Source: an uncultured Flavobacteriaceae bacterium (GTDB taxonomy: Bacteria > Bacteroidota > Bacteroidia > Flavobacteriales > Flavobacteriaceae). From it: 50,318 nt of DNA. The stretch lies in NCBI GenBank assembly GCA_913051755.1, contig CAJXBR010000004.1:1-50318 (forward strand), in the 5' to 3' direction. Both the position numbers and the translations under genes were made by a program. Positions 1 to 50,318 of this stretch are shown piece by piece. Within the stretch, counting starts at the first letter, position 1; each line of letters begins with the position of its first letter. Under the pieces are notes generated by a model, which saw only the letters and a program-made list of their open reading frames with translations, had not been told where the DNA came from and searched no databases.

Positions 1-190
1 TGAAAATAATGGCAACAAAGCCAAAAATAGACCCCTGCTGGGCAAACCAAAAGCCTAGTTTAAAACCACCAATTTGAATGGTGTTTAACTGCTCTACAAA
101 TAAAATCCCACAGCCAAATGAGACAATAAACCAAAGACTAAGAAGGATTCTGATGTAGCGAATATTTTTCTTCCAATAGGTATTTTTCAT
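1..190 (-). CDS. DUF4212 protein, putative solute:sodium symporter small subunit (partial)
   Basis: The reading frame starts at the ATG complementary to 188-190 and runs off the left edge, giving about 63 residues. The protein begins MKNTYWKKNIRYIRILLSLW and has one hydrophobic segment, a short amphipathic stretch containing IGGFKLGFWFAQQGS, and the beginning of a second hydrophobic segment. This pattern is typical of DUF4212, the small membrane subunit usually encoded just before a large sodium:solute (acetate-type) symporter. The large subunit would lie outside the window. The gene follows the sugar permease by 15 bases on the same strand, so the two may be co-transcribed. The family call rests on recognising the pattern in a partial sequence. 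Confidence 0.62.
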   Translation of the reverse strand, partial: MKNTYWKKNIRYIRILLSLWFIVSFGCGILFVEQLNTIQIGGFKLGFWFAQQGSIFGFVAIIF

Positions 191-205
191 AATTTAAATA
201 TTAAA

Positions 206-1504
206 TTAATTACGTAACCGATTTACAAAACCCGCAAAACCAAAGATGATGAGATAGCACGGGATAAGAATATAATAGCTTTCTTGTGCAGAAGTGGCCA
301 AGGCATCAGATGACGAAAGCCCTGACTGCATGAGGGCTTCCTTCCCTTGATCTACTAGTCTTCCGTATAAAGGTGGTATAATCGCCCCTCCAGCAATCGC
401 CATAATCAATAGGGCAGATGCCGTTTTGGTGTGTTTACCCAATCCCTTGAGAGTAAGTGGCCAGACTGCAGGCCATACCAATGCGTTAGCAATTCCTAAG
501 GCCGCAACAAACAAAACAGATGTAAATCCGTCCGTTGTCAAAATTAAAACACTAAAAACGATTCCCAAAAAAGCACTGATTTGTAGTGCTTTTTGCTGGC
601 TGATGTACTTTGGGATTAAAACTACCCCTAGAGCATAGGTTGCTACCATGGCCATGAGTGTGAATGTGGTAAAAAACTTGGCGGTAGAGGCCGAGATGCC
701 AAGAGCAATCCCATAGGCAATAATGGAGTCTCCAGCAATGACTTCAGCACCAACATACACAAACAGGGTCAGCATCCCAAGCCATAAATGTGGATATTGA
801 AATATCGTTTTTTGTGACTCTCCACTTGATTGTGAATTGGTTTCCATTGCCACCTCTACATTAGGTAGTGGTGCTTTACGCATCAAAAGACCCAACACAA
901 ATAGGACAATAGCCATAACCACATAAGGGATAAATACACTATCGGCCATTTGATCTAATAATGTCGCTTTTTCACTAGCAGATACACTATCGAGTTTGGC
1001 GTTGACTTCATCGATACCTTTGAGAAGAATGGCACCAAAGATGAGTGATCCCAAAGCACCAGCGACTTTGTTGGCAATGCCCATGATGGCAATGCGTTGA
1101 GCACCACTTTCAATGGGGCCAAGAATCGTGATGTATGGGTTTGCAGCAGTTTGCAGAATCGTCATTCCAGTACCTTGAATAAAAATTCCTGTCAAAAACA
1201 TCCAGTAAGTTCTTGCTTCGGCAGCTGGAATAAAAACCAAAGCTCCTGCTGCCATAATAAAAAGTCCTATAGACATTCCTATTTTATATCCTACTTTGCG
1301 CAACAGAAATGAGGCAGGAAGTGCCATTACAACAAAAGAAATATAGGATGCAGAAGCAACAAGATAAGACTGTGCTTCAGTGAGTTGATTGATAGTCTTC
1401 ATAAAGGGAATTAAAGCCCCATTGACCCAGGTCACAAAACCGAAAATAAAAAAAAGACCTGCGATTATGGCAATCGCAATTTTGGTGTTTGTGTTGATAT
1501 TCAT
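206..1504 (-). CDS. Sugar MFS transporter, FucP/GluP family
   Basis: The 432-residue protein has twelve predicted hydrophobic segments and belongs to the fucose/glucose/galactose permease branch of the major facilitator superfamily. Family signatures include GFVTWVNGALIPF in the first helix, the LLRKVGYKIG loop after helix 2, and LQTAANPYITILGP in helix 4. These proteins are inner-membrane proton symporters for monosaccharides. It is divergent from the GH92 alpha-mannosidase and shares a 222-base regulatory gap with it. I infer that it imports a monosaccharide released by the locus, such as mannose or GlcNAc. A second, diverged family member lies at 6701-8014, so the two probably differ in substrate. 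The substrate cannot be read from sequence. Confidence 0.88.
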   Translation of the reverse strand: MNINTNTKIAIAIIAGLFFIFGFVTWVNGALIPFMKTINQLTEAQSYLVASASYISFVVMALPASFLLRKVGYKIGMSIGLFIMAAGALVFIPAAEARTYWMFLTGIFIQGTGMTILQTAANPYITILGPIESGAQRIAIMGIANKVAGALGSLIFGAILLKGIDEVNAKLDSVSASEKATLLDQMADSVFIPYVVMAIVLFVLGLLMRKAPLPNVEVAMETNSQSSGESQKTIFQYPHLWLGMLTLFVYVGAEVIAGDSIIAYGIALGISASTAKFFTTFTLMAMVATYALGVVLIPKYISQQKALQISAFLGIVFSVLILTTDGFTSVLFVAALGIANALVWPAVWPLTLKGLGKHTKTASALLIMAIAGGAIIPPLYGRLVDQGKEALMQSGLSSSDALATSAQESYYILIPCYLIIFGFAGFVNRLRN

Positions 1505-1629
1505 TTTTTTAATATAAATGATTAATTTTTAAACGTAAAGTAATATTGAAAATAATAGCAAACTGATTTATTTATATCAAAAAAGTGTTTTTAATTTTAT
1601 TAAATCTACAATTTAAACATACTAATATC

Positions 1630-1659
1630 AAAATATCGTAATTTAATTAGTGATATTTT
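1630..1659. repeat. 8-bp inverted repeat in the GH92/permease gap
   Basis: AAAATATC at 1630-1637 is the exact reverse complement of GATATTTT at 1652-1659, with a 14-base spacer. It lies just upstream of the TGCA-repeat box at 1663-1684, between two divergent genes. It could be an operator, but an 8-bp AT-rich repeat can also arise by chance here. Confidence 0.35.
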
Positions 1660-1662
1660 AAA

Positions 1663-1684
1663 TTGCAGTCAAAATGCAGCATCT
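1663..1684 (+). promoter_or_regulatory. Candidate operator, phased TGCAG repeat upstream of GH92
   Basis: The box reads TTGCAGTCAAAATGCAG followed by CATCT. It contains two TGCAG units 11 bases apart. The same box, TTGCAGTCAAATTGCAG followed by TATCT, lies upstream of susC in the same orientation relative to its gene (16426 down to 16405). In the 22-base box only two positions differ. Here the box ends 30 bases before a TAnnTTTG match at 1715. At susC the matching gap is 29 bases. This is direct sequence evidence for a shared regulatory site. The protein that binds it is unknown. Confidence 0.6.
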
Positions 1685-1714
1685 TTTGATTCGATCTATT
1701 TTGTTTACAGAATT

Positions 1715-1722
1715 TATTTTTG
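1715..1722 (+). promoter_or_regulatory. Candidate -7 element for GH92
   Basis: TATTTTTG matches the Bacteroidota -7 consensus TAnnTTTG exactly. It ends only four bases before the ATG at 1727, so transcription from it would start at or very near the start codon and give a leaderless or nearly leaderless message. No well-placed -33 TTTG is present. The upstream phased repeat may compensate for this. Confidence 0.35.
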
Positions 1723-1726
1723 TGCT

Positions 1727-4651
1727 ATGAAACAAACAACCCTAGTAACACTCATCATTTTGAGTTTTTTTTCTGCATGTACAAATAATAGTACTCCTGA
1801 AAACACAGATTTAGTTTCATATGTAAATCCATTTGTTGGTACAGGTGGTCATGGCCATACCTACCCAGGCGCTACAATGCCTTTTGGAATGATGCAACTT
1901 AGCCCTGACACAAGACTTGATGGCTGGGATGGCTGTTCTGGGTATCACTACACAGATCAACATATTTATGGGTTCTCTCACACACATCTTTCTGGAACAG
2001 GGATTTTAGATTATGGAGATGTCTTGCTGATGCCAACCAATGATGTGGTTTTTAACAATGGTGCTGATGGAAAGATAGGATATCGATCTTCATTTTCTCA
2101 TGACAATGAGGTGGCATCGCCAGGGTATTATGCAGTACATCTAGATGATACAAAAATTGATGTCTCCCTAACCGTTTCAGAGCGCAGTGGAATTCATCAA
2201 TATACATTCCCCCAAGATTCTGAACAGGTTGTAATCCTCGATTTAGTTCATCGAGATTTGGTGATCGACTCAGGTCTCGATTTGATCGATGAGGTGAATG
2301 TGAGGGGTTATCGATTTTCAAATGCTTGGGCGAGAGATCAACGTATATTTTTTGATATGGTTTTCTCGAGACCCTACAAGGATGTAGTTTTTGAAAATGA
2401 TTTGTTGACTGGGAAATCAGTGAGGGCTGCCTTTATATTTGACCCAACAGAATCGAATGAAGTTGAAATTCGTGTTGGGATTTCTGCTGTTGACCAAAGC
2501 GGAGCTTTGCAAAACAGAGAACATGAGTTGGACGATAAATCCTTTGAAGATGTTCTTCAAATTGCTGAAAATACCTGGGAACAGCAGTTAAATAAAATTG
2601 TAGTGGAGACTTATGATGAAGAAGATAAATACAATTTTTACACTTCCTTATATCATACAATGCTCGCACCAAATCTCTTTCAAGATGTTGATGGGCGATA
2701 TAGGGGTATGGATATGAAAATTCATCAAGACGAGGAGACCAATTATTACTCTGTTTTTTCGCTTTGGGATACCTTTAGAGCCACGCACCCACTCTACACA
2801 CTAATTGATCAAGACAGAACAAATCATTTCATCCGAACGTTCATCAAAAAATATGAAGAAGGTGGAATCATGCCCATTTGGGATTTGGCTGGTAACTATA
2901 CAAATACGATGATTGGGTATCATGCTGTTCCTGTGATTGCAGATGCCTATCAGAAAGGGATTAGAGACTATGATGTTGAAAAGGCATTTGAAGCAATGAA
3001 ACACTCTGCCACTCGCAATCATAATGGTTTGGAGAGCTATAAAAAATATGGATTTATACCTGTTGAAACCGAATCAGAGTCTGTTTCAAAAACACTTGAA
3101 TATGCTTATGATGATTGGACCATTGCCATCATGGCCAAATCCTTGGACAAAAAAGAGGACTACAAAAATTATTTACAACGAGCGCAGTACTATAAAAACC
3201 TTCATGATCCCTCAACCAATTTTATGAGAGGTCGTTTTCATAACAAATGGTTTGAGCCTTTTGATCCTTACGAGGTAAATTTTAATTACACCGAAGCCAA
3301 CTCCTGGCAATATAGTTTTTATGCCCCGCAAGACATTTCAGGACATATGTCTCTTATGGGCGGAAAAGCATCTTATGAAAAATTACTCGATGATCTTTTT
3401 TCAGCAAGCACAGAAACATCTGGCCGAAAACAATCCGACATCACTGGTTTGATTGGACAATATGCACATGGAAATGAACCAAGCCATCATATGGCATACT
3501 TGTATAATTTCGTTAACAAGCCGCATAAAACACAAGAGAAGGTTCGTCAAATTATGACAGAGCTTTACTCCAATGAGCCTGATGGGATTTCGGGCAATGA
3601 AGATTGTGGTCAAATGAGTGCATGGTATGTGTTTAGTGCACTAGGGTTTTACCCTGTAACGCCAGGCTCAAATGAATATATTATTGGGTCTCCAATTGTC
3701 AAATCGGCAACCATAAATTTAGAAAACGGAAATACTTTACGAATCAATGCTCCCGAAAATAATCGCCGTTCATATTATGTAAATGATGTCACACTCAATG
3801 GGATAAAATTAGAAAATTCATATATCAATCACAACGATATTGTCAATGGTGGAACTCTGGATTTTAGTATGAGCAGACGAAAAGCAGAATGGGGCTCTAC
3901 TGATGCTTCTGTGCCTTCAACTGAAATCAATGAGTTTTTGATCACATCACCTCCATATATTTCAAAAGGTGATTTAGCATTTGATTTGTCTACTACTGTC
4001 GAACTTGAAAGCATACAAGATGAAGCCGATATTTATTATTCCACAGGTGGTGATTATAAAAAATACACAGAACCTCTCACTATTGATGACAACACCATTA
4101 TAAAAGTTTATGCAGACATCAATGGGCAAAAAAGTGCAGTCTTAGAAACCACCTTTCGCAAAAAAAATCCTGACGTAAAAGTCACTCTACTTACAGACTA
4201 TCATTTTCAGTACACTGCAGGCGGGAATGATGCCTTAGCAGATGGGATCATTGGTAAAGAAGATTTTCGTACTGGGGCGTGGCAAGGATATCATGATGTA
4301 GATGTAAATGCTATCGTCAATTTATCTGCACCCAAAACAATTCATGACATTACGATTAATTTTTTAAGTGATCAAAGTGCTTGGATTTTCTTTCCAGACA
4401 GCGCCGAGTGCTACGTTTCTGCTGATGGAGAAAACTACACATTTGTAGGATCCAAGGATTTTAATAATAAGGAATTAGACTCTCCAAAAATCAATACAAT
4501 ATCTTTTACCCCTGCTGATGAACAATATCAATATGTGAAGTTAATCGCTAAAAAAGCTGGCCCTGTTCCTGAATGGCATATGGGTCATCAATTTGACGGA
4601 AAAACTTGGATCTTTGTCGATGAAATTCAAATTAATTATGAACCTAAGTAA
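1727..4651 (+). CDS. GH92 alpha-mannosidase lipoprotein with CHB_HEX_C-like and F5/8-type C domains
   Basis: This 974-residue protein begins with a lipoprotein signal (SPII, Cys18 in LSFFSAC), so it is lipid-anchored outside the inner membrane. Residues about 30-740 form the GH92 module, a calcium-dependent exo-alpha-mannosidase family acting on N-glycan and mannan mannose. Signatures are VNPFVGTGGHGHTYPGA near the N-terminus, Glu523 in EANSWQY (candidate general acid) and GNEDCGQMSAWYVFSALG at about 623-640. The C-terminus carries two extra modules: a chitobiase C-terminal-like domain (about 745-835) and a discoidin/F5/8-type C carbohydrate-binding domain (about 840-970). This makes the protein longer than a typical single-module GH92 of about 740 residues. 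It overlaps the next gene by 14 bases. Linkage specificity (1,2, 1,3, 1,4 or 1,6) cannot be read from sequence. Confidence 0.93.
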   Translation: MKQTTLVTLIILSFFSACTNNSTPENTDLVSYVNPFVGTGGHGHTYPGATMPFGMMQLSPDTRLDGWDGCSGYHYTDQHIYGFSHTHLSGTGILDYGDVLLMPTNDVVFNNGADGKIGYRSSFSHDNEVASPGYYAVHLDDTKIDVSLTVSERSGIHQYTFPQDSEQVVILDLVHRDLVIDSGLDLIDEVNVRGYRFSNAWARDQRIFFDMVFSRPYKDVVFENDLLTGKSVRAAFIFDPTESNEVEIRVGISAVDQSGALQNREHELDDKSFEDVLQIAENTWEQQLNKIVVETYDEEDKYNFYTSLYHTMLAPNLFQDVDGRYRGMDMKIHQDEETNYYSVFSLWDTFRATHPLYTLIDQDRTNHFIRTFIKKYEEGGIMPIWDLAGNYTNTMIGYHAVPVIADAYQKGIRDYDVEKAFEAMKHSATRNHNGLESYKKYGFIPVETESESVSKTLEYAYDDWTIAIMAKSLDKKEDYKNYLQRAQYYKNLHDPSTNFMRGRFHNKWFEPFDPYEVNFNYTEANSWQYSFYAPQDISGHMSLMGGKASYEKLLDDLFSASTETSGRKQSDITGLIGQYAHGNEPSHHMAYLYNFVNKPHKTQEKVRQIMTELYSNEPDGISGNEDCGQMSAWYVFSALGFYPVTPGSNEYIIGSPIVKSATINLENGNTLRINAPENNRRSYYVNDVTLNGIKLENSYINHNDIVNGGTLDFSMSRRKAEWGSTDASVPSTEINEFLITSPPYISKGDLAFDLSTTVELESIQDEADIYYSTGGDYKKYTEPLTIDDNTIIKVYADINGQKSAVLETTFRKKNPDVKVTLLTDYHFQYTAGGNDALADGIIGKEDFRTGAWQGYHDVDVNAIVNLSAPKTIHDITINFLSDQSAWIFFPDSAECYVSADGENYTFVGSKDFNNKELDSPKINTISFTPADEQYQYVKLIAKKAGPVPEWHMGHQFDGKTWIFVDEIQINYEPK

Positions 4652-6662
4652 TCGCATCATTGACAATATTCAAGTTGGATTTGTAGCCTTATTTATTTTC
4701 GTTCTTTCTTCTTGTCAAACATCGACAAATACATTGTCGTTACCAAGCCTATTTTCGGACAATATGGTGTTACAAAGAAATGCAGAGGTGCAGCTTTGGG
4801 GAAAGTCTTTTGCAGGAGCTGATGTAACAATTGCAGTGCCTTGGGGGGAATTCAAGTCAGTAGCCAATAATGATGGCAGCTGGAATATCGTCATGCCAAC
4901 AGCTGATTATGCTCGTCCTTTTTCAATGGAAGTGTGCGACAATACTTCATGTATAAACATTCAAAACGTTGCACTGGGTGAGGTTTGGCTTGCTTCAGGG
5001 CAAAGTAATATGAGTATGCCACTCAAAGGATGGTTGCCTACAGATCCCATAGAAAATTCCTCTGCCGAAATTGCTCAATCCGATCAATATCCATTTCGCT
5101 TTTTTAAAGTCAAACATACCGTTAGTCATGTTCCCAAAACCACAGTACAAGGAAGTTGGAAGGTGAGTAACCCAATCAACGCAGCTGAATTTAGTGCAAC
5201 AGCCTATTTTTTTGCAAAAAATTTATACGATGAACTCAAGGTTCCTATAGGAATTATCAATAGTAGCTGGGGTGGTACCCCTGTTCAGTCATGGGCTGAC
5301 CAAAGCGCTTTGCAAAACGTTCCAGCATATAGAGAAAGCTTAAAGAACATTGAGACAGCAGAGGACAAGAAAAAAAAGTATGAAAAATGGCTACAGCCAC
5401 TAGACTCATTTCCAGAGACAACTGAAAAAACCACTTTTGAAGAGTGGAGCAAATTGGCATTTGATGACCTGCATTTCTCGACTGAAGAGTTTGACGATAC
5501 CCAATGGCTTGACTTATCAATTCCAGGAAACTATGCTGATGTATTCAGTGGCTATACTGCTAGTGATTTTGATGGTATTGTTTGGATAAGAAAATCATTC
5601 ACCATTGATAAGCTTGGTAAGGATTACAAATTTAAACTTGGTTTGGTTGATGATATGGACTTTACTTTTATCAATGGTGAATTCATTGGCGCTACTGTCG
5701 GAGAAGACAGCTTCAAAGAAAAGCAATATGAAATTCCTTCTGGATTACTCAGAGAGGGTGTGAACACCATCGCTATTCGATTAATCGACACCATGGTTGA
5801 TGCCAGGATTTATTCTCCAATTAGTCTTAGCAGTAGTGAGAGTGAATTGTCACTTGAGGGAAATTGGAAAGTGATGCCTACTGCAGAGTTATATAAAAAC
5901 AACTTTTATGTGCTGAGTCCAGCGTATATTACTTCCAACCCTAGGCCAGATTATTTTAAATCTTCAGCTTGGACACCAACAGCACTTTTCAATGGCATGA
6001 TTAGTCCTTTGATTCCGTATTCAATACAAGGGGCAATATGGTACCAGGGTGAGGCAAACGTTGGTTTTGAAGATGAATACAAAATCGTGTTTAGAAACAT
6101 GATCGAAGGATGGCGTTCGAAATGGAACAATGACTTTCCTTTTTATTTTGTGCAAATTGCCCCATATAATTATGGAGATGGACTTTCTCCAGCTCTCCGA
6201 GATGCCCAACGCCATGTTACTTCATTGGCAAACACAGCGATGGTTGTGACCCTCGATATTGGAAACCCTGATAATATTCATCCAGCGAAAAAAAATGAAG
6301 TGGGAAAACGCCTGTCTGATCTAGCATTAGATCAAACCTATGGTGTGAAAAACACCCATCTTGCTTCCAAGCCGTTGAGTGTTGTCGGCAAAAAAAATAT
6401 CGTCAGTATTCTGTTCGATTGTAAAGATGGCGGTAGTTTGCAGCTCAAAAATCCTTCTTCAGATCAAATCGAAATTTCGGAAGATAATATCAATTTCTTT
6501 CAAGCAAACGCAGTGGTCGATGACTGCTATTTACATCTGTATTCATCAAAAGTAAAACGCCCTAAATATGTTCGTCATGCGTGGACAGATACAAGCAGTG
6601 GCGCTATACTGAATTCTAAAGGAATCCCAGTCTCAACGTTTTTAGTTGAAGTTGAGAACTGA
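4638..6662 (+). CDS. Sialate O-acetylesterase-family esterase lipoprotein
   Basis: I chose the ATG at 4638, overlapping the GH92 stop by 14 bases, because it gives a 674-residue protein with a plausible lipoprotein signal (Cys26 in FVLSSC). ATGs at 4593 and 4620 would add up to 15 residues. The SGNH/SASA esterase fold is indicated by ASGQSNM with the nucleophile Ser at about 123, IWYQGEANVGFEDEY, and the catalytic Asp/His block PDNIHPAKKNEVGKR near the C-terminus. A jelly-roll insert resembling a GH2 sugar-binding domain sits at about 270-400. The family removes O-acetyl groups from sialic acid or other sugars. No sialidase is present here, so the substrate may be acetylated mannose or GlcNAc residues. 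It is translationally coupled to GH92. Confidence 0.85.
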   Translation: MNLSNRIIDNIQVGFVALFIFVLSSCQTSTNTLSLPSLFSDNMVLQRNAEVQLWGKSFAGADVTIAVPWGEFKSVANNDGSWNIVMPTADYARPFSMEVCDNTSCINIQNVALGEVWLASGQSNMSMPLKGWLPTDPIENSSAEIAQSDQYPFRFFKVKHTVSHVPKTTVQGSWKVSNPINAAEFSATAYFFAKNLYDELKVPIGIINSSWGGTPVQSWADQSALQNVPAYRESLKNIETAEDKKKKYEKWLQPLDSFPETTEKTTFEEWSKLAFDDLHFSTEEFDDTQWLDLSIPGNYADVFSGYTASDFDGIVWIRKSFTIDKLGKDYKFKLGLVDDMDFTFINGEFIGATVGEDSFKEKQYEIPSGLLREGVNTIAIRLIDTMVDARIYSPISLSSSESELSLEGNWKVMPTAELYKNNFYVLSPAYITSNPRPDYFKSSAWTPTALFNGMISPLIPYSIQGAIWYQGEANVGFEDEYKIVFRNMIEGWRSKWNNDFPFYFVQIAPYNYGDGLSPALRDAQRHVTSLANTAMVVTLDIGNPDNIHPAKKNEVGKRLSDLALDQTYGVKNTHLASKPLSVVGKKNIVSILFDCKDGGSLQLKNPSSDQIEISEDNINFFQANAVVDDCYLHLYSSKVKRPKYVRHAWTDTSSGAILNSKGIPVSTFLVEVEN

Positions 6663-6694
6663 ATTTAACACCAAGGGATGGTTTAGACAGCTTG

Positions 6695-6720
6695 AAGTTT
6701 TTAAGTCAAAAAACTTTTTT
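6695..6720 (+). terminator. Possible AT-rich terminator after the esterase gene
   Basis: AAGTTTTT at 6695-6702 can pair with AAAAACTT at 6709-6716 around a 6-base loop, followed by further T residues. The stem has a single G-C pair and overlaps the last codons of the convergent permease gene, so the call is weak. Confidence 0.35.
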
Positions 6721-8014
6721 TACTCCGCTGATAGCCATACCAAATAATGTAACCATAACAAACGATCAGTAAAAGAAGGGCCATTTTAAACCCAAATAAA
6801 TCTGTCATATATCCATAGAGAGGCGGAATGATGGCGCCTCCAACAATCATCGTACACAGTATTCCTGACGCTTGTGGTTTCAAGTCATCCAAACCCTCTA
6901 AAGATAAACTGAAAATGGTAGGGAACATTATAGAGTTAAAAAGACCAACTGCAAGGATAGAAATCATGGAAACAATGCCTAGGGTTTGAGATGAGATAAC
7001 AATCATGAGTACCGCACCGGTCGCAAAATAAGAAAGAACAACAGAAGGCCGAATAACTTTGGTGAGATAAGAGCCAACAAAACGACCAATCATAGCACCA
7101 CTCCAATAGAAAGTAACGAAAGCACCCAAGATGCCATAATCACTCACTGCTGAGAGGTCTTGCCCCAATAAAGTCGAGGCAATCGCTGCCATAACTTCAT
7201 TATGCTTGACTATAGCAGTAAGACCCATATCATAAAAATAATTGACAAGATAACTGCCAATTGCCACCTCAGCACCCACATAAATAAAGATTCCAAGCGC
7301 GCCAAGAAGCAGCGATTTATTTCGCAATAGCGAGCTGTATCCGCCTTTTGGTGCAGACGATAGCATTGTTGGTAATTTAACAAAGACAAACACCAATGCA
7401 AGAAGAATGATAAAAGATGTAATGATCATAAAAGGAGTCTGCACTGCTGTGGCTTCGCTGATCAGATAGGCTTCACGTGCAGTACTCGTCATCTCTGATA
7501 TCTCATCGCTCGAGCGAACTTTATCACTCAGAATAAACGATGCTCCTAATATGGGGGCAATTGATGTACCTAGTGAATTAAATGCTTGTGAAAGATTGAG
7601 ACGACTCGCAGCTCCTGACTCAGAACCCAAAACTGCAACATAAGGGTTTGCAGCAACTTGCAGTACTGTAATCCCTCCAGCAAGCACAAAATATGCCAAT
7701 AAAAACACATTAAATTCACGAAAGGAAGCAGCAGGGTAAAACAAAAAACAACCAATCGCCATAGTGATAAGTCCTGCGACTATCCCCCTTTTGTATCCAA
7801 TTTTTGAAAGCAAAAACCCTGCTGGAATCGATAGGATGAAGTATGCCCCAAAAAAAGCAAATTGTACCAAGCCAGCCTGAAAGTAAGTCAGTGTAAACAA
7901 ATCTCGAATTCGTGGGATCAAGCTGTCGACAAGGACTGTGATAAATCCCCATAAAAAAAACAAGGATGTTAAGAAAATAAAAGCCGTTCTGTAATTGTGT
8001 TTTGTTTGATTCAT
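6701..8014 (-). CDS. Sugar MFS transporter, FucP family (second copy)
   Basis: The 437-residue inner-membrane protein has twelve hydrophobic segments and FucP-type signatures: LFFLWGFITVLVDSLIPR in helix 1, LLSKIGYKRG after helix 2 and LQVAANPYVAVLG in helix 4. It belongs to the same family as the 206-1504 permease but is clearly diverged, and it has a longer central loop. It is convergent with the esterase gene, and divergent from cutC across a 222-base gap. It probably takes up a monosaccharide freed by the glycosidases. Having two permeases fits a locus that releases both mannose and GlcNAc, although which carries which is inference. Confidence 0.88.
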   Translation of the reverse strand: MNQTKHNYRTAFIFLTSLFFLWGFITVLVDSLIPRIRDLFTLTYFQAGLVQFAFFGAYFILSIPAGFLLSKIGYKRGIVAGLITMAIGCFLFYPAASFREFNVFLLAYFVLAGGITVLQVAANPYVAVLGSESGAASRLNLSQAFNSLGTSIAPILGASFILSDKVRSSDEISEMTSTAREAYLISEATAVQTPFMIITSFIILLALVFVFVKLPTMLSSAPKGGYSSLLRNKSLLLGALGIFIYVGAEVAIGSYLVNYFYDMGLTAIVKHNEVMAAIASTLLGQDLSAVSDYGILGAFVTFYWSGAMIGRFVGSYLTKVIRPSVVLSYFATGAVLMIVISSQTLGIVSMISILAVGLFNSIMFPTIFSLSLEGLDDLKPQASGILCTMIVGGAIIPPLYGYMTDLFGFKMALLLLIVCYGYIIWYGYQRSKKSFLT

Positions 8015-8236
8015 AAGATTGTGTTTGTGGTTAAATCTCTGCTAAAATTTTAGTCTTTTTGAAATATTAATTGCTGATTAATTAAGTCAAAATTGTTTTT
8101 TTAACTGTATTTTTAGGTATATTTAAATCATGTGATTTTTTATAAAAAAGACATTTCTTCATTCATAAATCCTTTCTAAATATAGACAAATTTTAATGAT
8201 TTTTCGATAGTTGATGTTATCCTTAAAAATGGGAAA

Positions 8237-8956
8237 ATGGTAGTAGAAATTTGCGCGAATTCTTTCCGATCAGCATGCAATGCAGAAAAGGCAGGTGCTG
8301 ATCGAATTGAGCTTTGTGCTGAGTTAGCAACTGGTGGGCTTACGCCATCCTATGGGTTAGTAAAGCAAGTGATTTCAAAACTATCGATACCAGTGTATGT
8401 CTTAATACGCCCACGCAGTGGAGATTTTTGTTACTCAGACGAGGATTTTGATATTATGAAACAGGACATTAGTCTTTGTAAAAAGTTGCATTGCCAAGGG
8501 ATTGTTTCAGGAGTTTTACACGCCGACATGACCATTGACCTTAAACGAACCAAAGAGTTGGTAGAATTTACACGTCCTTTGTCGTTCACGTTTCACAGGG
8601 CGTTTGATTCAGTGCCAAACCCACTGAAAGCAGTAACTGAGTTAGAAAAGATTGGTGTCGAAAGACTACTAACGTCAGGTCAACAATCGACTGCAGTTGA
8701 AGGCCTGCCCATACTTCAAAAATTACAAGAGAATTTTAGTGGAAAAATCATCCCTGCCGCTGGGATTAACATTAAAAATATATCGAAATTTAAAACGTCT
8801 ATTTTTAAAGAAATTCATTTCTCTGCCAGCATTCGAGAAAAAAGAAACACAACAGATTTTCTGCCATTGAATTCTGAAAAACACTTTGACGAAACATACC
8901 AAACTTATGCTGATCAAAACATAATTGAACAAATGATATCATTACTCCATGCATAA
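8237..8956 (+). CDS. cutC: CutC family protein
   Basis: The 239-residue TIM-barrel protein matches the CutC family over its full length, starting MVVEICANSFRSACNAEKAG and containing RIELCAELATGGLTPSYG and the VLIRPRSGDFCYS segment. CutC was first linked to copper tolerance, but its biochemical activity is poorly defined. It lacks a signal peptide and should be cytoplasmic. Its stop codon overlaps the start of the GH2 beta-mannosidase by 8 bases, so the two are translationally coupled inside a glycan locus. This suggests a role in sugar metabolism rather than metal handling, which is inference from context. The ATG at 8237 gives the usual family N-terminus. Confidence 0.88.
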   Translation: MVVEICANSFRSACNAEKAGADRIELCAELATGGLTPSYGLVKQVISKLSIPVYVLIRPRSGDFCYSDEDFDIMKQDISLCKKLHCQGIVSGVLHADMTIDLKRTKELVEFTRPLSFTFHRAFDSVPNPLKAVTELEKIGVERLLTSGQQSTAVEGLPILQKLQENFSGKIIPAAGINIKNISKFKTSIFKEIHFSASIREKRNTTDFLPLNSEKHFDETYQTYADQNIIEQMISLLHA

Positions 8957-11435
8957 ATTACATCTCACACTCATTGGCGTTGTCGCCATTCTTGTTAGCT
9001 GCAAATCAAATAAACAACTTCCAACATTAGTCACGCTCGACTCTAACTGGTCTTTTCGTTCTGCCAACGCTTACGAGTGGCGCTCAGCAACTGTGCCAGG
9101 AAACATATATTCTGATCTGATAGATCATCAACTCATTGAAGATCCCTTTATTGGAGCAAATGAGACAACAGTGCAGTGGGTTGCTGATTCAACATGGGTC
9201 TATCAAACCAATTTTGATGTGCCAACAAGTACACTCAATAAAGAAAATATCCAACTTGAATTTGAGGGTCTTGACACCTATGCGAAGGTCTATTTGAATG
9301 ACAGTTTATTGATTTCAACCAATAATGCATTCAGGACTTTTAAGGTTCCTGTCAAGGACTTCCTAATGTCTCAAAACACACTGTCGATTCATTTTGCTCC
9401 AACACAAGTTAAAGAGGAAATTGAGAAAAATAAACTCGATTACACACTACCAGAGGGCAATCGTGTGTTTACGCGCAAGGCGCAGTTTCAATATGGTTGG
9501 GATTGGGGTCCGAAGCTAAATACCATGGGGATTTGGAAAGATATCACCTTGCAGGCGTGGGATGATTCTTCTATTGAAAATATCTTTTTACAAAAGGATT
9601 CCTATACGAATGAAAAAGCACAATTCACTGCTGTTGTAACACTGACAAGCCCGCCAAATCAGGCAAGTACAATTGAGGTGTTGGCCGATGGAAAAGAATT
9701 TTCTTTGGCAATACCTACATCAAGTACAATGGATAAATTCGAGGTTCCCGTCACTATTGAAAACCCCACATTCTGGTGGCCCCACAACCTTGGCGATCCA
9801 CACCTCTATCAGGTTGAGGTTCGATTGATCAAAAACAAAACGATAGTGGATGAGATCGTGTTACAGCATGGCATACGCAATGTTTCACTCATTGCTGAAG
9901 AGGATGAACATGGTCAGTCCTTTTATTTCAATATAAATGGGGAGGCTGTGTATATGAAAGGGGCAAATTATATTCCGCAACACAGTTTGCAGAATCGAGT
10001 CACAGATACTCATTATGAAAACTTACTCCAAGATGCTGTTGATGCCAATATGAATATGCTTCGTGTATGGGGTGGTGGTATTTATGAAAATGATATTTTC
10101 TATGAGATATGCGATGAACAAGGAATCCTTTTGTGGCAGGACTTTATGTATGCCTGTGCCATGTATCCAGGTGATGAAGAATTTTTGGAGAACGCCAAGC
10201 AAGAAGCAGAAGACCAACTCATACGTTTGCGAAATCACCCGAGTATTGTCTTGTGGTGTGGAAATAATGAAAACAATGAAGGTTGGCATAATTGGGGTTG
10301 GCAAGATGGCAAGACGCAAGCGCAGAAGGACAAAATATGGGGCGACTACTTAAAACTATTTGACAGTATTTTACCAGCAGAAGTAGCAAAACACACCCAA
10401 ATTGATTATTGGGAGAGTTCTCCGAAATATGGACGTGGGAATCCTAAGTATCAATTTGAGGGTGACGCTCATGATTGGTGGGTTTGGCATGATGCCTATC
10501 CATTTGAACATTTTGAAGACTATGTTCCACGCTTTATGAGTGAGTTTGGGTTTCAGTCTTTTCCGAGTCAAGAGGCGATGAAATTCATTAATCAATCAGA
10601 TGATATACAGATCGACACTGAGGGTATGAAATCACACCAAAAACATCATCGTGGGTATGCGCTGATTGATCTGTATATGGACAGGGATCATGTGGTAGCA
10701 GAAAATGATGAGGACTATGCCTACGTGAGTCAAGTGGTGCAGGCGCGTGGAATACGATTGGGAATTGAGGCCCACAGAAGAGCAAAGCCCTATAATATGG
10801 GTACTCTTTACTGGCAACTCAACGACTGTTGGCCCGGGATTTCATGGTCGAGTATCGATCATTTTGGCAATTGGAAAGCATTACATTATGAGGCAAAGAA
10901 GGCGTTTGAAAATATCCTTATTTCATTTAAGAGAGATGGAGATCAGGTTGATGTCTATATTGTCAATGACTTATTGAAAAATCTTGATGAAACGTTGGCA
11001 TTACAGCTGTATGACTTCAAGGGAAATGTATTATGGAGTTCCTCAAAAGAAGTAAAAGTTGGTTTGAATACCAGCGTCCTAGCTCAATCTTTTTTAGTTG
11101 AAAAAATGGGAAATCTGAACGGGAATGAGGTTATGTTAGAGGCTAAGTATGGGGAACATACCAACACTTACTTTTTTGAAAAAACAAAGAATTTAGCGTT
11201 GGGTGACGATGAAATTCACTTTGAAATCCAAAAAGTAGATAAAGGGTTTTCAATTGATCTCACTTCACCTGTATTGCAAAAAAATATCATGCTAATGGCT
11301 GATTCCAAAGGGCACTTTTCTGACAACTATTTTGATTTGAAAGCGAACAAAAAGAAAACAATACTGTTTCAAACTGCATCCACATCACCAGTAAGGATCA
11401 CTTATAAAAGTTTAAATCAACTCATAAAAGACTGA
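8949..11435 (+). CDS. GH2 beta-mannosidase lipoprotein
   Basis: The 828-residue protein has a lipoprotein signal (Cys18 in AILVSC), then a GH2 sugar-binding jelly roll, an immunoglobulin-like domain and a TIM barrel. The acid/base is Glu441 in WCGNNENNEGW and the nucleophile is Glu532 in FMSEFGFQSFPS. The CGNNE form and the QFQYGWDWGPKL segment are typical of beta-mannosidases rather than beta-galactosidases. The spacing of 91 residues between the two catalytic Glu is normal. It would hydrolyse the Man-beta-1,4-GlcNAc bond of an N-glycan core, or beta-manno-oligosaccharides. It is coupled to cutC and is followed by a strong terminator. Confidence 0.92.
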   Translation: MHKLHLTLIGVVAILVSCKSNKQLPTLVTLDSNWSFRSANAYEWRSATVPGNIYSDLIDHQLIEDPFIGANETTVQWVADSTWVYQTNFDVPTSTLNKENIQLEFEGLDTYAKVYLNDSLLISTNNAFRTFKVPVKDFLMSQNTLSIHFAPTQVKEEIEKNKLDYTLPEGNRVFTRKAQFQYGWDWGPKLNTMGIWKDITLQAWDDSSIENIFLQKDSYTNEKAQFTAVVTLTSPPNQASTIEVLADGKEFSLAIPTSSTMDKFEVPVTIENPTFWWPHNLGDPHLYQVEVRLIKNKTIVDEIVLQHGIRNVSLIAEEDEHGQSFYFNINGEAVYMKGANYIPQHSLQNRVTDTHYENLLQDAVDANMNMLRVWGGGIYENDIFYEICDEQGILLWQDFMYACAMYPGDEEFLENAKQEAEDQLIRLRNHPSIVLWCGNNENNEGWHNWGWQDGKTQAQKDKIWGDYLKLFDSILPAEVAKHTQIDYWESSPKYGRGNPKYQFEGDAHDWWVWHDAYPFEHFEDYVPRFMSEFGFQSFPSQEAMKFINQSDDIQIDTEGMKSHQKHHRGYALIDLYMDRDHVVAENDEDYAYVSQVVQARGIRLGIEAHRRAKPYNMGTLYWQLNDCWPGISWSSIDHFGNWKALHYEAKKAFENILISFKRDGDQVDVYIVNDLLKNLDETLALQLYDFKGNVLWSSSKEVKVGLNTSVLAQSFLVEKMGNLNGNEVMLEAKYGEHTNTYFFEKTKNLALGDDEIHFEIQKVDKGFSIDLTSPVLQKNIMLMADSKGHFSDNYFDLKANKKKTILFQTASTSPVRITYKSLNQLIKD

Positions 11436-11456
11436 GATTTGTTAAATAGTTGAGAA

Positions 11457-11488
11457 CAAAAAAAAGCCTGCAATTTGCAGGCTTTTTT
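11457..11488. terminator. Bidirectional rho-independent terminator
   Basis: GCCTGCA and TGCAGGC form a 7-bp GC-rich stem with a 3-base loop at 11466-11482. The stem is preceded by a run of A and followed by a run of T. It lies between the convergent GH2 and susD-like genes and can serve both strands. Confidence 0.92.
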
Positions 11489-11520
11489 CAAACTAACTAA
11501 ATATAAAAAACCTAATTAAA

Positions 11521-13230
11521 TTATTTTGCAAACCATAATTTTGTAGCCATATTATCAGGCCCTTGAATGGAAACAGCAGCACTTACATTATCACCATTTG
11601 TATTATACGTGTCAGATCCATATCTTAATCTCTGTGCCTGTCTACCATTCAAGTCCCCAGCAAAAGAGATAATGTCGTTATCATCGGATGTTATGACTGC
11701 TGCTGTAGGATAACCAGTATCTCTGACAATAGCCCAACTTTCGTATCCATTAGTGTAATTAACTAACCAACGTTGTGTTGCTATTTTCTCTAGTTTTTCT
11801 TCCATTGTACCAGATAAAGAACCCATGTCAGAAGATAAAAATTCTGCTGAAGGGGCTGTATCCCAAACAGCCATAGCTTTTTCTAAGCCTAATTGATAGT
11901 AAGTATTTGCATCTCCACTAGCAAGTCCCTTTACAATTGCTTCTGCTATCATAAAATGTGAATCAGCTGATGCCATTACAACTTCCGGGAATTGATCCTT
12001 TCCTTCATCGTTTCTAACTTGAGTTATGATATCTGCTGGCTCAGAAAACATTGTTCCTGGCATGTACCCTTTAAGCTTTGGGCTTATTCTTGAAGGCATG
12101 CCTACATAATTGGTGTTTTCTGGCATAGTGATAGTCAAATCAGTAGCTGTTTCTGTCCACGTATAATCTTGATCTTGGATAAGACCAGCAGCATCAAGTG
12201 AGCCTTTAACGAAATCAACATGAACATCGATCAAAGCAACACCTTCACCAGTCGTTGGCTTTGTTATTGTCATTGTTCCGCCTGTAGCAGGTTTAGTCAT
12301 CAAAGATAACCTTGGATCATCATAATCTTTCATTGCATTATTCAAAGCCTGAGAAACTCTCCAATCGCTACCTCCACCTCCAAATGTATAAACATCTCCA
12401 TAGCATGCAGCGGAAGAAGCACCCCATATATTTGTTTCAGCAGGAAAGCTTGCAAACATACCATCAACATTAGCCAACACACCGGATGCAATTGCTTCCG
12501 AAGCAGCAGTTGCAGAAAAATCTTCTCCTGCAGCTCCATGAGCTCTTAGTGCTAATCGTAACTTTAAACTGTTTGCCATTTGTTTCCAGTTTTGCATATT
12601 ACCACTAAATATTACATCATTTTCTGCAAGCTTCCCAAAACCACTACCAGCTTCTGTTTTATCGCCAATAATTTCTATTGCTTCATCAAGTTCAGCAATT
12701 ATTCCTTTGTATATGGTTAATTGGTCATCGAACTTAGGTAAAGCTATATCTGGATCAGATGCTTCTGAGTATGGGATCATTCCATAGGCATCTGTAAATT
12801 GTTGATAATAAATCCCTTTCATTATAAGCCCCAGAGCATAATACATTTCATCCTCTAAAGGGCCACCTTCATTAACATTATTCAAATATGAAGTTAAGAC
12901 AGTATTGTAACCCGATAGGTGGTTCCAACAACCAGCGTCTGACCAAAAGCTATTATATAACCATCCTAAATCGCCATCCCAACTAGATCCGGCCCATCCA
13001 TTTGATGATTGACCAGAAAATTGATCAACGTGTATTACATTTCCTAGCCAGCGAGGAAACATGTTACCTTTTAAAAGCCTTTGCTGAATTTCAGTAACAA
13101 AAAACTTCGCACTGATATCTTCAGTAGATAGTGCATCAGGTTGTGTGTTTATTTCATCGAAATCATCTGTACATGACAGAGCTGTTGCGATTAATAAACT
13201 AGTGCAGATTAATAATATTCTATTTTTCAT
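11521..13230 (-). CDS. SusD/RagB-family glycan-binding outer-membrane lipoprotein
   Basis: The 569-residue protein begins with a lipoprotein signal (Cys20 in IATALSC) followed by TDDFDEINTQPDAL, the usual start of the SusD-like_2 branch. The mature protein would be a helical, TPR-rich, surface-exposed lipoprotein that caps the SusC channel and helps capture oligosaccharides. It lies 17 bases downstream of the susC-like gene on the same strand, the standard susCD order. Its Trp-rich N-terminal segment (NGWAGSSWDGDLGWLYNSFW) could contribute aromatic sugar-binding surfaces, which is inference. The ligand cannot be assigned from sequence, but the surrounding enzymes suggest a mannose/GlcNAc glycan. 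Confidence 0.93.
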   Translation of the reverse strand: MKNRILLICTSLLIATALSCTDDFDEINTQPDALSTEDISAKFFVTEIQQRLLKGNMFPRWLGNVIHVDQFSGQSSNGWAGSSWDGDLGWLYNSFWSDAGCWNHLSGYNTVLTSYLNNVNEGGPLEDEMYYALGLIMKGIYYQQFTDAYGMIPYSEASDPDIALPKFDDQLTIYKGIIAELDEAIEIIGDKTEAGSGFGKLAENDVIFSGNMQNWKQMANSLKLRLALRAHGAAGEDFSATAASEAIASGVLANVDGMFASFPAETNIWGASSAACYGDVYTFGGGGSDWRVSQALNNAMKDYDDPRLSLMTKPATGGTMTITKPTTGEGVALIDVHVDFVKGSLDAAGLIQDQDYTWTETATDLTITMPENTNYVGMPSRISPKLKGYMPGTMFSEPADIITQVRNDEGKDQFPEVVMASADSHFMIAEAIVKGLASGDANTYYQLGLEKAMAVWDTAPSAEFLSSDMGSLSGTMEEKLEKIATQRWLVNYTNGYESWAIVRDTGYPTAAVITSDDNDIISFAGDLNGRQAQRLRYGSDTYNTNGDNVSAAVSIQGPDNMATKLWFAK

Positions 13231-13247
13231 TTTGTTATGTATTTATA

Positions 13248-16200
13248 TTAAAAATTCAATGTTAGATTTAGACCTAAACTTCTTAATGTTGGCATCGCAT
13301 TGTGAGACATACCTTGTGTACCAAATGATGTTCCCAGCACCATTTCAGGGTCTATATCATCAGCACTCTTAGATAAGAAAAATAAGTTTCTTCCTACCAA
13401 TTGAATGTTTGCGCTTTGAAGTCCAAATTTTTCAACACCAGAAATATTGTACCCTATTGAAAGTTCTCTTAATCTAATGTTGTCTTGATCAAAAATATAG
13501 TTCCCAGAAACGTTACCCATCGCTGTCCAGTATTCTTCTCCAGAAATGCGTTCTGTATTAGCAACTCCAGTTCCCGTATTAGTTCCGTTTACTAAAATTC
13601 CATCACGGTATTGAAGACTTCTTTTAGATACACCTTGTCTATCTAAATCAGCAGAGGTTTGTGAATAAATTTGACCGCCTACACGAGCATCTATTAAAAA
13701 ACTCATGGAGAAATCATTAAACCTTATTGTATTAGACCATCCAGCTAAGAAATCGGGTTCTGTATTTCCTAGTAGTTCTGTAGGAGCAGCAGATGCGGTG
13801 GGTATTCCACTGGCGTCAGTTTCACCAGTTAGAACTTTACCATAAATATCCCCAATACTTCCTCCTTCAGTAGCTTTTACAGCAATATTATTATCAGAAG
13901 AAGTGTTGTAAGTAAAGTTGTCCAATCCATCTGTTAAATCCTCAACTTTATTTTCATTTTTTGAATAAAAAAGAGAAGTATTCCAAACAAGATTATTTGA
14001 ATCCATCAAAGTTGCACCAAGTGCAATCTCCAAACCCTTATTGGACACTAAACCGATATTTGTTCTATTAAAAGTAAATCCTGTAGATGCTGCTACTGGG
14101 ACATCAAAAATTAAATCTTCTGTTTCGATATTGTAGAAGGTTACGTCTAAATTAAGTTTATTTCTAAGCATACTTAATTCTAATCCAAACTCGGAAGACG
14201 TTACTGTCTCAGGTTTTAAATCTGGATTAAATTTAATAGGTGAATTACTTAAAACTGTTAACCCAAGGTAACCTTGTCCAGGAACATTGTATGTTTGATT
14301 AAGCTGATATGGATCTGTATCGTTACCTACTTCTGCTAGACTAGCACGAACTTTAAATAAATTGAAAAAATTCTGTTCTGGATCAATAAACCTGTTAAGT
14401 ATAGCAGATAAACTCAAAGAACTGTATGCATAAGATCTATTATTTTCACTTAAAGTAGATGACCAGTCATTGCGAAGCGAACCATCAAGATATATGAAAT
14501 TATCATATGCTAAATTAACAGAACCATAAGCCGAATTTACTTTTTTAACGGCCAGTGGTGCTTCAACTGGTGAATTAACAGTCTTCAAGTTTGAAACAAA
14601 AAATTTCGTCGGAATTTTAAACTCGGAACCAAAAATCATCATGCCTTCGGAGCTTCTTTTAGATAAATTACCACCTAAATTAGCTATAACATTTAATTTT
14701 TCTGTAAATTGATGATTAGCAGTGAATAAAACTTCCGAGTTTAATTCCCCAAATTGACTTTCCTGAATCATCATTTGTCCATTATCTGAGTAGTGATGTC
14801 CAGGTTTTTTGACTTCTATGTCTCTAATGTTAGTTACATCAGCACCAACACGAATAAAAGCACTTAACCAATCCGTAAACTTATAATTTATTTTAGTGTA
14901 ACCTAAAAATCTATTTCTTCTTACAGAACTTTCATCATGTAGAGCCATCCAAAAAGGATTCCCAATTATGCCGTCTCCATAAGTAATAACTTTAAATTCT
15001 GAAGGAGTTCCAGGATTCTCCATTTGATAATTACGCATGTCATCAATAGCTACGTTTCTTGGCATTCTGTATAAATAACCAATGAGGCCTTGAGCTCCAA
15101 CTGAAGATGCTCTACCAGCTACTTCTTGAGTAAAATAGGTGGCCTTAGCGTCAAAGGTCAATCTATCAGAAAGATTTGTTATTGATCTTAAATTAAAGTT
15201 ATGACTTTCTAAATCAGACCCCTCAACAATTGACTCAGATGAGTTATTTGTATATGAAAATCGTGTTGATCCACTTTCTGATCCTTTATCGATTGATAGG
15301 GATGTTATTGATCTTACTCCAGTTCTAAAGAAATTCTCAACATTATTAGGCTTAGCACTATATGCTTTGTTAGATCCATCATAATATGGTTGTGAAGAAC
15401 CATCTAATCTACCACCCCAAGATAACTCAGACCAGCTTCCACTTGAACGAGCTAAATTTGGAGCGCCTAAGGATCCTTGCCCATACTGGTTTTGAAAATC
15501 TGGTAAAAACATAGGATTGTCAACATATAGGTTTGTTTTTAAAGTAACACCTAATCTATCAGACCTTGAACCTTTTTTAGTAGTAATAAGTATGACTCCA
15601 TTACCTGCTCTTGATCCGTAAAGTGCTGATGCTGCAGGTCCTTTGAGTACAGATATAGTTTCAACGTCATCAGGATTTATATCTGAAATACCCCCGCCAG
15701 CAATACTTGGTTCAAAACTTACCTGACCACCCCCATTATTGGAACCAGCTTCTCTTTGGCCACCATCATTACTAAGTGGTAGTGATGCATTAATTGGCAT
15801 ACCATCAACAACAATAAGCGCCTGAGAATTACCAGCTAAAGAATTGTTCCCTCTTATTGTAACTCTTGATCCAGAACCAAGAGATCCTGCAGCAGATACT
15901 TGAAGCCCTGCAACCTTACCTGTAAGAGAACTCGCAAGGTTATTATCCTTAATTGTATTTACATTATCGCCAGCAACTTCTGTGACTGCATATCCCAATG
16001 ATTTTTTCTCTCTTGAAATACCAAGGGCTGTGATTACAACCTCGTCAAGCAATTGATCTTCTTGTAGAACAAAATTAATTTGCAAAGAAGAATCTACAGC
16101 TGTCTCTTGTGTTGCATATCCGACAAAAGAGGCAACTAATATATCGCCAGCAGATACTTCAATACTAAAGTTACCATCAAAATCAGTCGTTGTACCAGTG

Positions 16201-16349
16201 TTTGTACTCTTAACTACAATCGTGGCACCAGGAAGTGGTCCATCAGCTGTTGTTACAGTTCCAGTAACTGTTTGCTGCGCGATCAAACTAACTGATGATA
16301 TCGCAAACAATGCTACTGCTAAAAAATTAAATAATATTTTCATAATCAT
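13248..16349 (-). CDS. SusC/RagA-family TonB-dependent outer-membrane transporter
   Basis: I place the start at the ATG complementary to 16347-16349 (MIMKILFNFLAV), with an alternative two codons later at 16343. Upstream codons would add an unlikely hydrophobic leader and cross the putative promoter. The protein has about 1033 residues: a signal peptide ending near SLIAQQ, a carboxypeptidase-D-like domain (TVTGTVTTADGPLPGATI), a TonB box region (LDEVVITALG), a plug domain (GKVAGLQVSAAGS, VTIRGNNSLAGNSQALIVVDGMP) and a beta barrel ending LRSLGLNLTLNF. It imports oligosaccharides across the outer membrane using TonB energy, together with the SusD-like partner. Its promoter region carries the same phased TGCAG box as the GH92 gene. 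Confidence 0.95.
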   Translation of the reverse strand: MIMKILFNFLAVALFAISSVSLIAQQTVTGTVTTADGPLPGATIVVKSTNTGTTTDFDGNFSIEVSAGDILVASFVGYATQETAVDSSLQINFVLQEDQLLDEVVITALGISREKKSLGYAVTEVAGDNVNTIKDNNLASSLTGKVAGLQVSAAGSLGSGSRVTIRGNNSLAGNSQALIVVDGMPINASLPLSNDGGQREAGSNNGGGQVSFEPSIAGGGISDINPDDVETISVLKGPAASALYGSRAGNGVILITTKKGSRSDRLGVTLKTNLYVDNPMFLPDFQNQYGQGSLGAPNLARSSGSWSELSWGGRLDGSSQPYYDGSNKAYSAKPNNVENFFRTGVRSITSLSIDKGSESGSTRFSYTNNSSESIVEGSDLESHNFNLRSITNLSDRLTFDAKATYFTQEVAGRASSVGAQGLIGYLYRMPRNVAIDDMRNYQMENPGTPSEFKVITYGDGIIGNPFWMALHDESSVRRNRFLGYTKINYKFTDWLSAFIRVGADVTNIRDIEVKKPGHHYSDNGQMMIQESQFGELNSEVLFTANHQFTEKLNVIANLGGNLSKRSSEGMMIFGSEFKIPTKFFVSNLKTVNSPVEAPLAVKKVNSAYGSVNLAYDNFIYLDGSLRNDWSSTLSENNRSYAYSSLSLSAILNRFIDPEQNFFNLFKVRASLAEVGNDTDPYQLNQTYNVPGQGYLGLTVLSNSPIKFNPDLKPETVTSSEFGLELSMLRNKLNLDVTFYNIETEDLIFDVPVAASTGFTFNRTNIGLVSNKGLEIALGATLMDSNNLVWNTSLFYSKNENKVEDLTDGLDNFTYNTSSDNNIAVKATEGGSIGDIYGKVLTGETDASGIPTASAAPTELLGNTEPDFLAGWSNTIRFNDFSMSFLIDARVGGQIYSQTSADLDRQGVSKRSLQYRDGILVNGTNTGTGVANTERISGEEYWTAMGNVSGNYIFDQDNIRLRELSIGYNISGVEKFGLQSANIQLVGRNLFFLSKSADDIDPEMVLGTSFGTQGMSHNAMPTLRSLGLNLTLNF

Positions 16350-16367
16350 TTCATTTTGGTTATGGAT

Positions 16368-16375
16368 CAAAAGTA
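16368..16375 (-). promoter_or_regulatory. Candidate -7 element for susC
   Basis: Read on the minus strand this is TACTTTTG, an exact TAnnTTTG match. It lies 18 bases before the preferred start codon and 29 bases after the phased repeat box. No good -33 TTTG is at the expected spacing. Confidence 0.4.
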
Positions 16376-16404
16376 GATATACCACAAACGACATGCTAAA
16401 AAAC

Positions 16405-16426
16405 AGATACTGCAATTTGACTGCAA
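16405..16426 (-). promoter_or_regulatory. Candidate operator, phased TGCAG repeat upstream of susC
   Basis: On the minus strand the box reads TTGCAGTCAAATTGCAG followed by TATCT. It has two TTGCAG units 11 bases apart, about one helical turn, so both fall on the same face of the DNA. It matches the GH92 upstream box at 20 of 22 positions and has nearly the same distance to a TAnnTTTG element. Confidence 0.6.
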
Positions 16427-16461
16427 AAGTTGGGAATATGGTAAAAAATAAGGGGTCTAGA

Positions 16462-18183
16462 TTAAATACTGAAAATAAATGCGTTTAGATCTTGGTTTTT
16501 TATCAAATTTAATTTTTTTGCCAATCGATAGCGCTGACTTTGAACTGTGCGCAATGAAATCCCAGAAATTTGAGCAATTTCATTGTTGCTCTTATTCATT
16601 TTTATGTATGCGATCAAACGTAAATCAACTTTTGACAATTTATAATTTTCATTGAGTTTTTTATAAAAATCTGGAAACACCTCAACAAACTTTTTGTCAA
16701 ACTCACTGTAGGCACTTTCTGAATTAATCAAAGATGAAATTTCTCTTTTCATGCGATTCACACGAGAGGCTGGAAGTTCCTCATCACCACCTAAGCTTTT
16801 TCTAAAGTTTTGAAGGTACTCGTTGCGTTGGATGATAAAATTAGTTTTGCTAAACAATTCTCTTTTCTTTGCATTGAGCTCCTCCTCAAATCGATTTCTC
16901 TCGAGTTCTAATCTTGTGCTTCTTTCGCGCTGTAAATTATTATTGATTCGGAGAATTATAACCAATAATATAAGTATGAGCGCAAATCCAGAAAATAAAA
17001 GCTGTGCTCGATTATACTTCATTTCACTCTCATTAATTTCAGCTTGTTTTTCAGATAACAAAATTATGTTCTCAACATTATCAAGCGACTTGTAAGGGTC
17101 AATTTGTGACTGTTTGCTGTAATATATTATCGAATCTTTAATAGATAAAACCTTATCGAATTTCCCTAAGCTTTGATACGTATTAACCATCGCCTTAAAG
17201 TTTCGAATCCGATTATCTCTGGCAACAAATTGATCAGGAGGACGACTAAATGAGGATTTTAAATTATCCTCTAGTATAGATTCAGCAAGCTCATAGTTAT
17301 TCAGTCCAATGTGACACTCCGCAATCGATACATTCAGTCTAGGTATTTCGTTTGCGAAAGATTCGACAAGTTTTTTTGCTTGCAAAAACAATTCTAAAGA
17401 CTCTGAATAACGTTGCTTATTTTTAAGGTAATCAGCATAGGTTGAAATGGCTCGTGAGAAACTAAGTTGAATTTCTGAATCACTTGAATAAGAGGGGTCA
17501 ACAGATTTTGTGTTAAAAACTTTCTCAGACAATTCTAAATAATTTAATGCATCATCTACCTTATCCTGCAATAAGTATAGATTGATAAACTGGGTATAAG
17601 ATCTGATGATGTCTGAAGGTTTATCAATTAATTGCCTCCGCGATAATATCTTTTTATAGTATTTGAGTGATTCCTCATAATCTCCTAAGTTATAGCTGAT
17701 CATCGCCAAATTTCCTTCAACAGTGTTGAGCCCAAAAAACTTATCTTCTTGATGTTTTATTTCATACAACTCAAAATTTTCGATTGCTTCATAATAATAA
17801 CTACTTGCCCTTTCATATTCTCCATAATTAAAATAAGAGTTTCCAAGGGTAACCAAAATCCAGGGTGGCTTGGAGATATGTTTAAACAATCTCTGATCAA
17901 TAGTTAAAGTTTCGAAAACCCTGAGTGCCTGAAATAAATAATCAAAGGATTCTTTTTCAAAATTAAGGTAGTACAAGGTCTCACCTATCAAATAATTTGT
18001 ATCATAAACATCCCAACTCAATTTATTAAAATCTGAAGTGGAAATTGCTTTATAACCATAATCAAGTGCTTTTTCAGGTTCTTTAATCTGATATTTTCGA
18101 ATGGAGTCGTTCAAGGAAGAAATCGATTGGCTGTGCAGGAGTTGCAAGCCAATGATAAATATTAAAACAAAAAATTTGTTCAT
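16462..18183 (-). CDS. Membrane-anchored TPR regulator with LuxR-type HTH
   Basis: The 573-residue protein has an N-terminal signal peptide (MNKFFVLIFIIGLQLLHSQS) and a long helical region with TPR-like repeats at about 45-330 (for example LAMISYNLGDYEESLKYYKK). A single transmembrane helix follows at about 392-411, then a charged coiled-coil-like stretch, and a C-terminal LuxR-type helix-turn-helix at about 530-560 (SNNEIAQISGISLRTVQSQR). The predicted topology puts the TPR sensor in the periplasm and the DNA-binding domain in the cytoplasm. Such proteins occur beside susCD genes in Flavobacteriia. It lies directly upstream of susC on the same strand and probably controls the locus. Its own upstream region carries a version of the phased repeat, suggesting autoregulation. 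Confidence 0.85.
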   Translation of the reverse strand: MNKFFVLIFIIGLQLLHSQSISSLNDSIRKYQIKEPEKALDYGYKAISTSDFNKLSWDVYDTNYLIGETLYYLNFEKESFDYLFQALRVFETLTIDQRLFKHISKPPWILVTLGNSYFNYGEYERASSYYYEAIENFELYEIKHQEDKFFGLNTVEGNLAMISYNLGDYEESLKYYKKILSRRQLIDKPSDIIRSYTQFINLYLLQDKVDDALNYLELSEKVFNTKSVDPSYSSDSEIQLSFSRAISTYADYLKNKQRYSESLELFLQAKKLVESFANEIPRLNVSIAECHIGLNNYELAESILEDNLKSSFSRPPDQFVARDNRIRNFKAMVNTYQSLGKFDKVLSIKDSIIYYSKQSQIDPYKSLDNVENIILLSEKQAEINESEMKYNRAQLLFSGFALILILLVIILRINNNLQRERSTRLELERNRFEEELNAKKRELFSKTNFIIQRNEYLQNFRKSLGGDEELPASRVNRMKREISSLINSESAYSEFDKKFVEVFPDFYKKLNENYKLSKVDLRLIAYIKMNKSNNEIAQISGISLRTVQSQRYRLAKKLNLIKNQDLNAFIFSI

Positions 18184-18224
18184 TCTAATCTCACTAAAGT
18201 TATTTACTCATAGCTAATGTACAA

Positions 18225-18245
18225 TAATACTGCAAAAAAATGCAA
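18225..18245 (-). promoter_or_regulatory. Variant phased TGCA repeat upstream of the TPR regulator
   Basis: On the minus strand this reads TTGCATTTTTTTGCAGTAT. Two TTGCA units lie 10 bases apart, and the second half, TTGCAGTAT, is identical to the second half of the susC box. It starts 62 bases before the ATG, comparable to 64 bases at GH92 and 77 at susC. The poly-T spacer makes it less certain than the other two sites. Confidence 0.45.
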
Positions 18246-18317
18246 ATTTAACATCATTGCTATTTTGGACTCATAATAAAACAGAGAAAAAATGACCTAA
18301 AAAACTTGTCTCGGTGT

Positions 18318-19064
18318 CTACAATATATTGATGTTTAAATTCTTGAAAGGGTCAAGGAGCACATCATTTGGGTCAAGTTCTGTCACCAAGGTATCGATGT
18401 CAGAAACATTGACACATTTGTATTTTTGATGGGAGTTGAATTTCTTTGAAATACATAATAGTATCGATTTGCGAGATGCTTTGACAATAGCTCTTTTGAT
18501 CTGTACAACCTCCCAATCAAATTCGCTTAATCCATGTGTTGGATCAATATATCCAGTACTGATAAAACTGTAGTCAAAACGAATCTGAGAAAGTTCATTG
18601 ACAGCTCCAACGCTGACGCTCATGTGAGACTCTTTTGAAATTTTACCCCCGATGAAAATCAAATCGACATTTGGTTTCTTTACCATTTCACTTGCAATCG
18701 GCAAACTCAAAGTAAAGCAAGTGATTTTCGTTTTTGGCGGAATCAGTTTTACGAGCTCCATGCAAGTGGTTCCCCCATCAATAAATACGACAGCACCATC
18801 AGAAATGAAAGGAATTGCTTTTTGTGCAATGGATTGCTTTTCATTTACATCATACACATCAACTGCTGCGTTGTTGGACACAAACCCAAGTGAGATTGCT
18901 CCACCATGTACCTTCTTGATCAGCTGCTTTTTATCAAGTTCCTTGACATCTCTACGAATGGTATCGATAGAAACATTGAGCTGCGCAGCCATATCCAATA
19001 ATAGAATCCGGTTGCGAAGGGACACTTCGTCTAAAATCTTCTGAAAACGTTCTTCCTTTAGCAC
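18318..19064 (-). CDS. DeoR/GlpR-family transcriptional regulator
   Basis: The 248-residue protein has an N-terminal DeoR winged helix-turn-helix (residues about 5-58, including LNVSIDTIRRDVKELDKKQL and KVHGGAISL). The C-terminal DeoRC sugar-phosphate-sensing domain has the signatures FIDGGTTCMELVK, FIGGKISKESHMSVSVGA and ISTGYIDPTHGLSEFD. Family members are usually repressors released by a phosphorylated sugar. It is divergent from the nagB-like/PIG-L gene across 116 bases that hold a four-fold 10-bp-phased repeat. The likely inducer is therefore an amino-sugar phosphate such as GlcN-6-P or GlcNAc-6-P (inference). It probably regulates the adjacent nagB-like and GH20 genes and itself. Confidence 0.88.
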   Translation of the reverse strand: MLKEERFQKILDEVSLRNRILLLDMAAQLNVSIDTIRRDVKELDKKQLIKKVHGGAISLGFVSNNAAVDVYDVNEKQSIAQKAIPFISDGAVVFIDGGTTCMELVKLIPPKTKITCFTLSLPIASEMVKKPNVDLIFIGGKISKESHMSVSVGAVNELSQIRFDYSFISTGYIDPTHGLSEFDWEVVQIKRAIVKASRKSILLCISKKFNSHQKYKCVNVSDIDTLVTELDPNDVLLDPFKNLNINIL

Positions 19065-19127
19065 AGCTATTTTATCATATAAAAATAATATTTTTTGAGA
19101 AAATCAACACTATAACAGCATTAAAAG

Positions 19128-19174
19128 CTTGTAAAGCTGCAAAATAAAGCATTAATTTGCATAAATAAGCAAAT
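19128..19174. promoter_or_regulatory. Four-fold 10-bp-phased GC repeat with promoter between deoR and nagB-like genes
   Basis: The dinucleotide GC recurs at 19139, 19149, 19159 and 19169, exactly every 10 bases in otherwise AT-rich DNA. The units read AGCTGC, AAAGC, ATTTGC and TAAGC. ATTTGC at 19155-19160 and GCAAAT at 19169-19174 are also a perfect 6-bp inverted repeat with an 8-base spacer. A promoter for the plus strand can be drawn as TTG at 19129-19131 and TAATTTG at 19153-19159 with 21 bases between. An operator overlapping this promoter is what a DeoR repressor would need. The binding protein is inferred from position only. Confidence 0.5.
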
Positions 19175-19180
19175 AATGTC

Positions 19181-21085
19181 ATGACAAAAGCAACCTTAAA
19201 TCATCTAACAAAAGAAGCCAATCACCAATACGACTGTGAACACATCCCTGTTCGTGTGTATGAAGATTCAAGTCTTGCATGCCAAAAAATTGGTGATGAA
19301 ATAATCGATCAGATCAATCAAAAAAGCGCAAATAAACCTTTTGTTTTGGGCTTGGCGACTGGCTCAACACCAATAAAAATATATCAACACCTCATTCAAG
19401 CTTATCAAGAGGGAAAAGTAAGTTTCGCAAACGTACACTCCTTCAATCTAGATGAGTACTTTCCCATGGATCCTAAATCGATTCATTCTTATGTAGAGTT
19501 TATGCACAAAAATTTCTTTGATCATATCGATATATTAGAAGAAAATATTCATATTCCTGATGGAACGATAGCTCCTGAAAAAATTGATCATTATTGTAAG
19601 TCATATGAAAAGGCGATTCAGTCGCTGGGAGGTATAGACATTCAACTACTGGGCATTGGCCGTACTGGTCACATTGGTTTTAATGAGCCTGGATCAGCAA
19701 TTAACTCCAAAACAAGAAGAGTTTGGCTAGACCCTATCACGCGAAAGGATGCGGCTAGCAGTTTTTTTGGCGAGCAATTTGTTCCCAAACAAGCTATCAC
19801 AATGGGTGTGGATACGATTATGAAAGCCAAAAAAGTATATTTGATGGCTTGGGGCGAAGGGAAGTCAAATATCATTTCAAGAGCTGTTGAGGGTACTATC
19901 AGCGAACAAGTACCTGCTACCTTTTTACAACAACATGTTGACTGTGAATTTGTACTTGATAAAGCAAGTGCTTCTGAACTGAGTCGAGAAAAAACACCAT
20001 GGCTGGTGGGGACTTGTCATTGGGATTCGGAACAAATCAAAAAGGCAGTGATATGGCTTGCGAGGCATTGCGAAAAATCAATCCTAAAACTTTCGCGAGA
20101 GGATTATGAAAACAACCACCTTCAATCATTGTTGGTTGCCATTGATTACGAAGTCTATCAGCTCAATTATCAGGTTCATGAATCGCTTCTCGAAGCCTTT
20201 GATACTTGGAATAGCACAAAAAAAACAGATGCCAAAAACCCATCTACTGCTCTTGTTTTTAGTCCTCACCCCGACGATGATGTCATTTCGATGGGAGGTA
20301 CGTTTATACAACTTGTTGACAATGGATTTGATGTTCATGTGGCCTATCAGACATCTGGAAATATCGCAGTTTATGACGATGAAGTCATTCGATTCATGCA
20401 GTTTTGCCTAGATGCATCTCCTGGTCAACAACCAATCACTGATGAATATCAAAAAATTGTCACTGCTTTTGCAAAAAAGAAGGTTGGTGATATTGATTCT
20501 TTGCGCATTCAGGAGCTGAAGGGTCTCATTAGAAAAGGAGAAGCCTTGGCTGCCTGCCGCGTATGTGGTGTGCCAGAAAACAAGGCTCACTTTATGAGTT
20601 TACCTTTTTACGAAACTGGAGCTGTCAAGAAAAAACCACATACCAAAAAAGACGTTGATCTCACTGTAAAACTGCTGCGAAAAGTAAAGCCGAAAAAGAT
20701 CTTTGCTGCTGGTGATTTGTCTGACCCACATGGCACACATCACGTATGCCTGCAAGTGATTTTTGATGCTATCAATGAGTTGAAAAAGGCTAGGGATGCA
20801 TGGTTGAAAGACACACAGGTTTGGCTATACAGAGGAGCGTGGCAAGAGTGGGGTGTCAATGAGATTGAAATGGCAGTGCCACTGAGCCCTAAGAATGTGC
20901 TGAGAAAAAGAGAAGCTATTTTCAAACATCAATCCCAAAAGGATCGTGCGATGTTTCCAGGGCCAGATGCAAGAGAATTTTGGCAGCGTGCAGAACAGCG
21001 AAATACCCATACCGCAAATCAGTATAACTTACTAGGACTACCAGAGTTTGAAGCTGTGGAAGGCTTTGTTCGCTACAACCCTTAA
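19181..21085 (+). CDS. nagB: NagB-like glucosamine-6-phosphate deaminase domain fused to PIG-L deacetylase domain
   Basis: This 634-residue cytoplasmic protein has an N-terminal NagB-type domain (about 20-275) and a C-terminal PIG-L/LmbE zinc-deacetylase domain (about 355-600). NagB motifs are LATGSTP, FNLDEY (Asp91) and GIGRTGHIGFNEPGS with His164 and Glu169. The position equivalent to E. coli NagB Asp141 is Thr162. PIG-L motifs are SPHPDDD (His363, Asp365, Asp366) and HGTH (His517, His520), typical zinc ligands. NagB converts GlcN-6-P to fructose-6-P and ammonia, and PIG-L enzymes remove N-acetyl groups. The fusion could therefore take GlcNAc-6-P to fructose-6-P, which is inference; no separate nagA is in the window. 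Fusions of this size are known in Bacteroidota. GH20 follows after 55 bases. Confidence 0.85.
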   Translation: MTKATLNHLTKEANHQYDCEHIPVRVYEDSSLACQKIGDEIIDQINQKSANKPFVLGLATGSTPIKIYQHLIQAYQEGKVSFANVHSFNLDEYFPMDPKSIHSYVEFMHKNFFDHIDILEENIHIPDGTIAPEKIDHYCKSYEKAIQSLGGIDIQLLGIGRTGHIGFNEPGSAINSKTRRVWLDPITRKDAASSFFGEQFVPKQAITMGVDTIMKAKKVYLMAWGEGKSNIISRAVEGTISEQVPATFLQQHVDCEFVLDKASASELSREKTPWLVGTCHWDSEQIKKAVIWLARHCEKSILKLSREDYENNHLQSLLVAIDYEVYQLNYQVHESLLEAFDTWNSTKKTDAKNPSTALVFSPHPDDDVISMGGTFIQLVDNGFDVHVAYQTSGNIAVYDDEVIRFMQFCLDASPGQQPITDEYQKIVTAFAKKKVGDIDSLRIQELKGLIRKGEALAACRVCGVPENKAHFMSLPFYETGAVKKKPHTKKDVDLTVKLLRKVKPKKIFAAGDLSDPHGTHHVCLQVIFDAINELKKARDAWLKDTQVWLYRGAWQEWGVNEIEMAVPLSPKNVLRKREAIFKHQSQKDRAMFPGPDAREFWQRAEQRNTHTANQYNLLGLPEFEAVEGFVRYNP

Positions 21086-21140
21086 AATAAAATTTGATTG
21101 TCTATCTTGCTTATGTAAACAAATCAAAAAACCCAGATTT

Positions 21141-23690
21141 ATGAAAAAACCTGACTTTACTTTTCGACAAACTTTATTGTCGTTTTATGTATTGATATCA
21201 ATATTTTTTGTCGCTTGTTCATCCTCAGATGAGCCAAGTGCAGTATTGGATTATAGAATCGAAAAGTTTGATCTTCAAAACAACACCATGGATGTCGTTT
21301 TCACCCTTACCAACAACACATCATTCGATTTTATCGAAAACAAATGGTCGTTACACTGGAATCAAATTCTTGGAGAGCCACTGCAAGAAAGCCTTCCCAA
21401 AGGAATTGATTTTGAGCGTGTAAATGGCAACTCCTATTTGATTCTAAGGTTTGGTGATTCATGGCAATTAAGTGCTGGCGAAAGCATCTCTTTCAGTGCG
21501 GCGACAAAAGGTCTGATGAATCGATTGCCCCTAGGCCCTAGAGGTGCATTTGTTGTAACAACTTTACAAACCATTGATTTACAAACCAATATCGACTGGC
21601 AAAAGGCAGAGGGACTCGATGGGTTAAACTTGCCGACAGCCAAAGATCGATATCAAAATCTAGCAAATATTAAAACCATCCCAACAGACTCAATCTCATG
21701 GGTTGTTCCAAGTCCAAAATTTTCCTCCACACCCCAATACGAGCGAAATCGCCTAACTAACTGGCGTGTATGTATCAATGGAAAGGCAGAAAGTGATGAA
21801 TTTGATTTGTTAATTAAAGCCCCTTTTGAAAAAATAGTATCCTCTCTTTTTCCAGCTGTTAGGATCGATTGGGTCGAGTCAGATGAAGGAGCAAATGTAA
21901 TTCTCAATCATACAAAAGACATTGCACCTGAAGAATACCATTTGAAAATTAAAGAAGACCGAGTGGTTGTTGAAACAGGTTCGTATGGTGGACTATTATA
22001 CGCCCTTCAATCATTACTACAAATCGATCAGATTGCAGAATTAGAAAATCGAGGATGGCCTATAATTCAAATTTCTGACAGCCCTCGTTTTAAATATCGA
22101 GGGTTTATGCTTGACATCGCCCGAAACTTTTATGGAGTAGACAAACTCAAACAGATTATAGATTTGATGGCGATGTTTAAACTCAATCATTTTGATATAA
22201 AACTCTCAGACGATGAAGGTTGGCGACTCGAAATCACAGGGCTTCCGGAGCTTACTGAAATAGGTGCTAAAAGAGGATTTACAACTGATGAAAGTGACCA
22301 GTTAATCCCCATGTATGGGTCTGGGGCAACTGGTGGTATAACTGGAAATGGGTTCTTATCGCAAGATGATTTTGTTTCCTTGTTGCAATATGCCAAAGCA
22401 AAAAATATTACCATAATTCCTCAACTCAGTTTTCCCTCACATGCTCGTGCCTCGATTGTTTCGATGGATGCAAGGCGTAACAGGCTCAATGCCTTAGGCG
22501 ACTACAAAGGTGCCGAAATGTATGCACTCTCTGACCCCCATGACAATAGTGTCTATCAATCTGCTCAGCTATACAATGACAATACCATTAATATATGTAT
22601 GGAGAGTTCATATAGATTTTTTGATAAGGTAGTTGCAGAGGTTGCAGCCATGTATCAAAAGGCCAATGTTCCGCTTAAACATTTTAATATTGGAGCTGAT
22701 GAGTTGCCTTATGGTGTTTGGGAAGGATCTCCAAGGTGCATAAATTCTACAACTGACACTATCAATGATATAGATCTTGAAAGCCTTTACAATGATGCAC
22801 TTTTACGCATGAAGAGTAGTATTGAAAAGCATGGCGCTGTGATGTCTGGGTGGGAGGATTTTTTACTTGTACACTCTAAAAACAGTCAAAGTGAAACCAA
22901 AATAAAAGAAGTGCGATTTGATTATAATGTCATTCCATATTCTTGGAATAATACATGGGGCGGGGGTCGTGAGGACATGGTCTATAAACTTGCCAATGCA
23001 GGTTTTAAAACAGTAATGAGCAACTCTTCAGCATTTTATTTTGATATGGCCAACGACAATGACATGGACGCTTTTGGACTGAATTGGTCTGGCTATGTAG
23101 ATTATTTCGACACTTGGGCAATTGATCCTCAGGATATTTTTGCCAATAAGGCCTTAAATCTAAAGCACAACATCTCATCTGATTATATTTTAAAAACAAC
23201 AAAACTCAACCCAACCAAGCAAGACAATCTCATTGGGATACAAGGCCAGTTGTGGACTGAAACTGTTACAAGTGAAACAATTTTAGATCAAATGCTAATG
23301 CCAAATCTGATTGTATTTGCAGAAAGAGCTTGGGCCAAAAAACCATATTGGATTTCCGATCAAACCAGTGCACAAGAACATAAAATAACAAAAAATTGGA
23401 ATCAGTTTTTAAATGTCATGGGGAAACGAACACTGCCTTTGATCAACAATCTGTTTCCTGATTTTTATCATGATTTACCAAAGCCAGGGGGTATCATTAA
23501 AAACGATTCATTATTTGTCAGAAGTCCATTTCCAGGGATGCGCGTTCACTACACCTTAAATGGGTCAACGCCAAACTCCTCATCAATGGCATATCAACGC
23601 CCCATAGCAGTTGATCCTGATGATGTTGTTGTTTTACGCAGCTTTGATAACAAGTTAAAAGGAGGAAAATCTATAACCGTTTTACGTTAA
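21141..23690 (+). CDS. GH20 beta-N-acetylhexosaminidase lipoprotein
   Basis: The ATG at 21141 gives an 849-residue lipoprotein (Cys26 in FFVAC). Upstream in-frame codons from 21048 overlap the preceding gene and would bury the signal. Domains in order are a CHB_HEX carbohydrate-binding domain (about 35-170), a GH20b domain (about 215-310), the GH20 catalytic barrel (about 320-740) starting SPRFKYRGFMLDIARNF, and a C-terminal chitobiase-type domain (about 780-849). The catalytic Asp520-Glu521 pair sits in NIGADELPYGVW. The enzyme removes terminal beta-GlcNAc (or GalNAc) and, with this architecture, could split chitobiose including the N-glycan core. It is probably co-transcribed with the nagB-like gene, linking release of GlcNAc to its catabolism. 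Confidence 0.93.
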   Translation: MKKPDFTFRQTLLSFYVLISIFFVACSSSDEPSAVLDYRIEKFDLQNNTMDVVFTLTNNTSFDFIENKWSLHWNQILGEPLQESLPKGIDFERVNGNSYLILRFGDSWQLSAGESISFSAATKGLMNRLPLGPRGAFVVTTLQTIDLQTNIDWQKAEGLDGLNLPTAKDRYQNLANIKTIPTDSISWVVPSPKFSSTPQYERNRLTNWRVCINGKAESDEFDLLIKAPFEKIVSSLFPAVRIDWVESDEGANVILNHTKDIAPEEYHLKIKEDRVVVETGSYGGLLYALQSLLQIDQIAELENRGWPIIQISDSPRFKYRGFMLDIARNFYGVDKLKQIIDLMAMFKLNHFDIKLSDDEGWRLEITGLPELTEIGAKRGFTTDESDQLIPMYGSGATGGITGNGFLSQDDFVSLLQYAKAKNITIIPQLSFPSHARASIVSMDARRNRLNALGDYKGAEMYALSDPHDNSVYQSAQLYNDNTINICMESSYRFFDKVVAEVAAMYQKANVPLKHFNIGADELPYGVWEGSPRCINSTTDTINDIDLESLYNDALLRMKSSIEKHGAVMSGWEDFLLVHSKNSQSETKIKEVRFDYNVIPYSWNNTWGGGREDMVYKLANAGFKTVMSNSSAFYFDMANDNDMDAFGLNWSGYVDYFDTWAIDPQDIFANKALNLKHNISSDYILKTTKLNPTKQDNLIGIQGQLWTETVTSETILDQMLMPNLIVFAERAWAKKPYWISDQTSAQEHKITKNWNQFLNVMGKRTLPLINNLFPDFYHDLPKPGGIIKNDSLFVRSPFPGMRVHYTLNGSTPNSSSMAYQRPIAVDPDDVVVLRSFDNKLKGGKSITVLR

Positions 23691-23700
23691 TATATTGAGT

Positions 23701-24999
23701 CTAGTCAACAATAGCCTGATAGACAAGTGCTTTTAGTTTTTGATGATCGTCCAACGTGATTGGAACCACTTGCGTGAAATAAACAACCACTAACTTTTCT
23801 TCGGGGTTTACAAAATAACTGCTGTGATATGCACCTCCCCATCCATATTCGCCAACACTCCCCAAAATGCCGCGATCTCCAAGATCATTGGTGATGGAAA
23901 ACCCTAGACCAAATCCAGTACCCCAGTCCCACGGAAAACGAACCCCTTCATAGTGATCGCCATTCATGTGATCGGCAGTCATCAGCTCCACAGATTTTCT
24001 TGATAATAGACGATAATCATTATACAAACCCCCATTTAAAAGCATTTGTAAAAACTTGGCATAATCATTGGAGGTACTCAACAAACCTGCTCCTCCTGAG
24101 AAACTTTTGCGAGGGCCATTGATATAATGACCTTGCGATTCTTCATGTTCAATAGTTCCATCATCTCCATTCTCCTCGGCGCGTACGAGTTCATAATCCA
24201 CTTGATTGTACACCACAGTTAATCGTGATGATTTTTGTTTGGGCAAATAAAAATGGGTGTCAAACATTCCAAGGGGGTCGAGAATTCTCTCTTTCAAAAA
24301 CACATCCAGCGGCTGTCCAGAAACGACTTCGATAACAGCTCCGAGGATGTCTGTATTGTAACCATAAACGAATGCCTCTCCTGGGTGCGCCTCCATCGGG
24401 AGTTTTGCCATTTTTCGAATGGATTCTAAAATCGGCTCATCCTTGTGAGCAAAATACCAACCCTGCAAATCTGCTTTTTTCCATAGATGTGCTGCTGGAC
24501 CAAAACCATAACCTATCCCTGCTGTATGTGTCATCAGGTCACGTATCCTAATTGGTCTTTTGGCATTCACTATACGATAACGTTTTCTACCTTTTTTCTC
24601 GGCAACTTTGGACTTATTAAACTCAGGAATATGAGTAGATAAAGAATCTGACAACAACAATTTGCCCTCTTCCTGCAACATCATTATGCCAACACTAATC
24701 AATGCCTTGGTTTGTGAGGCAATCCTAAATATTTTATCGTTAGTCATTGGAATTTTATTTTCCATATCACTCATCCCAAAAGATTTGTGATACACGATTT
24801 TACCATTCCTAGCAACCAGTATTACAGATCCTGGTAATTTGTCATTATCTATATAATTGGTAAAAGCGTAATCTATATTTGACAGTCGAGTTGAAGACAT
24901 CCCTTGGTTTTCAGCAAGATCAGGATCGAGTTGTTGACCAAAACCTATAATGCCAAATAGTAACATAAAGGTAAATTGTATGTGTAGAAGATTTCTCAC
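23701..24999 (-). CDS. Serine hydrolase of the beta-lactamase (class C-like/EstB) family
   Basis: The 432-residue protein has a signal peptide (MRNLLHIQFTFMLLFGIIGFG) and a beta-lactamase-related fold. The SxxK motif is Ser95-Gln-Thr-Lys98 in RIASQTKAL, and the probable catalytic Tyr is Tyr212 in FVYGYNTDILG. The C-terminal block GEYGWGGAYHSSYFVNPEE corresponds to the usual HxG-like region and suggests an esterase rather than a true beta-lactamase. These periplasmic enzymes often act as esterases or peptidases of unknown substrate. It is convergent with GH20 with a 10-base gap. It may deacylate substituted glycans in this locus, but that is inference. Confidence 0.82.
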   Translation of the reverse strand: MRNLLHIQFTFMLLFGIIGFGQQLDPDLAENQGMSSTRLSNIDYAFTNYIDNDKLPGSVILVARNGKIVYHKSFGMSDMENKIPMTNDKIFRIASQTKALISVGIMMLQEEGKLLLSDSLSTHIPEFNKSKVAEKKGRKRYRIVNAKRPIRIRDLMTHTAGIGYGFGPAAHLWKKADLQGWYFAHKDEPILESIRKMAKLPMEAHPGEAFVYGYNTDILGAVIEVVSGQPLDVFLKERILDPLGMFDTHFYLPKQKSSRLTVVYNQVDYELVRAEENGDDGTIEHEESQGHYINGPRKSFSGGAGLLSTSNDYAKFLQMLLNGGLYNDYRLLSRKSVELMTADHMNGDHYEGVRFPWDWGTGFGLGFSITNDLGDRGILGSVGEYGWGGAYHSSYFVNPEEKLVVVYFTQVVPITLDDHQKLKALVYQAIVD

Positions 25000-25080
25000 A
25001 ATTTTTAAAATAGATTATACATAGCAATTTATGTTTATTTAAAATTCACTCTGGCAAATTACTCATTTATTTAATTCTTT

Positions 25081-25097
25081 TTGCAGTTTATTGCTGT
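25081..25097 (+). promoter_or_regulatory. Weak match to the phased TGCAG box
   Basis: TTGCAGT at 25081-25087 and TTGCTGT at 25091-25097 lie 10 bases apart in the gap between the serine hydrolase and the isomerase operon. The arrangement resembles the boxes upstream of susC and GH92, but the second unit lacks the A and the spacer differs. Confidence 0.25.
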
Positions 25098-25202
25098 TTT
25101 TTGGATTATCAAGACTTCATTATGAAAATAATTTTAGAAATATATCAGTCGCTGTATTCACAGTAAAATAGATTTAAAAACTTTGGCTCAATCAAATTCC
25201 GA

Positions 25203-25232
25203 TTTGCAAAATATGTCTATATTTAATTTTTG
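25203..25232 (+). promoter_or_regulatory. Candidate promoter of the 3-keto-glycoside operon
   Basis: TTTG at 25203-25206 is followed after 18 bases by AATTTTTG at 25225-25232, which matches the TAnnTTTG consensus at 7 of 8 positions. Transcription would start near 25238, about 55 bases before the ATG at 25293. This supports that start codon and argues against the upstream TTG at 25230. Confidence 0.5.
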
Positions 25233-25292
25233 AGTGTTAATGTCAAGTTATTGACGAACAAAACACAAGGATTATCACTAAAGAATAACAAA

Positions 25293-26270
25293 ATGAAAAG
25301 AGTCCATTTCTTACAAAACATGTCCTTAGTATTGTTTGGTGTTTCAACACTTGGATTTGCAAATAAAAGTATGAAATCAAAACACCATTTGTTAAAAACG
25401 AAAACCAAAAAAACAATTCAACTGTCTTTGGCGCAATGGTCACTAAACAAATCCATTCGTAGTGGTACTCTAGATCCCTATGACTTTGCGAAAATTTCCA
25501 GTGGCTTTGGATTTTCTGGTCTTGAATATGTTACACAGCTATACAAAGACATTTACAATGCAAAAGACAAAAACAAAGCGATTGAAAATTTTGTCAGTAA
25601 AAGTCTTGCAGAATCCCAAAAATATGACTTGGATAATGTTTTAATTATGATTGATGGCGAAGGTCGCCTTTCAAATGAAGACGAAACTAAGCGACTTCTG
25701 GCAGTTGAAAATCACAGCGTTTGGATTGATGCCGCTGCGAAGCTTGGGTGCAATGCAATCCGAGTGAACTTATATGGAACAACCAACCAACAGCTTTGGA
25801 AAGAACTCTCTGTAAAAAGTTTGATGTCTCTTTCAGAACATGCCTCAAAATCCAACATCAATATCGTAGTTGAAAATCATGGGGGTCTTTCGTCTAACGC
25901 TGGATTGCTAATGGAGGTCATCAATGCGGTAAATCTCCCCAACTGTGGTACGCTTCCAGATTTTGGAAACTTTTGTATTGCCAAAGAAGAAGGTGCATGT
26001 GTCAATGAATATGATAAATATAAAGGTGTTCAAGAAATGATGCCTAGAGCATTAGCCGTCAGTGCAAAATCCTATGATTTTGATCTCCAGGGAAATGAAA
26101 CCAAAATTGATTATGAAAGGATGCTGAATGTTGTTTTAGAGGCTGGTTATGCTGGATATATTGGTGTCGAATATGAGGGAAAACGCATGCCTGTTGAAGA
26201 TGGAATTCTTCATACAAAACGCTTGATCGAAAAATACATTTTAAGTTCTACAAATGAATCTAAAAATTAA
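25293..26270 (+). CDS. Exported TIM-barrel sugar isomerase/epimerase
   Basis: The ATG at 25293 gives a 325-residue protein with a signal-like N-terminus (MKRVHFLQNMSLVLFGVSTL). The rest is a xylose-isomerase-like TIM barrel with blocks QLSLAQWSLNKSIRSG, NIVVENHGGLSSN, TLPDFGNFC and YIGVEYEGKRMP. The acidic and His residues on the strand ends (Glu in VVENHG, Asp in LPDFGN, Glu in GVEYEG) are likely metal ligands. It is the first gene of a six-gene plus-strand operon and overlaps the next gene by 17 bases. In this setting it may isomerise or epimerise a (3-keto-)sugar, possibly in the periplasm. The exact reaction is unknown. Confidence 0.8.
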   Translation: MKRVHFLQNMSLVLFGVSTLGFANKSMKSKHHLLKTKTKKTIQLSLAQWSLNKSIRSGTLDPYDFAKISSGFGFSGLEYVTQLYKDIYNAKDKNKAIENFVSKSLAESQKYDLDNVLIMIDGEGRLSNEDETKRLLAVENHSVWIDAAAKLGCNAIRVNLYGTTNQQLWKELSVKSLMSLSEHASKSNINIVVENHGGLSSNAGLLMEVINAVNLPNCGTLPDFGNFCIAKEEGACVNEYDKYKGVQEMMPRALAVSAKSYDFDLQGNETKIDYERMLNVVLEAGYAGYIGVEYEGKRMPVEDGILHTKRLIEKYILSSTNESKN

Positions 26271-27480
26271 AATTCAACTATCAGTAATGATGTTTCTCGA
26301 ATTCTTTATTTGGGGGGCATGGTTTGTGACGATGGGGACTTTTTTATCACAAAATCTCAGTGCCTCTGGTTATGAGACTGCAATGGCTTATTCAACACAA
26401 TCTTGGGGTGCAATCATTGCGCCATTTATCATTGGGTTGATTGCAGATCGTTTTTTTAACGCAGAAAGAATACTAGCGATACTTCATTCGGCTGGTGGCG
26501 TGATGATGCTGATGATGGCAAGTGCTGCAAGTTTTGATGATTTCTACCCCTATGTTCTGGGGTATATGGTCTTATATATGCCTACACTTGCGCTTGTAAA
26601 TTCGGTGTCTTTTTATCAGATGAGTGAAGCTGCAAAAGAATTTTCACTCATTCGAGTATTTGGGACTGTTGGTTGGATTGTCGCAGGTGCCATGATAAGC
26701 TATTATTTTTCATGGGATAGTGCTTCTGCTGTTGCTGACGGGATGTTGCAAAACACCTTTCTTATGGCAGCATATGCTTCTTTTGGACTTGGAATATTTA
26801 GCTTCTTTTTGCCAAAAACACCGCCAGCAAAAAGTGCAGGCGAAAAGATCAGTCTTCGTGAAATTTTAGGTCTTGATGCGCTCAAGCTCTTTAATGATCG
26901 AAACTATCTCGTCTTTTTTATTTCATCAATTCTCATTTGTATTCCTCTTGCATTTTACTATCAACATGCAAATCCATTTTTAACTGATGTTGGGTTGACC
27001 AACCCAACAGGAAAAATGGCATTAGGTCAAGTGTCAGAAGTTATTTTTATGTTGCTACTGCCCTACTTCCTTTTGAGACTTGGGTTAAAAAAAACACTCA
27101 TCATTGGGATGTTGGCATGGGTGCTACGATACATATTGTTCGCTTATGGCGATGCAGATGAAAAAACATATATGTTAATTTTTGGCATATTGCTACATGG
27201 TATTTGTTATGACTTCTTTTTCGTCACTGGTCAAGTATATACTGATGCCAAAGCCGGGCCCAAAATCAAGAGTGCTGCACAAGGATTAATTACGCTGGCC
27301 ACTTATGGTCTTGGGATGTTTGTTGGGTTTTGGTCAGCTGGTAAAATTTATGACATGTATGCTTTAGATGAAGGTCTTCAATGGTCACAAGTGTGGATTG
27401 CGCCTACTGGGTTTGCATTTGTAGTATTGTTGATATTTTTAATTACTTTCAAGAACGAAAAAATTGATGTCAATGGCTAA
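26254..27480 (+). CDS. NupG-like nucleoside/sugar MFS permease
   Basis: The 408-residue inner-membrane protein has twelve hydrophobic segments and resembles the nucleoside:proton symporter (NupG/XapB) branch of the major facilitators. Examples are MMFLEFFIWGAWFVTMGTF in helix 1, GLIADRFFNAERILA in the first cytoplasmic loop, FSLIRVFGTVGWIVAG, and the TGQVYTDAKAGPKIKSAAQG segment. In Bacteroidota such permeases are common in sugar operons, so the cargo here is more likely a sugar or keto-sugar than a nucleoside (inference). It overlaps the isomerase gene by 17 bases and the oxidoreductase gene by about 14 bases, indicating one transcription unit. Confidence 0.83.
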   Translation: MNLKIKIQLSVMMFLEFFIWGAWFVTMGTFLSQNLSASGYETAMAYSTQSWGAIIAPFIIGLIADRFFNAERILAILHSAGGVMMLMMASAASFDDFYPYVLGYMVLYMPTLALVNSVSFYQMSEAAKEFSLIRVFGTVGWIVAGAMISYYFSWDSASAVADGMLQNTFLMAAYASFGLGIFSFFLPKTPPAKSAGEKISLREILGLDALKLFNDRNYLVFFISSILICIPLAFYYQHANPFLTDVGLTNPTGKMALGQVSEVIFMLLLPYFLLRLGLKKTLIIGMLAWVLRYILFAYGDADEKTYMLIFGILLHGICYDFFFVTGQVYTDAKAGPKIKSAAQGLITLATYGLGMFVGFWSAGKIYDMYALDEGLQWSQVWIAPTGFAFVVLLIFLITFKNEKIDVNG

Positions 27481-28603
27481 AATACGTATGGGTATATTGG
27501 GTGGTGGTGGTGACTCATTTATTGGACCTGTTCACCGCATCGCCTCATCAATGTTTGATCGGTTTGAAATTGTAGGTGGTGTTTTCAACCCTAACTGGGA
27601 AGACAATTTCAGATTTGCCAAAAAAATTGGTCTAAACGAAGATCGCATCTACAAAGACCTTGAAGAACTCCTTTCAAAAGAGCATTCTCTTGCTGAAGAC
27701 AAACGTATTGAAGTCGTTTCTGTACTTACCCCAAACTTCCTTCATTTTCCCATGGCAAAAAGATTATTAGAAGAAGGTTTTCATGTGATATGCGAAAAAC
27801 CACTGACGACCAGTTACGCCGAAGCACTTGAGCTAAAGAAACTTAGGGAAGATAAACAACTTATTTTTGCTGTGACCTACACTTATTCTGGCTATCCGAT
27901 GGTTCGTCAGATGCGAAGCATGATTCAAGATGGCAAAATCGGAACTATTCAAAAAATTGATGCCCAATACTATCAAGGTTGGATTAACCCTGTCATTCAT
28001 GATCCAGAGAGTAGAAAAAAGGTGTGGCGACTACAACCCGAGAAATCAGGTCAAAGTTGCTGTATTGGTGACGTAGGAACGCATGCATTTCAGATGCTTG
28101 AATATGTTACAGGGCAACCGATTAAATCCATTCTTGCAGATTTGAATTATTTATATGAAGACAATGTAATGGATATTGATGGTACAGTTCTTCTTCGTTT
28201 AGATGGCAATGCAAAGGGAGTTTTGAGAGCGAGTCAAATTGCAACAGCCGAAGAAAACAACTTTACAGTTGCCATCTATGGAACAAAAGGACACTTGAAA
28301 TGGGCGCAAGAAAATCCCAACTATTTGTACCATGGATTGGAAGGCTCTACACTCCAGGTGCTTAAGCCTGGGCATGAGTACAATAGCGATGCAGCAACCC
28401 AATCGACCAAGCTCCCCCCCGGACACCCTGAAGGAATCTTCGATGCTATGGGAAATATCTATCATGGCGTCGCTGATGCGATAACCAATAACACTCGTGA
28501 GGGTTCATACCCAGATTTAATTGATGGCGTGCGAGGCATGCAGTTTATTGAATGCGTGATTCAATCCCATAAATCTGGAAATCAATGGACTGAAATCAAA
28601 TAA
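27467..28603 (+). CDS. Cytoplasmic Gfo/Idh/MocA-family oxidoreductase
   Basis: I chose the ATG at 27467 (MSMAKIRMGILGGGGDS), giving 378 residues. An ATG at 27473 is equally possible, and a TTG at 27464 is less likely. The N-terminal Rossmann fold (residues about 6-130) has the dinucleotide loop GILGGGGDSFIG and the CEKPL motif, whose Lys is usually catalytic. The C-terminal domain carries DVGTHAFQMLEYVTG with the conserved Asp and His. There is no signal peptide. Family members oxidise or reduce sugar hydroxyl/keto groups with NAD(P). In a 3-keto-glycoside pathway it would reduce the released 3-keto-sugar in the cytoplasm, which is inference. Confidence 0.88.
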   Translation: MSMAKIRMGILGGGGDSFIGPVHRIASSMFDRFEIVGGVFNPNWEDNFRFAKKIGLNEDRIYKDLEELLSKEHSLAEDKRIEVVSVLTPNFLHFPMAKRLLEEGFHVICEKPLTTSYAEALELKKLREDKQLIFAVTYTYSGYPMVRQMRSMIQDGKIGTIQKIDAQYYQGWINPVIHDPESRKKVWRLQPEKSGQSCCIGDVGTHAFQMLEYVTGQPIKSILADLNYLYEDNVMDIDGTVLLRLDGNAKGVLRASQIATAEENNFTVAIYGTKGHLKWAQENPNYLYHGLEGSTLQVLKPGHEYNSDAATQSTKLPPGHPEGIFDAMGNIYHGVADAITNNTREGSYPDLIDGVRGMQFIECVIQSHKSGNQWTEIK

Positions 28604-28610
28604 GAAAAAA

Positions 28611-29666
28611 ATGAAAACAATCAAAGGACCAGCCATATTTCTTGCACAGTTTGTCGATGACAAAGCACCTTTTAATACCCTAGATGGTATGTGTAAATGG
28701 GTATCTGATTTGGGCTACAAAGGGATTCAAATTCCAACATGGGAACATTTTTTGATTGACCTTGATCTTGCTGCTGAAAGCCAAGATTATTGTGATGAAC
28801 TCAAAGGCAAAATAAATCAGTATGGCTTAGAAATCACTGAACTATCAACTCATCTGCAAGGTCAGTTGGTTGCAGTGCATCCAGCCTATGACATTATGTT
28901 TGACAACTTTGCGCCAAAAGAATTTAAAAATAATCCAAAGGGGCGAACAGAGTGGGCGATTGAAACAGTGAAGAAAGCAGCAGTTGCAAGCCGAAGACTT
29001 GATCTTAACGCTCATGCAACTTTTTCAGGTGCTTTATTGTGGCACACTTGGCACCCATGGCCACAACGTCCACCTGGTTTGGTCGAAATGGGATTTGCCG
29101 AACTCGCAAAACGATGGCTGCCAATCTTAGATGTTTTTGAAGATAATGGTGTTGATATCTGCTATGAAATTCACCCTGGCGAAGATCTACATGATGGGGT
29201 GACTTTTGAAAGGTTTTACGATGCCACCCAACAGCACAATCGTGTTAAAATACTATACGATCCAAGTCATTTTGTTTTGCAACAACTTGACTATTTATCC
29301 TATATCGATCATTATCATGAATTTATAAAAGCTTTTCATGTAAAGGATTCAGAATTTAATCCAAATGGAAAAAAAGGTGCCTTTGGTGGATATGAAGATT
29401 GGCAAAACAGAGCCGGAAGATATCGATCTATTGGGGATGGTCAAATCGACTTTAAAGCGATATTTTCTAAACTCACTGAATATGGCTGTGATGTTTGGGC
29501 TGTTATGGAATGGGAATGCTGTATCAAAAGCCCTGAGCAAGGAGCCAAGGAAGGTGCAGAATTTATACAAAAACATATCATCCAAACAACTGATAAAAAG
29601 TTTGATGATTTTGCTGGCGCAAAATTGGATGAAAAAAAATTAAAATCAATTTTAAATCTTAAATAA
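28611..29666 (+). CDS. Cytoplasmic TIM-barrel sugar isomerase/epimerase
   Basis: The 351-residue protein is a sugar phosphate isomerase/epimerase-like TIM barrel without a signal peptide. Visible blocks are KGIQIPTWEHFLIDLDLA, ITELSTHLQGQLVAVHP, ICYEIHPGEDLHDG, ILYDPSHFVLQQLD and KAFHVKDSEF. The Glu, Asp, His and Glu on these strands are the usual metal site. It starts 7 bases after the Gfo/Idh gene and its stop overlaps the DUF1080 start (TAATG). Paired Gfo/Idh and TIM-barrel genes of this kind accompany DUF1080 in 3-keto-sugar metabolism. It is distinct from the exported homologue at 25293. Confidence 0.85.
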   Translation: MKTIKGPAIFLAQFVDDKAPFNTLDGMCKWVSDLGYKGIQIPTWEHFLIDLDLAAESQDYCDELKGKINQYGLEITELSTHLQGQLVAVHPAYDIMFDNFAPKEFKNNPKGRTEWAIETVKKAAVASRRLDLNAHATFSGALLWHTWHPWPQRPPGLVEMGFAELAKRWLPILDVFEDNGVDICYEIHPGEDLHDGVTFERFYDATQQHNRVKILYDPSHFVLQQLDYLSYIDHYHEFIKAFHVKDSEFNPNGKKGAFGGYEDWQNRAGRYRSIGDGQIDFKAIFSKLTEYGCDVWAVMEWECCIKSPEQGAKEGAEFIQKHIIQTTDKKFDDFAGAKLDEKKLKSILNLK

Positions 29667-30403
29667 TGAATCCTTTAATTTACATATTTACATTCATTCT
29701 TTTAGTTGGTTGTAACCCCACTAAAAAACAAAAGAAAGAAGCAAACAACAACGAAACCGAATGGGTCTCGTTGTTTGATGGTGAGACCTTGAACGGATGG
29801 CATATTTACAATGGCGGTGTTCCAGAAAAATTTTGGACAGCTGAAGAAGGTGTATTGAAATTTAATCCTCCAACAGAAAAAAAAGATAAGGGTCGTTCCT
29901 ATAACATTGTAACTGACGACGAGTACACAAATTTTGAGCTTTCAATTGAGTGGAAAATTTCAGAAGGTGGTAATAGTGGTATTTTTTGGGGAGTGGTCGA
30001 GGATCCAGATTTATCAGAGCCTTACTACACAGGACCTGAAGTACAAATACTGGATATTGATAAGGCGAAATACGATTCTTCACGTGAGAAAGAAGATGAA
30101 TTCTATCAACCAGGTGCATTGTACGACTTGTCTAGACCATCAGAACAAGTCGCGAAGCCTGCAGGAATGTGGAACCATGTTGTCATTCATATTAATCATG
30201 AGAAAAATCATGGCCATGTGGTGCTGAACTCTGTTAAAATTCATGAGTTTCCAATCAATGGGGTGCAATGGGAGAAAATGATTGCTGGTTCCAAATTTAA
30301 AGACTGGAGCAAGTTTGGCACTTATAAAACAGGAAAGATTGGACTTCAAGATCATGGGAATCCAGTTGCATTTAAAAACATTAAAATCAAAAATTTACGA
30401 TAA
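29666..30403 (+). CDS. DUF1080 (3-keto-disaccharide hydrolase) lipoprotein
   Basis: The 245-residue protein has a lipoprotein signal (Cys16 in FILLVGC) and a concanavalin-like DUF1080 domain (PF06439) over the rest. Typical blocks are EWVSLFDGETLNGWHIYNGG, FELSIEWKISEGGNSGIFWG, GPEVQILDID and GKIGLQDHGNPVAFKNIKI. Family members cleave the glycosidic bond of 3-keto-glycosides. The bond is labilised by a prior oxidation at C3. The start codon overlaps the previous stop by one base. The lipoprotein location implies that C3 oxidation happens in the periplasm or at the outer membrane, consistent with the GMC dehydrogenase system encoded nearby. Confidence 0.88.
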   Translation: MNPLIYIFTFILLVGCNPTKKQKKEANNNETEWVSLFDGETLNGWHIYNGGVPEKFWTAEEGVLKFNPPTEKKDKGRSYNIVTDDEYTNFELSIEWKISEGGNSGIFWGVVEDPDLSEPYYTGPEVQILDIDKAKYDSSREKEDEFYQPGALYDLSRPSEQVAKPAGMWNHVVIHINHEKNHGHVVLNSVKIHEFPINGVQWEKMIAGSKFKDWSKFGTYKTGKIGLQDHGNPVAFKNIKIKNLR

Positions 30404-30405
30404 CC

Positions 30406-30876
30406 TTGAAAAAAATACTATTATTTCTAGCCGTAGTATTGATCTCATGTGGTCAGGAAAAAAAAACAGAAAAGAAGAAGGCTACTTATGGTCAAGTAAG
30501 TATTGCTACTTCCCAAAAAGATGAAAGTACAAGTTCGTCTTCACAGGTTGATTTAACGAATTATGGTATTGGGCCTGTAAAAGATCTCGTTTTTTCAGAT
30601 ATTGATGATAAAATGGTGCAGCTAGGAAAGCAACTTTATGATCAAAAATGCACTGCTTGCCACAAGTTTGACAAGCGTTATATCGGGCCAGCGCTAAATG
30701 GTCTTTACGATCGTAGAAGCCCTTCGTGGGTCATGAACATCATGCTCAACCCAATTGAGATGGTCAAAAAAGATCCCGTTGCCATGCAGTTACTTGAAGA
30801 ATACAACAATGTCATTATGTATAATCAAAATCTGACTTACGATGAGGCAAGGGCAATAGCAGAATACTTGCGTTGA
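30406..30876 (+). CDS. Monoheme cytochrome c lipoprotein
   Basis: The 156-residue protein starts with TTG, two bases after the DUF1080 stop. No in-frame ATG would keep the lipoprotein signal (Cys15 in VVLISC). A Ser/Lys/Glu-rich linker (about 16-50) leads to a class I cytochrome c domain with the heme motif CTACH (Cys82, Cys85, His86). A later Met, in IMLNPIEMV, is a plausible axial ligand. As the last gene of the isomerase/DUF1080 operon, it probably accepts electrons from the GMC sugar dehydrogenase encoded 1.6 kb downstream and passes them to the respiratory chain (inference). Confidence 0.87.
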   Translation: MKKILLFLAVVLISCGQEKKTEKKKATYGQVSIATSQKDESTSSSSQVDLTNYGIGPVKDLVFSDIDDKMVQLGKQLYDQKCTACHKFDKRYIGPALNGLYDRRSPSWVMNIMLNPIEMVKKDPVAMQLLEEYNNVIMYNQNLTYDEARAIAEYLR

Positions 30877-30889
30877 ATAAAATGTTCTT

Positions 30890-32293
30890 CTATTTATAAT
30901 TTACATCTAATTTCCAACCATCCCTATAACTTCCCCGTATGATGTGGTCGAGGTCTGGTCGATTGATCACACGCATATTTTTTCCATCCCATTTCAACTT
31001 TCGTGGTGGCGATTCATCCCAAGCCTTTTGTTGTTGTTGAGAATTATAAATAGCCAAATTCCCCATCAATATAATTTCTGTTAATTTACCACCTGAAGCA
31101 AAATCGGACTTTGCTGAACCACCATTAATACAGGCTTCAACAAAATCTAACGCATGCGATTTTGACGCGATAGCTTTGGAAGCTTTTTCTTTTATTAATT
31201 TTGGGATTCCATTTTTCTTGTTCTTGAGAAATAGTCTTGGATTACGAGAATAAAAATCTGCAATGATGATTCCTTTTTCTCCATAAATGATTGTGCCTCC
31301 GCCTGATGCTCCAAGTTTTTCGTTTAAGTCTAAGCCCTCAGGGTGATTTGGTAAAATTCCTCCATCATACCAATTGAGATTTACAACACTATCATCAATT
31401 TCAAATTGCATTTGAACTTTACTGCTTGCGGGGAAAGTGATCAAGTTTTCAGCTCGCTTAAAGTCATCGATCCAAAATTCAGTATTGCTTGACTCTACAC
31501 TAATAGGAAAGTCAAGATCTAAAGCATTGAAAGGTGTTTCGATAATATGACAACCCATATCACCCAATGCCCCAGTTCCAAAATCCCAATAACTTCTCCA
31601 TTTGAAAGGAAGGTATGCTGGACTGTATGGTCGATAAGCTGAGGGGCCTAACCATTGATCCCAATTGAGGGTTTCTGGAACCTCTGCTTCTTTTGGCAGG
31701 TTGCTAAAACCTTGTGGCCAAACTGGACGATTTGTCCAGCAATCAATTGTTGTGACTTTGCCAATATCTCCTTTGTCAATCCAACCTTTAATAATTTTTG
31801 CCCCACCATCAGAAACCCCTTGATTTCCCATTTGGGTTACGATTTTTTCTTCTTGTGCTGTTTCTGCCATTAAACGAGCCTCATAGATATTATGAGTCAA
31901 TGGCTTTTCAACATAAGCATGTTTTTTTGCACACATAAACGGTAGCGAAATACATGCATGCGTATGATCCGGAGTAGCAACCATTATTGCATCAATTTCG
32001 TTGAGATGTTTGTCATACACATCTCTAAAGTCTTGGTAATAATGAGCATTTGGATAGGCATTAATGGTGTTAATTGCTTGATTGCGATCAACATCACAAA
32101 GAGAAACAATCCGAACTTTAGTTGTAGCTTCAAGTGCTTGTATAAGACTCTCACCTCGGCCGCCAACGCCAAAACAAGAAAGATATAACAAATCACTTGG
32201 CGCTGTGTGTTGTTTCCCCAACACAAATGATGGTACAATTGTGAATGCCAAAGAGCTTGCACCAGCTTGTTTTAAAAACGATCTTCTTTTCAT
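30890..32293 (-). CDS. Tat-exported Gfo/Idh/MocA-family oxidoreductase
   Basis: The 467-residue protein opens with a twin-arginine type signal, MKRRSFLKQAGASSLAFTIV, so it is exported folded, probably with bound NAD(P). The Rossmann domain includes CFGVGGRGESLIQAL and VEKPLTHNIYEA, and the C-terminal domain has GTGALGDMGCHIIETPFNAL. Exported Gfo/Idh proteins of this type are common in Bacteroidota and Planctomycetota and some act as glycosidases or 3-keto-sugar enzymes through a bound cofactor. It is convergent with the cytochrome c gene (13-base gap) and divergent from the GMC gene. Confidence 0.87.
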   Translation of the reverse strand: MKRRSFLKQAGASSLAFTIVPSFVLGKQHTAPSDLLYLSCFGVGGRGESLIQALEATTKVRIVSLCDVDRNQAINTINAYPNAHYYQDFRDVYDKHLNEIDAIMVATPDHTHACISLPFMCAKKHAYVEKPLTHNIYEARLMAETAQEEKIVTQMGNQGVSDGGAKIIKGWIDKGDIGKVTTIDCWTNRPVWPQGFSNLPKEAEVPETLNWDQWLGPSAYRPYSPAYLPFKWRSYWDFGTGALGDMGCHIIETPFNALDLDFPISVESSNTEFWIDDFKRAENLITFPASSKVQMQFEIDDSVVNLNWYDGGILPNHPEGLDLNEKLGASGGGTIIYGEKGIIIADFYSRNPRLFLKNKKNGIPKLIKEKASKAIASKSHALDFVEACINGGSAKSDFASGGKLTEIILMGNLAIYNSQQQQKAWDESPPRKLKWDGKNMRVINRPDLDHIIRGSYRDGWKLDVNYK

Positions 32294-32496
32294 GGAATAA
32301 TTTTAAACAGACTAAAATTCATAATCATAAAAATTGGAATAGTCAAATTGAATTTACAAATTAGTAAAGTTTTTTTTAAATACTTTTAATTCATAAATAT
32401 TTTTCTACATTAGAGAATATGAAACCTACAACTACAGTCTAAAAATTATTGTAAGTTTATGTGCTTAAAATTTAAAATCATTTAACTCAATAGTGA

Positions 32497-34200
32497 ATGA
32501 ATCTAGGTAATGAAACAACATTTGATGCCATTGTTGTTGGTACAGGCATAAGTGGTGGCTGGGCAGCAAAAGAGCTCACAGAAAAAGGTTTAAAAACCTT
32601 GGTTTTAGAAAGAGGGCCTATGGTTCGTCATATTGAAGACTATCCAACCATGAATATGGATGCATGGGATTTTGAACATGGGAATGTTATTACGAAAGAA
32701 ACCAAAAAACGTCAAGCCAAACAAAGCAGAACTGGTTATACGACTAAAGAGGCAACCAAACACTTTTTTGTCGATGACATTGATCATCCATACAATGAGG
32801 ATAAATGTTTTGATTGGATCCGAGGGTATCATGTTGGTGGTCGATCTCTACTTTGGGGCAGACACAGTTACCGACTGAGTGATTATGATTTTGAAGCCAA
32901 TGCTAAAGACGGCATCGCCGTTGACTGGCCCATTCGTTATAAAGATATTGCGCCTTGGTATTCTTATGTGGAGAAGCATGTTGGAATTTCAGGTGAAAAA
33001 TTAGGTTTACCTCAACTGCCTGACAGTGAGTTTTTGAAACCAATGGAGCTAAAGTGCACAGAAAAGCACCTTAGAGAGGCATTGAAAAAAAATTATTCAA
33101 ATCGAGTCCTTACCATGGGTAGAATGGCTCATGTGACTGAGGGCTCAAAACCAGGTGCTGGTCGCATAAGCTGTCAATATAGAAATCGCTGTTCTAGAGG
33201 TTGTCCGTTTGGTTCTTATTTCAGTAGCCAATCCTCTACCCTTCCGATGGCTGAGGCGACTGGAAACATGACATTAAGACCAAATTCTATTGTGTATGAA
33301 GTCGTCTTTGATCCCGAAACCAAAAAAGCATCAGGAGTGAAAGTAATCGATAGGGAAACAAATATGACATATAACTACAATGCTAAAATCATATTTCTCT
33401 GTGCATCAGCAGTAGCTTCAACATCGATACTCATGCAATCAAAATCAAGATACTTTCCAGAGGGTATGGGCAATCGCTCGGGCGAGCTCGGTCACAACAT
33501 CATGGACCATCACTTTAAAGCAGGTGCTTACGCTACATTTGATGGTTTTCAAGACCAGTATTACACAGGAAATCGCCCAGGTAATTTTATTATTCCACGA
33601 TTTAGAAACTTGGGAGGCGACACAAATCATACAGACTTTATCAGAGGATATGGCTATTATGGCAATAGCGAACGCGACGTATGGCCGCAACCAGTAAAGG
33701 AAATGGGCTATGGGGCAGATTTTAAACGTGCGATGCTCAAACCTGGTGACTGGTCAATTGACATGAATGCCTTTGGAGAGATACTGCCCTACCACGAAAA
33801 CAAGATGTATTTGGATTATGACAACAAGGATAAGTGGGGACTGCCAACCGTTACTTTTGATGCTGAGATAAAGGAAAATGAACTTGCAATGAGAAAGGAC
33901 ATGAAGTCTCAAGCAGTTGAAATGTTGGAGACTGCTGGTTTCAAGAATGTTAAAGCTTTCGATGATGAATATTCACTAGGACTGGGAATTCATGAAATGG
34001 GAACTGCAAGAATGGGTAAAGATCCAAAAACCTCGGTTCTCAATGCCTTTAATCAGCTTCATGAAGTGCCAAATGTATTTGTAACAGACGGTGCATGTAT
34101 GACATCTGGTGGAAATCAAAACCCATCTCTAACCTATATGGCATTGACTGCACGGGCAGCAAACTACGCTGTCAATCAGATAAATAATAGAAATTTATAA
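32497..34200 (+). CDS. GMC-family flavoprotein sugar dehydrogenase with iron-sulfur motif (3-dehydrogenase-like)
   Basis: The 567-residue protein has an FAD-binding N-terminus (VVGTGISGGWAAKELTEKG, residues about 13-31), the GGRSLLWGRHSYRLSDYDFE block, and the C-terminal GMC signatures HEMGTARMG and GGNQNPSLTYMALTARAA. Cys226, Cys232 and Cys236 form C-x5-C-x3-C, the spacing that holds the [3Fe-4S] cluster in the alpha subunit of bacterial FAD-glucose dehydrogenase. It has no signal of its own and would be exported with the Tat-signal-bearing small subunit encoded next. By analogy with bacterial glucoside 3-dehydrogenases it may oxidise C3 of sugars or glycosides. The substrate is not proven. 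Confidence 0.88.
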   Translation: MNLGNETTFDAIVVGTGISGGWAAKELTEKGLKTLVLERGPMVRHIEDYPTMNMDAWDFEHGNVITKETKKRQAKQSRTGYTTKEATKHFFVDDIDHPYNEDKCFDWIRGYHVGGRSLLWGRHSYRLSDYDFEANAKDGIAVDWPIRYKDIAPWYSYVEKHVGISGEKLGLPQLPDSEFLKPMELKCTEKHLREALKKNYSNRVLTMGRMAHVTEGSKPGAGRISCQYRNRCSRGCPFGSYFSSQSSTLPMAEATGNMTLRPNSIVYEVVFDPETKKASGVKVIDRETNMTYNYNAKIIFLCASAVASTSILMQSKSRYFPEGMGNRSGELGHNIMDHHFKAGAYATFDGFQDQYYTGNRPGNFIIPRFRNLGGDTNHTDFIRGYGYYGNSERDVWPQPVKEMGYGADFKRAMLKPGDWSIDMNAFGEILPYHENKMYLDYDNKDKWGLPTVTFDAEIKENELAMRKDMKSQAVEMLETAGFKNVKAFDDEYSLGLGIHEMGTARMGKDPKTSVLNAFNQLHEVPNVFVTDGACMTSGGNQNPSLTYMALTARAANYAVNQINNRNL

Positions 34201-34204
34201 TCCC

Positions 34205-34828
34205 ATGAATAGGAGAAATGCTTTAAAAAATTTAGGATTATCATTTGGTGCCATAGCAGTAACCCCATCTATCATCAGTATGATGCAAAGTTGTACAAGC
34301 TCCTCTTCAGTTTTCCGACCAAAAGTTTTTTCCAAAAAACAATTCAAATACGTTGAAAAGATACTTAACCTTATCTTACCACAAACTGAAGATGGTATTC
34401 CCGGCGCATCGGAGCTTGGGTTGGCAGAATTTGTCGATAACTATCTTCATGGGGTCTTTGGCAATAAGCAAGTAAGTCTACTCTGTTTAAGCCTTGACTC
34501 ACTCATTCAAGACATAGATGAAAGTGATGATCCTGAGAATTTGAATCACTTTCTGAGCAATTATTTCAAAGCTTCAAAAGATGATGAGGAATCTTGGAAT
34601 TCTGAGCTCAACGCAGTAGCAGATGGTACACTTATGCCTAAAGATATTGGTGTTGAATCAAAGAGTTATTTGGCACTCACATCACTTAGAGACTTGGCGA
34701 TATATGCTTTTCGGATCAATCTAATCATCGTAACAGAGCACTTGCATCATGTCCCGATCCCAGGTCAGCAAAAGGGCTGTATTTCTTTGTCCGAAGCTAC
34801 TGGCGGAAAGCTTCACGGCCCTCGTTAA
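34205..34828 (+). CDS. Gluconate 2-dehydrogenase subunit 3 family protein (gamma subunit of the GMC dehydrogenase)
   Basis: The 207-residue protein begins MNRRNALKNLGLSFGAIAV, a twin-arginine type leader, followed by SMMQSC, a possible lipid attachment site. The remainder fits the gluconate 2-dehydrogenase subunit 3 family: LNLILPQTEDGIPGASELGL is the usual early block, and the protein ends with GCISLSEATGGKLHGPR. It begins 4 bases after the GMC gene. In FAD-glucose dehydrogenase complexes this small subunit carries the Tat signal for the flavin subunit and stabilises it. Together with the cytochrome c it completes a gamma-alpha-beta type complex. Confidence 0.85.
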   Translation: MNRRNALKNLGLSFGAIAVTPSIISMMQSCTSSSSVFRPKVFSKKQFKYVEKILNLILPQTEDGIPGASELGLAEFVDNYLHGVFGNKQVSLLCLSLDSLIQDIDESDDPENLNHFLSNYFKASKDDEESWNSELNAVADGTLMPKDIGVESKSYLALTSLRDLAIYAFRINLIIVTEHLHHVPIPGQQKGCISLSEATGGKLHGPR

Positions 34829-34970
34829 AGTTTTTAATCTTTTCTTTTTTCAACTCAAAAGCTGATCTAGTAATTGAATTTACAAGCCAATTCTATGTCT
34901 AAAATGAATATATTTGTTACCTAATAAGATCGTTTTTCGTCAGTCAATAAAAACAAAATAATAATTAAAA

Positions 34971-35717
34971 ATGTCACCCTTTTTAGCTGAATTCATTGGC
35001 ACTGCTGTTTTACTTTTTTTGGGTATTGGCGTTGTTGCAAATGTTTCTTTGAATAGAACAAAAGCTTTTGGATCAAACCCAGCTGGGAAATGGATTTTGA
35101 TTACCACTGCTTGGGGATTTGCTGTGTTTTTTGGCGTAATTGTTTCTGGATCCTACAGTGGAGCACACCTAAACCCCGCTGTAACGGTTGGATTTGCAAT
35201 TGCCGATAAGTTTGCATGGTCTCATGTACCTGAGTACCTACTTGCACAACTTCTTGGCGCCATGCTGGGTGCTGCGGTTGCATATCTATTTTATAACGAT
35301 CATATCCGGTCAACAACTGATGAAAATATCATCAGAGGGTGCTTTTCCACTGAACCAGCCATTAGGAACTATGCGAACAATTTTTTTAGCGAATGTGCAG
35401 GTACGTTTATGCTTGTGTTCTTGATTTTTTTTATTGCAAGCCCTATCCTGACCATTGATGGATTAGACGATATTCAGTATGGAATCGGGTCGATGGATGC
35501 CTTTCCTGTAGGTGTTCTTGTTTGGCTTATTGGAATGACACTTGGCGGCACAACTAGTTATGCGATTAACCCCGCTCGTGATTTGGGTCCACGTATTGTA
35601 TATGTATTATTTCGAGGAAAAAAAGCGGAGCCTGATTGGTCCTACTCATGGATACCCGTTTTGGGTCCTCTTACAGGTGGGCTTTTGGCTGGACTTGCCT
35701 ACTCATTTTTAATTTGA
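34971..35717 (+). CDS. MIP-family channel, glycerol-facilitator type aquaporin
   Basis: The 248-residue protein has six transmembrane helices and the two half-helix NPA motifs (Asn68-Pro-Ala in SGAHLNPAVTVGF and Asn200-Pro-Ala in YAINPARDLGPRIV). The Asp after Arg203 (NPARD) is characteristic of glycerol-conducting members. It is an inner-membrane channel for glycerol, small polyols or water. It stands alone 142 bases after the dehydrogenase small-subunit gene and ends 12 bases before the convergent nifU-like gene. No glycerol kinase is nearby, so its link to the sugar genes is uncertain. Confidence 0.92.
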   Translation: MSPFLAEFIGTAVLLFLGIGVVANVSLNRTKAFGSNPAGKWILITTAWGFAVFFGVIVSGSYSGAHLNPAVTVGFAIADKFAWSHVPEYLLAQLLGAMLGAAVAYLFYNDHIRSTTDENIIRGCFSTEPAIRNYANNFFSECAGTFMLVFLIFFIASPILTIDGLDDIQYGIGSMDAFPVGVLVWLIGMTLGGTTSYAINPARDLGPRIVYVLFRGKKAEPDWSYSWIPVLGPLTGGLLAGLAYSFLI

Positions 35718-35729
35718 TAAAGACTAAAA

Positions 35730-35966
35730 TCAATTCACTTTAACCACCTTTTTGATCTGTGGAGCATATTTCTTTATGGTTGTCTCAACACCCAACTGCA
35801 AGGTCATTTGATTGACACTACAAGAAATGCAATTTCCCTCTAGTTCGACAATAACAGTGTCTCCTTCAATGGCAACCAACGATATATTTCCACCATCGTT
35901 GACCAAAAAAGGGCGAATTTCTTCCAGTGCTTGTTCTACTTGTTCTTTTAATTCTACCATATTCAA
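35730..35966 (-). CDS. NifU C-terminal-domain iron-sulfur scaffold protein
   Basis: The 78-residue protein corresponds to the NifU C-terminal (Nfu) domain: EEIRPFLVNDGGNISLVAIE is the family opening, followed by the CxxC pair in GNCISCSVNQMTLQ. Such proteins hold and transfer iron-sulfur clusters as homodimers. It follows the mrp gene by 4 bases on the same strand, so the two form a small iron-sulfur assembly unit. The length is normal for stand-alone Nfu domains in Bacteroidota. Confidence 0.92.
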   Translation of the reverse strand: MNMVELKEQVEQALEEIRPFLVNDGGNISLVAIEGDTVIVELEGNCISCSVNQMTLQLGVETTIKKYAPQIKKVVKVN

Positions 35967-35970
35967 AATA

Positions 35971-37095
35971 TTAGGAAACTGCGGAACAACCAGCCATGGT
36001 GGTGATCTTCACAATTTCTGTAGGGGGTAATTCTTTGTTTCGCTTCACAAGTTGCGTAATCAGTGATTGTGTGATACTTGTGAATGCATTTTCGATCGCT
36101 CCACCTTGCAGTACAGCTGGCCTACCAACATCTCCTGCTTCCCGAAGACCTTGCACCAAGGGCAAGCCGCCGAGAAATGGTACATCTATATCCTCTGCCA
36201 GATACTTTGCACCATCTCTTCCGAAAATATAATATTTGTTTTCAAGGAGTTCATCTGGAGTGAAATAGGACATATTCTCCACTATGCCTAAAACAGGAAC
36301 CTGTATCGAATCTTGTTGAAACATCGCTACACCTTTTTTGGCGTCAGCAAGTGCAACGACCTGAGGTGTACTCACCACAACAGCACCAGTGACTGGAAGG
36401 GCTTGCAAAATACTAAGATGAATATCTCCTGTTCCAGGTGGCAAATCTATCAGCAAAAAGTCTAGCGCACCCCAATCGGCATCGAAAATCATTTGATTCA
36501 GCGCCTTGGATGCCATTGGACCTCGCCAAATGACTGCCTGATCAGGCTTTGTAAAAAAGCCAATCGATAATAGTTGAACACCATAGTTTTCAATTGGTTT
36601 CATTTTTGACTTGCCATCAACCTGCACAGACAGTGGGCGTTCAAAAGTAACATCAAACATTAATGGCATGGATGGCCCATATATATCTGCATCGAGAACA
36701 CCAACCTTAAAACCCATTTTGGAGAGAGTAACTGCAAGATTGGCTGTTACTGTAGATTTGCCAACGCCTCCTTTTCCAGAGGCGATCGCAATGATATTTT
36801 GAACTCCTTTCAGTGGCTTTCCTTTAATGAGATTTGGCTTTTCTTCAGCAGTGTTCTTATGCGTAACTTTGACTATGTACGTGTAGTCATCACTTAATTT
36901 TTCCTTTAAGGCATCCCCAACATGCGTTTCTATCTTTTTTCTAGATTGTAAACTCGGACTATGCATCAATATATCGATAAGAACTTCCTTTCCTATAATC
37001 TGAACATTTGCCAATGCACCGGCATCTCCTATGCTTTGGGAGGAACCCAGCAGTGGAATGTCTTTGACAATAGACTCAATTTCAGATTTTTTCAA
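35971..37095 (-). CDS. Mrp/NBP35-family P-loop ATPase, iron-sulfur carrier
   Basis: I place the start at the TTG complementary to 37093-37095 (KKSEIESIVKDIPLL follows), giving 374 residues, the usual Mrp length. The only in-frame ATGs are farther upstream, add unrelated residues and run into the neighbouring gene. An N-terminal DUF59/MIP18-like domain (about 1-85) precedes the P-loop domain with the deviant Walker A IASGKGGVGKSTV and the LIDLPPGTGD block. Mrp proteins bind and transfer iron-sulfur clusters in an ATP-dependent manner. Being next to the NifU-like gene supports that role. The C-terminus ends TTMAGCSAVS and lacks an obvious CPxC pair. Confidence 0.9.
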   Translation of the reverse strand: MKKSEIESIVKDIPLLGSSQSIGDAGALANVQIIGKEVLIDILMHSPSLQSRKKIETHVGDALKEKLSDDYTYIVKVTHKNTAEEKPNLIKGKPLKGVQNIIAIASGKGGVGKSTVTANLAVTLSKMGFKVGVLDADIYGPSMPLMFDVTFERPLSVQVDGKSKMKPIENYGVQLLSIGFFTKPDQAVIWRGPMASKALNQMIFDADWGALDFLLIDLPPGTGDIHLSILQALPVTGAVVVSTPQVVALADAKKGVAMFQQDSIQVPVLGIVENMSYFTPDELLENKYYIFGRDGAKYLAEDIDVPFLGGLPLVQGLREAGDVGRPAVLQGGAIENAFTSITQSLITQLVKRNKELPPTEIVKITTMAGCSAVS

Positions 37096-37147
37096 GTTTG
37101 TTTTTGAAAATGATTTTAAATTACAAATATAGCACAAAGCCAGCAAC

Positions 37148-37486
37148 TTACATAGGGTTAACTGGATCCCAAAACACTTGTTTGAAGTCGATGATTTGGT
37201 CATTTTCGATTTGATGCCCCTCATTTTCCAACAACTGCTGCATCACCCTAGGTCCACCAAAATGGTGTTTACCAGTGAGCAATCCATTTCGATTGACAAC
37301 ACGATGTGCAGGTAAATCTGGTTTTGTATGCGCGGCGTTCATGGCCCAACCCACCATTCGTGCCGATCGACGCATCCCTAAACAGGCTGCGATTGCGCCA
37401 TAGCTCGTCACACGACCCTCTGGAATTTGACGAACAATAAAATAAACACGATTAAAGAAATCGGACTCATTTGAATTGTCACTCAT
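37148..37486 (-). CDS. Alkyltransferase-like (ATL) DNA-repair protein
   Basis: The 112-residue protein matches the DNA-binding domain of O6-alkylguanine-DNA alkyltransferase (FFNRVYFIVRQIPEGRVTSYG, GWAMNAAH). The active-site PCHR motif reads PAHR (Pro59-Ala60-His61-Arg62), so the alkyl-accepting Cys is missing. Such ATL proteins bind O6-alkylguanine without repairing it and signal the lesion to nucleotide excision repair. Its start overlaps the trmB end by 8 bases. It is complete, so the Cys to Ala change marks the ATL subfamily rather than decay. Confidence 0.9.
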   Translation of the reverse strand: MSDNSNESDFFNRVYFIVRQIPEGRVTSYGAIAACLGMRRSARMVGWAMNAAHTKPDLPAHRVVNRNGLLTGKHHFGGPRVMQQLLENEGHQIENDQIIDFKQVFWDPVNPM

Positions 37487-38150
37487 AACTAAATTTTAGG
37501 TAGGTTATTGGGATTTTTTGAGCCAAATACTGTTGCTCATAAAAGGTTTGAATAGAAATCACTTCTTTAGGGGCATGAAAATATTTATAAACATCATGGT
37601 GTGCTATTTGAGGTTCAATTCGCATGCCGTCTAAAACACCAAGCGTATATCCATGCAGAAAAGAACTGTCAGTTTTCAGATGTATAACTCCTTTGGGCTT
37701 GAGAACTCGTTGATACTTCTGCAAAAATTCGGGGTTGGTCAACCTGTGTTTTGTGCGCTTAAACTTTAGTTGAGGATCTGGAAAAGTCAGCCAAATTTCG
37801 GAAACTTCACCTGCTGCAAACACATGTTCAATTAGCTCGATTTGTGTTCGAATAAATGCAACATTGGAGAGTTGTTCTTCATGAGCTGTTTTTGCTCCTC
37901 TCCAAAAACGTGCGCCCTTTATGTCGATTCCAATGTAGTTGCAATTAGGATTTTGCTGTGCCAATGCCACTGTATATTCACCCTTGCCACACCCCAGCTC
38001 AAGGATGATGGGGTTATTGTTTTCAAAAAATGTATGCCAGTTCGCTTTATAATCAAACGACCCATGAACCAGTGACTCCCTGCTCGGCTGAATCACATTG
38101 GGTAAACTTTCATTTTCTTGAAAACGCTTTAGCTTATTCTTACTGCCCAT
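37479..38150 (-). CDS. trmB: tRNA (guanine-N7-)-methyltransferase TrmB
   Basis: The 223-residue protein has the TrmB class I methyltransferase signatures: the SAM-binding ILELGCGKGEYTVALAQ, GIDIKGARFWRGAKTA, and the product-defining VSEIWLTFPDPQLKFKRTKH. It methylates G46 in the variable loop of tRNAs. It overlaps the ATL gene by 8 bases and starts 6 bases after the histidine kinase gene end, so it appears to be part of a long minus-strand run. The length is normal. Confidence 0.95.
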   Translation of the reverse strand: MGSKNKLKRFQENESLPNVIQPSRESLVHGSFDYKANWHTFFENNNPIILELGCGKGEYTVALAQQNPNCNYIGIDIKGARFWRGAKTAHEEQLSNVAFIRTQIELIEHVFAAGEVSEIWLTFPDPQLKFKRTKHRLTNPEFLQKYQRVLKPKGVIHLKTDSSFLHGYTLGVLDGMRIEPQIAHHDVYKYFHAPKEVISIQTFYEQQYLAQKIPITYLKFSYE

Positions 38151-38156
38151 TGACTC

Positions 38157-39227
38157 CTATGTTTGGTCAACCGAATAGGTTGCCTTGTCTAAGGTAAAAG
38201 AAAATTGAGAGCCAATGTCAACTTTACTTTCAACAAATATTTCTTGCTGATGGGCTTCAATTATGTGTTTAGCGATCGAAAGCCCTAAGCCAGAGCCCCC
38301 ATCTTTGCGACTTCCACTTTTGTCAACGCGATAAAAACGCTCGAACAAACGTGGCAGATGCTCTTGTGCGATTCCCTCGCCATTGTCTGCAATATGAACT
38401 TTGATTGTGTGTTCATCAAAGTCTTCAAAACGAACTTCTGTTGTCCCTTTTTTCTTTCCATATTTAATCGAATTTACGATCAGATTTGTAACAACTTGTT
38501 GAATTCGCTCTTCATCCGCATGAACTTCAATTGGAAACAAATAATCTTTGTCAAATTCTAATGATATATTGGCTTTGGCCGCTCGAATTTCTAGCAATTC
38601 AAATATATTTCTAACATGCTCCACAATATCAAAATTTGACATCACTAGTGCTTGATTTTGTATCTCAAGTTGTGTAAGTAAATCTAAATCTTTTATAATA
38701 TAAAGCAATCTATTGACCCCTTTGGTTGCTCGATTAATATATTTTTTATTGACTTTGTCATCATACAAAGCACCATCTGATAAGGTTGATAAATACCCTT
38801 GAACTGTAAATAAGGGGGTTTTAAGCTCATGCGCTACATTGCCTAAAAACTCTTTTCTAAAGGCATCTTGACTTTTTAAAGTGGTTATTTCTAATTTTCG
38901 CTTAGAAACAATTTCTTTAACCCTCTCCTCCAACTCCTTCAAATCAATGACTTCATTGTTGTGATAAACTTCTTCATTTTCAGTAGAAAAATCTTTGAAG
39001 AGTTCTTTAAGGTGGGCGTCAAAAAGCCTGTTGATTTGCCTGTTGAGCCAGTAATAAAGAGCGAACGAAAAAATGACCCCTATTCCGATTGATAGAGTTA
39101 AGATATTGGTTGAAAATGAGTCTTGATAAAAAATGAAAAAACTCGAAAGAGAAACTGCGATTACAATAATAAATAGGCAGGCTGTTGAGCATACAATAGC
39201 AATTAACTTTCTTTTCTTTATCAGCAC
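38157..39227 (-). CDS. PhoR-like sensor histidine kinase
   Basis: The 356-residue inner-membrane protein has two transmembrane helices (about 9-31 and 42-60) with a very short periplasmic loop, a linker, and the kinase core. The core shows the H box with His133 in VAHELKTPLF, the N box NLIVNSIKYG, the G1 box ADNGEGI, the F box ERFYRVD and the G2 box GSGLGLSIAKH. The short outer loop suggests it senses membrane state or a partner rather than a ligand. It is encoded 10 bases after its response regulator. Confidence 0.93.
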   Translation of the reverse strand: MLIKKRKLIAIVCSTACLFIIVIAVSLSSFFIFYQDSFSTNILTLSIGIGVIFSFALYYWLNRQINRLFDAHLKELFKDFSTENEEVYHNNEVIDLKELEERVKEIVSKRKLEITTLKSQDAFRKEFLGNVAHELKTPLFTVQGYLSTLSDGALYDDKVNKKYINRATKGVNRLLYIIKDLDLLTQLEIQNQALVMSNFDIVEHVRNIFELLEIRAAKANISLEFDKDYLFPIEVHADEERIQQVVTNLIVNSIKYGKKKGTTEVRFEDFDEHTIKVHIADNGEGIAQEHLPRLFERFYRVDKSGSRKDGGSGLGLSIAKHIIEAHQQEIFVESKVDIGSQFSFTLDKATYSVDQT

Positions 39228-39237
39228 AGAAGTTTAT

Positions 39238-39924
39238 TTAGATTACGTATTTGTACCCAACACCTTTCACTGTTTTGAAGTGTTGATCGCCAAATTTTTC
39301 TCTGAGTTTACGTATGTGTACGTCAATTGTACGACCACCAACGATGACTTCATTTCCCCAAACACGATCATAAATAACTTCACGCTCAAAAACCTTGTTG
39401 GGCTTACTAGCCAAGAGCGAAAGGAGCTCAAATTCTTTTCTAGGAAGAATTTTTTCCTCACCTTTATATATGATTTTATATTCGTCACGATTAACAATAA
39501 GGCTTCCGGCTTCAATTATTTTACTGCTTTCTTTATCGTCACTAACACGACGCAAAAGTGATTTAACTTTGCTGACGAGGACTTTAATTTTCACTGGTTT
39601 TGTGATGTAGTCATCAGCACCAGCTTCCAAGCCTGCAACCTGTGTATAGTCCTCACTGCGAGCAGTCAGAAAAACAATGATTAACTTTTCTCCCAATTTG
39701 GGTATTTTTCGCAAAATCTCACATGCCTCGATCCCATCCATGATAGGCATCATGACGTCAAGTAAAATTAAGTGTGGAGACTTGCTTTTAGCTTTTTTAA
39801 TAGCCTCTTCTCCATTGGTAGCAGTGTAGACTTTATAACCCTCATTAGATAAATTATAACTTATGAACTCTAAGATGTCTGGCTCATCATCAACGAGTAA
39901 AATCTTAATCTTTTTTTTATCCAT
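39238..39924 (-). CDS. OmpR/PhoB-family response regulator
   Basis: The ATG at 39922-39924 gives a 228-residue protein starting MDKKKIKILLVDDEPD. An upstream ATG would add 13 residues and overrun the -7 element. The receiver domain has acidic Asp12 and Asp13 and the phospho-acceptor Asp56 in LILLDVMMP. The C-terminal winged helix includes RKEFELLSLLASKP, RTIDVHIRKLREKFG and VKGVGYKY. It is the partner of the adjacent PhoR-like kinase. A PhoB-type phosphate role is possible, but no pst or pho genes are nearby to confirm it. Confidence 0.93.
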   Translation of the reverse strand: MDKKKIKILLVDDEPDILEFISYNLSNEGYKVYTATNGEEAIKKAKSKSPHLILLDVMMPIMDGIEACEILRKIPKLGEKLIIVFLTARSEDYTQVAGLEAGADDYITKPVKIKVLVSKVKSLLRRVSDDKESSKIIEAGSLIVNRDEYKIIYKGEEKILPRKEFELLSLLASKPNKVFEREVIYDRVWGNEVIVGGRTIDVHIRKLREKFGDQHFKTVKGVGYKYVI

Positions 39925-39938
39925 TATACGCCAAAATC

Positions 39939-39967
39939 CAAATGTATAAAATTTATAGCTCAATCAA
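39939..39967 (-). promoter_or_regulatory. Candidate promoter of the response regulator
   Basis: On the minus strand TTG (39967-39965) and TACATTTG (39946-39939), an exact TAnnTTTG, are 18 bases apart. The -7 element lies 14 bases before the ATG at 39924. Confidence 0.5.
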
Positions 39968-39998
39968 CTGCTCAAACATTAGCTTAACGTTAAAAATG

Positions 39999-40006
39999 TA
40001 AATTTG
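39999..40006 (+). promoter_or_regulatory. Candidate -7 element of the LuxE-like gene
   Basis: TAAATTTG is an exact TAnnTTTG match 10 bases before the ATG at 40017. No clear -33 TTTG is seen. It is divergent from the response-regulator promoter. Confidence 0.35.
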
Positions 40007-40016
40007 ATGTCGATTT

Positions 40017-40982
40017 ATGAACCAACTATCGTTTTACCAATCATCAAAAGCATTTGAACTGCAAGCGATTCAATTATATGAAAAGCAGTTCTCAAACAAT
40101 CCTATTTATCGTTCGTTTTGCGATTTGGTTCACAAACATCCTAGCGATTGTGAATCTGTTATAGAGATTCCTTTTTTACCTATTTCTTTCTTCAAAACAC
40201 ACATAGTCCTCACAGGAAACCCAGAGTGTTCACATATTTTTGAAAGCAGTGGAACGGGAGGAAAAACAAGCTCTCATCATGTAGCAAATATTGAGGTTTA
40301 TGAGCAGAGTTTTTTCAATTGTTTTGAATTATTTTATGGGCATCCCAACCAATTTGCTGTAATTGGCTTGTTGCCTGGATACTTGGAAAAACCCAATTCG
40401 TCATTGATCTACATGATGCAAAAGTTGATTGAAATATCGGATTGTGTCGACAGTGGTTTTTATCTCGACAACTTCCAAAAACTACATGATGTTTTGAAAC
40501 GTCGTGAGCAGGCCAATCAAAAAACTTTTTTGCTAGGGGTAAGTTTTGCTCTCATGGATTTTGCAGAACAATTTCCAAGCTCATTGCAGCATACTATCGT
40601 AGTCGAAACTGGAGGCATGAAGGGGCGTCGTAAAGAACTGGTGCGTGAAGAACTTCATGCACAACTCAAGCAAAATCTTGAGGTTGTAGATATTAAATCA
40701 GAATATGGTATGACAGAACTACTCTCTCAAGCCTATGCAAAAGACAATGGGCGATTTTGCTGTCCACCATGGATGAAAGTCCTTGTTCGAAATCCAAATA
40801 ACCCTTTGGATATTCAAGCGCATGGAACAGGGTGTCTGAATATTATTGATCTGGCAAATAAAAATTCTTGTGCTTTTATCGGAACCGATGACTTAGGGAG
40901 GGTTTATTCAGATGGAACCTTTGAAGTGATCGGTAGAGCTGATTCAACTGACGTCAGAGGGTGTAATCTAATGGTTAGTTAA
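40017..40982 (+). CDS. LuxE/PaaK-like acyl-transferase (acyl-protein synthetase family)
   Basis: The 321-residue protein resembles the LuxE acyl-protein synthetase branch of adenylate-forming enzymes. The ATP/phosphate-binding loop is [13 protein letters not shown], followed later by [18 protein letters not shown], the adenylate-binding [13 protein letters not shown], and the [23 protein letters not shown] block. LuxE activates fatty acids. No luxC, luxD or luciferase genes are present, so this is not a bioluminescence operon. Its role in flavobacteria is unclear. It is divergent from the response regulator and overlaps tyrS tail to tail by 8 bases. Confidence 0.78.
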
Positions 40983-42270
40983 ACACCACCAAAAAGTAGT
41001 TCTTTTTTCCACGTTGAAGCAATAAATAGCGATCACATATTAGATTAGATGTTTGTGCAGAAAAAGACTCGTTAATCTTTTCTTTATTTATTGAAATCGA
41101 GTTCTCTTTCAGTGCTCGTCTTGCTTCGCCGTTTGAGGACAGGAATCCTGTTAAGGAAGCGAGTAAATCTATAGCAGTGCATCCTTCTGCGAGGGTCGAT
41201 TTGGATAAGGTGGCTTGGGGGACACCCTCAAACACATCCAAAAAAGTTGCTTCATCCAGCTTCTTTAGCGATACCGAAGTTGCTTTTCCAAAGAGGATTT
41301 CTGATGCTTGAACAGCCAACAACCGTTCTTCTTCAGAATGCACCATTCTTGTCACTTCATCTGCTAGGGTCTTTTGAAGCTTACGCATATGAAGTGCTTG
41401 TTGGTGTTCTTCAATTAGATTAGCTATCGTTTTTTCATCTAAAAAGGTGAATATTTTGATATAACGCTCTGCATCATAGTCAGTGGTGTTTAGCCAATAT
41501 TGATAAAATTTATAAGGAGACGTTTTGGTTTTATCCAACCAAACATTACCCTCTTCTGTTTTTCCGAACTTGGTGCCATCGGCTTTTGTAATCAAAGGGC
41601 AAGTAAGCGCATAGGCCTTACCACCTGCTTTACGACGTACGAGCTCTGTGCCAGTGGTGATGTTACCCCATTGATCACTTCCCCCCATCTGCAACAAACA
41701 GTTGTGATGTTCATACAAATGAAGAAAATCATAACCTTGAATCAATTGATAGCTGAACTCAGTGAAGGACATCCCATCTTTTGCATGGCTCACAAGACGC
41801 TTTTTTACAGAGTCTTTGGCCATCATATAATTGACTGACAAATGCTTACCAATATCTCTTGCAAAATCAATCAGCGAAAAGTCAGACATCCAGTCGTAGT
41901 TGTTGACGAGCATTGCGGCATTAGGAGAGTTTTTATCGAAATCCAAAAAACGGCTTAGCTGAGTTTCAATCCCTTTCACATTTTTTTCGAGAGTTTCTTT
42001 ATCGAGTAAATTTCGTTCCTGTGATTTACCAGAGGGATCGCCAATCATGCCAGTTGCACCTCCGATCAAAGCAATTGGACTGTGCCCTGCTTTCTGAAAA
42101 TGTATCAAAATCATGATCTGTACCAAACTCCCAATGTGCAAAGAGTCGGCAGTGGGGTCAAAACCGATGTAGCCAGCTGTTGACTTTTCCTTCAACACCT
42201 TCTCAGTATCGGGCATGATGTCATGAATCATCCCTCTCCACTCTAGTTCTGCTACAAAGTTTTTTGCCAT
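40975..42270 (-). CDS. tyrS: Tyrosyl-tRNA synthetase
   Basis: The ATG complementary to 42268-42270 ([20 protein letters not shown]) gives 431 residues, the usual bacterial length. Upstream ATGs would add 15 unconserved residues. The class I signatures are HIGS at 45-48 (in ADSLHIGSL) and KFGKT near 232, in place of KMSKS. The tyrosine-binding helix block [13 protein letters not shown] and [12 protein letters not shown] are present, and a C-terminal S4 RNA-binding domain ends the protein. It charges tRNA-Tyr. Confidence 0.95.
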
Positions 42271-42323
42271 TGTCTTAGAATTGAACAAATATAAGTCCTT
42301 CATACTGATCAAAAAAGCAAAGA

Positions 42324-42722
42324 CTACTCAACCATTATTATTTTGGGAGATAGTGTCTTACCAACAGAGTCAATCGCTCTTTTTTCGTTGTGCCTTTCTA
42401 GCGCTCTTTTTTCAAAATCTTCTAATTTTATTCTAGCTGCGCTTGTAATGCGCAAGTATGCTTTTGGTTGCTTTGCATAGTAGGCGTTACTTACAGCAAA
42501 CTGTGTGCTATCAATATTGTGGTACTTATAAAATGACTCACTGTCCAAGCCAATTCTAGCTGTTTCTCCCTTCATTACAAAGCTCTTACTGGCATCAAAT
42601 AGTGCAAGCTCAAAAATCAAATCGGCCATTTTCTCCTCTCCAATTAGATTTTCTGGTTTTTTTTGATCAACTTGCCCACAGGACAAAAACATCAAAAGCA
42701 TCAAAAACAAGTGTTTTTTCAT
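42324..42722 (-). CDS. DUF4296 lipoprotein
   Basis: The 132-residue protein has a lipoprotein signal (Cys15 in MLLMFLSCG) and the DUF4296 pattern: [21 protein letters not shown], then [19 protein letters not shown]. The function of the family is unknown. The four-base ATGA overlap with the dihydroorotase stop indicates translational coupling, an arrangement I recognise from other Flavobacteriia. Confidence 0.82.
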
Positions 42723-44062
42723 CTTTTAAATTTTACAGCCATCGCAGCACTTTCACTTGAAAACACACCATTATCATAGGTCAAAACCCCATTTACAATT
42801 GATTGCGTAACACGCGAACGAAAGCGCTGCCCCTCGAGTGGCGACCAACCACATTTGTAAAGAATATTTTCTTTAGAAACAGTGTAGGGTGCTTCCATAT
42901 CTACAAGTACCAAATCTGCAAAGTACCCTTCACGAACAAATCCTCGTCGATCGATATCAAATAGTTTTGCAGGATTATGTGCCATTTTTTCAACGATTTT
43001 TTCTATCGAAATTTTTCCTTGCAAATGACATTCCAATAATACAGACAAAGCGTGTTGGACCATTGGACCACCCGAGGGAGCTTTGGTGTATGGATTCATT
43101 TTTTCTTCCATGGTATGGGGTGCATGGTCAGTGGCAATAATATCAATTCGATCGTCATTGAGTGCTGTCCAAAGACCATGACGATCTTTGGCTGTTTTTA
43201 CAGCTGGATTCCACTTGATCAAACTCCCTTTTTCGTCATAATCAGCATCTGAAAACCAAAGATGATGAATACAAACCTCTGACGTTATATTCTTTGTTTT
43301 TACATCAAAATGACTGTCAAACAATTCGGTTTCTTTTGCTGTTGACAAATGAAAAACATGAAGTCTTGCACCTGTTTCTTTGGCAAGTGAAACAGCCTTG
43401 TATGAGGAAAGGTAACAAGATTCTTCAGATCGAATCTGTGGGTGAAAAGACATTGGGATATCATCACCATATTTTTTGATAAAAACCGACAAATTGTGTC
43501 GAATGGTTTGTTCATCTTCGCAGTGAACAGAGATTGGGAGTTTTGTGTTTGAAAAAATATCTCGCAAAACCTCGGGCTTATCAACCAGCATATTGCCAGT
43601 CGATGATCCAAGAAATAACTTTATTCCTGGTACAAGTTGGGGGTCGACGGCGAGTACTTCGTTGAGGTTGTCATTGGTGCCTCCAAACATAAATCCAAAA
43701 TTGGCCCAAGAGGATATTTTGGCAATTTCAATTTTGTTTTCAAATTCGCTCCAATTGGTTGTTTGGGGATTTGTGTTTGGCATTTCAAAAAAGGTGGTAA
43801 TACCCCCAGCAACTGCAGAGCGACTTTCTGTTTCTATTGTCCCTTTGTGCGTGAGTCCAGGCTCGCGAAAATGAACTTGATCGTCGATGAGTCCAGGAAG
43901 TAACAACTTACCCATAGCGTTGATTTCAACATCTGCCACATCACCAATTTGAGGCGCAATTTTAGAAATGAAAGCACCCTCTACGAAAAGATCAAGGGTT
44001 TTGATTTGCCCTTCGTTTACGACTTTTGCATTGCGAATCAAGAGTGTTTGATTATTTGGCAT
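42719..44062 (-). CDS. pyrC: Dihydroorotase
   Basis: The 447-residue protein is an amidohydrolase-fold dihydroorotase, which closes carbamoyl-aspartate to dihydroorotate in pyrimidine synthesis. Signatures are LIDDQVHFREPGLTHKG, IKLFLGSSTGNM with the Lys that is usually carboxylated, SVHCED, LHVFHLSTAKE and IATDHAPHT. The metal-binding HxH of the family reads Gln62-Val-His64, so the first His is replaced by Gln. This may be a lineage trait. The gene overlaps the glycosyltransferase gene upstream by 11 bases and DUF4296 downstream by 4 bases. Confidence 0.92.
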   Translation of the reverse strand: MPNNQTLLIRNAKVVNEGQIKTLDLFVEGAFISKIAPQIGDVADVEINAMGKLLLPGLIDDQVHFREPGLTHKGTIETESRSAVAGGITTFFEMPNTNPQTTNWSEFENKIEIAKISSWANFGFMFGGTNDNLNEVLAVDPQLVPGIKLFLGSSTGNMLVDKPEVLRDIFSNTKLPISVHCEDEQTIRHNLSVFIKKYGDDIPMSFHPQIRSEESCYLSSYKAVSLAKETGARLHVFHLSTAKETELFDSHFDVKTKNITSEVCIHHLWFSDADYDEKGSLIKWNPAVKTAKDRHGLWTALNDDRIDIIATDHAPHTMEEKMNPYTKAPSGGPMVQHALSVLLECHLQGKISIEKIVEKMAHNPAKLFDIDRRGFVREGYFADLVLVDMEAPYTVSKENILYKCGWSPLEGQRFRSRVTQSIVNGVLTYDNGVFSSESAAMAVKFKR

Positions 44063-44774
44063 ACCAGCTTTTTATTTTCATCAAAATTATACCAAAAATA
44101 GCTTCACTAATAATTGATCGGTTCATTTTTGAAACCCCTCGCGTGCGATCTGTGAATACAACAGGTATCTCCTTCAAACGAAAATTCTTGACCCATGCTT
44201 TGAATTTCATTTCAATCTGAAAAGCATAGCCAGAAAAACGGATATTTTCATTTGTGATGGCTTGAATCACTTCTTTTTTATATCCCACAAAGCCCGCAGT
44301 CGTATCTTTAATTGGCATTCGAGTAATCAAACGAACGTAGAGTGAGGCAAAATAGGACAGTAAAATTCTAGACAAAGTCCAATTGATGACTTGAATTCCA
44401 CGAACATATCTTGATCCCACAACAACATCTGCCTTGTCCTTTTGCAGCATATCATATAATTTAGTAAGGTCATAAGGGTCATGAGAAAAATCAGCATCCA
44501 TTTCAAATAAATACTGATAATTTCGATCCAATGCCCATTGAAATGCCTCAAGATAAGCAGGGCCCAAACCTTCTTTAGTTGGCCGTTTCAGGAGGTGTAA
44601 ACAGTCTTTATATTTTGGTTGTAGTGCTTCGACTAATTGAGCAGTTCCGTCCGGCGAATCATCATCTACAACCAGCATATCAAAAGGATAATCTAAGGCC
44701 ATTACAACCGCAACCAATTCCTCGATGTTTTCGGCTTCATTGTAGGTTGGAACAATAACTAGCTTTTCTTTCAT
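44052..44774 (-). CDS. Dolichyl/polyprenyl-phosphate mannose synthase-like glycosyltransferase
   Basis: The ATG at 44772-44774 gives 240 residues starting MKEKLVIVPTYNEAENIEEL. Farther upstream codons add an unlikely leader. It is a GT2 family A-fold enzyme with the nucleotide/metal blocks VVDDDSPDGTA and FEMDADFSHDP, and KDTTAGFVGYKKEV later. It transfers a sugar from a nucleotide sugar to polyprenyl phosphate at the membrane, probably for glycan or glycoprotein synthesis. No C-terminal membrane domain is present. It is coupled to pyrC by an 11-base overlap. Confidence 0.9.
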   Translation of the reverse strand: MKEKLVIVPTYNEAENIEELVAVVMALDYPFDMLVVDDDSPDGTAQLVEALQPKYKDCLHLLKRPTKEGLGPAYLEAFQWALDRNYQYLFEMDADFSHDPYDLTKLYDMLQKDKADVVVGSRYVRGIQVINWTLSRILLSYFASLYVRLITRMPIKDTTAGFVGYKKEVIQAITNENIRFSGYAFQIEMKFKAWVKNFRLKEIPVVFTDRTRGVSKMNRSIISEAIFGIILMKIKSWYAK

Positions 44775-44841
44775 GATATACGCAAAACAAAAGTAGGGAA
44801 TTCGGCGGTCTTGTTCCCATACCATTGTTTACTTTTGTACT

Positions 44842-45507
44842 GTGAGTGAATATACTTTATTGCCATATACCGCTGATGATTCCACTGCCATGTGGTATTC
44901 ATTCCTACTATTTTGTATTTTACTGCTGATAAAGGTCAAAGATCAAGGGTTATTTTTTTCAATCACTCGTATCAGCCAAACAGACATTCCTTCGACCAAA
45001 AAAATTAACGCCCCATCAGAAAACATAAAAATTCAAGACATCATCACCTTTGCTTTTCGTGGATTTGTATTTGGGTATTTCGTATATAAACCGTTGGTTC
45101 ATTGGCATTTGATTGATGAACTAACACCAATTTACTTGGTGATCGGCGTATGGCTTGGGTATACCATTGCCAAGTTTGTTTTAGAATTCATAATTGGATT
45201 GTTTTGGAAGTCATGGCGCATGTTAATAGAAGTAATTTTGCGCAGAGGGCTGCTAAAAACCAAAGCAGCATTTATTTTGTTTATATCTATCCTTTTCTCA
45301 AACTACCCCCCACTAGATCACCAAATATACTGGGGGGGTGTGGGTTTAATTTATATTTTGTACTACATCATTGGATATCAGTCTTTTGCCAAACCTTATC
45401 AAAAATTGATACAAAAAAGGAAAGTACTATTTATTTCTTATATTTGCACCCTCGAAATTGGATCCCTTTGGGTCTTGTTCGTGATACTGAATCAAACCAA
45501 CACATAA
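44842..45507 (+). CDS. DUF4271 membrane protein
   Basis: The 221-residue protein is very hydrophobic, with about six transmembrane segments, and fits DUF4271, a Bacteroidota family of unknown function commonly found beside hemD. I use the GTG at 44842, because the next in-frame ATG at 44890 would leave almost nothing ahead of the first helix. The C-terminal half carries WGGVGLIYILYYIIGYQSF and ends in a short helix. It lies 7 bases before hemD and is probably co-transcribed with it. Confidence 0.8.
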   Translation: MSEYTLLPYTADDSTAMWYSFLLFCILLLIKVKDQGLFFSITRISQTDIPSTKKINAPSENIKIQDIITFAFRGFVFGYFVYKPLVHWHLIDELTPIYLVIGVWLGYTIAKFVLEFIIGLFWKSWRMLIEVILRRGLLKTKAAFILFISILFSNYPPLDHQIYWGGVGLIYILYYIIGYQSFAKPYQKLIQKRKVLFISYICTLEIGSLWVLFVILNQTNT

Positions 45508-45514
45508 TACATTT

Positions 45515-46261
45515 ATGAAAGTAAAAAAGATTCTTGTTTCACAACCCAAACCAGCTGTTGAAAACTCACCATACAACCAACTTGTTGAGAAGAGAAAAGT
45601 TGCCATTGACTTTAGACCCTTTATTCATGTAGAAGGAGTTGCTGCAAGAGAGGTTAGAAAGCAAAAAATTGACCTGAGTAAATTTTCAGCAATCATTTTG
45701 ACAAGTCGAAATTCGGTAGATCATTTTTTCAGACTAGCAGATGAGATGCGCTATCCTGTTCCCTCTACCTTAAAATATTTCTGTCAATCAGAGGCAGTTG
45801 CTTATTATCTTCAGAAATATGTGGTTTATCGCAAGAGGAAAGTCTATGTTGGCACACGAACGTTTTCAGATTTGATCGAACTAATTACCAAGCACAAAAG
45901 CGAAACCTTTTTACTACCCTGTTCAGATGTGCTAAAACCAAGTGTTCCTGAAGCGCTTGATAAGCTCGAAATCAAGTGGACAAAGGGCGTGTTTTACAAC
46001 ACTGTCATCAGCGATCTATCAGATTTACGTGATGTGTATTATGATATTTTGGTGTTTTTTAGTCCTTCAGGAATTGAGTCTTTGTTTCACAATTTTCCAG
46101 ACTTTCAGCAAAACAATACACGTATTGCTGTGTTTGGCAATAGTACAGTCAAAGCTGCTGAAGATGCCAATTTACGAATCGATATTCTCGCGCCTACCCC
46201 TGCCAACCCTTCAATGACCAAAGCACTCGACGAGTATATTGCCAAAGCAAACAAGCGATAG
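45515..46261 (+). CDS. hemD: Uroporphyrinogen-III synthase
   Basis: The 248-residue protein fits the diverged Bacteroidota HemD, which cyclises hydroxymethylbilane to uroporphyrinogen III. Visible features are the KILVSQPKPAVENSPY opening, FSAIILTSRNSVDHFFRLAD, LVFFSPSGIESLF-like text (ILVFFSPSGIESLFHNFP) and the closing ILAPTPANPSMTKALDEYI. HemD sequences are poorly conserved, so the call relies on the SPSG and TPANPSM blocks and on its position after DUF4271. It is followed by a terminator hairpin. Confidence 0.87.
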   Translation: MKVKKILVSQPKPAVENSPYNQLVEKRKVAIDFRPFIHVEGVAAREVRKQKIDLSKFSAIILTSRNSVDHFFRLADEMRYPVPSTLKYFCQSEAVAYYLQKYVVYRKRKVYVGTRTFSDLIELITKHKSETFLLPCSDVLKPSVPEALDKLEIKWTKGVFYNTVISDLSDLRDVYYDILVFFSPSGIESLFHNFPDFQQNNTRIAVFGNSTVKAAEDANLRIDILAPTPANPSMTKALDEYIAKANKR

Positions 46262-46291
46262 TCTTATATTTTTATAGTCTGCGTTAAATAT

Positions 46292-46325
46292 AAAACCCTT
46301 AAGTGATAGTAGTTAAGGGTTTTTT
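46292..46325. terminator. Bidirectional hairpin terminator after hemD
   Basis: AAAACCCTTAA at 46292-46302 pairs with TTAAGGGTTTT at 46313-46323, an 11-bp stem with a 10-base loop and flanking A and T runs. It serves hemD on the plus strand and the tRNA-Leu gene on the minus strand. Confidence 0.88.
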
Positions 46326-46326
46326 G

Positions 46327-46408
46327 TGCGGGTGAAGGGACTCGAACCCCCACGCCGTGAAGCACTAGATCCTAAATCTAGCGTGTCTACCAATTTCACC
46401 ACACCCGC
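46327..46408 (-). tRNA. tRNA-Leu (anticodon UAG)
   Basis: Read on the minus strand, this 82-base gene has a 7-bp acceptor stem (GCGGGTG with CACCCGC). The anticodon stem-loop is CTAGA-TTTAGGA-TCTAG with anticodon TAG. It also has an enlarged variable region, as in class II tRNAs, and a TTCGAGT T-loop. The discriminator base is A, as expected for leucine. CCA is not encoded, since the following bases are CAA. Confidence 0.95.
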
Positions 46409-46421
46409 TAGTAATAGGTTG

Positions 46422-46429
46422 CAAATATA
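46422..46429 (-). promoter_or_regulatory. Candidate -7 element of tRNA-Leu
   Basis: On the minus strand this is TATATTTG, an exact TAnnTTTG match that ends 13 bases before the mature tRNA 5' end. No clear -33 element is visible. Confidence 0.4.
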
Positions 46430-46490
46430 AACACATTTAGCGATTTTTTATCTCTAAATTATACGATATATTCGTATTCAATTCAACATT

Positions 46491-47888
46491 ATGTCAGCAC
46501 AAGCTACCTACATCGAAAAAAATAAAAAACGCTTCCTTGAAGAGCTGTTTTCGCTCATCCGTATCCCCTCTATTAGTGCAGATTCGCACTATGCCCTGCA
46601 TATGCGAACTGCTGCACAAGCAGTGGCAGATGCCCTCACTACTGCAGGATGCACACACACCGAACTCTGTTCAACTGCAGGTTATCCCATCGTCTATGGC
46701 GAGAAAATCATTGACACTTCCCTACCCACTGTGCTCGTTTATGGTCATTATGACGTGCAACCCCCCGATCCACTAGACCTATGGGACACGCCTCCTTTTG
46801 AACCAGAAATAAGAAAAACAGATATCCATCCAGAAGGAGCCATTTTTGCACGTGGCGCTTGTGATGACAAAGGGCAAATGTTTATGCACATCAAAGCACT
46901 TGAAGTGATGGAGCAAAATGGTGGTACTCCTTGTAATGTCAAATTTATGATTGAAGGTGAGGAAGAAGTTGGCAGTGACAACCTGGAAACCTTTGTTCGT
47001 GAAAATGCCGACAAACTCGCCAATGATGTAATACTAATCTCCGACACCGGTATGCTTGCAAACGACATTCCTTCCATTACTACTGGTCTACGTGGTATGA
47101 GCTATGTAGAAGTGGAAATCACTGGACCGAATCGTGACTTGCATTCAGGTCTTTATGGCGGGGCAGTTGCCAATCCTATCAATATTCTGACCAAAATGGT
47201 GGCGTCCCTCCACGACGAAAACAATCGAGTTACAATTTCAAACTTTTACGATAAAGTGGAAGAACTCAATGCTGCAGAACGCGAGCAGTTCAAACAAATC
47301 CCATTTTCCTTAGAAAACTATAAAAACGCACTTGACATTGAATCGGTTCATGGAGAAAAGGGCTATTCTACGCTAGAACGCAAGTCCATTCGTCCAACCC
47401 TTGATGTCAATGGCATTTGGGGAGGATATATTGGTGAGGGTGCAAAAACAGTTATTGCATCAAAGGCCTATGCAAAAATATCGATGCGATTGGTGCCAAA
47501 TCAAAAGTCGGAAGAGATTACAAAACTATTTATGGATCATTTTGTTTCAATCGCTCCCAAAGGAGTGACAGTAAAAGTCACGCCTCATCACGGAGGAGAA
47601 GCCTATGTCATGCATCCCGATGGCTTGGAATTTCAAGCAGCATCAAAAGCATACGTTGAAACCTTTGGTAAAGCCCCTATCCCAGTGCGCGATGGAGGGA
47701 GTATTCCAATCGTAGCATTGTTTGAAGAAACTCTACAAAGCAAGACCGTATTGATGGGCTTTGGTCTCGACAGCGATGCAATTCACTCCCCCAATGAGCA
47801 TTTTGGTGTGTTTAACTTTTTGAAAGGTATAGAGACAATTCCGCACTTTTACAAACACTTCACGACGATGCACCAAGCAAGTCAATAA
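46491..47888 (+). CDS. M20-family dipeptidase/metallopeptidase
   Basis: The 465-residue cytoplasmic enzyme has the M20/M28-type di-zinc site: His and Asp in VLVYGHYDVQPPDP, Asp in GACDDKGQMFMH, the Glu pair in IEGEEEVGSDN, Asp in LISDTGM and the C-terminal His in AIHSPNEHFG. A dimerisation/lid domain lies at about 210-370. It belongs to the CNDP-like dipeptidase branch, which cleaves dipeptides. There is no signal peptide. Its last 29 bases overlap the end of hemW on the other strand. Confidence 0.92.
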   Translation: MSAQATYIEKNKKRFLEELFSLIRIPSISADSHYALHMRTAAQAVADALTTAGCTHTELCSTAGYPIVYGEKIIDTSLPTVLVYGHYDVQPPDPLDLWDTPPFEPEIRKTDIHPEGAIFARGACDDKGQMFMHIKALEVMEQNGGTPCNVKFMIEGEEEVGSDNLETFVRENADKLANDVILISDTGMLANDIPSITTGLRGMSYVEVEITGPNRDLHSGLYGGAVANPINILTKMVASLHDENNRVTISNFYDKVEELNAAEREQFKQIPFSLENYKNALDIESVHGEKGYSTLERKSIRPTLDVNGIWGGYIGEGAKTVIASKAYAKISMRLVPNQKSEEITKLFMDHFVSIAPKGVTVKVTPHHGGEAYVMHPDGLEFQAASKAYVETFGKAPIPVRDGGSIPIVALFEETLQSKTVLMGFGLDSDAIHSPNEHFGVFNFLKGIETIPHFYKHFTTMHQASQ

Positions 47889-49002
47889 GAAACAAGTCTG
47901 CAGAAATTCCGTCAGCCAAAAATGCACCACTTCGAGTGGTTTTTAAAGCATTGTTTTCAATATGCAACAATCCTTCTTCTATAAATCGTTTGGCTTGCTC
48001 CTCCAGATGCTGCCGATATCGCAATCCCAAATTGCTTTCCATTGCATGTAGAGACACACCCCAAGATGCGCGCAACCCAATCATAATCGATTCGTTGTAT
48101 CGATCAATTACACTCAACTTTTCTATCGTTTGTGGCAGTTCGCCCTGTGCTATCTTTTGCATATATCTTGCATTATTGCTCACATTCCAATAACGATGAA
48201 TACCATCAAATCCATGTGCTGAGGGACCAATACCCAAGTAGGTTTTACCTTGCCAATAACCAATATTGTTTCGCGAATGATACCCCGGTTTTCCAAAACT
48301 TGATAATTCGTAATGATCATAACCCCTAGTAGTTAGGGTGTCAACCAAATAATTGAACTGTGCCTCAACAAGTTGTTCATCCAAAAGAGAAACAACCCCC
48401 TTGTTTACAAAACGTTCAAGAGCTGTTTTAGGCTCAAGGGTGAGTGCGTATGACGAAATATGTGGTACATCTAGTTGAAGGGCATAATCAAGGTTTTGTT
48501 TCCAATCATCTAGCGTGGTTCTCGGATTGCCAAAAAGCAGGTCAATTGACAGGTTATTAAAAATTGCTTTTGCATCCTGCACTGAAGAAATGGCTTGACT
48601 GCCATTGTGCTCACGATTCATCAGGGTTAACTCATCGTCCAAAAACGATTGCACCCCTATCGAAAGACGATTGATGCCTAGCTTTTCAATGTCACACATA
48701 TACGCTTTGGTTAAATCATCGGGGTTGGCTTCAAGGGTGATTTCGGGGTTTTTCACAACGTCATAGCACTGATTCACTTCATCGATCAATAATTGGAGCT
48801 GTGCAGGGCTAAGCACAGATGGTGTTCCACCACCAAAATAAATTGTATCTACGGGGGTTTTAGCATCTTTTTTTCGCAGTCGAATTTCTTGTTGAATTAC
48901 AGCCATCATATCATCAGCGTAGCGCATAGAGGTCGAAAAATGGAAGTTGCAATAATGACATGCCTTTTTGCAAAAAGGTATATGTAGATATAGTCCCGAC
49001 AT
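47860..49002 (-). CDS. hemW: Radical SAM heme chaperone HemW
   Basis: The ATG at 49000-49002, one base after the ruvC stop, gives 380 residues. An upstream extension would lie inside ruvC. The radical-SAM cluster motif is CKKACHYC (Cys11, Cys15, Cys18) in MSGLYLHIPFCKKACHYCNF. This is followed by FGGGTPS, ITLEANPDD, INRLSIGVQSF and the HEMN-type C-terminus. HemW carries heme to target proteins and is often mislabelled as coproporphyrinogen dehydrogenase. It ends inside the M20 peptidase gene tail. Confidence 0.92.
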   Translation of the reverse strand: MSGLYLHIPFCKKACHYCNFHFSTSMRYADDMMAVIQQEIRLRKKDAKTPVDTIYFGGGTPSVLSPAQLQLLIDEVNQCYDVVKNPEITLEANPDDLTKAYMCDIEKLGINRLSIGVQSFLDDELTLMNREHNGSQAISSVQDAKAIFNNLSIDLLFGNPRTTLDDWKQNLDYALQLDVPHISSYALTLEPKTALERFVNKGVVSLLDEQLVEAQFNYLVDTLTTRGYDHYELSSFGKPGYHSRNNIGYWQGKTYLGIGPSAHGFDGIHRYWNVSNNARYMQKIAQGELPQTIEKLSVIDRYNESIMIGLRASWGVSLHAMESNLGLRYRQHLEEQAKRFIEEGLLHIENNALKTTRSGAFLADGISADLFLIDLLGASS

Positions 49003-49003
49003 G

Positions 49004-49570
49004 CTATTTCTTAATGCGATGTGCCTCTTGTTTGACAAATGAGCCCCAACCCGAATATATTTTTCCAGATTCCTGAGCAGGGTTGAAAAAGTGACATACC
49101 GCAGCTGCCAACCCGTCTGTGGCATCAAGGTTTTTGGGTAGGGTTTTGAGATTCACCAGTTGTTGAAGCATTCGAGCAACCTGCTCCTTGGAGGCGTTTC
49201 CATTTCCTGTGATAGCCATTTTTATTTTTCTGGGAGAATACTCGGTTATTGCCAACTCTCGAGACAATCCAGCAGCCATAGCAACCCCTTGTGCACGACC
49301 CAACTTCAACATCGACTGAACGTTTTTTCCAAAAAAAGGTGCTTCCAATGCCATTTCGTCTGGGTGAAATTTATCAATGACTTCAATTGTTTTATCAAAA
49401 ATCTTTTGCAAACGTAAATAGTGATTTTCTTTTGAATTCATCACCAGTTCATCTATGTGAAGGAGCTTCATTTTTTTTCCATCGACTGTGATAAGACCGT
49501 ACCCCATTATTGTTGTTCCAGGGTCAACGCCAAGAATAATGCGTTTCGAGCTAGAGATTGTCTCTTTCAT
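49004..49570 (-). CDS. ruvC: Holliday junction resolvase RuvC
   Basis: The 188-residue endonuclease has the four expected catalytic acids: Asp16 in ILGVDPGTT, Glu76 in MALEAPFF, and Asp149 and Asp152 in LDATDGLAAAVCHF. It resolves four-way junctions with RuvAB during recombination. It is 12 bases after the TonB-C-like gene and one base before hemW on the same strand, suggesting co-transcription. Length is typical. Confidence 0.95.
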   Translation of the reverse strand: MKETISSSKRIILGVDPGTTIMGYGLITVDGKKMKLLHIDELVMNSKENHYLRLQKIFDKTIEVIDKFHPDEMALEAPFFGKNVQSMLKLGRAQGVAMAAGLSRELAITEYSPRKIKMAITGNGNASKEQVARMLQQLVNLKTLPKNLDATDGLAAAVCHFFNPAQESGKIYSGWGSFVKQEAHRIKK

Positions 49571-49582
49571 TGTTTGATAATA

Positions 49583-50023
49583 TCAGTTTTGAAGTAGAAT
49601 AGGTATGCGAAACTGCACTTGGGCAGTAACCCCTACATTGGTCTTTGTTGCTGGATTTACATTTGGTAGTTTATCGATGGCTGTTTGCATGGATTGAAGA
49701 ATTGCCTTGTATGTGGCAGGTTCTATTCCTTTAAAAAGTACTTTTCCACTTTGATCAACTTCCAGAAAAAGAATTACTGATTTTGGCGCATTGGGGTGAA
49801 GTGGTAAAGGGTTTTCTGTAAATGCCATGCTAATCGATCGAGAAATCGATGCCTGGAAACAATCCCATTGATCAACAGTCGTTTCTGCACTCTCGCATCC
49901 AGGATATACAGGAGGTTGATCTGTTGATTGCCAAGCAGTGTTGGGCTTACGAATTTGCTCCGCATCAGTTTGGTTGCAGGTATTCACTAATATAAATATC
50001 CCAATAAATAATATCCTCAACAT
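49583..50023 (-). CDS. TonB-C-like small exported protein
   Basis: The 146-residue protein has a hydrophobic signal that ends with a possible lipobox (FILVNTC, Cys16). The rest resembles the C-terminal domain of Bacteroidota energy-transducer TonB proteins: QPPVYPGCESAETTVDQWDC then CFQASISRSI, and a VDQSGKVLFKGIEP strand-turn-strand. It lacks the N-terminal transmembrane anchor and proline linker of full TonB, so it is probably a stand-alone TonB-C-like lipoprotein of unknown role. It is divergent from the DUF456 gene. Confidence 0.72.
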   Translation of the reverse strand: MLRILFIGIFILVNTCNQTDAEQIRKPNTAWQSTDQPPVYPGCESAETTVDQWDCFQASISRSISMAFTENPLPLHPNAPKSVILFLEVDQSGKVLFKGIEPATYKAILQSMQTAIDKLPNVNPATKTNVGVTAQVQFRIPILLQN

Positions 50024-50058
50024 TGGTTATGAAAAGTACAAAAAAAAATATGGAATCA

Positions 50059-50089
50059 TTTGCATACTACTCCCACTTCATTAATTTAG
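50059..50089 (+). promoter_or_regulatory. Candidate promoter of the DUF456 gene
   Basis: TTTG at 50059-50062 and TAATTTAG at 50082-50089 are 19 bases apart. The second matches TAnnTTTG at 7 of 8 positions. The ATG at 50108 is 18 bases downstream. Confidence 0.45.
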
Positions 50090-50107
50090 CTTCTCCTATT
50101 TTATATT

Positions 50108-50318
50108 ATGGACATAATACTACTCGTTTTTGGTGGTCTTCTAATATTATTAGGCGTAGCAGGCAGTTTTTTACCCGTAATCCCAGGTCCAGTTTGCAGT
50201 TGGTTGGGATTAGTTGTACTAAATCTAACAGACAGTGTTCCATCCAACACAACTTTTTTAATATCCACATTTATTATTGCTCTTGTCATTTTTTCACTAG
50301 ATGCTTTACTTCCTGTGT
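50108..50318 (+). CDS. DUF456 membrane protein (partial)
   Basis: An open frame from the ATG at 50108 runs off the right edge (70 codons). It begins MDIILLVFGGLLILLGVAGS and continues FLPVIPGPVCSWLGLVVL, the characteristic start of DUF456 membrane proteins, with a Gly/Pro-rich turn between the first two helices. The function of the family is not established. Only about 70 of some 160 expected residues are visible. Confidence 0.75.
   Translation, partial: MDIILLVFGGLLILLGVAGSFLPVIPGPVCSWLGLVVLNLTDSVPSNTTFLISTFIIALVIFSLDALLPV

Follow-up and report, generated by a model that had tools for sequence, protein, structure and literature searches.

How might an uncultured Flavobacteriaceae bacterium bring the import of a mannose-rich glycan into step with its trimming, when the genes concerned lie on opposite strands? 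We analyzed a stretch of 50,318 nucleotides (contig CAJXBR010000004.1, here called the window), in which the following genes are relevant.

1727..4651, plus strand: GH92 alpha-mannosidase (Pfam PF07971, 607 bits; PF17678, 254 bits)
8949..11435, plus strand: GH2 beta-mannosidase-like enzyme of the same locus, no operator found
11521..13230, minus strand: susD-like lipoprotein (PF12771/PF12741)
13248..16343, minus strand: susC, SusC/RagA TonB-linked outer membrane protein (TIGR04056, 600 bits; ATG at 16343; the query, 13248-16340, omitted the first Met)
16462..18183, minus strand: TPR-LuxR regulator, 573 aa, proposed activator (from Pfam, hydropathy and a predicted model)
18318..19064, minus strand: DeoR-family regulator (PF00455, PF08220), proposed to act on nagB/deoR and the TPR-LuxR gene
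19181..21085, plus strand: NagB-PIG-L fusion resembling glucosamine-6-phosphate deaminase, the amino-sugar member of the locus (PRK02122, 909 bits)
21048..23690, plus strand: GH20 beta-hexosaminidase-like enzyme of the same locus, no operator found

A sequence-only reading of the window had pointed to a 22-base motif upstream of both GH92 and susC, and its description of the two copies proved accurate. The pattern TTGCAGTCAAAWTGCAGYATCT matched the window twice with 0 mismatches, at 1663-1684 (plus) and 16405-16426 (minus), and nowhere else in the window with up to 3 mismatches; as described, the copies were identical at 20/22 bases, and their TGC units lay 11 bases apart. Two matches were reached in 0/100 dinucleotide shuffles. 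Among the 2663 intergenic bases of the window (those outside 39 listed reading frames), the copies were the sole pair of 22-mers with at least 20/22 identity, and 0/100 shuffled intergenic sets contained such a pair. Chance similarity of the copies, already thought unlikely in that reading, was rejected on this basis. The loose pattern TGCAG-N6-TGCAG with 2 mismatches occurred at chance level in the window (41 observed, 43 expected), so specificity resides in the whole core. A matrix built from nine sites, including the two window copies and leaving out a relic described below, gave these copies scores of 38.1 and 35.3 bits, against 6.0 bits for the runner-up in the window, and no further target within the window exceeded 6 bits. 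Since TGCA is its own reverse complement, reading the element as a direct repeat depends on the flanking G/T letters, and the operator may instead be a dyad, TGCA-N7-TGCA. The copies and the presumed promoter boxes that follow them are listed here (G-numbers denote related genomes).

1663..1684, plus strand: operator copy 1, TGCAG direct repeat with 11-bp period, upstream of GH92; conserved in G001, G002 and G008, relic in G007
1715..1722, plus strand: TATTTTTG, presumed -7 box of the GH92 promoter, 30 bases past the operator
16405..16426, minus strand: operator copy 2, perfect TTGCAGT direct repeat with 11-bp period, upstream of susC; conserved in G001 and G002
16368..16375, minus strand: TACTTTTG, presumed -7 box of the susC promoter, 29 bases past the operator

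Both boxes have the form TAnnTTTG, the -7 consensus given for flavobacterial sigma-A (PMC9723704), and the spacers of 30 (GH92) and 29 (susC) bases agree with the 29-30 bases reported in the sequence-only reading. TAnnTTTG is common by itself (77 occurrences in the window, about 61 expected), so the weight rests on the fixed spacing: the distance from operator to box was 29 bases in 9/10 promoters and 30 in 1/10. The box was TAnnTTTG in 8/10 promoters and TAnnTTTA in 2/10, the latter being the two GH125 promoters; this deviation counts against the explanation favored below.

Related genomes extended the set of targets. G001 and G002 each contained exactly three operator copies (0 for a reversed-pattern control), upstream of GH92, susC and a GH125 alpha-mannosidase gene. 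This third target is not present in the window. All 17 of the 17 core columns were fixed across five GH92-side and three susC-side sequences; outside the 17-bp core, 45% (GH92 side) and 56% (susC side) of columns were conserved. The motif was not frequent in unrelated promoters or genes, the outcome that the sequence-only reading had named as speaking against it: a scan of 198 related genomes with the composite motif gave 13 matches, eight at promoters of this kind, four in reading frames and one at another intergenic place, 138 bp ahead of the gene for a distant homologue of TPR-LuxR. That link is a single case (G112), at 34% identity and with a different recognition helix, and the repeat was absent from three other loci of distant homologues. 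In G008, the GH92 site was present and no TPR-LuxR, DeoR or susC was detected, on a contig that stops inside the locus. G007 retained the GH92-side site as a relic with its -7 box, and neither the locus nor the TPR-LuxR regulator was found in that genome; persistence alone is therefore no proof of use. In two related genomes, the operator is confined to susC, GH92 and GH125; its spacing to the -7 box stays constant, and its core is better conserved than its flanks. This comparative evidence supports the earlier proposal that one activator co-regulates glycan import and mannose trimming, and an alpha-mannoside regulon of three promoters is the best reading.

Apart from these sites and a candidate fourth target taken up below, eight matches with up to 1 mismatch were found in the 198 genomes, five in reading frames and three (G097, G165, G159) outside any open reading frame of 60 aa; a control with the motif read backward gave seven, so the eight look like background. 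One of the five in reading frames (G077) also lies 32 bases ahead of a 489-aa reading frame. The candidate fourth target, the near match TTGCAGTGAAATTGCAG (G001, G003, G006, G008), was rejected: in all four genomes it lies antisense inside one 533-aa reading frame, which looks like coding conservation. Among viral contigs, an alignment search found no relative, and eight exact 17-mer matches fell on stretches without relatives of 13 window proteins.

Which protein would bind the operator? The likely candidate is TPR-LuxR, which is predicted to span the membrane. Its gene adjoins susC in the window, in G001 and, judging from contig ends, in G002, and the susC operator copy lies 35 bases past its stop codon. 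The protein comprises a hydrophobic N terminus resembling a signal peptide, a TPR superhelix, a stretch resembling a transmembrane segment (about 391-413), a long helix and a C-terminal helix-turn-helix (HTH), from which a periplasmic part, a membrane segment and a cytoplasmic HTH are predicted. The HTH is of the LuxR/GerE type: the match to PF00196 (23.2 bits, E 5e-5) lies 0.3 bits below the curated cutoff, the close relatives P0023 and P0024 carry this domain, helices are predicted at 518-528, 533-540 and 544-557, and the HTH is nearly invariant in an alignment of 33 sequences (the query plus 32 out of 120 listed homologues), down to 42% overall identity. Among the 198 relatives, a regulator at 84% identity was confined to G001 and G002, which are also the genomes with susC and GH125 sites; among 397 genomes of the family and 395 of the order, with the best 3 candidates per genome scored, only G001 itself had one of this kind. 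Covariation can thus be examined only at 34-36% identity. Autoregulation through the 11-bp operator was discarded, since no such site lies upstream of the TPR-LuxR gene.

A fold search with the predicted model returned general TPR folds and indicated no ligand; one weak match was 1hz4, which we take to be domain III of MalT. MalT of enteric bacteria combines a TPR-like sensor part with a LuxR-type HTH and uses direct repeats upstream of the promoter, and it is a cytoplasmic ATPase. In contrast, TPR-LuxR has the stretch resembling a transmembrane segment, and the Pfam scan found no N-terminal ATPase domain. TPR-LuxR resembles the SusR-like regulators (Bacteroides thetaiotaomicron BT3705 and paralogues) in its predicted periplasmic part, membrane segment and cytoplasmic HTH and in its position beside susCD; those proteins combine a periplasmic and a cytoplasmic DNA-binding part, are often encoded beside susC/susD and activate through direct repeats (PMC3878776). 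SusR sites, however, have been reported at spacings of 67 or 77 bp (PMC3878776) rather than 11 bp, and the likeness described here is one of architecture and gene order. The HTCS_Man regulons of B. thetaiotaomicron (BT2628, BT3302, BT3786) are also similar: there, too, the predicted targets of a regulator encoded next to an alpha-mannan locus are SusC/SusD together with periplasmic and extracellular mannosidases, reached via direct repeats (PMC3878776). HTCS proteins, though, join a histidine kinase and a response regulator with an AraC HTH in one chain, reading 16-bp repeats with a 5-bp spacer and a 21-bp period (PMC3878776); the Pfam scan of TPR-LuxR found no histidine kinase, receiver or AraC domain, and the operator period is 11 bp, not about 21 bp.

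The adjacent DeoR-family protein was also weighed as the binder, as repressor or activator, with TPR-LuxR then having other targets, after conserved TTGC repeats were noticed near deoR.

18225..18245, minus strand: block of 21 bp ahead of the TPR-LuxR gene with TGC units every 10 bp, a proposed site for DeoR
19137..19174, minus strand: TGC-repeat array with 10-bp period in the deoR-nagB gap, proposed DeoR operator

DeoR belongs to the same run of genes, tandem TTGC half-sites are likewise present in its presumed sites, and the 21-bp block, identical in the window, G001 and G002, has TTGCAGTAT in common with the susC operator. The spacing nevertheless differs. Upstream of DeoR at 14 other loci, TGC units were spaced by 10 bp 47 times (2.4 expected) and by 11 bp once (2.3 expected); spacing 10 occurred in 14/14 loci, the full 10-12-10 array in 12/14 and spacing 11 in 1/14. 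By contrast, the repeats in the susC, GH92 and GH125 copies all stand 11 bp apart and enclose a fixed TCAAA (TCATA in one GH125 copy); this spacing falls outside the 10 or 12 bp of DeoR-type operators, and the composite operator is absent from 13/14 of the DeoR-locus genomes, the sole match (G088) lying inside a reading frame. These differences favor TPR-LuxR and make DeoR a very unlikely binder. Use of the operator by a regulator from another part of the genome, such as a second LuxR protein or a factor of AraC or ECF type, would fit G008, which has a site and no detected TPR-LuxR, but we consider it unlikely, given the position of the susC copy just past the TPR-LuxR gene, the presence of susC and GH125 copies in the two genomes having that gene, and the sole other intergenic composite match preceding a TPR-LuxR homologue; to our knowledge, moreover, an ECF -35 element is not expected 29 bases from a -7 box. 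Nonfunctional resemblance, through chance or recent promoter duplication, could draw on the AT-rich flanks of both copies, the abundance of -7-like octamers and the surviving relic, but it is extremely improbable in view of the shuffles, the conservation of the core against diverged flanks across species, and the recurrence of both element and spacing at a third gene in a different place.

Binding of the operator by TPR-LuxR, switching on susCD, GH92 and GH125, has a high probability in our judgment. In this model, the 22-base element serves as operator for a positive regulator. It would span roughly -63 to -42 and border the -33 region on its upstream side, with two TGCAG half-sites, 11 bp apart, that face the same way on the helix; the constant 29 (once 30) bases to the -7 box would allow the bound regulator to touch RNA polymerase. 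The periplasmic TPR domain would sense an imported alpha-mannoside fragment, and the cytoplasmic HTH would switch on susCD and GH92, along with GH125 in genomes that have it. The beta-mannosidase, GH20 and NagB genes lack the operator; in its place nagB/deoR has a DeoR-type array, and a DeoR-type site also precedes the gene for TPR-LuxR. The computation establishes the element, the three targets, their conservation and spacing, and the contrast with DeoR-type repeats; that TPR-LuxR is the binder, that it activates and does not repress, what its ligand is and how DeoR affects its gene are inferred. The 10-bp repeats before deoR/nagB and the TPR-LuxR gene suggest a cascade from DeoR to the activator. 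It is conceivable, and we put it forward tentatively, that the circuit has two tiers, its regulators distinguished by a single base pair of spacing: DeoR would respond to an amino-sugar phosphate derived from the chitobiose core, read TTGC half-sites 10 bp apart and control the TPR-LuxR gene, and TPR-LuxR would read nearly the same half-sites 11 bp apart around a fixed TCAAA core and open uptake and alpha-mannose trimming.

Marine Bacteroidota alpha-mannan loci have been described (PMC9213526, PMC6298971); both sources mention GH92, GH125 and SusC, and the openings of their abstracts mention no operator or regulator. Among the matches listed, titles and abstract openings likewise did not mention a TPR-LuxR binding site beside susCD. 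At this operator, a single switch protein spanning the membrane probably activates the import and trimming genes jointly. An operator defined in this way, with a testable regulon, makes it possible to predict the mannosidases that process the imported glycan in uncultured cells, offers a ready reporter for the ligand and separates two repeat codes intermixed in one locus. If the two-tier circuit is true, an end product of the glycan would gate the start of its own import.

Two copies of the predicted 22-bp operator lie at the places and on the strands claimed for them, and a sequence comparison confirmed that 20 of their 22 positions are identical. The features concerned are as follows.

1663-1684, plus strand: copy of the 22-mer before the GH92 gene
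16405-16426, minus strand: copy of the 22-mer before susC
16462..18183, minus strand: TPR-LuxR regulator gene, adjoining susC
18225-18245: 21-column repeat block upstream of the TPR-LuxR gene
18318..19064, minus strand: DeoR regulator gene
19137-19174: TGC array
25230-34828: second sugar cluster

The sequence-only reading had considered a chance pairing unlikely, and this proved sound: no other intergenic pair in the window reaches 20 of 22 identities, and none of 100 intergenic shuffles gave such a pair. With a nine-site matrix, the two copies scored 38.1 and 35.3 bits versus 6.0 for the runner-up in 50 kb; the matrix includes both copies, which makes their high scores a matter of construction, and the gap below them is what counts. 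The 22-mer is judged to be a real operator with a putative binder.

A protein scan of genome contigs revealed two TPR-LuxR relatives with 84% identity, L001 (AG-913-F17) and L002 (MAG MOX_bin68), in genomes G001 and G002, respectively (listed size, 1.4 Mb each). Compared with the SusC of the window, those of G001 and G002 are 96% and 74% identical. Each genome contained exactly three 22-mer sites (≤3 mismatches; reversed control, 0). Two of these lie at the GH92 and susC promoters, and the third precedes the gene for GH125, a metal-independent alpha-mannosidase (Pfam, 540.8 bits for the full G002 protein; the G001 gene is split across two contig ends). In G002, GH125 adjoins a GH20 and a serine hydrolase that share 75% and 81% identity with their window counterparts; in G001, it adjoins a second GH92 on another contig. 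Thus, the gene context varies while the element is constant. Within the 13 first-listed relatives, GH125 was found in G001 and G002 only, and overall it was found in 3 of 40 genomes (the third being G124). The related genomes, which are single-cell or metagenome assemblies and possibly incomplete, are taken for flavobacteria since they had been selected by their relatedness to G001. In G002, GH125 sits between the serine hydrolase and a homologue of the 3-keto-disaccharide hydrolase of the window's second sugar cluster.

Ten promoters were compared (two from the window, three each from G001 and G002, one from G008, and one relic from G007). In nine of them, 29 bases separate the end of the 22-mer from a TAnnTTT(G/A) box; in the window GH92 promoter, the distance is 30. 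The corresponding -7 box was mapped at -12 to -5 in Flavobacterium psychrophilum (excerpts of PMC9723704), which would place the element at about -63 to -42. All 17 columns of the core within the 22-mer were fixed in the GH92 and susC upstream alignments, versus 45% and 56%, respectively, of the columns outside the 22-mer, and the core lay within the longest conserved stretches, of 24 and 22 columns. A GH92 column counted as conserved when the window, G001, G002, and G008 agreed; G007 was not required, yet it has the same 17 bases.

Part of this conservation may reflect recent inheritance, since G007 keeps the promoter without the locus. In that genome, the two MFS genes are adjacent and the next cluster comes after them; the glycan locus is missing, with none of the other eleven locus proteins having a relative in the 14-kb stretch. 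The GH92 promoter nevertheless persists as an apparent relic, including its operator and -7 box (L044 4297-4549). In G008, no TPR-LuxR, DeoR, or susC was detected though the GH92 site is kept; the contig ends within the locus.

Across 198 related genomes, the 17-mer (one mismatch) occurred at 20 places in 14 genomes (backward control, 7): 8 at GH92, susC, or GH125 promoters, 4 in one conserved reading frame, and 8 elsewhere (5 in reading frames). A composite, TGCAG-N6-TGCAG-N34/35-TANNTTT, with the letters between half-sites left free, occurred at 13 places in 9 genomes (backward control, 1), of which 8 were at the same promoters, 4 were within reading frames, and 1 was intergenic, in G112. 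This last match, which was not sought, precedes by 138 bp the gene for a distant TPR-LuxR homologue that shares 34% identity and has no susC neighbour (L048 3974-4030; a TGCAG direct repeat with an 11-bp period and a -7-like box). It possibly reflects autoregulation in the TPR-LuxR family and is hard to explain unless proteins of that family read such repeats; such a repeat was absent at three further distant TPR-LuxR homologue loci.

The rival candidate is that DeoR binds the element instead. DeoR homologues occur in 17 of the 198 genomes, at 18 loci. We counted the 14 loci that have a NagB-PIG-L neighbour and fall outside the clade of the window (L074 and L083-L095), reporting the two clade loci apart and leaving out L096 and L097, which lack that neighbour and in which spacing 10 is likewise present and 11 absent. 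In the 260 bases upstream of DeoR at these 14 loci, TGC repeats lay 10 bases apart 47 times (2.4 expected), with counts of 13, 26, and 13 at distances 12, 22, and 32, whereas distance 11 was seen once (2.3 expected). Per locus, spacing 10 was present in 14/14, the full 10-12-10 array in 12/14, and spacing 11 in 1/14; the deoR/nagB regions of the window, G001, and G002 hold three, one, and four pairs at distance 10. In contrast, the tested susC, GH92, and GH125 regions use distance 11, so the element does not belong to the DeoR type. The element might also be a dyad, TGCA-N7-TGCA, instead of a direct repeat. Arrays like that at 19137-19174 are likely a general putative DeoR operator for amino-sugar genes. 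The block upstream of the TPR-LuxR gene has distance 10 and is identical in the window, G001, and G002, with diverging flanks; because of these 10-bp repeats, the gene itself seems to be under DeoR, with the block a putative DeoR site that probably controls the activator gene.

While the element, its targets, spacing, and conservation and the two repeat classes can be read from the DNA, TPR-LuxR is a strong but unproven candidate for the regulator. Hydropathy and a structural model (mean pLDDT, 77.6, with low values in the TM and linker regions) indicate a hydrophobic N-terminus, a TPR superhelix, a TM-like stretch near 391-413, a long helix, and an HTH that hardly varies over 33 aligned sequences (the query plus 32 of 120 listed homologues), even where overall identity falls to 42%. 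TPR-LuxR would bind the element as a pair on one helix face and activate; we infer activation from the constant distance to the -7 box over three unrelated promoters: a regulator that touches RNA polymerase requires such constancy, whereas a repressor does not.

According to excerpts of PMC3878776, the HTCS_Man and SusR regulons of B. thetaiotaomicron work like the regulon proposed here, but HTCS_Man repeats are 21 bp apart and SusR sites 67/77 bp apart, compared with 11 bp here, and HTCS is a different protein from TPR-LuxR. Among the matches listed in a literature search, no title or abstract start mentioned a TPR-LuxR operator beside susC; papers containing the string TTGCAGTCAAA dealt, to judge by their titles and abstract starts, with subjects unrelated to glycan regulation in bacteria.

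The window locus encodes the GH92 alpha-mannosidase, a SASA-type acetylesterase, two sugar MFS transporters, CutC, a GH2 beta-mannosidase-like enzyme, SusC/SusD, the 573-aa TPR-LuxR, DeoR, a NagB-PIG-L fusion, a GH20 hexosaminidase, and a beta-lactamase-family serine hydrolase. The second sugar cluster encodes two TIM-barrel isomerase-like proteins, Gfo/Idh/MocA oxidoreductases, a 3-keto-disaccharide hydrolase family protein, a GMC oxidoreductase, a gluconate dehydrogenase subunit 3-like protein, and cytochrome c, and is perhaps a 3-keto-glycoside route. The enzyme families of the locus fit a mannose-rich, N-glycan-like, GlcNAc-ended substrate, and the ligand of TPR-LuxR would be a periplasmic alpha-mannoside. 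The co-regulation originally proposed for GH92 and susC is, as predicted here, that of a small alpha-mannoside regulon whose third member, GH125, was found by search.
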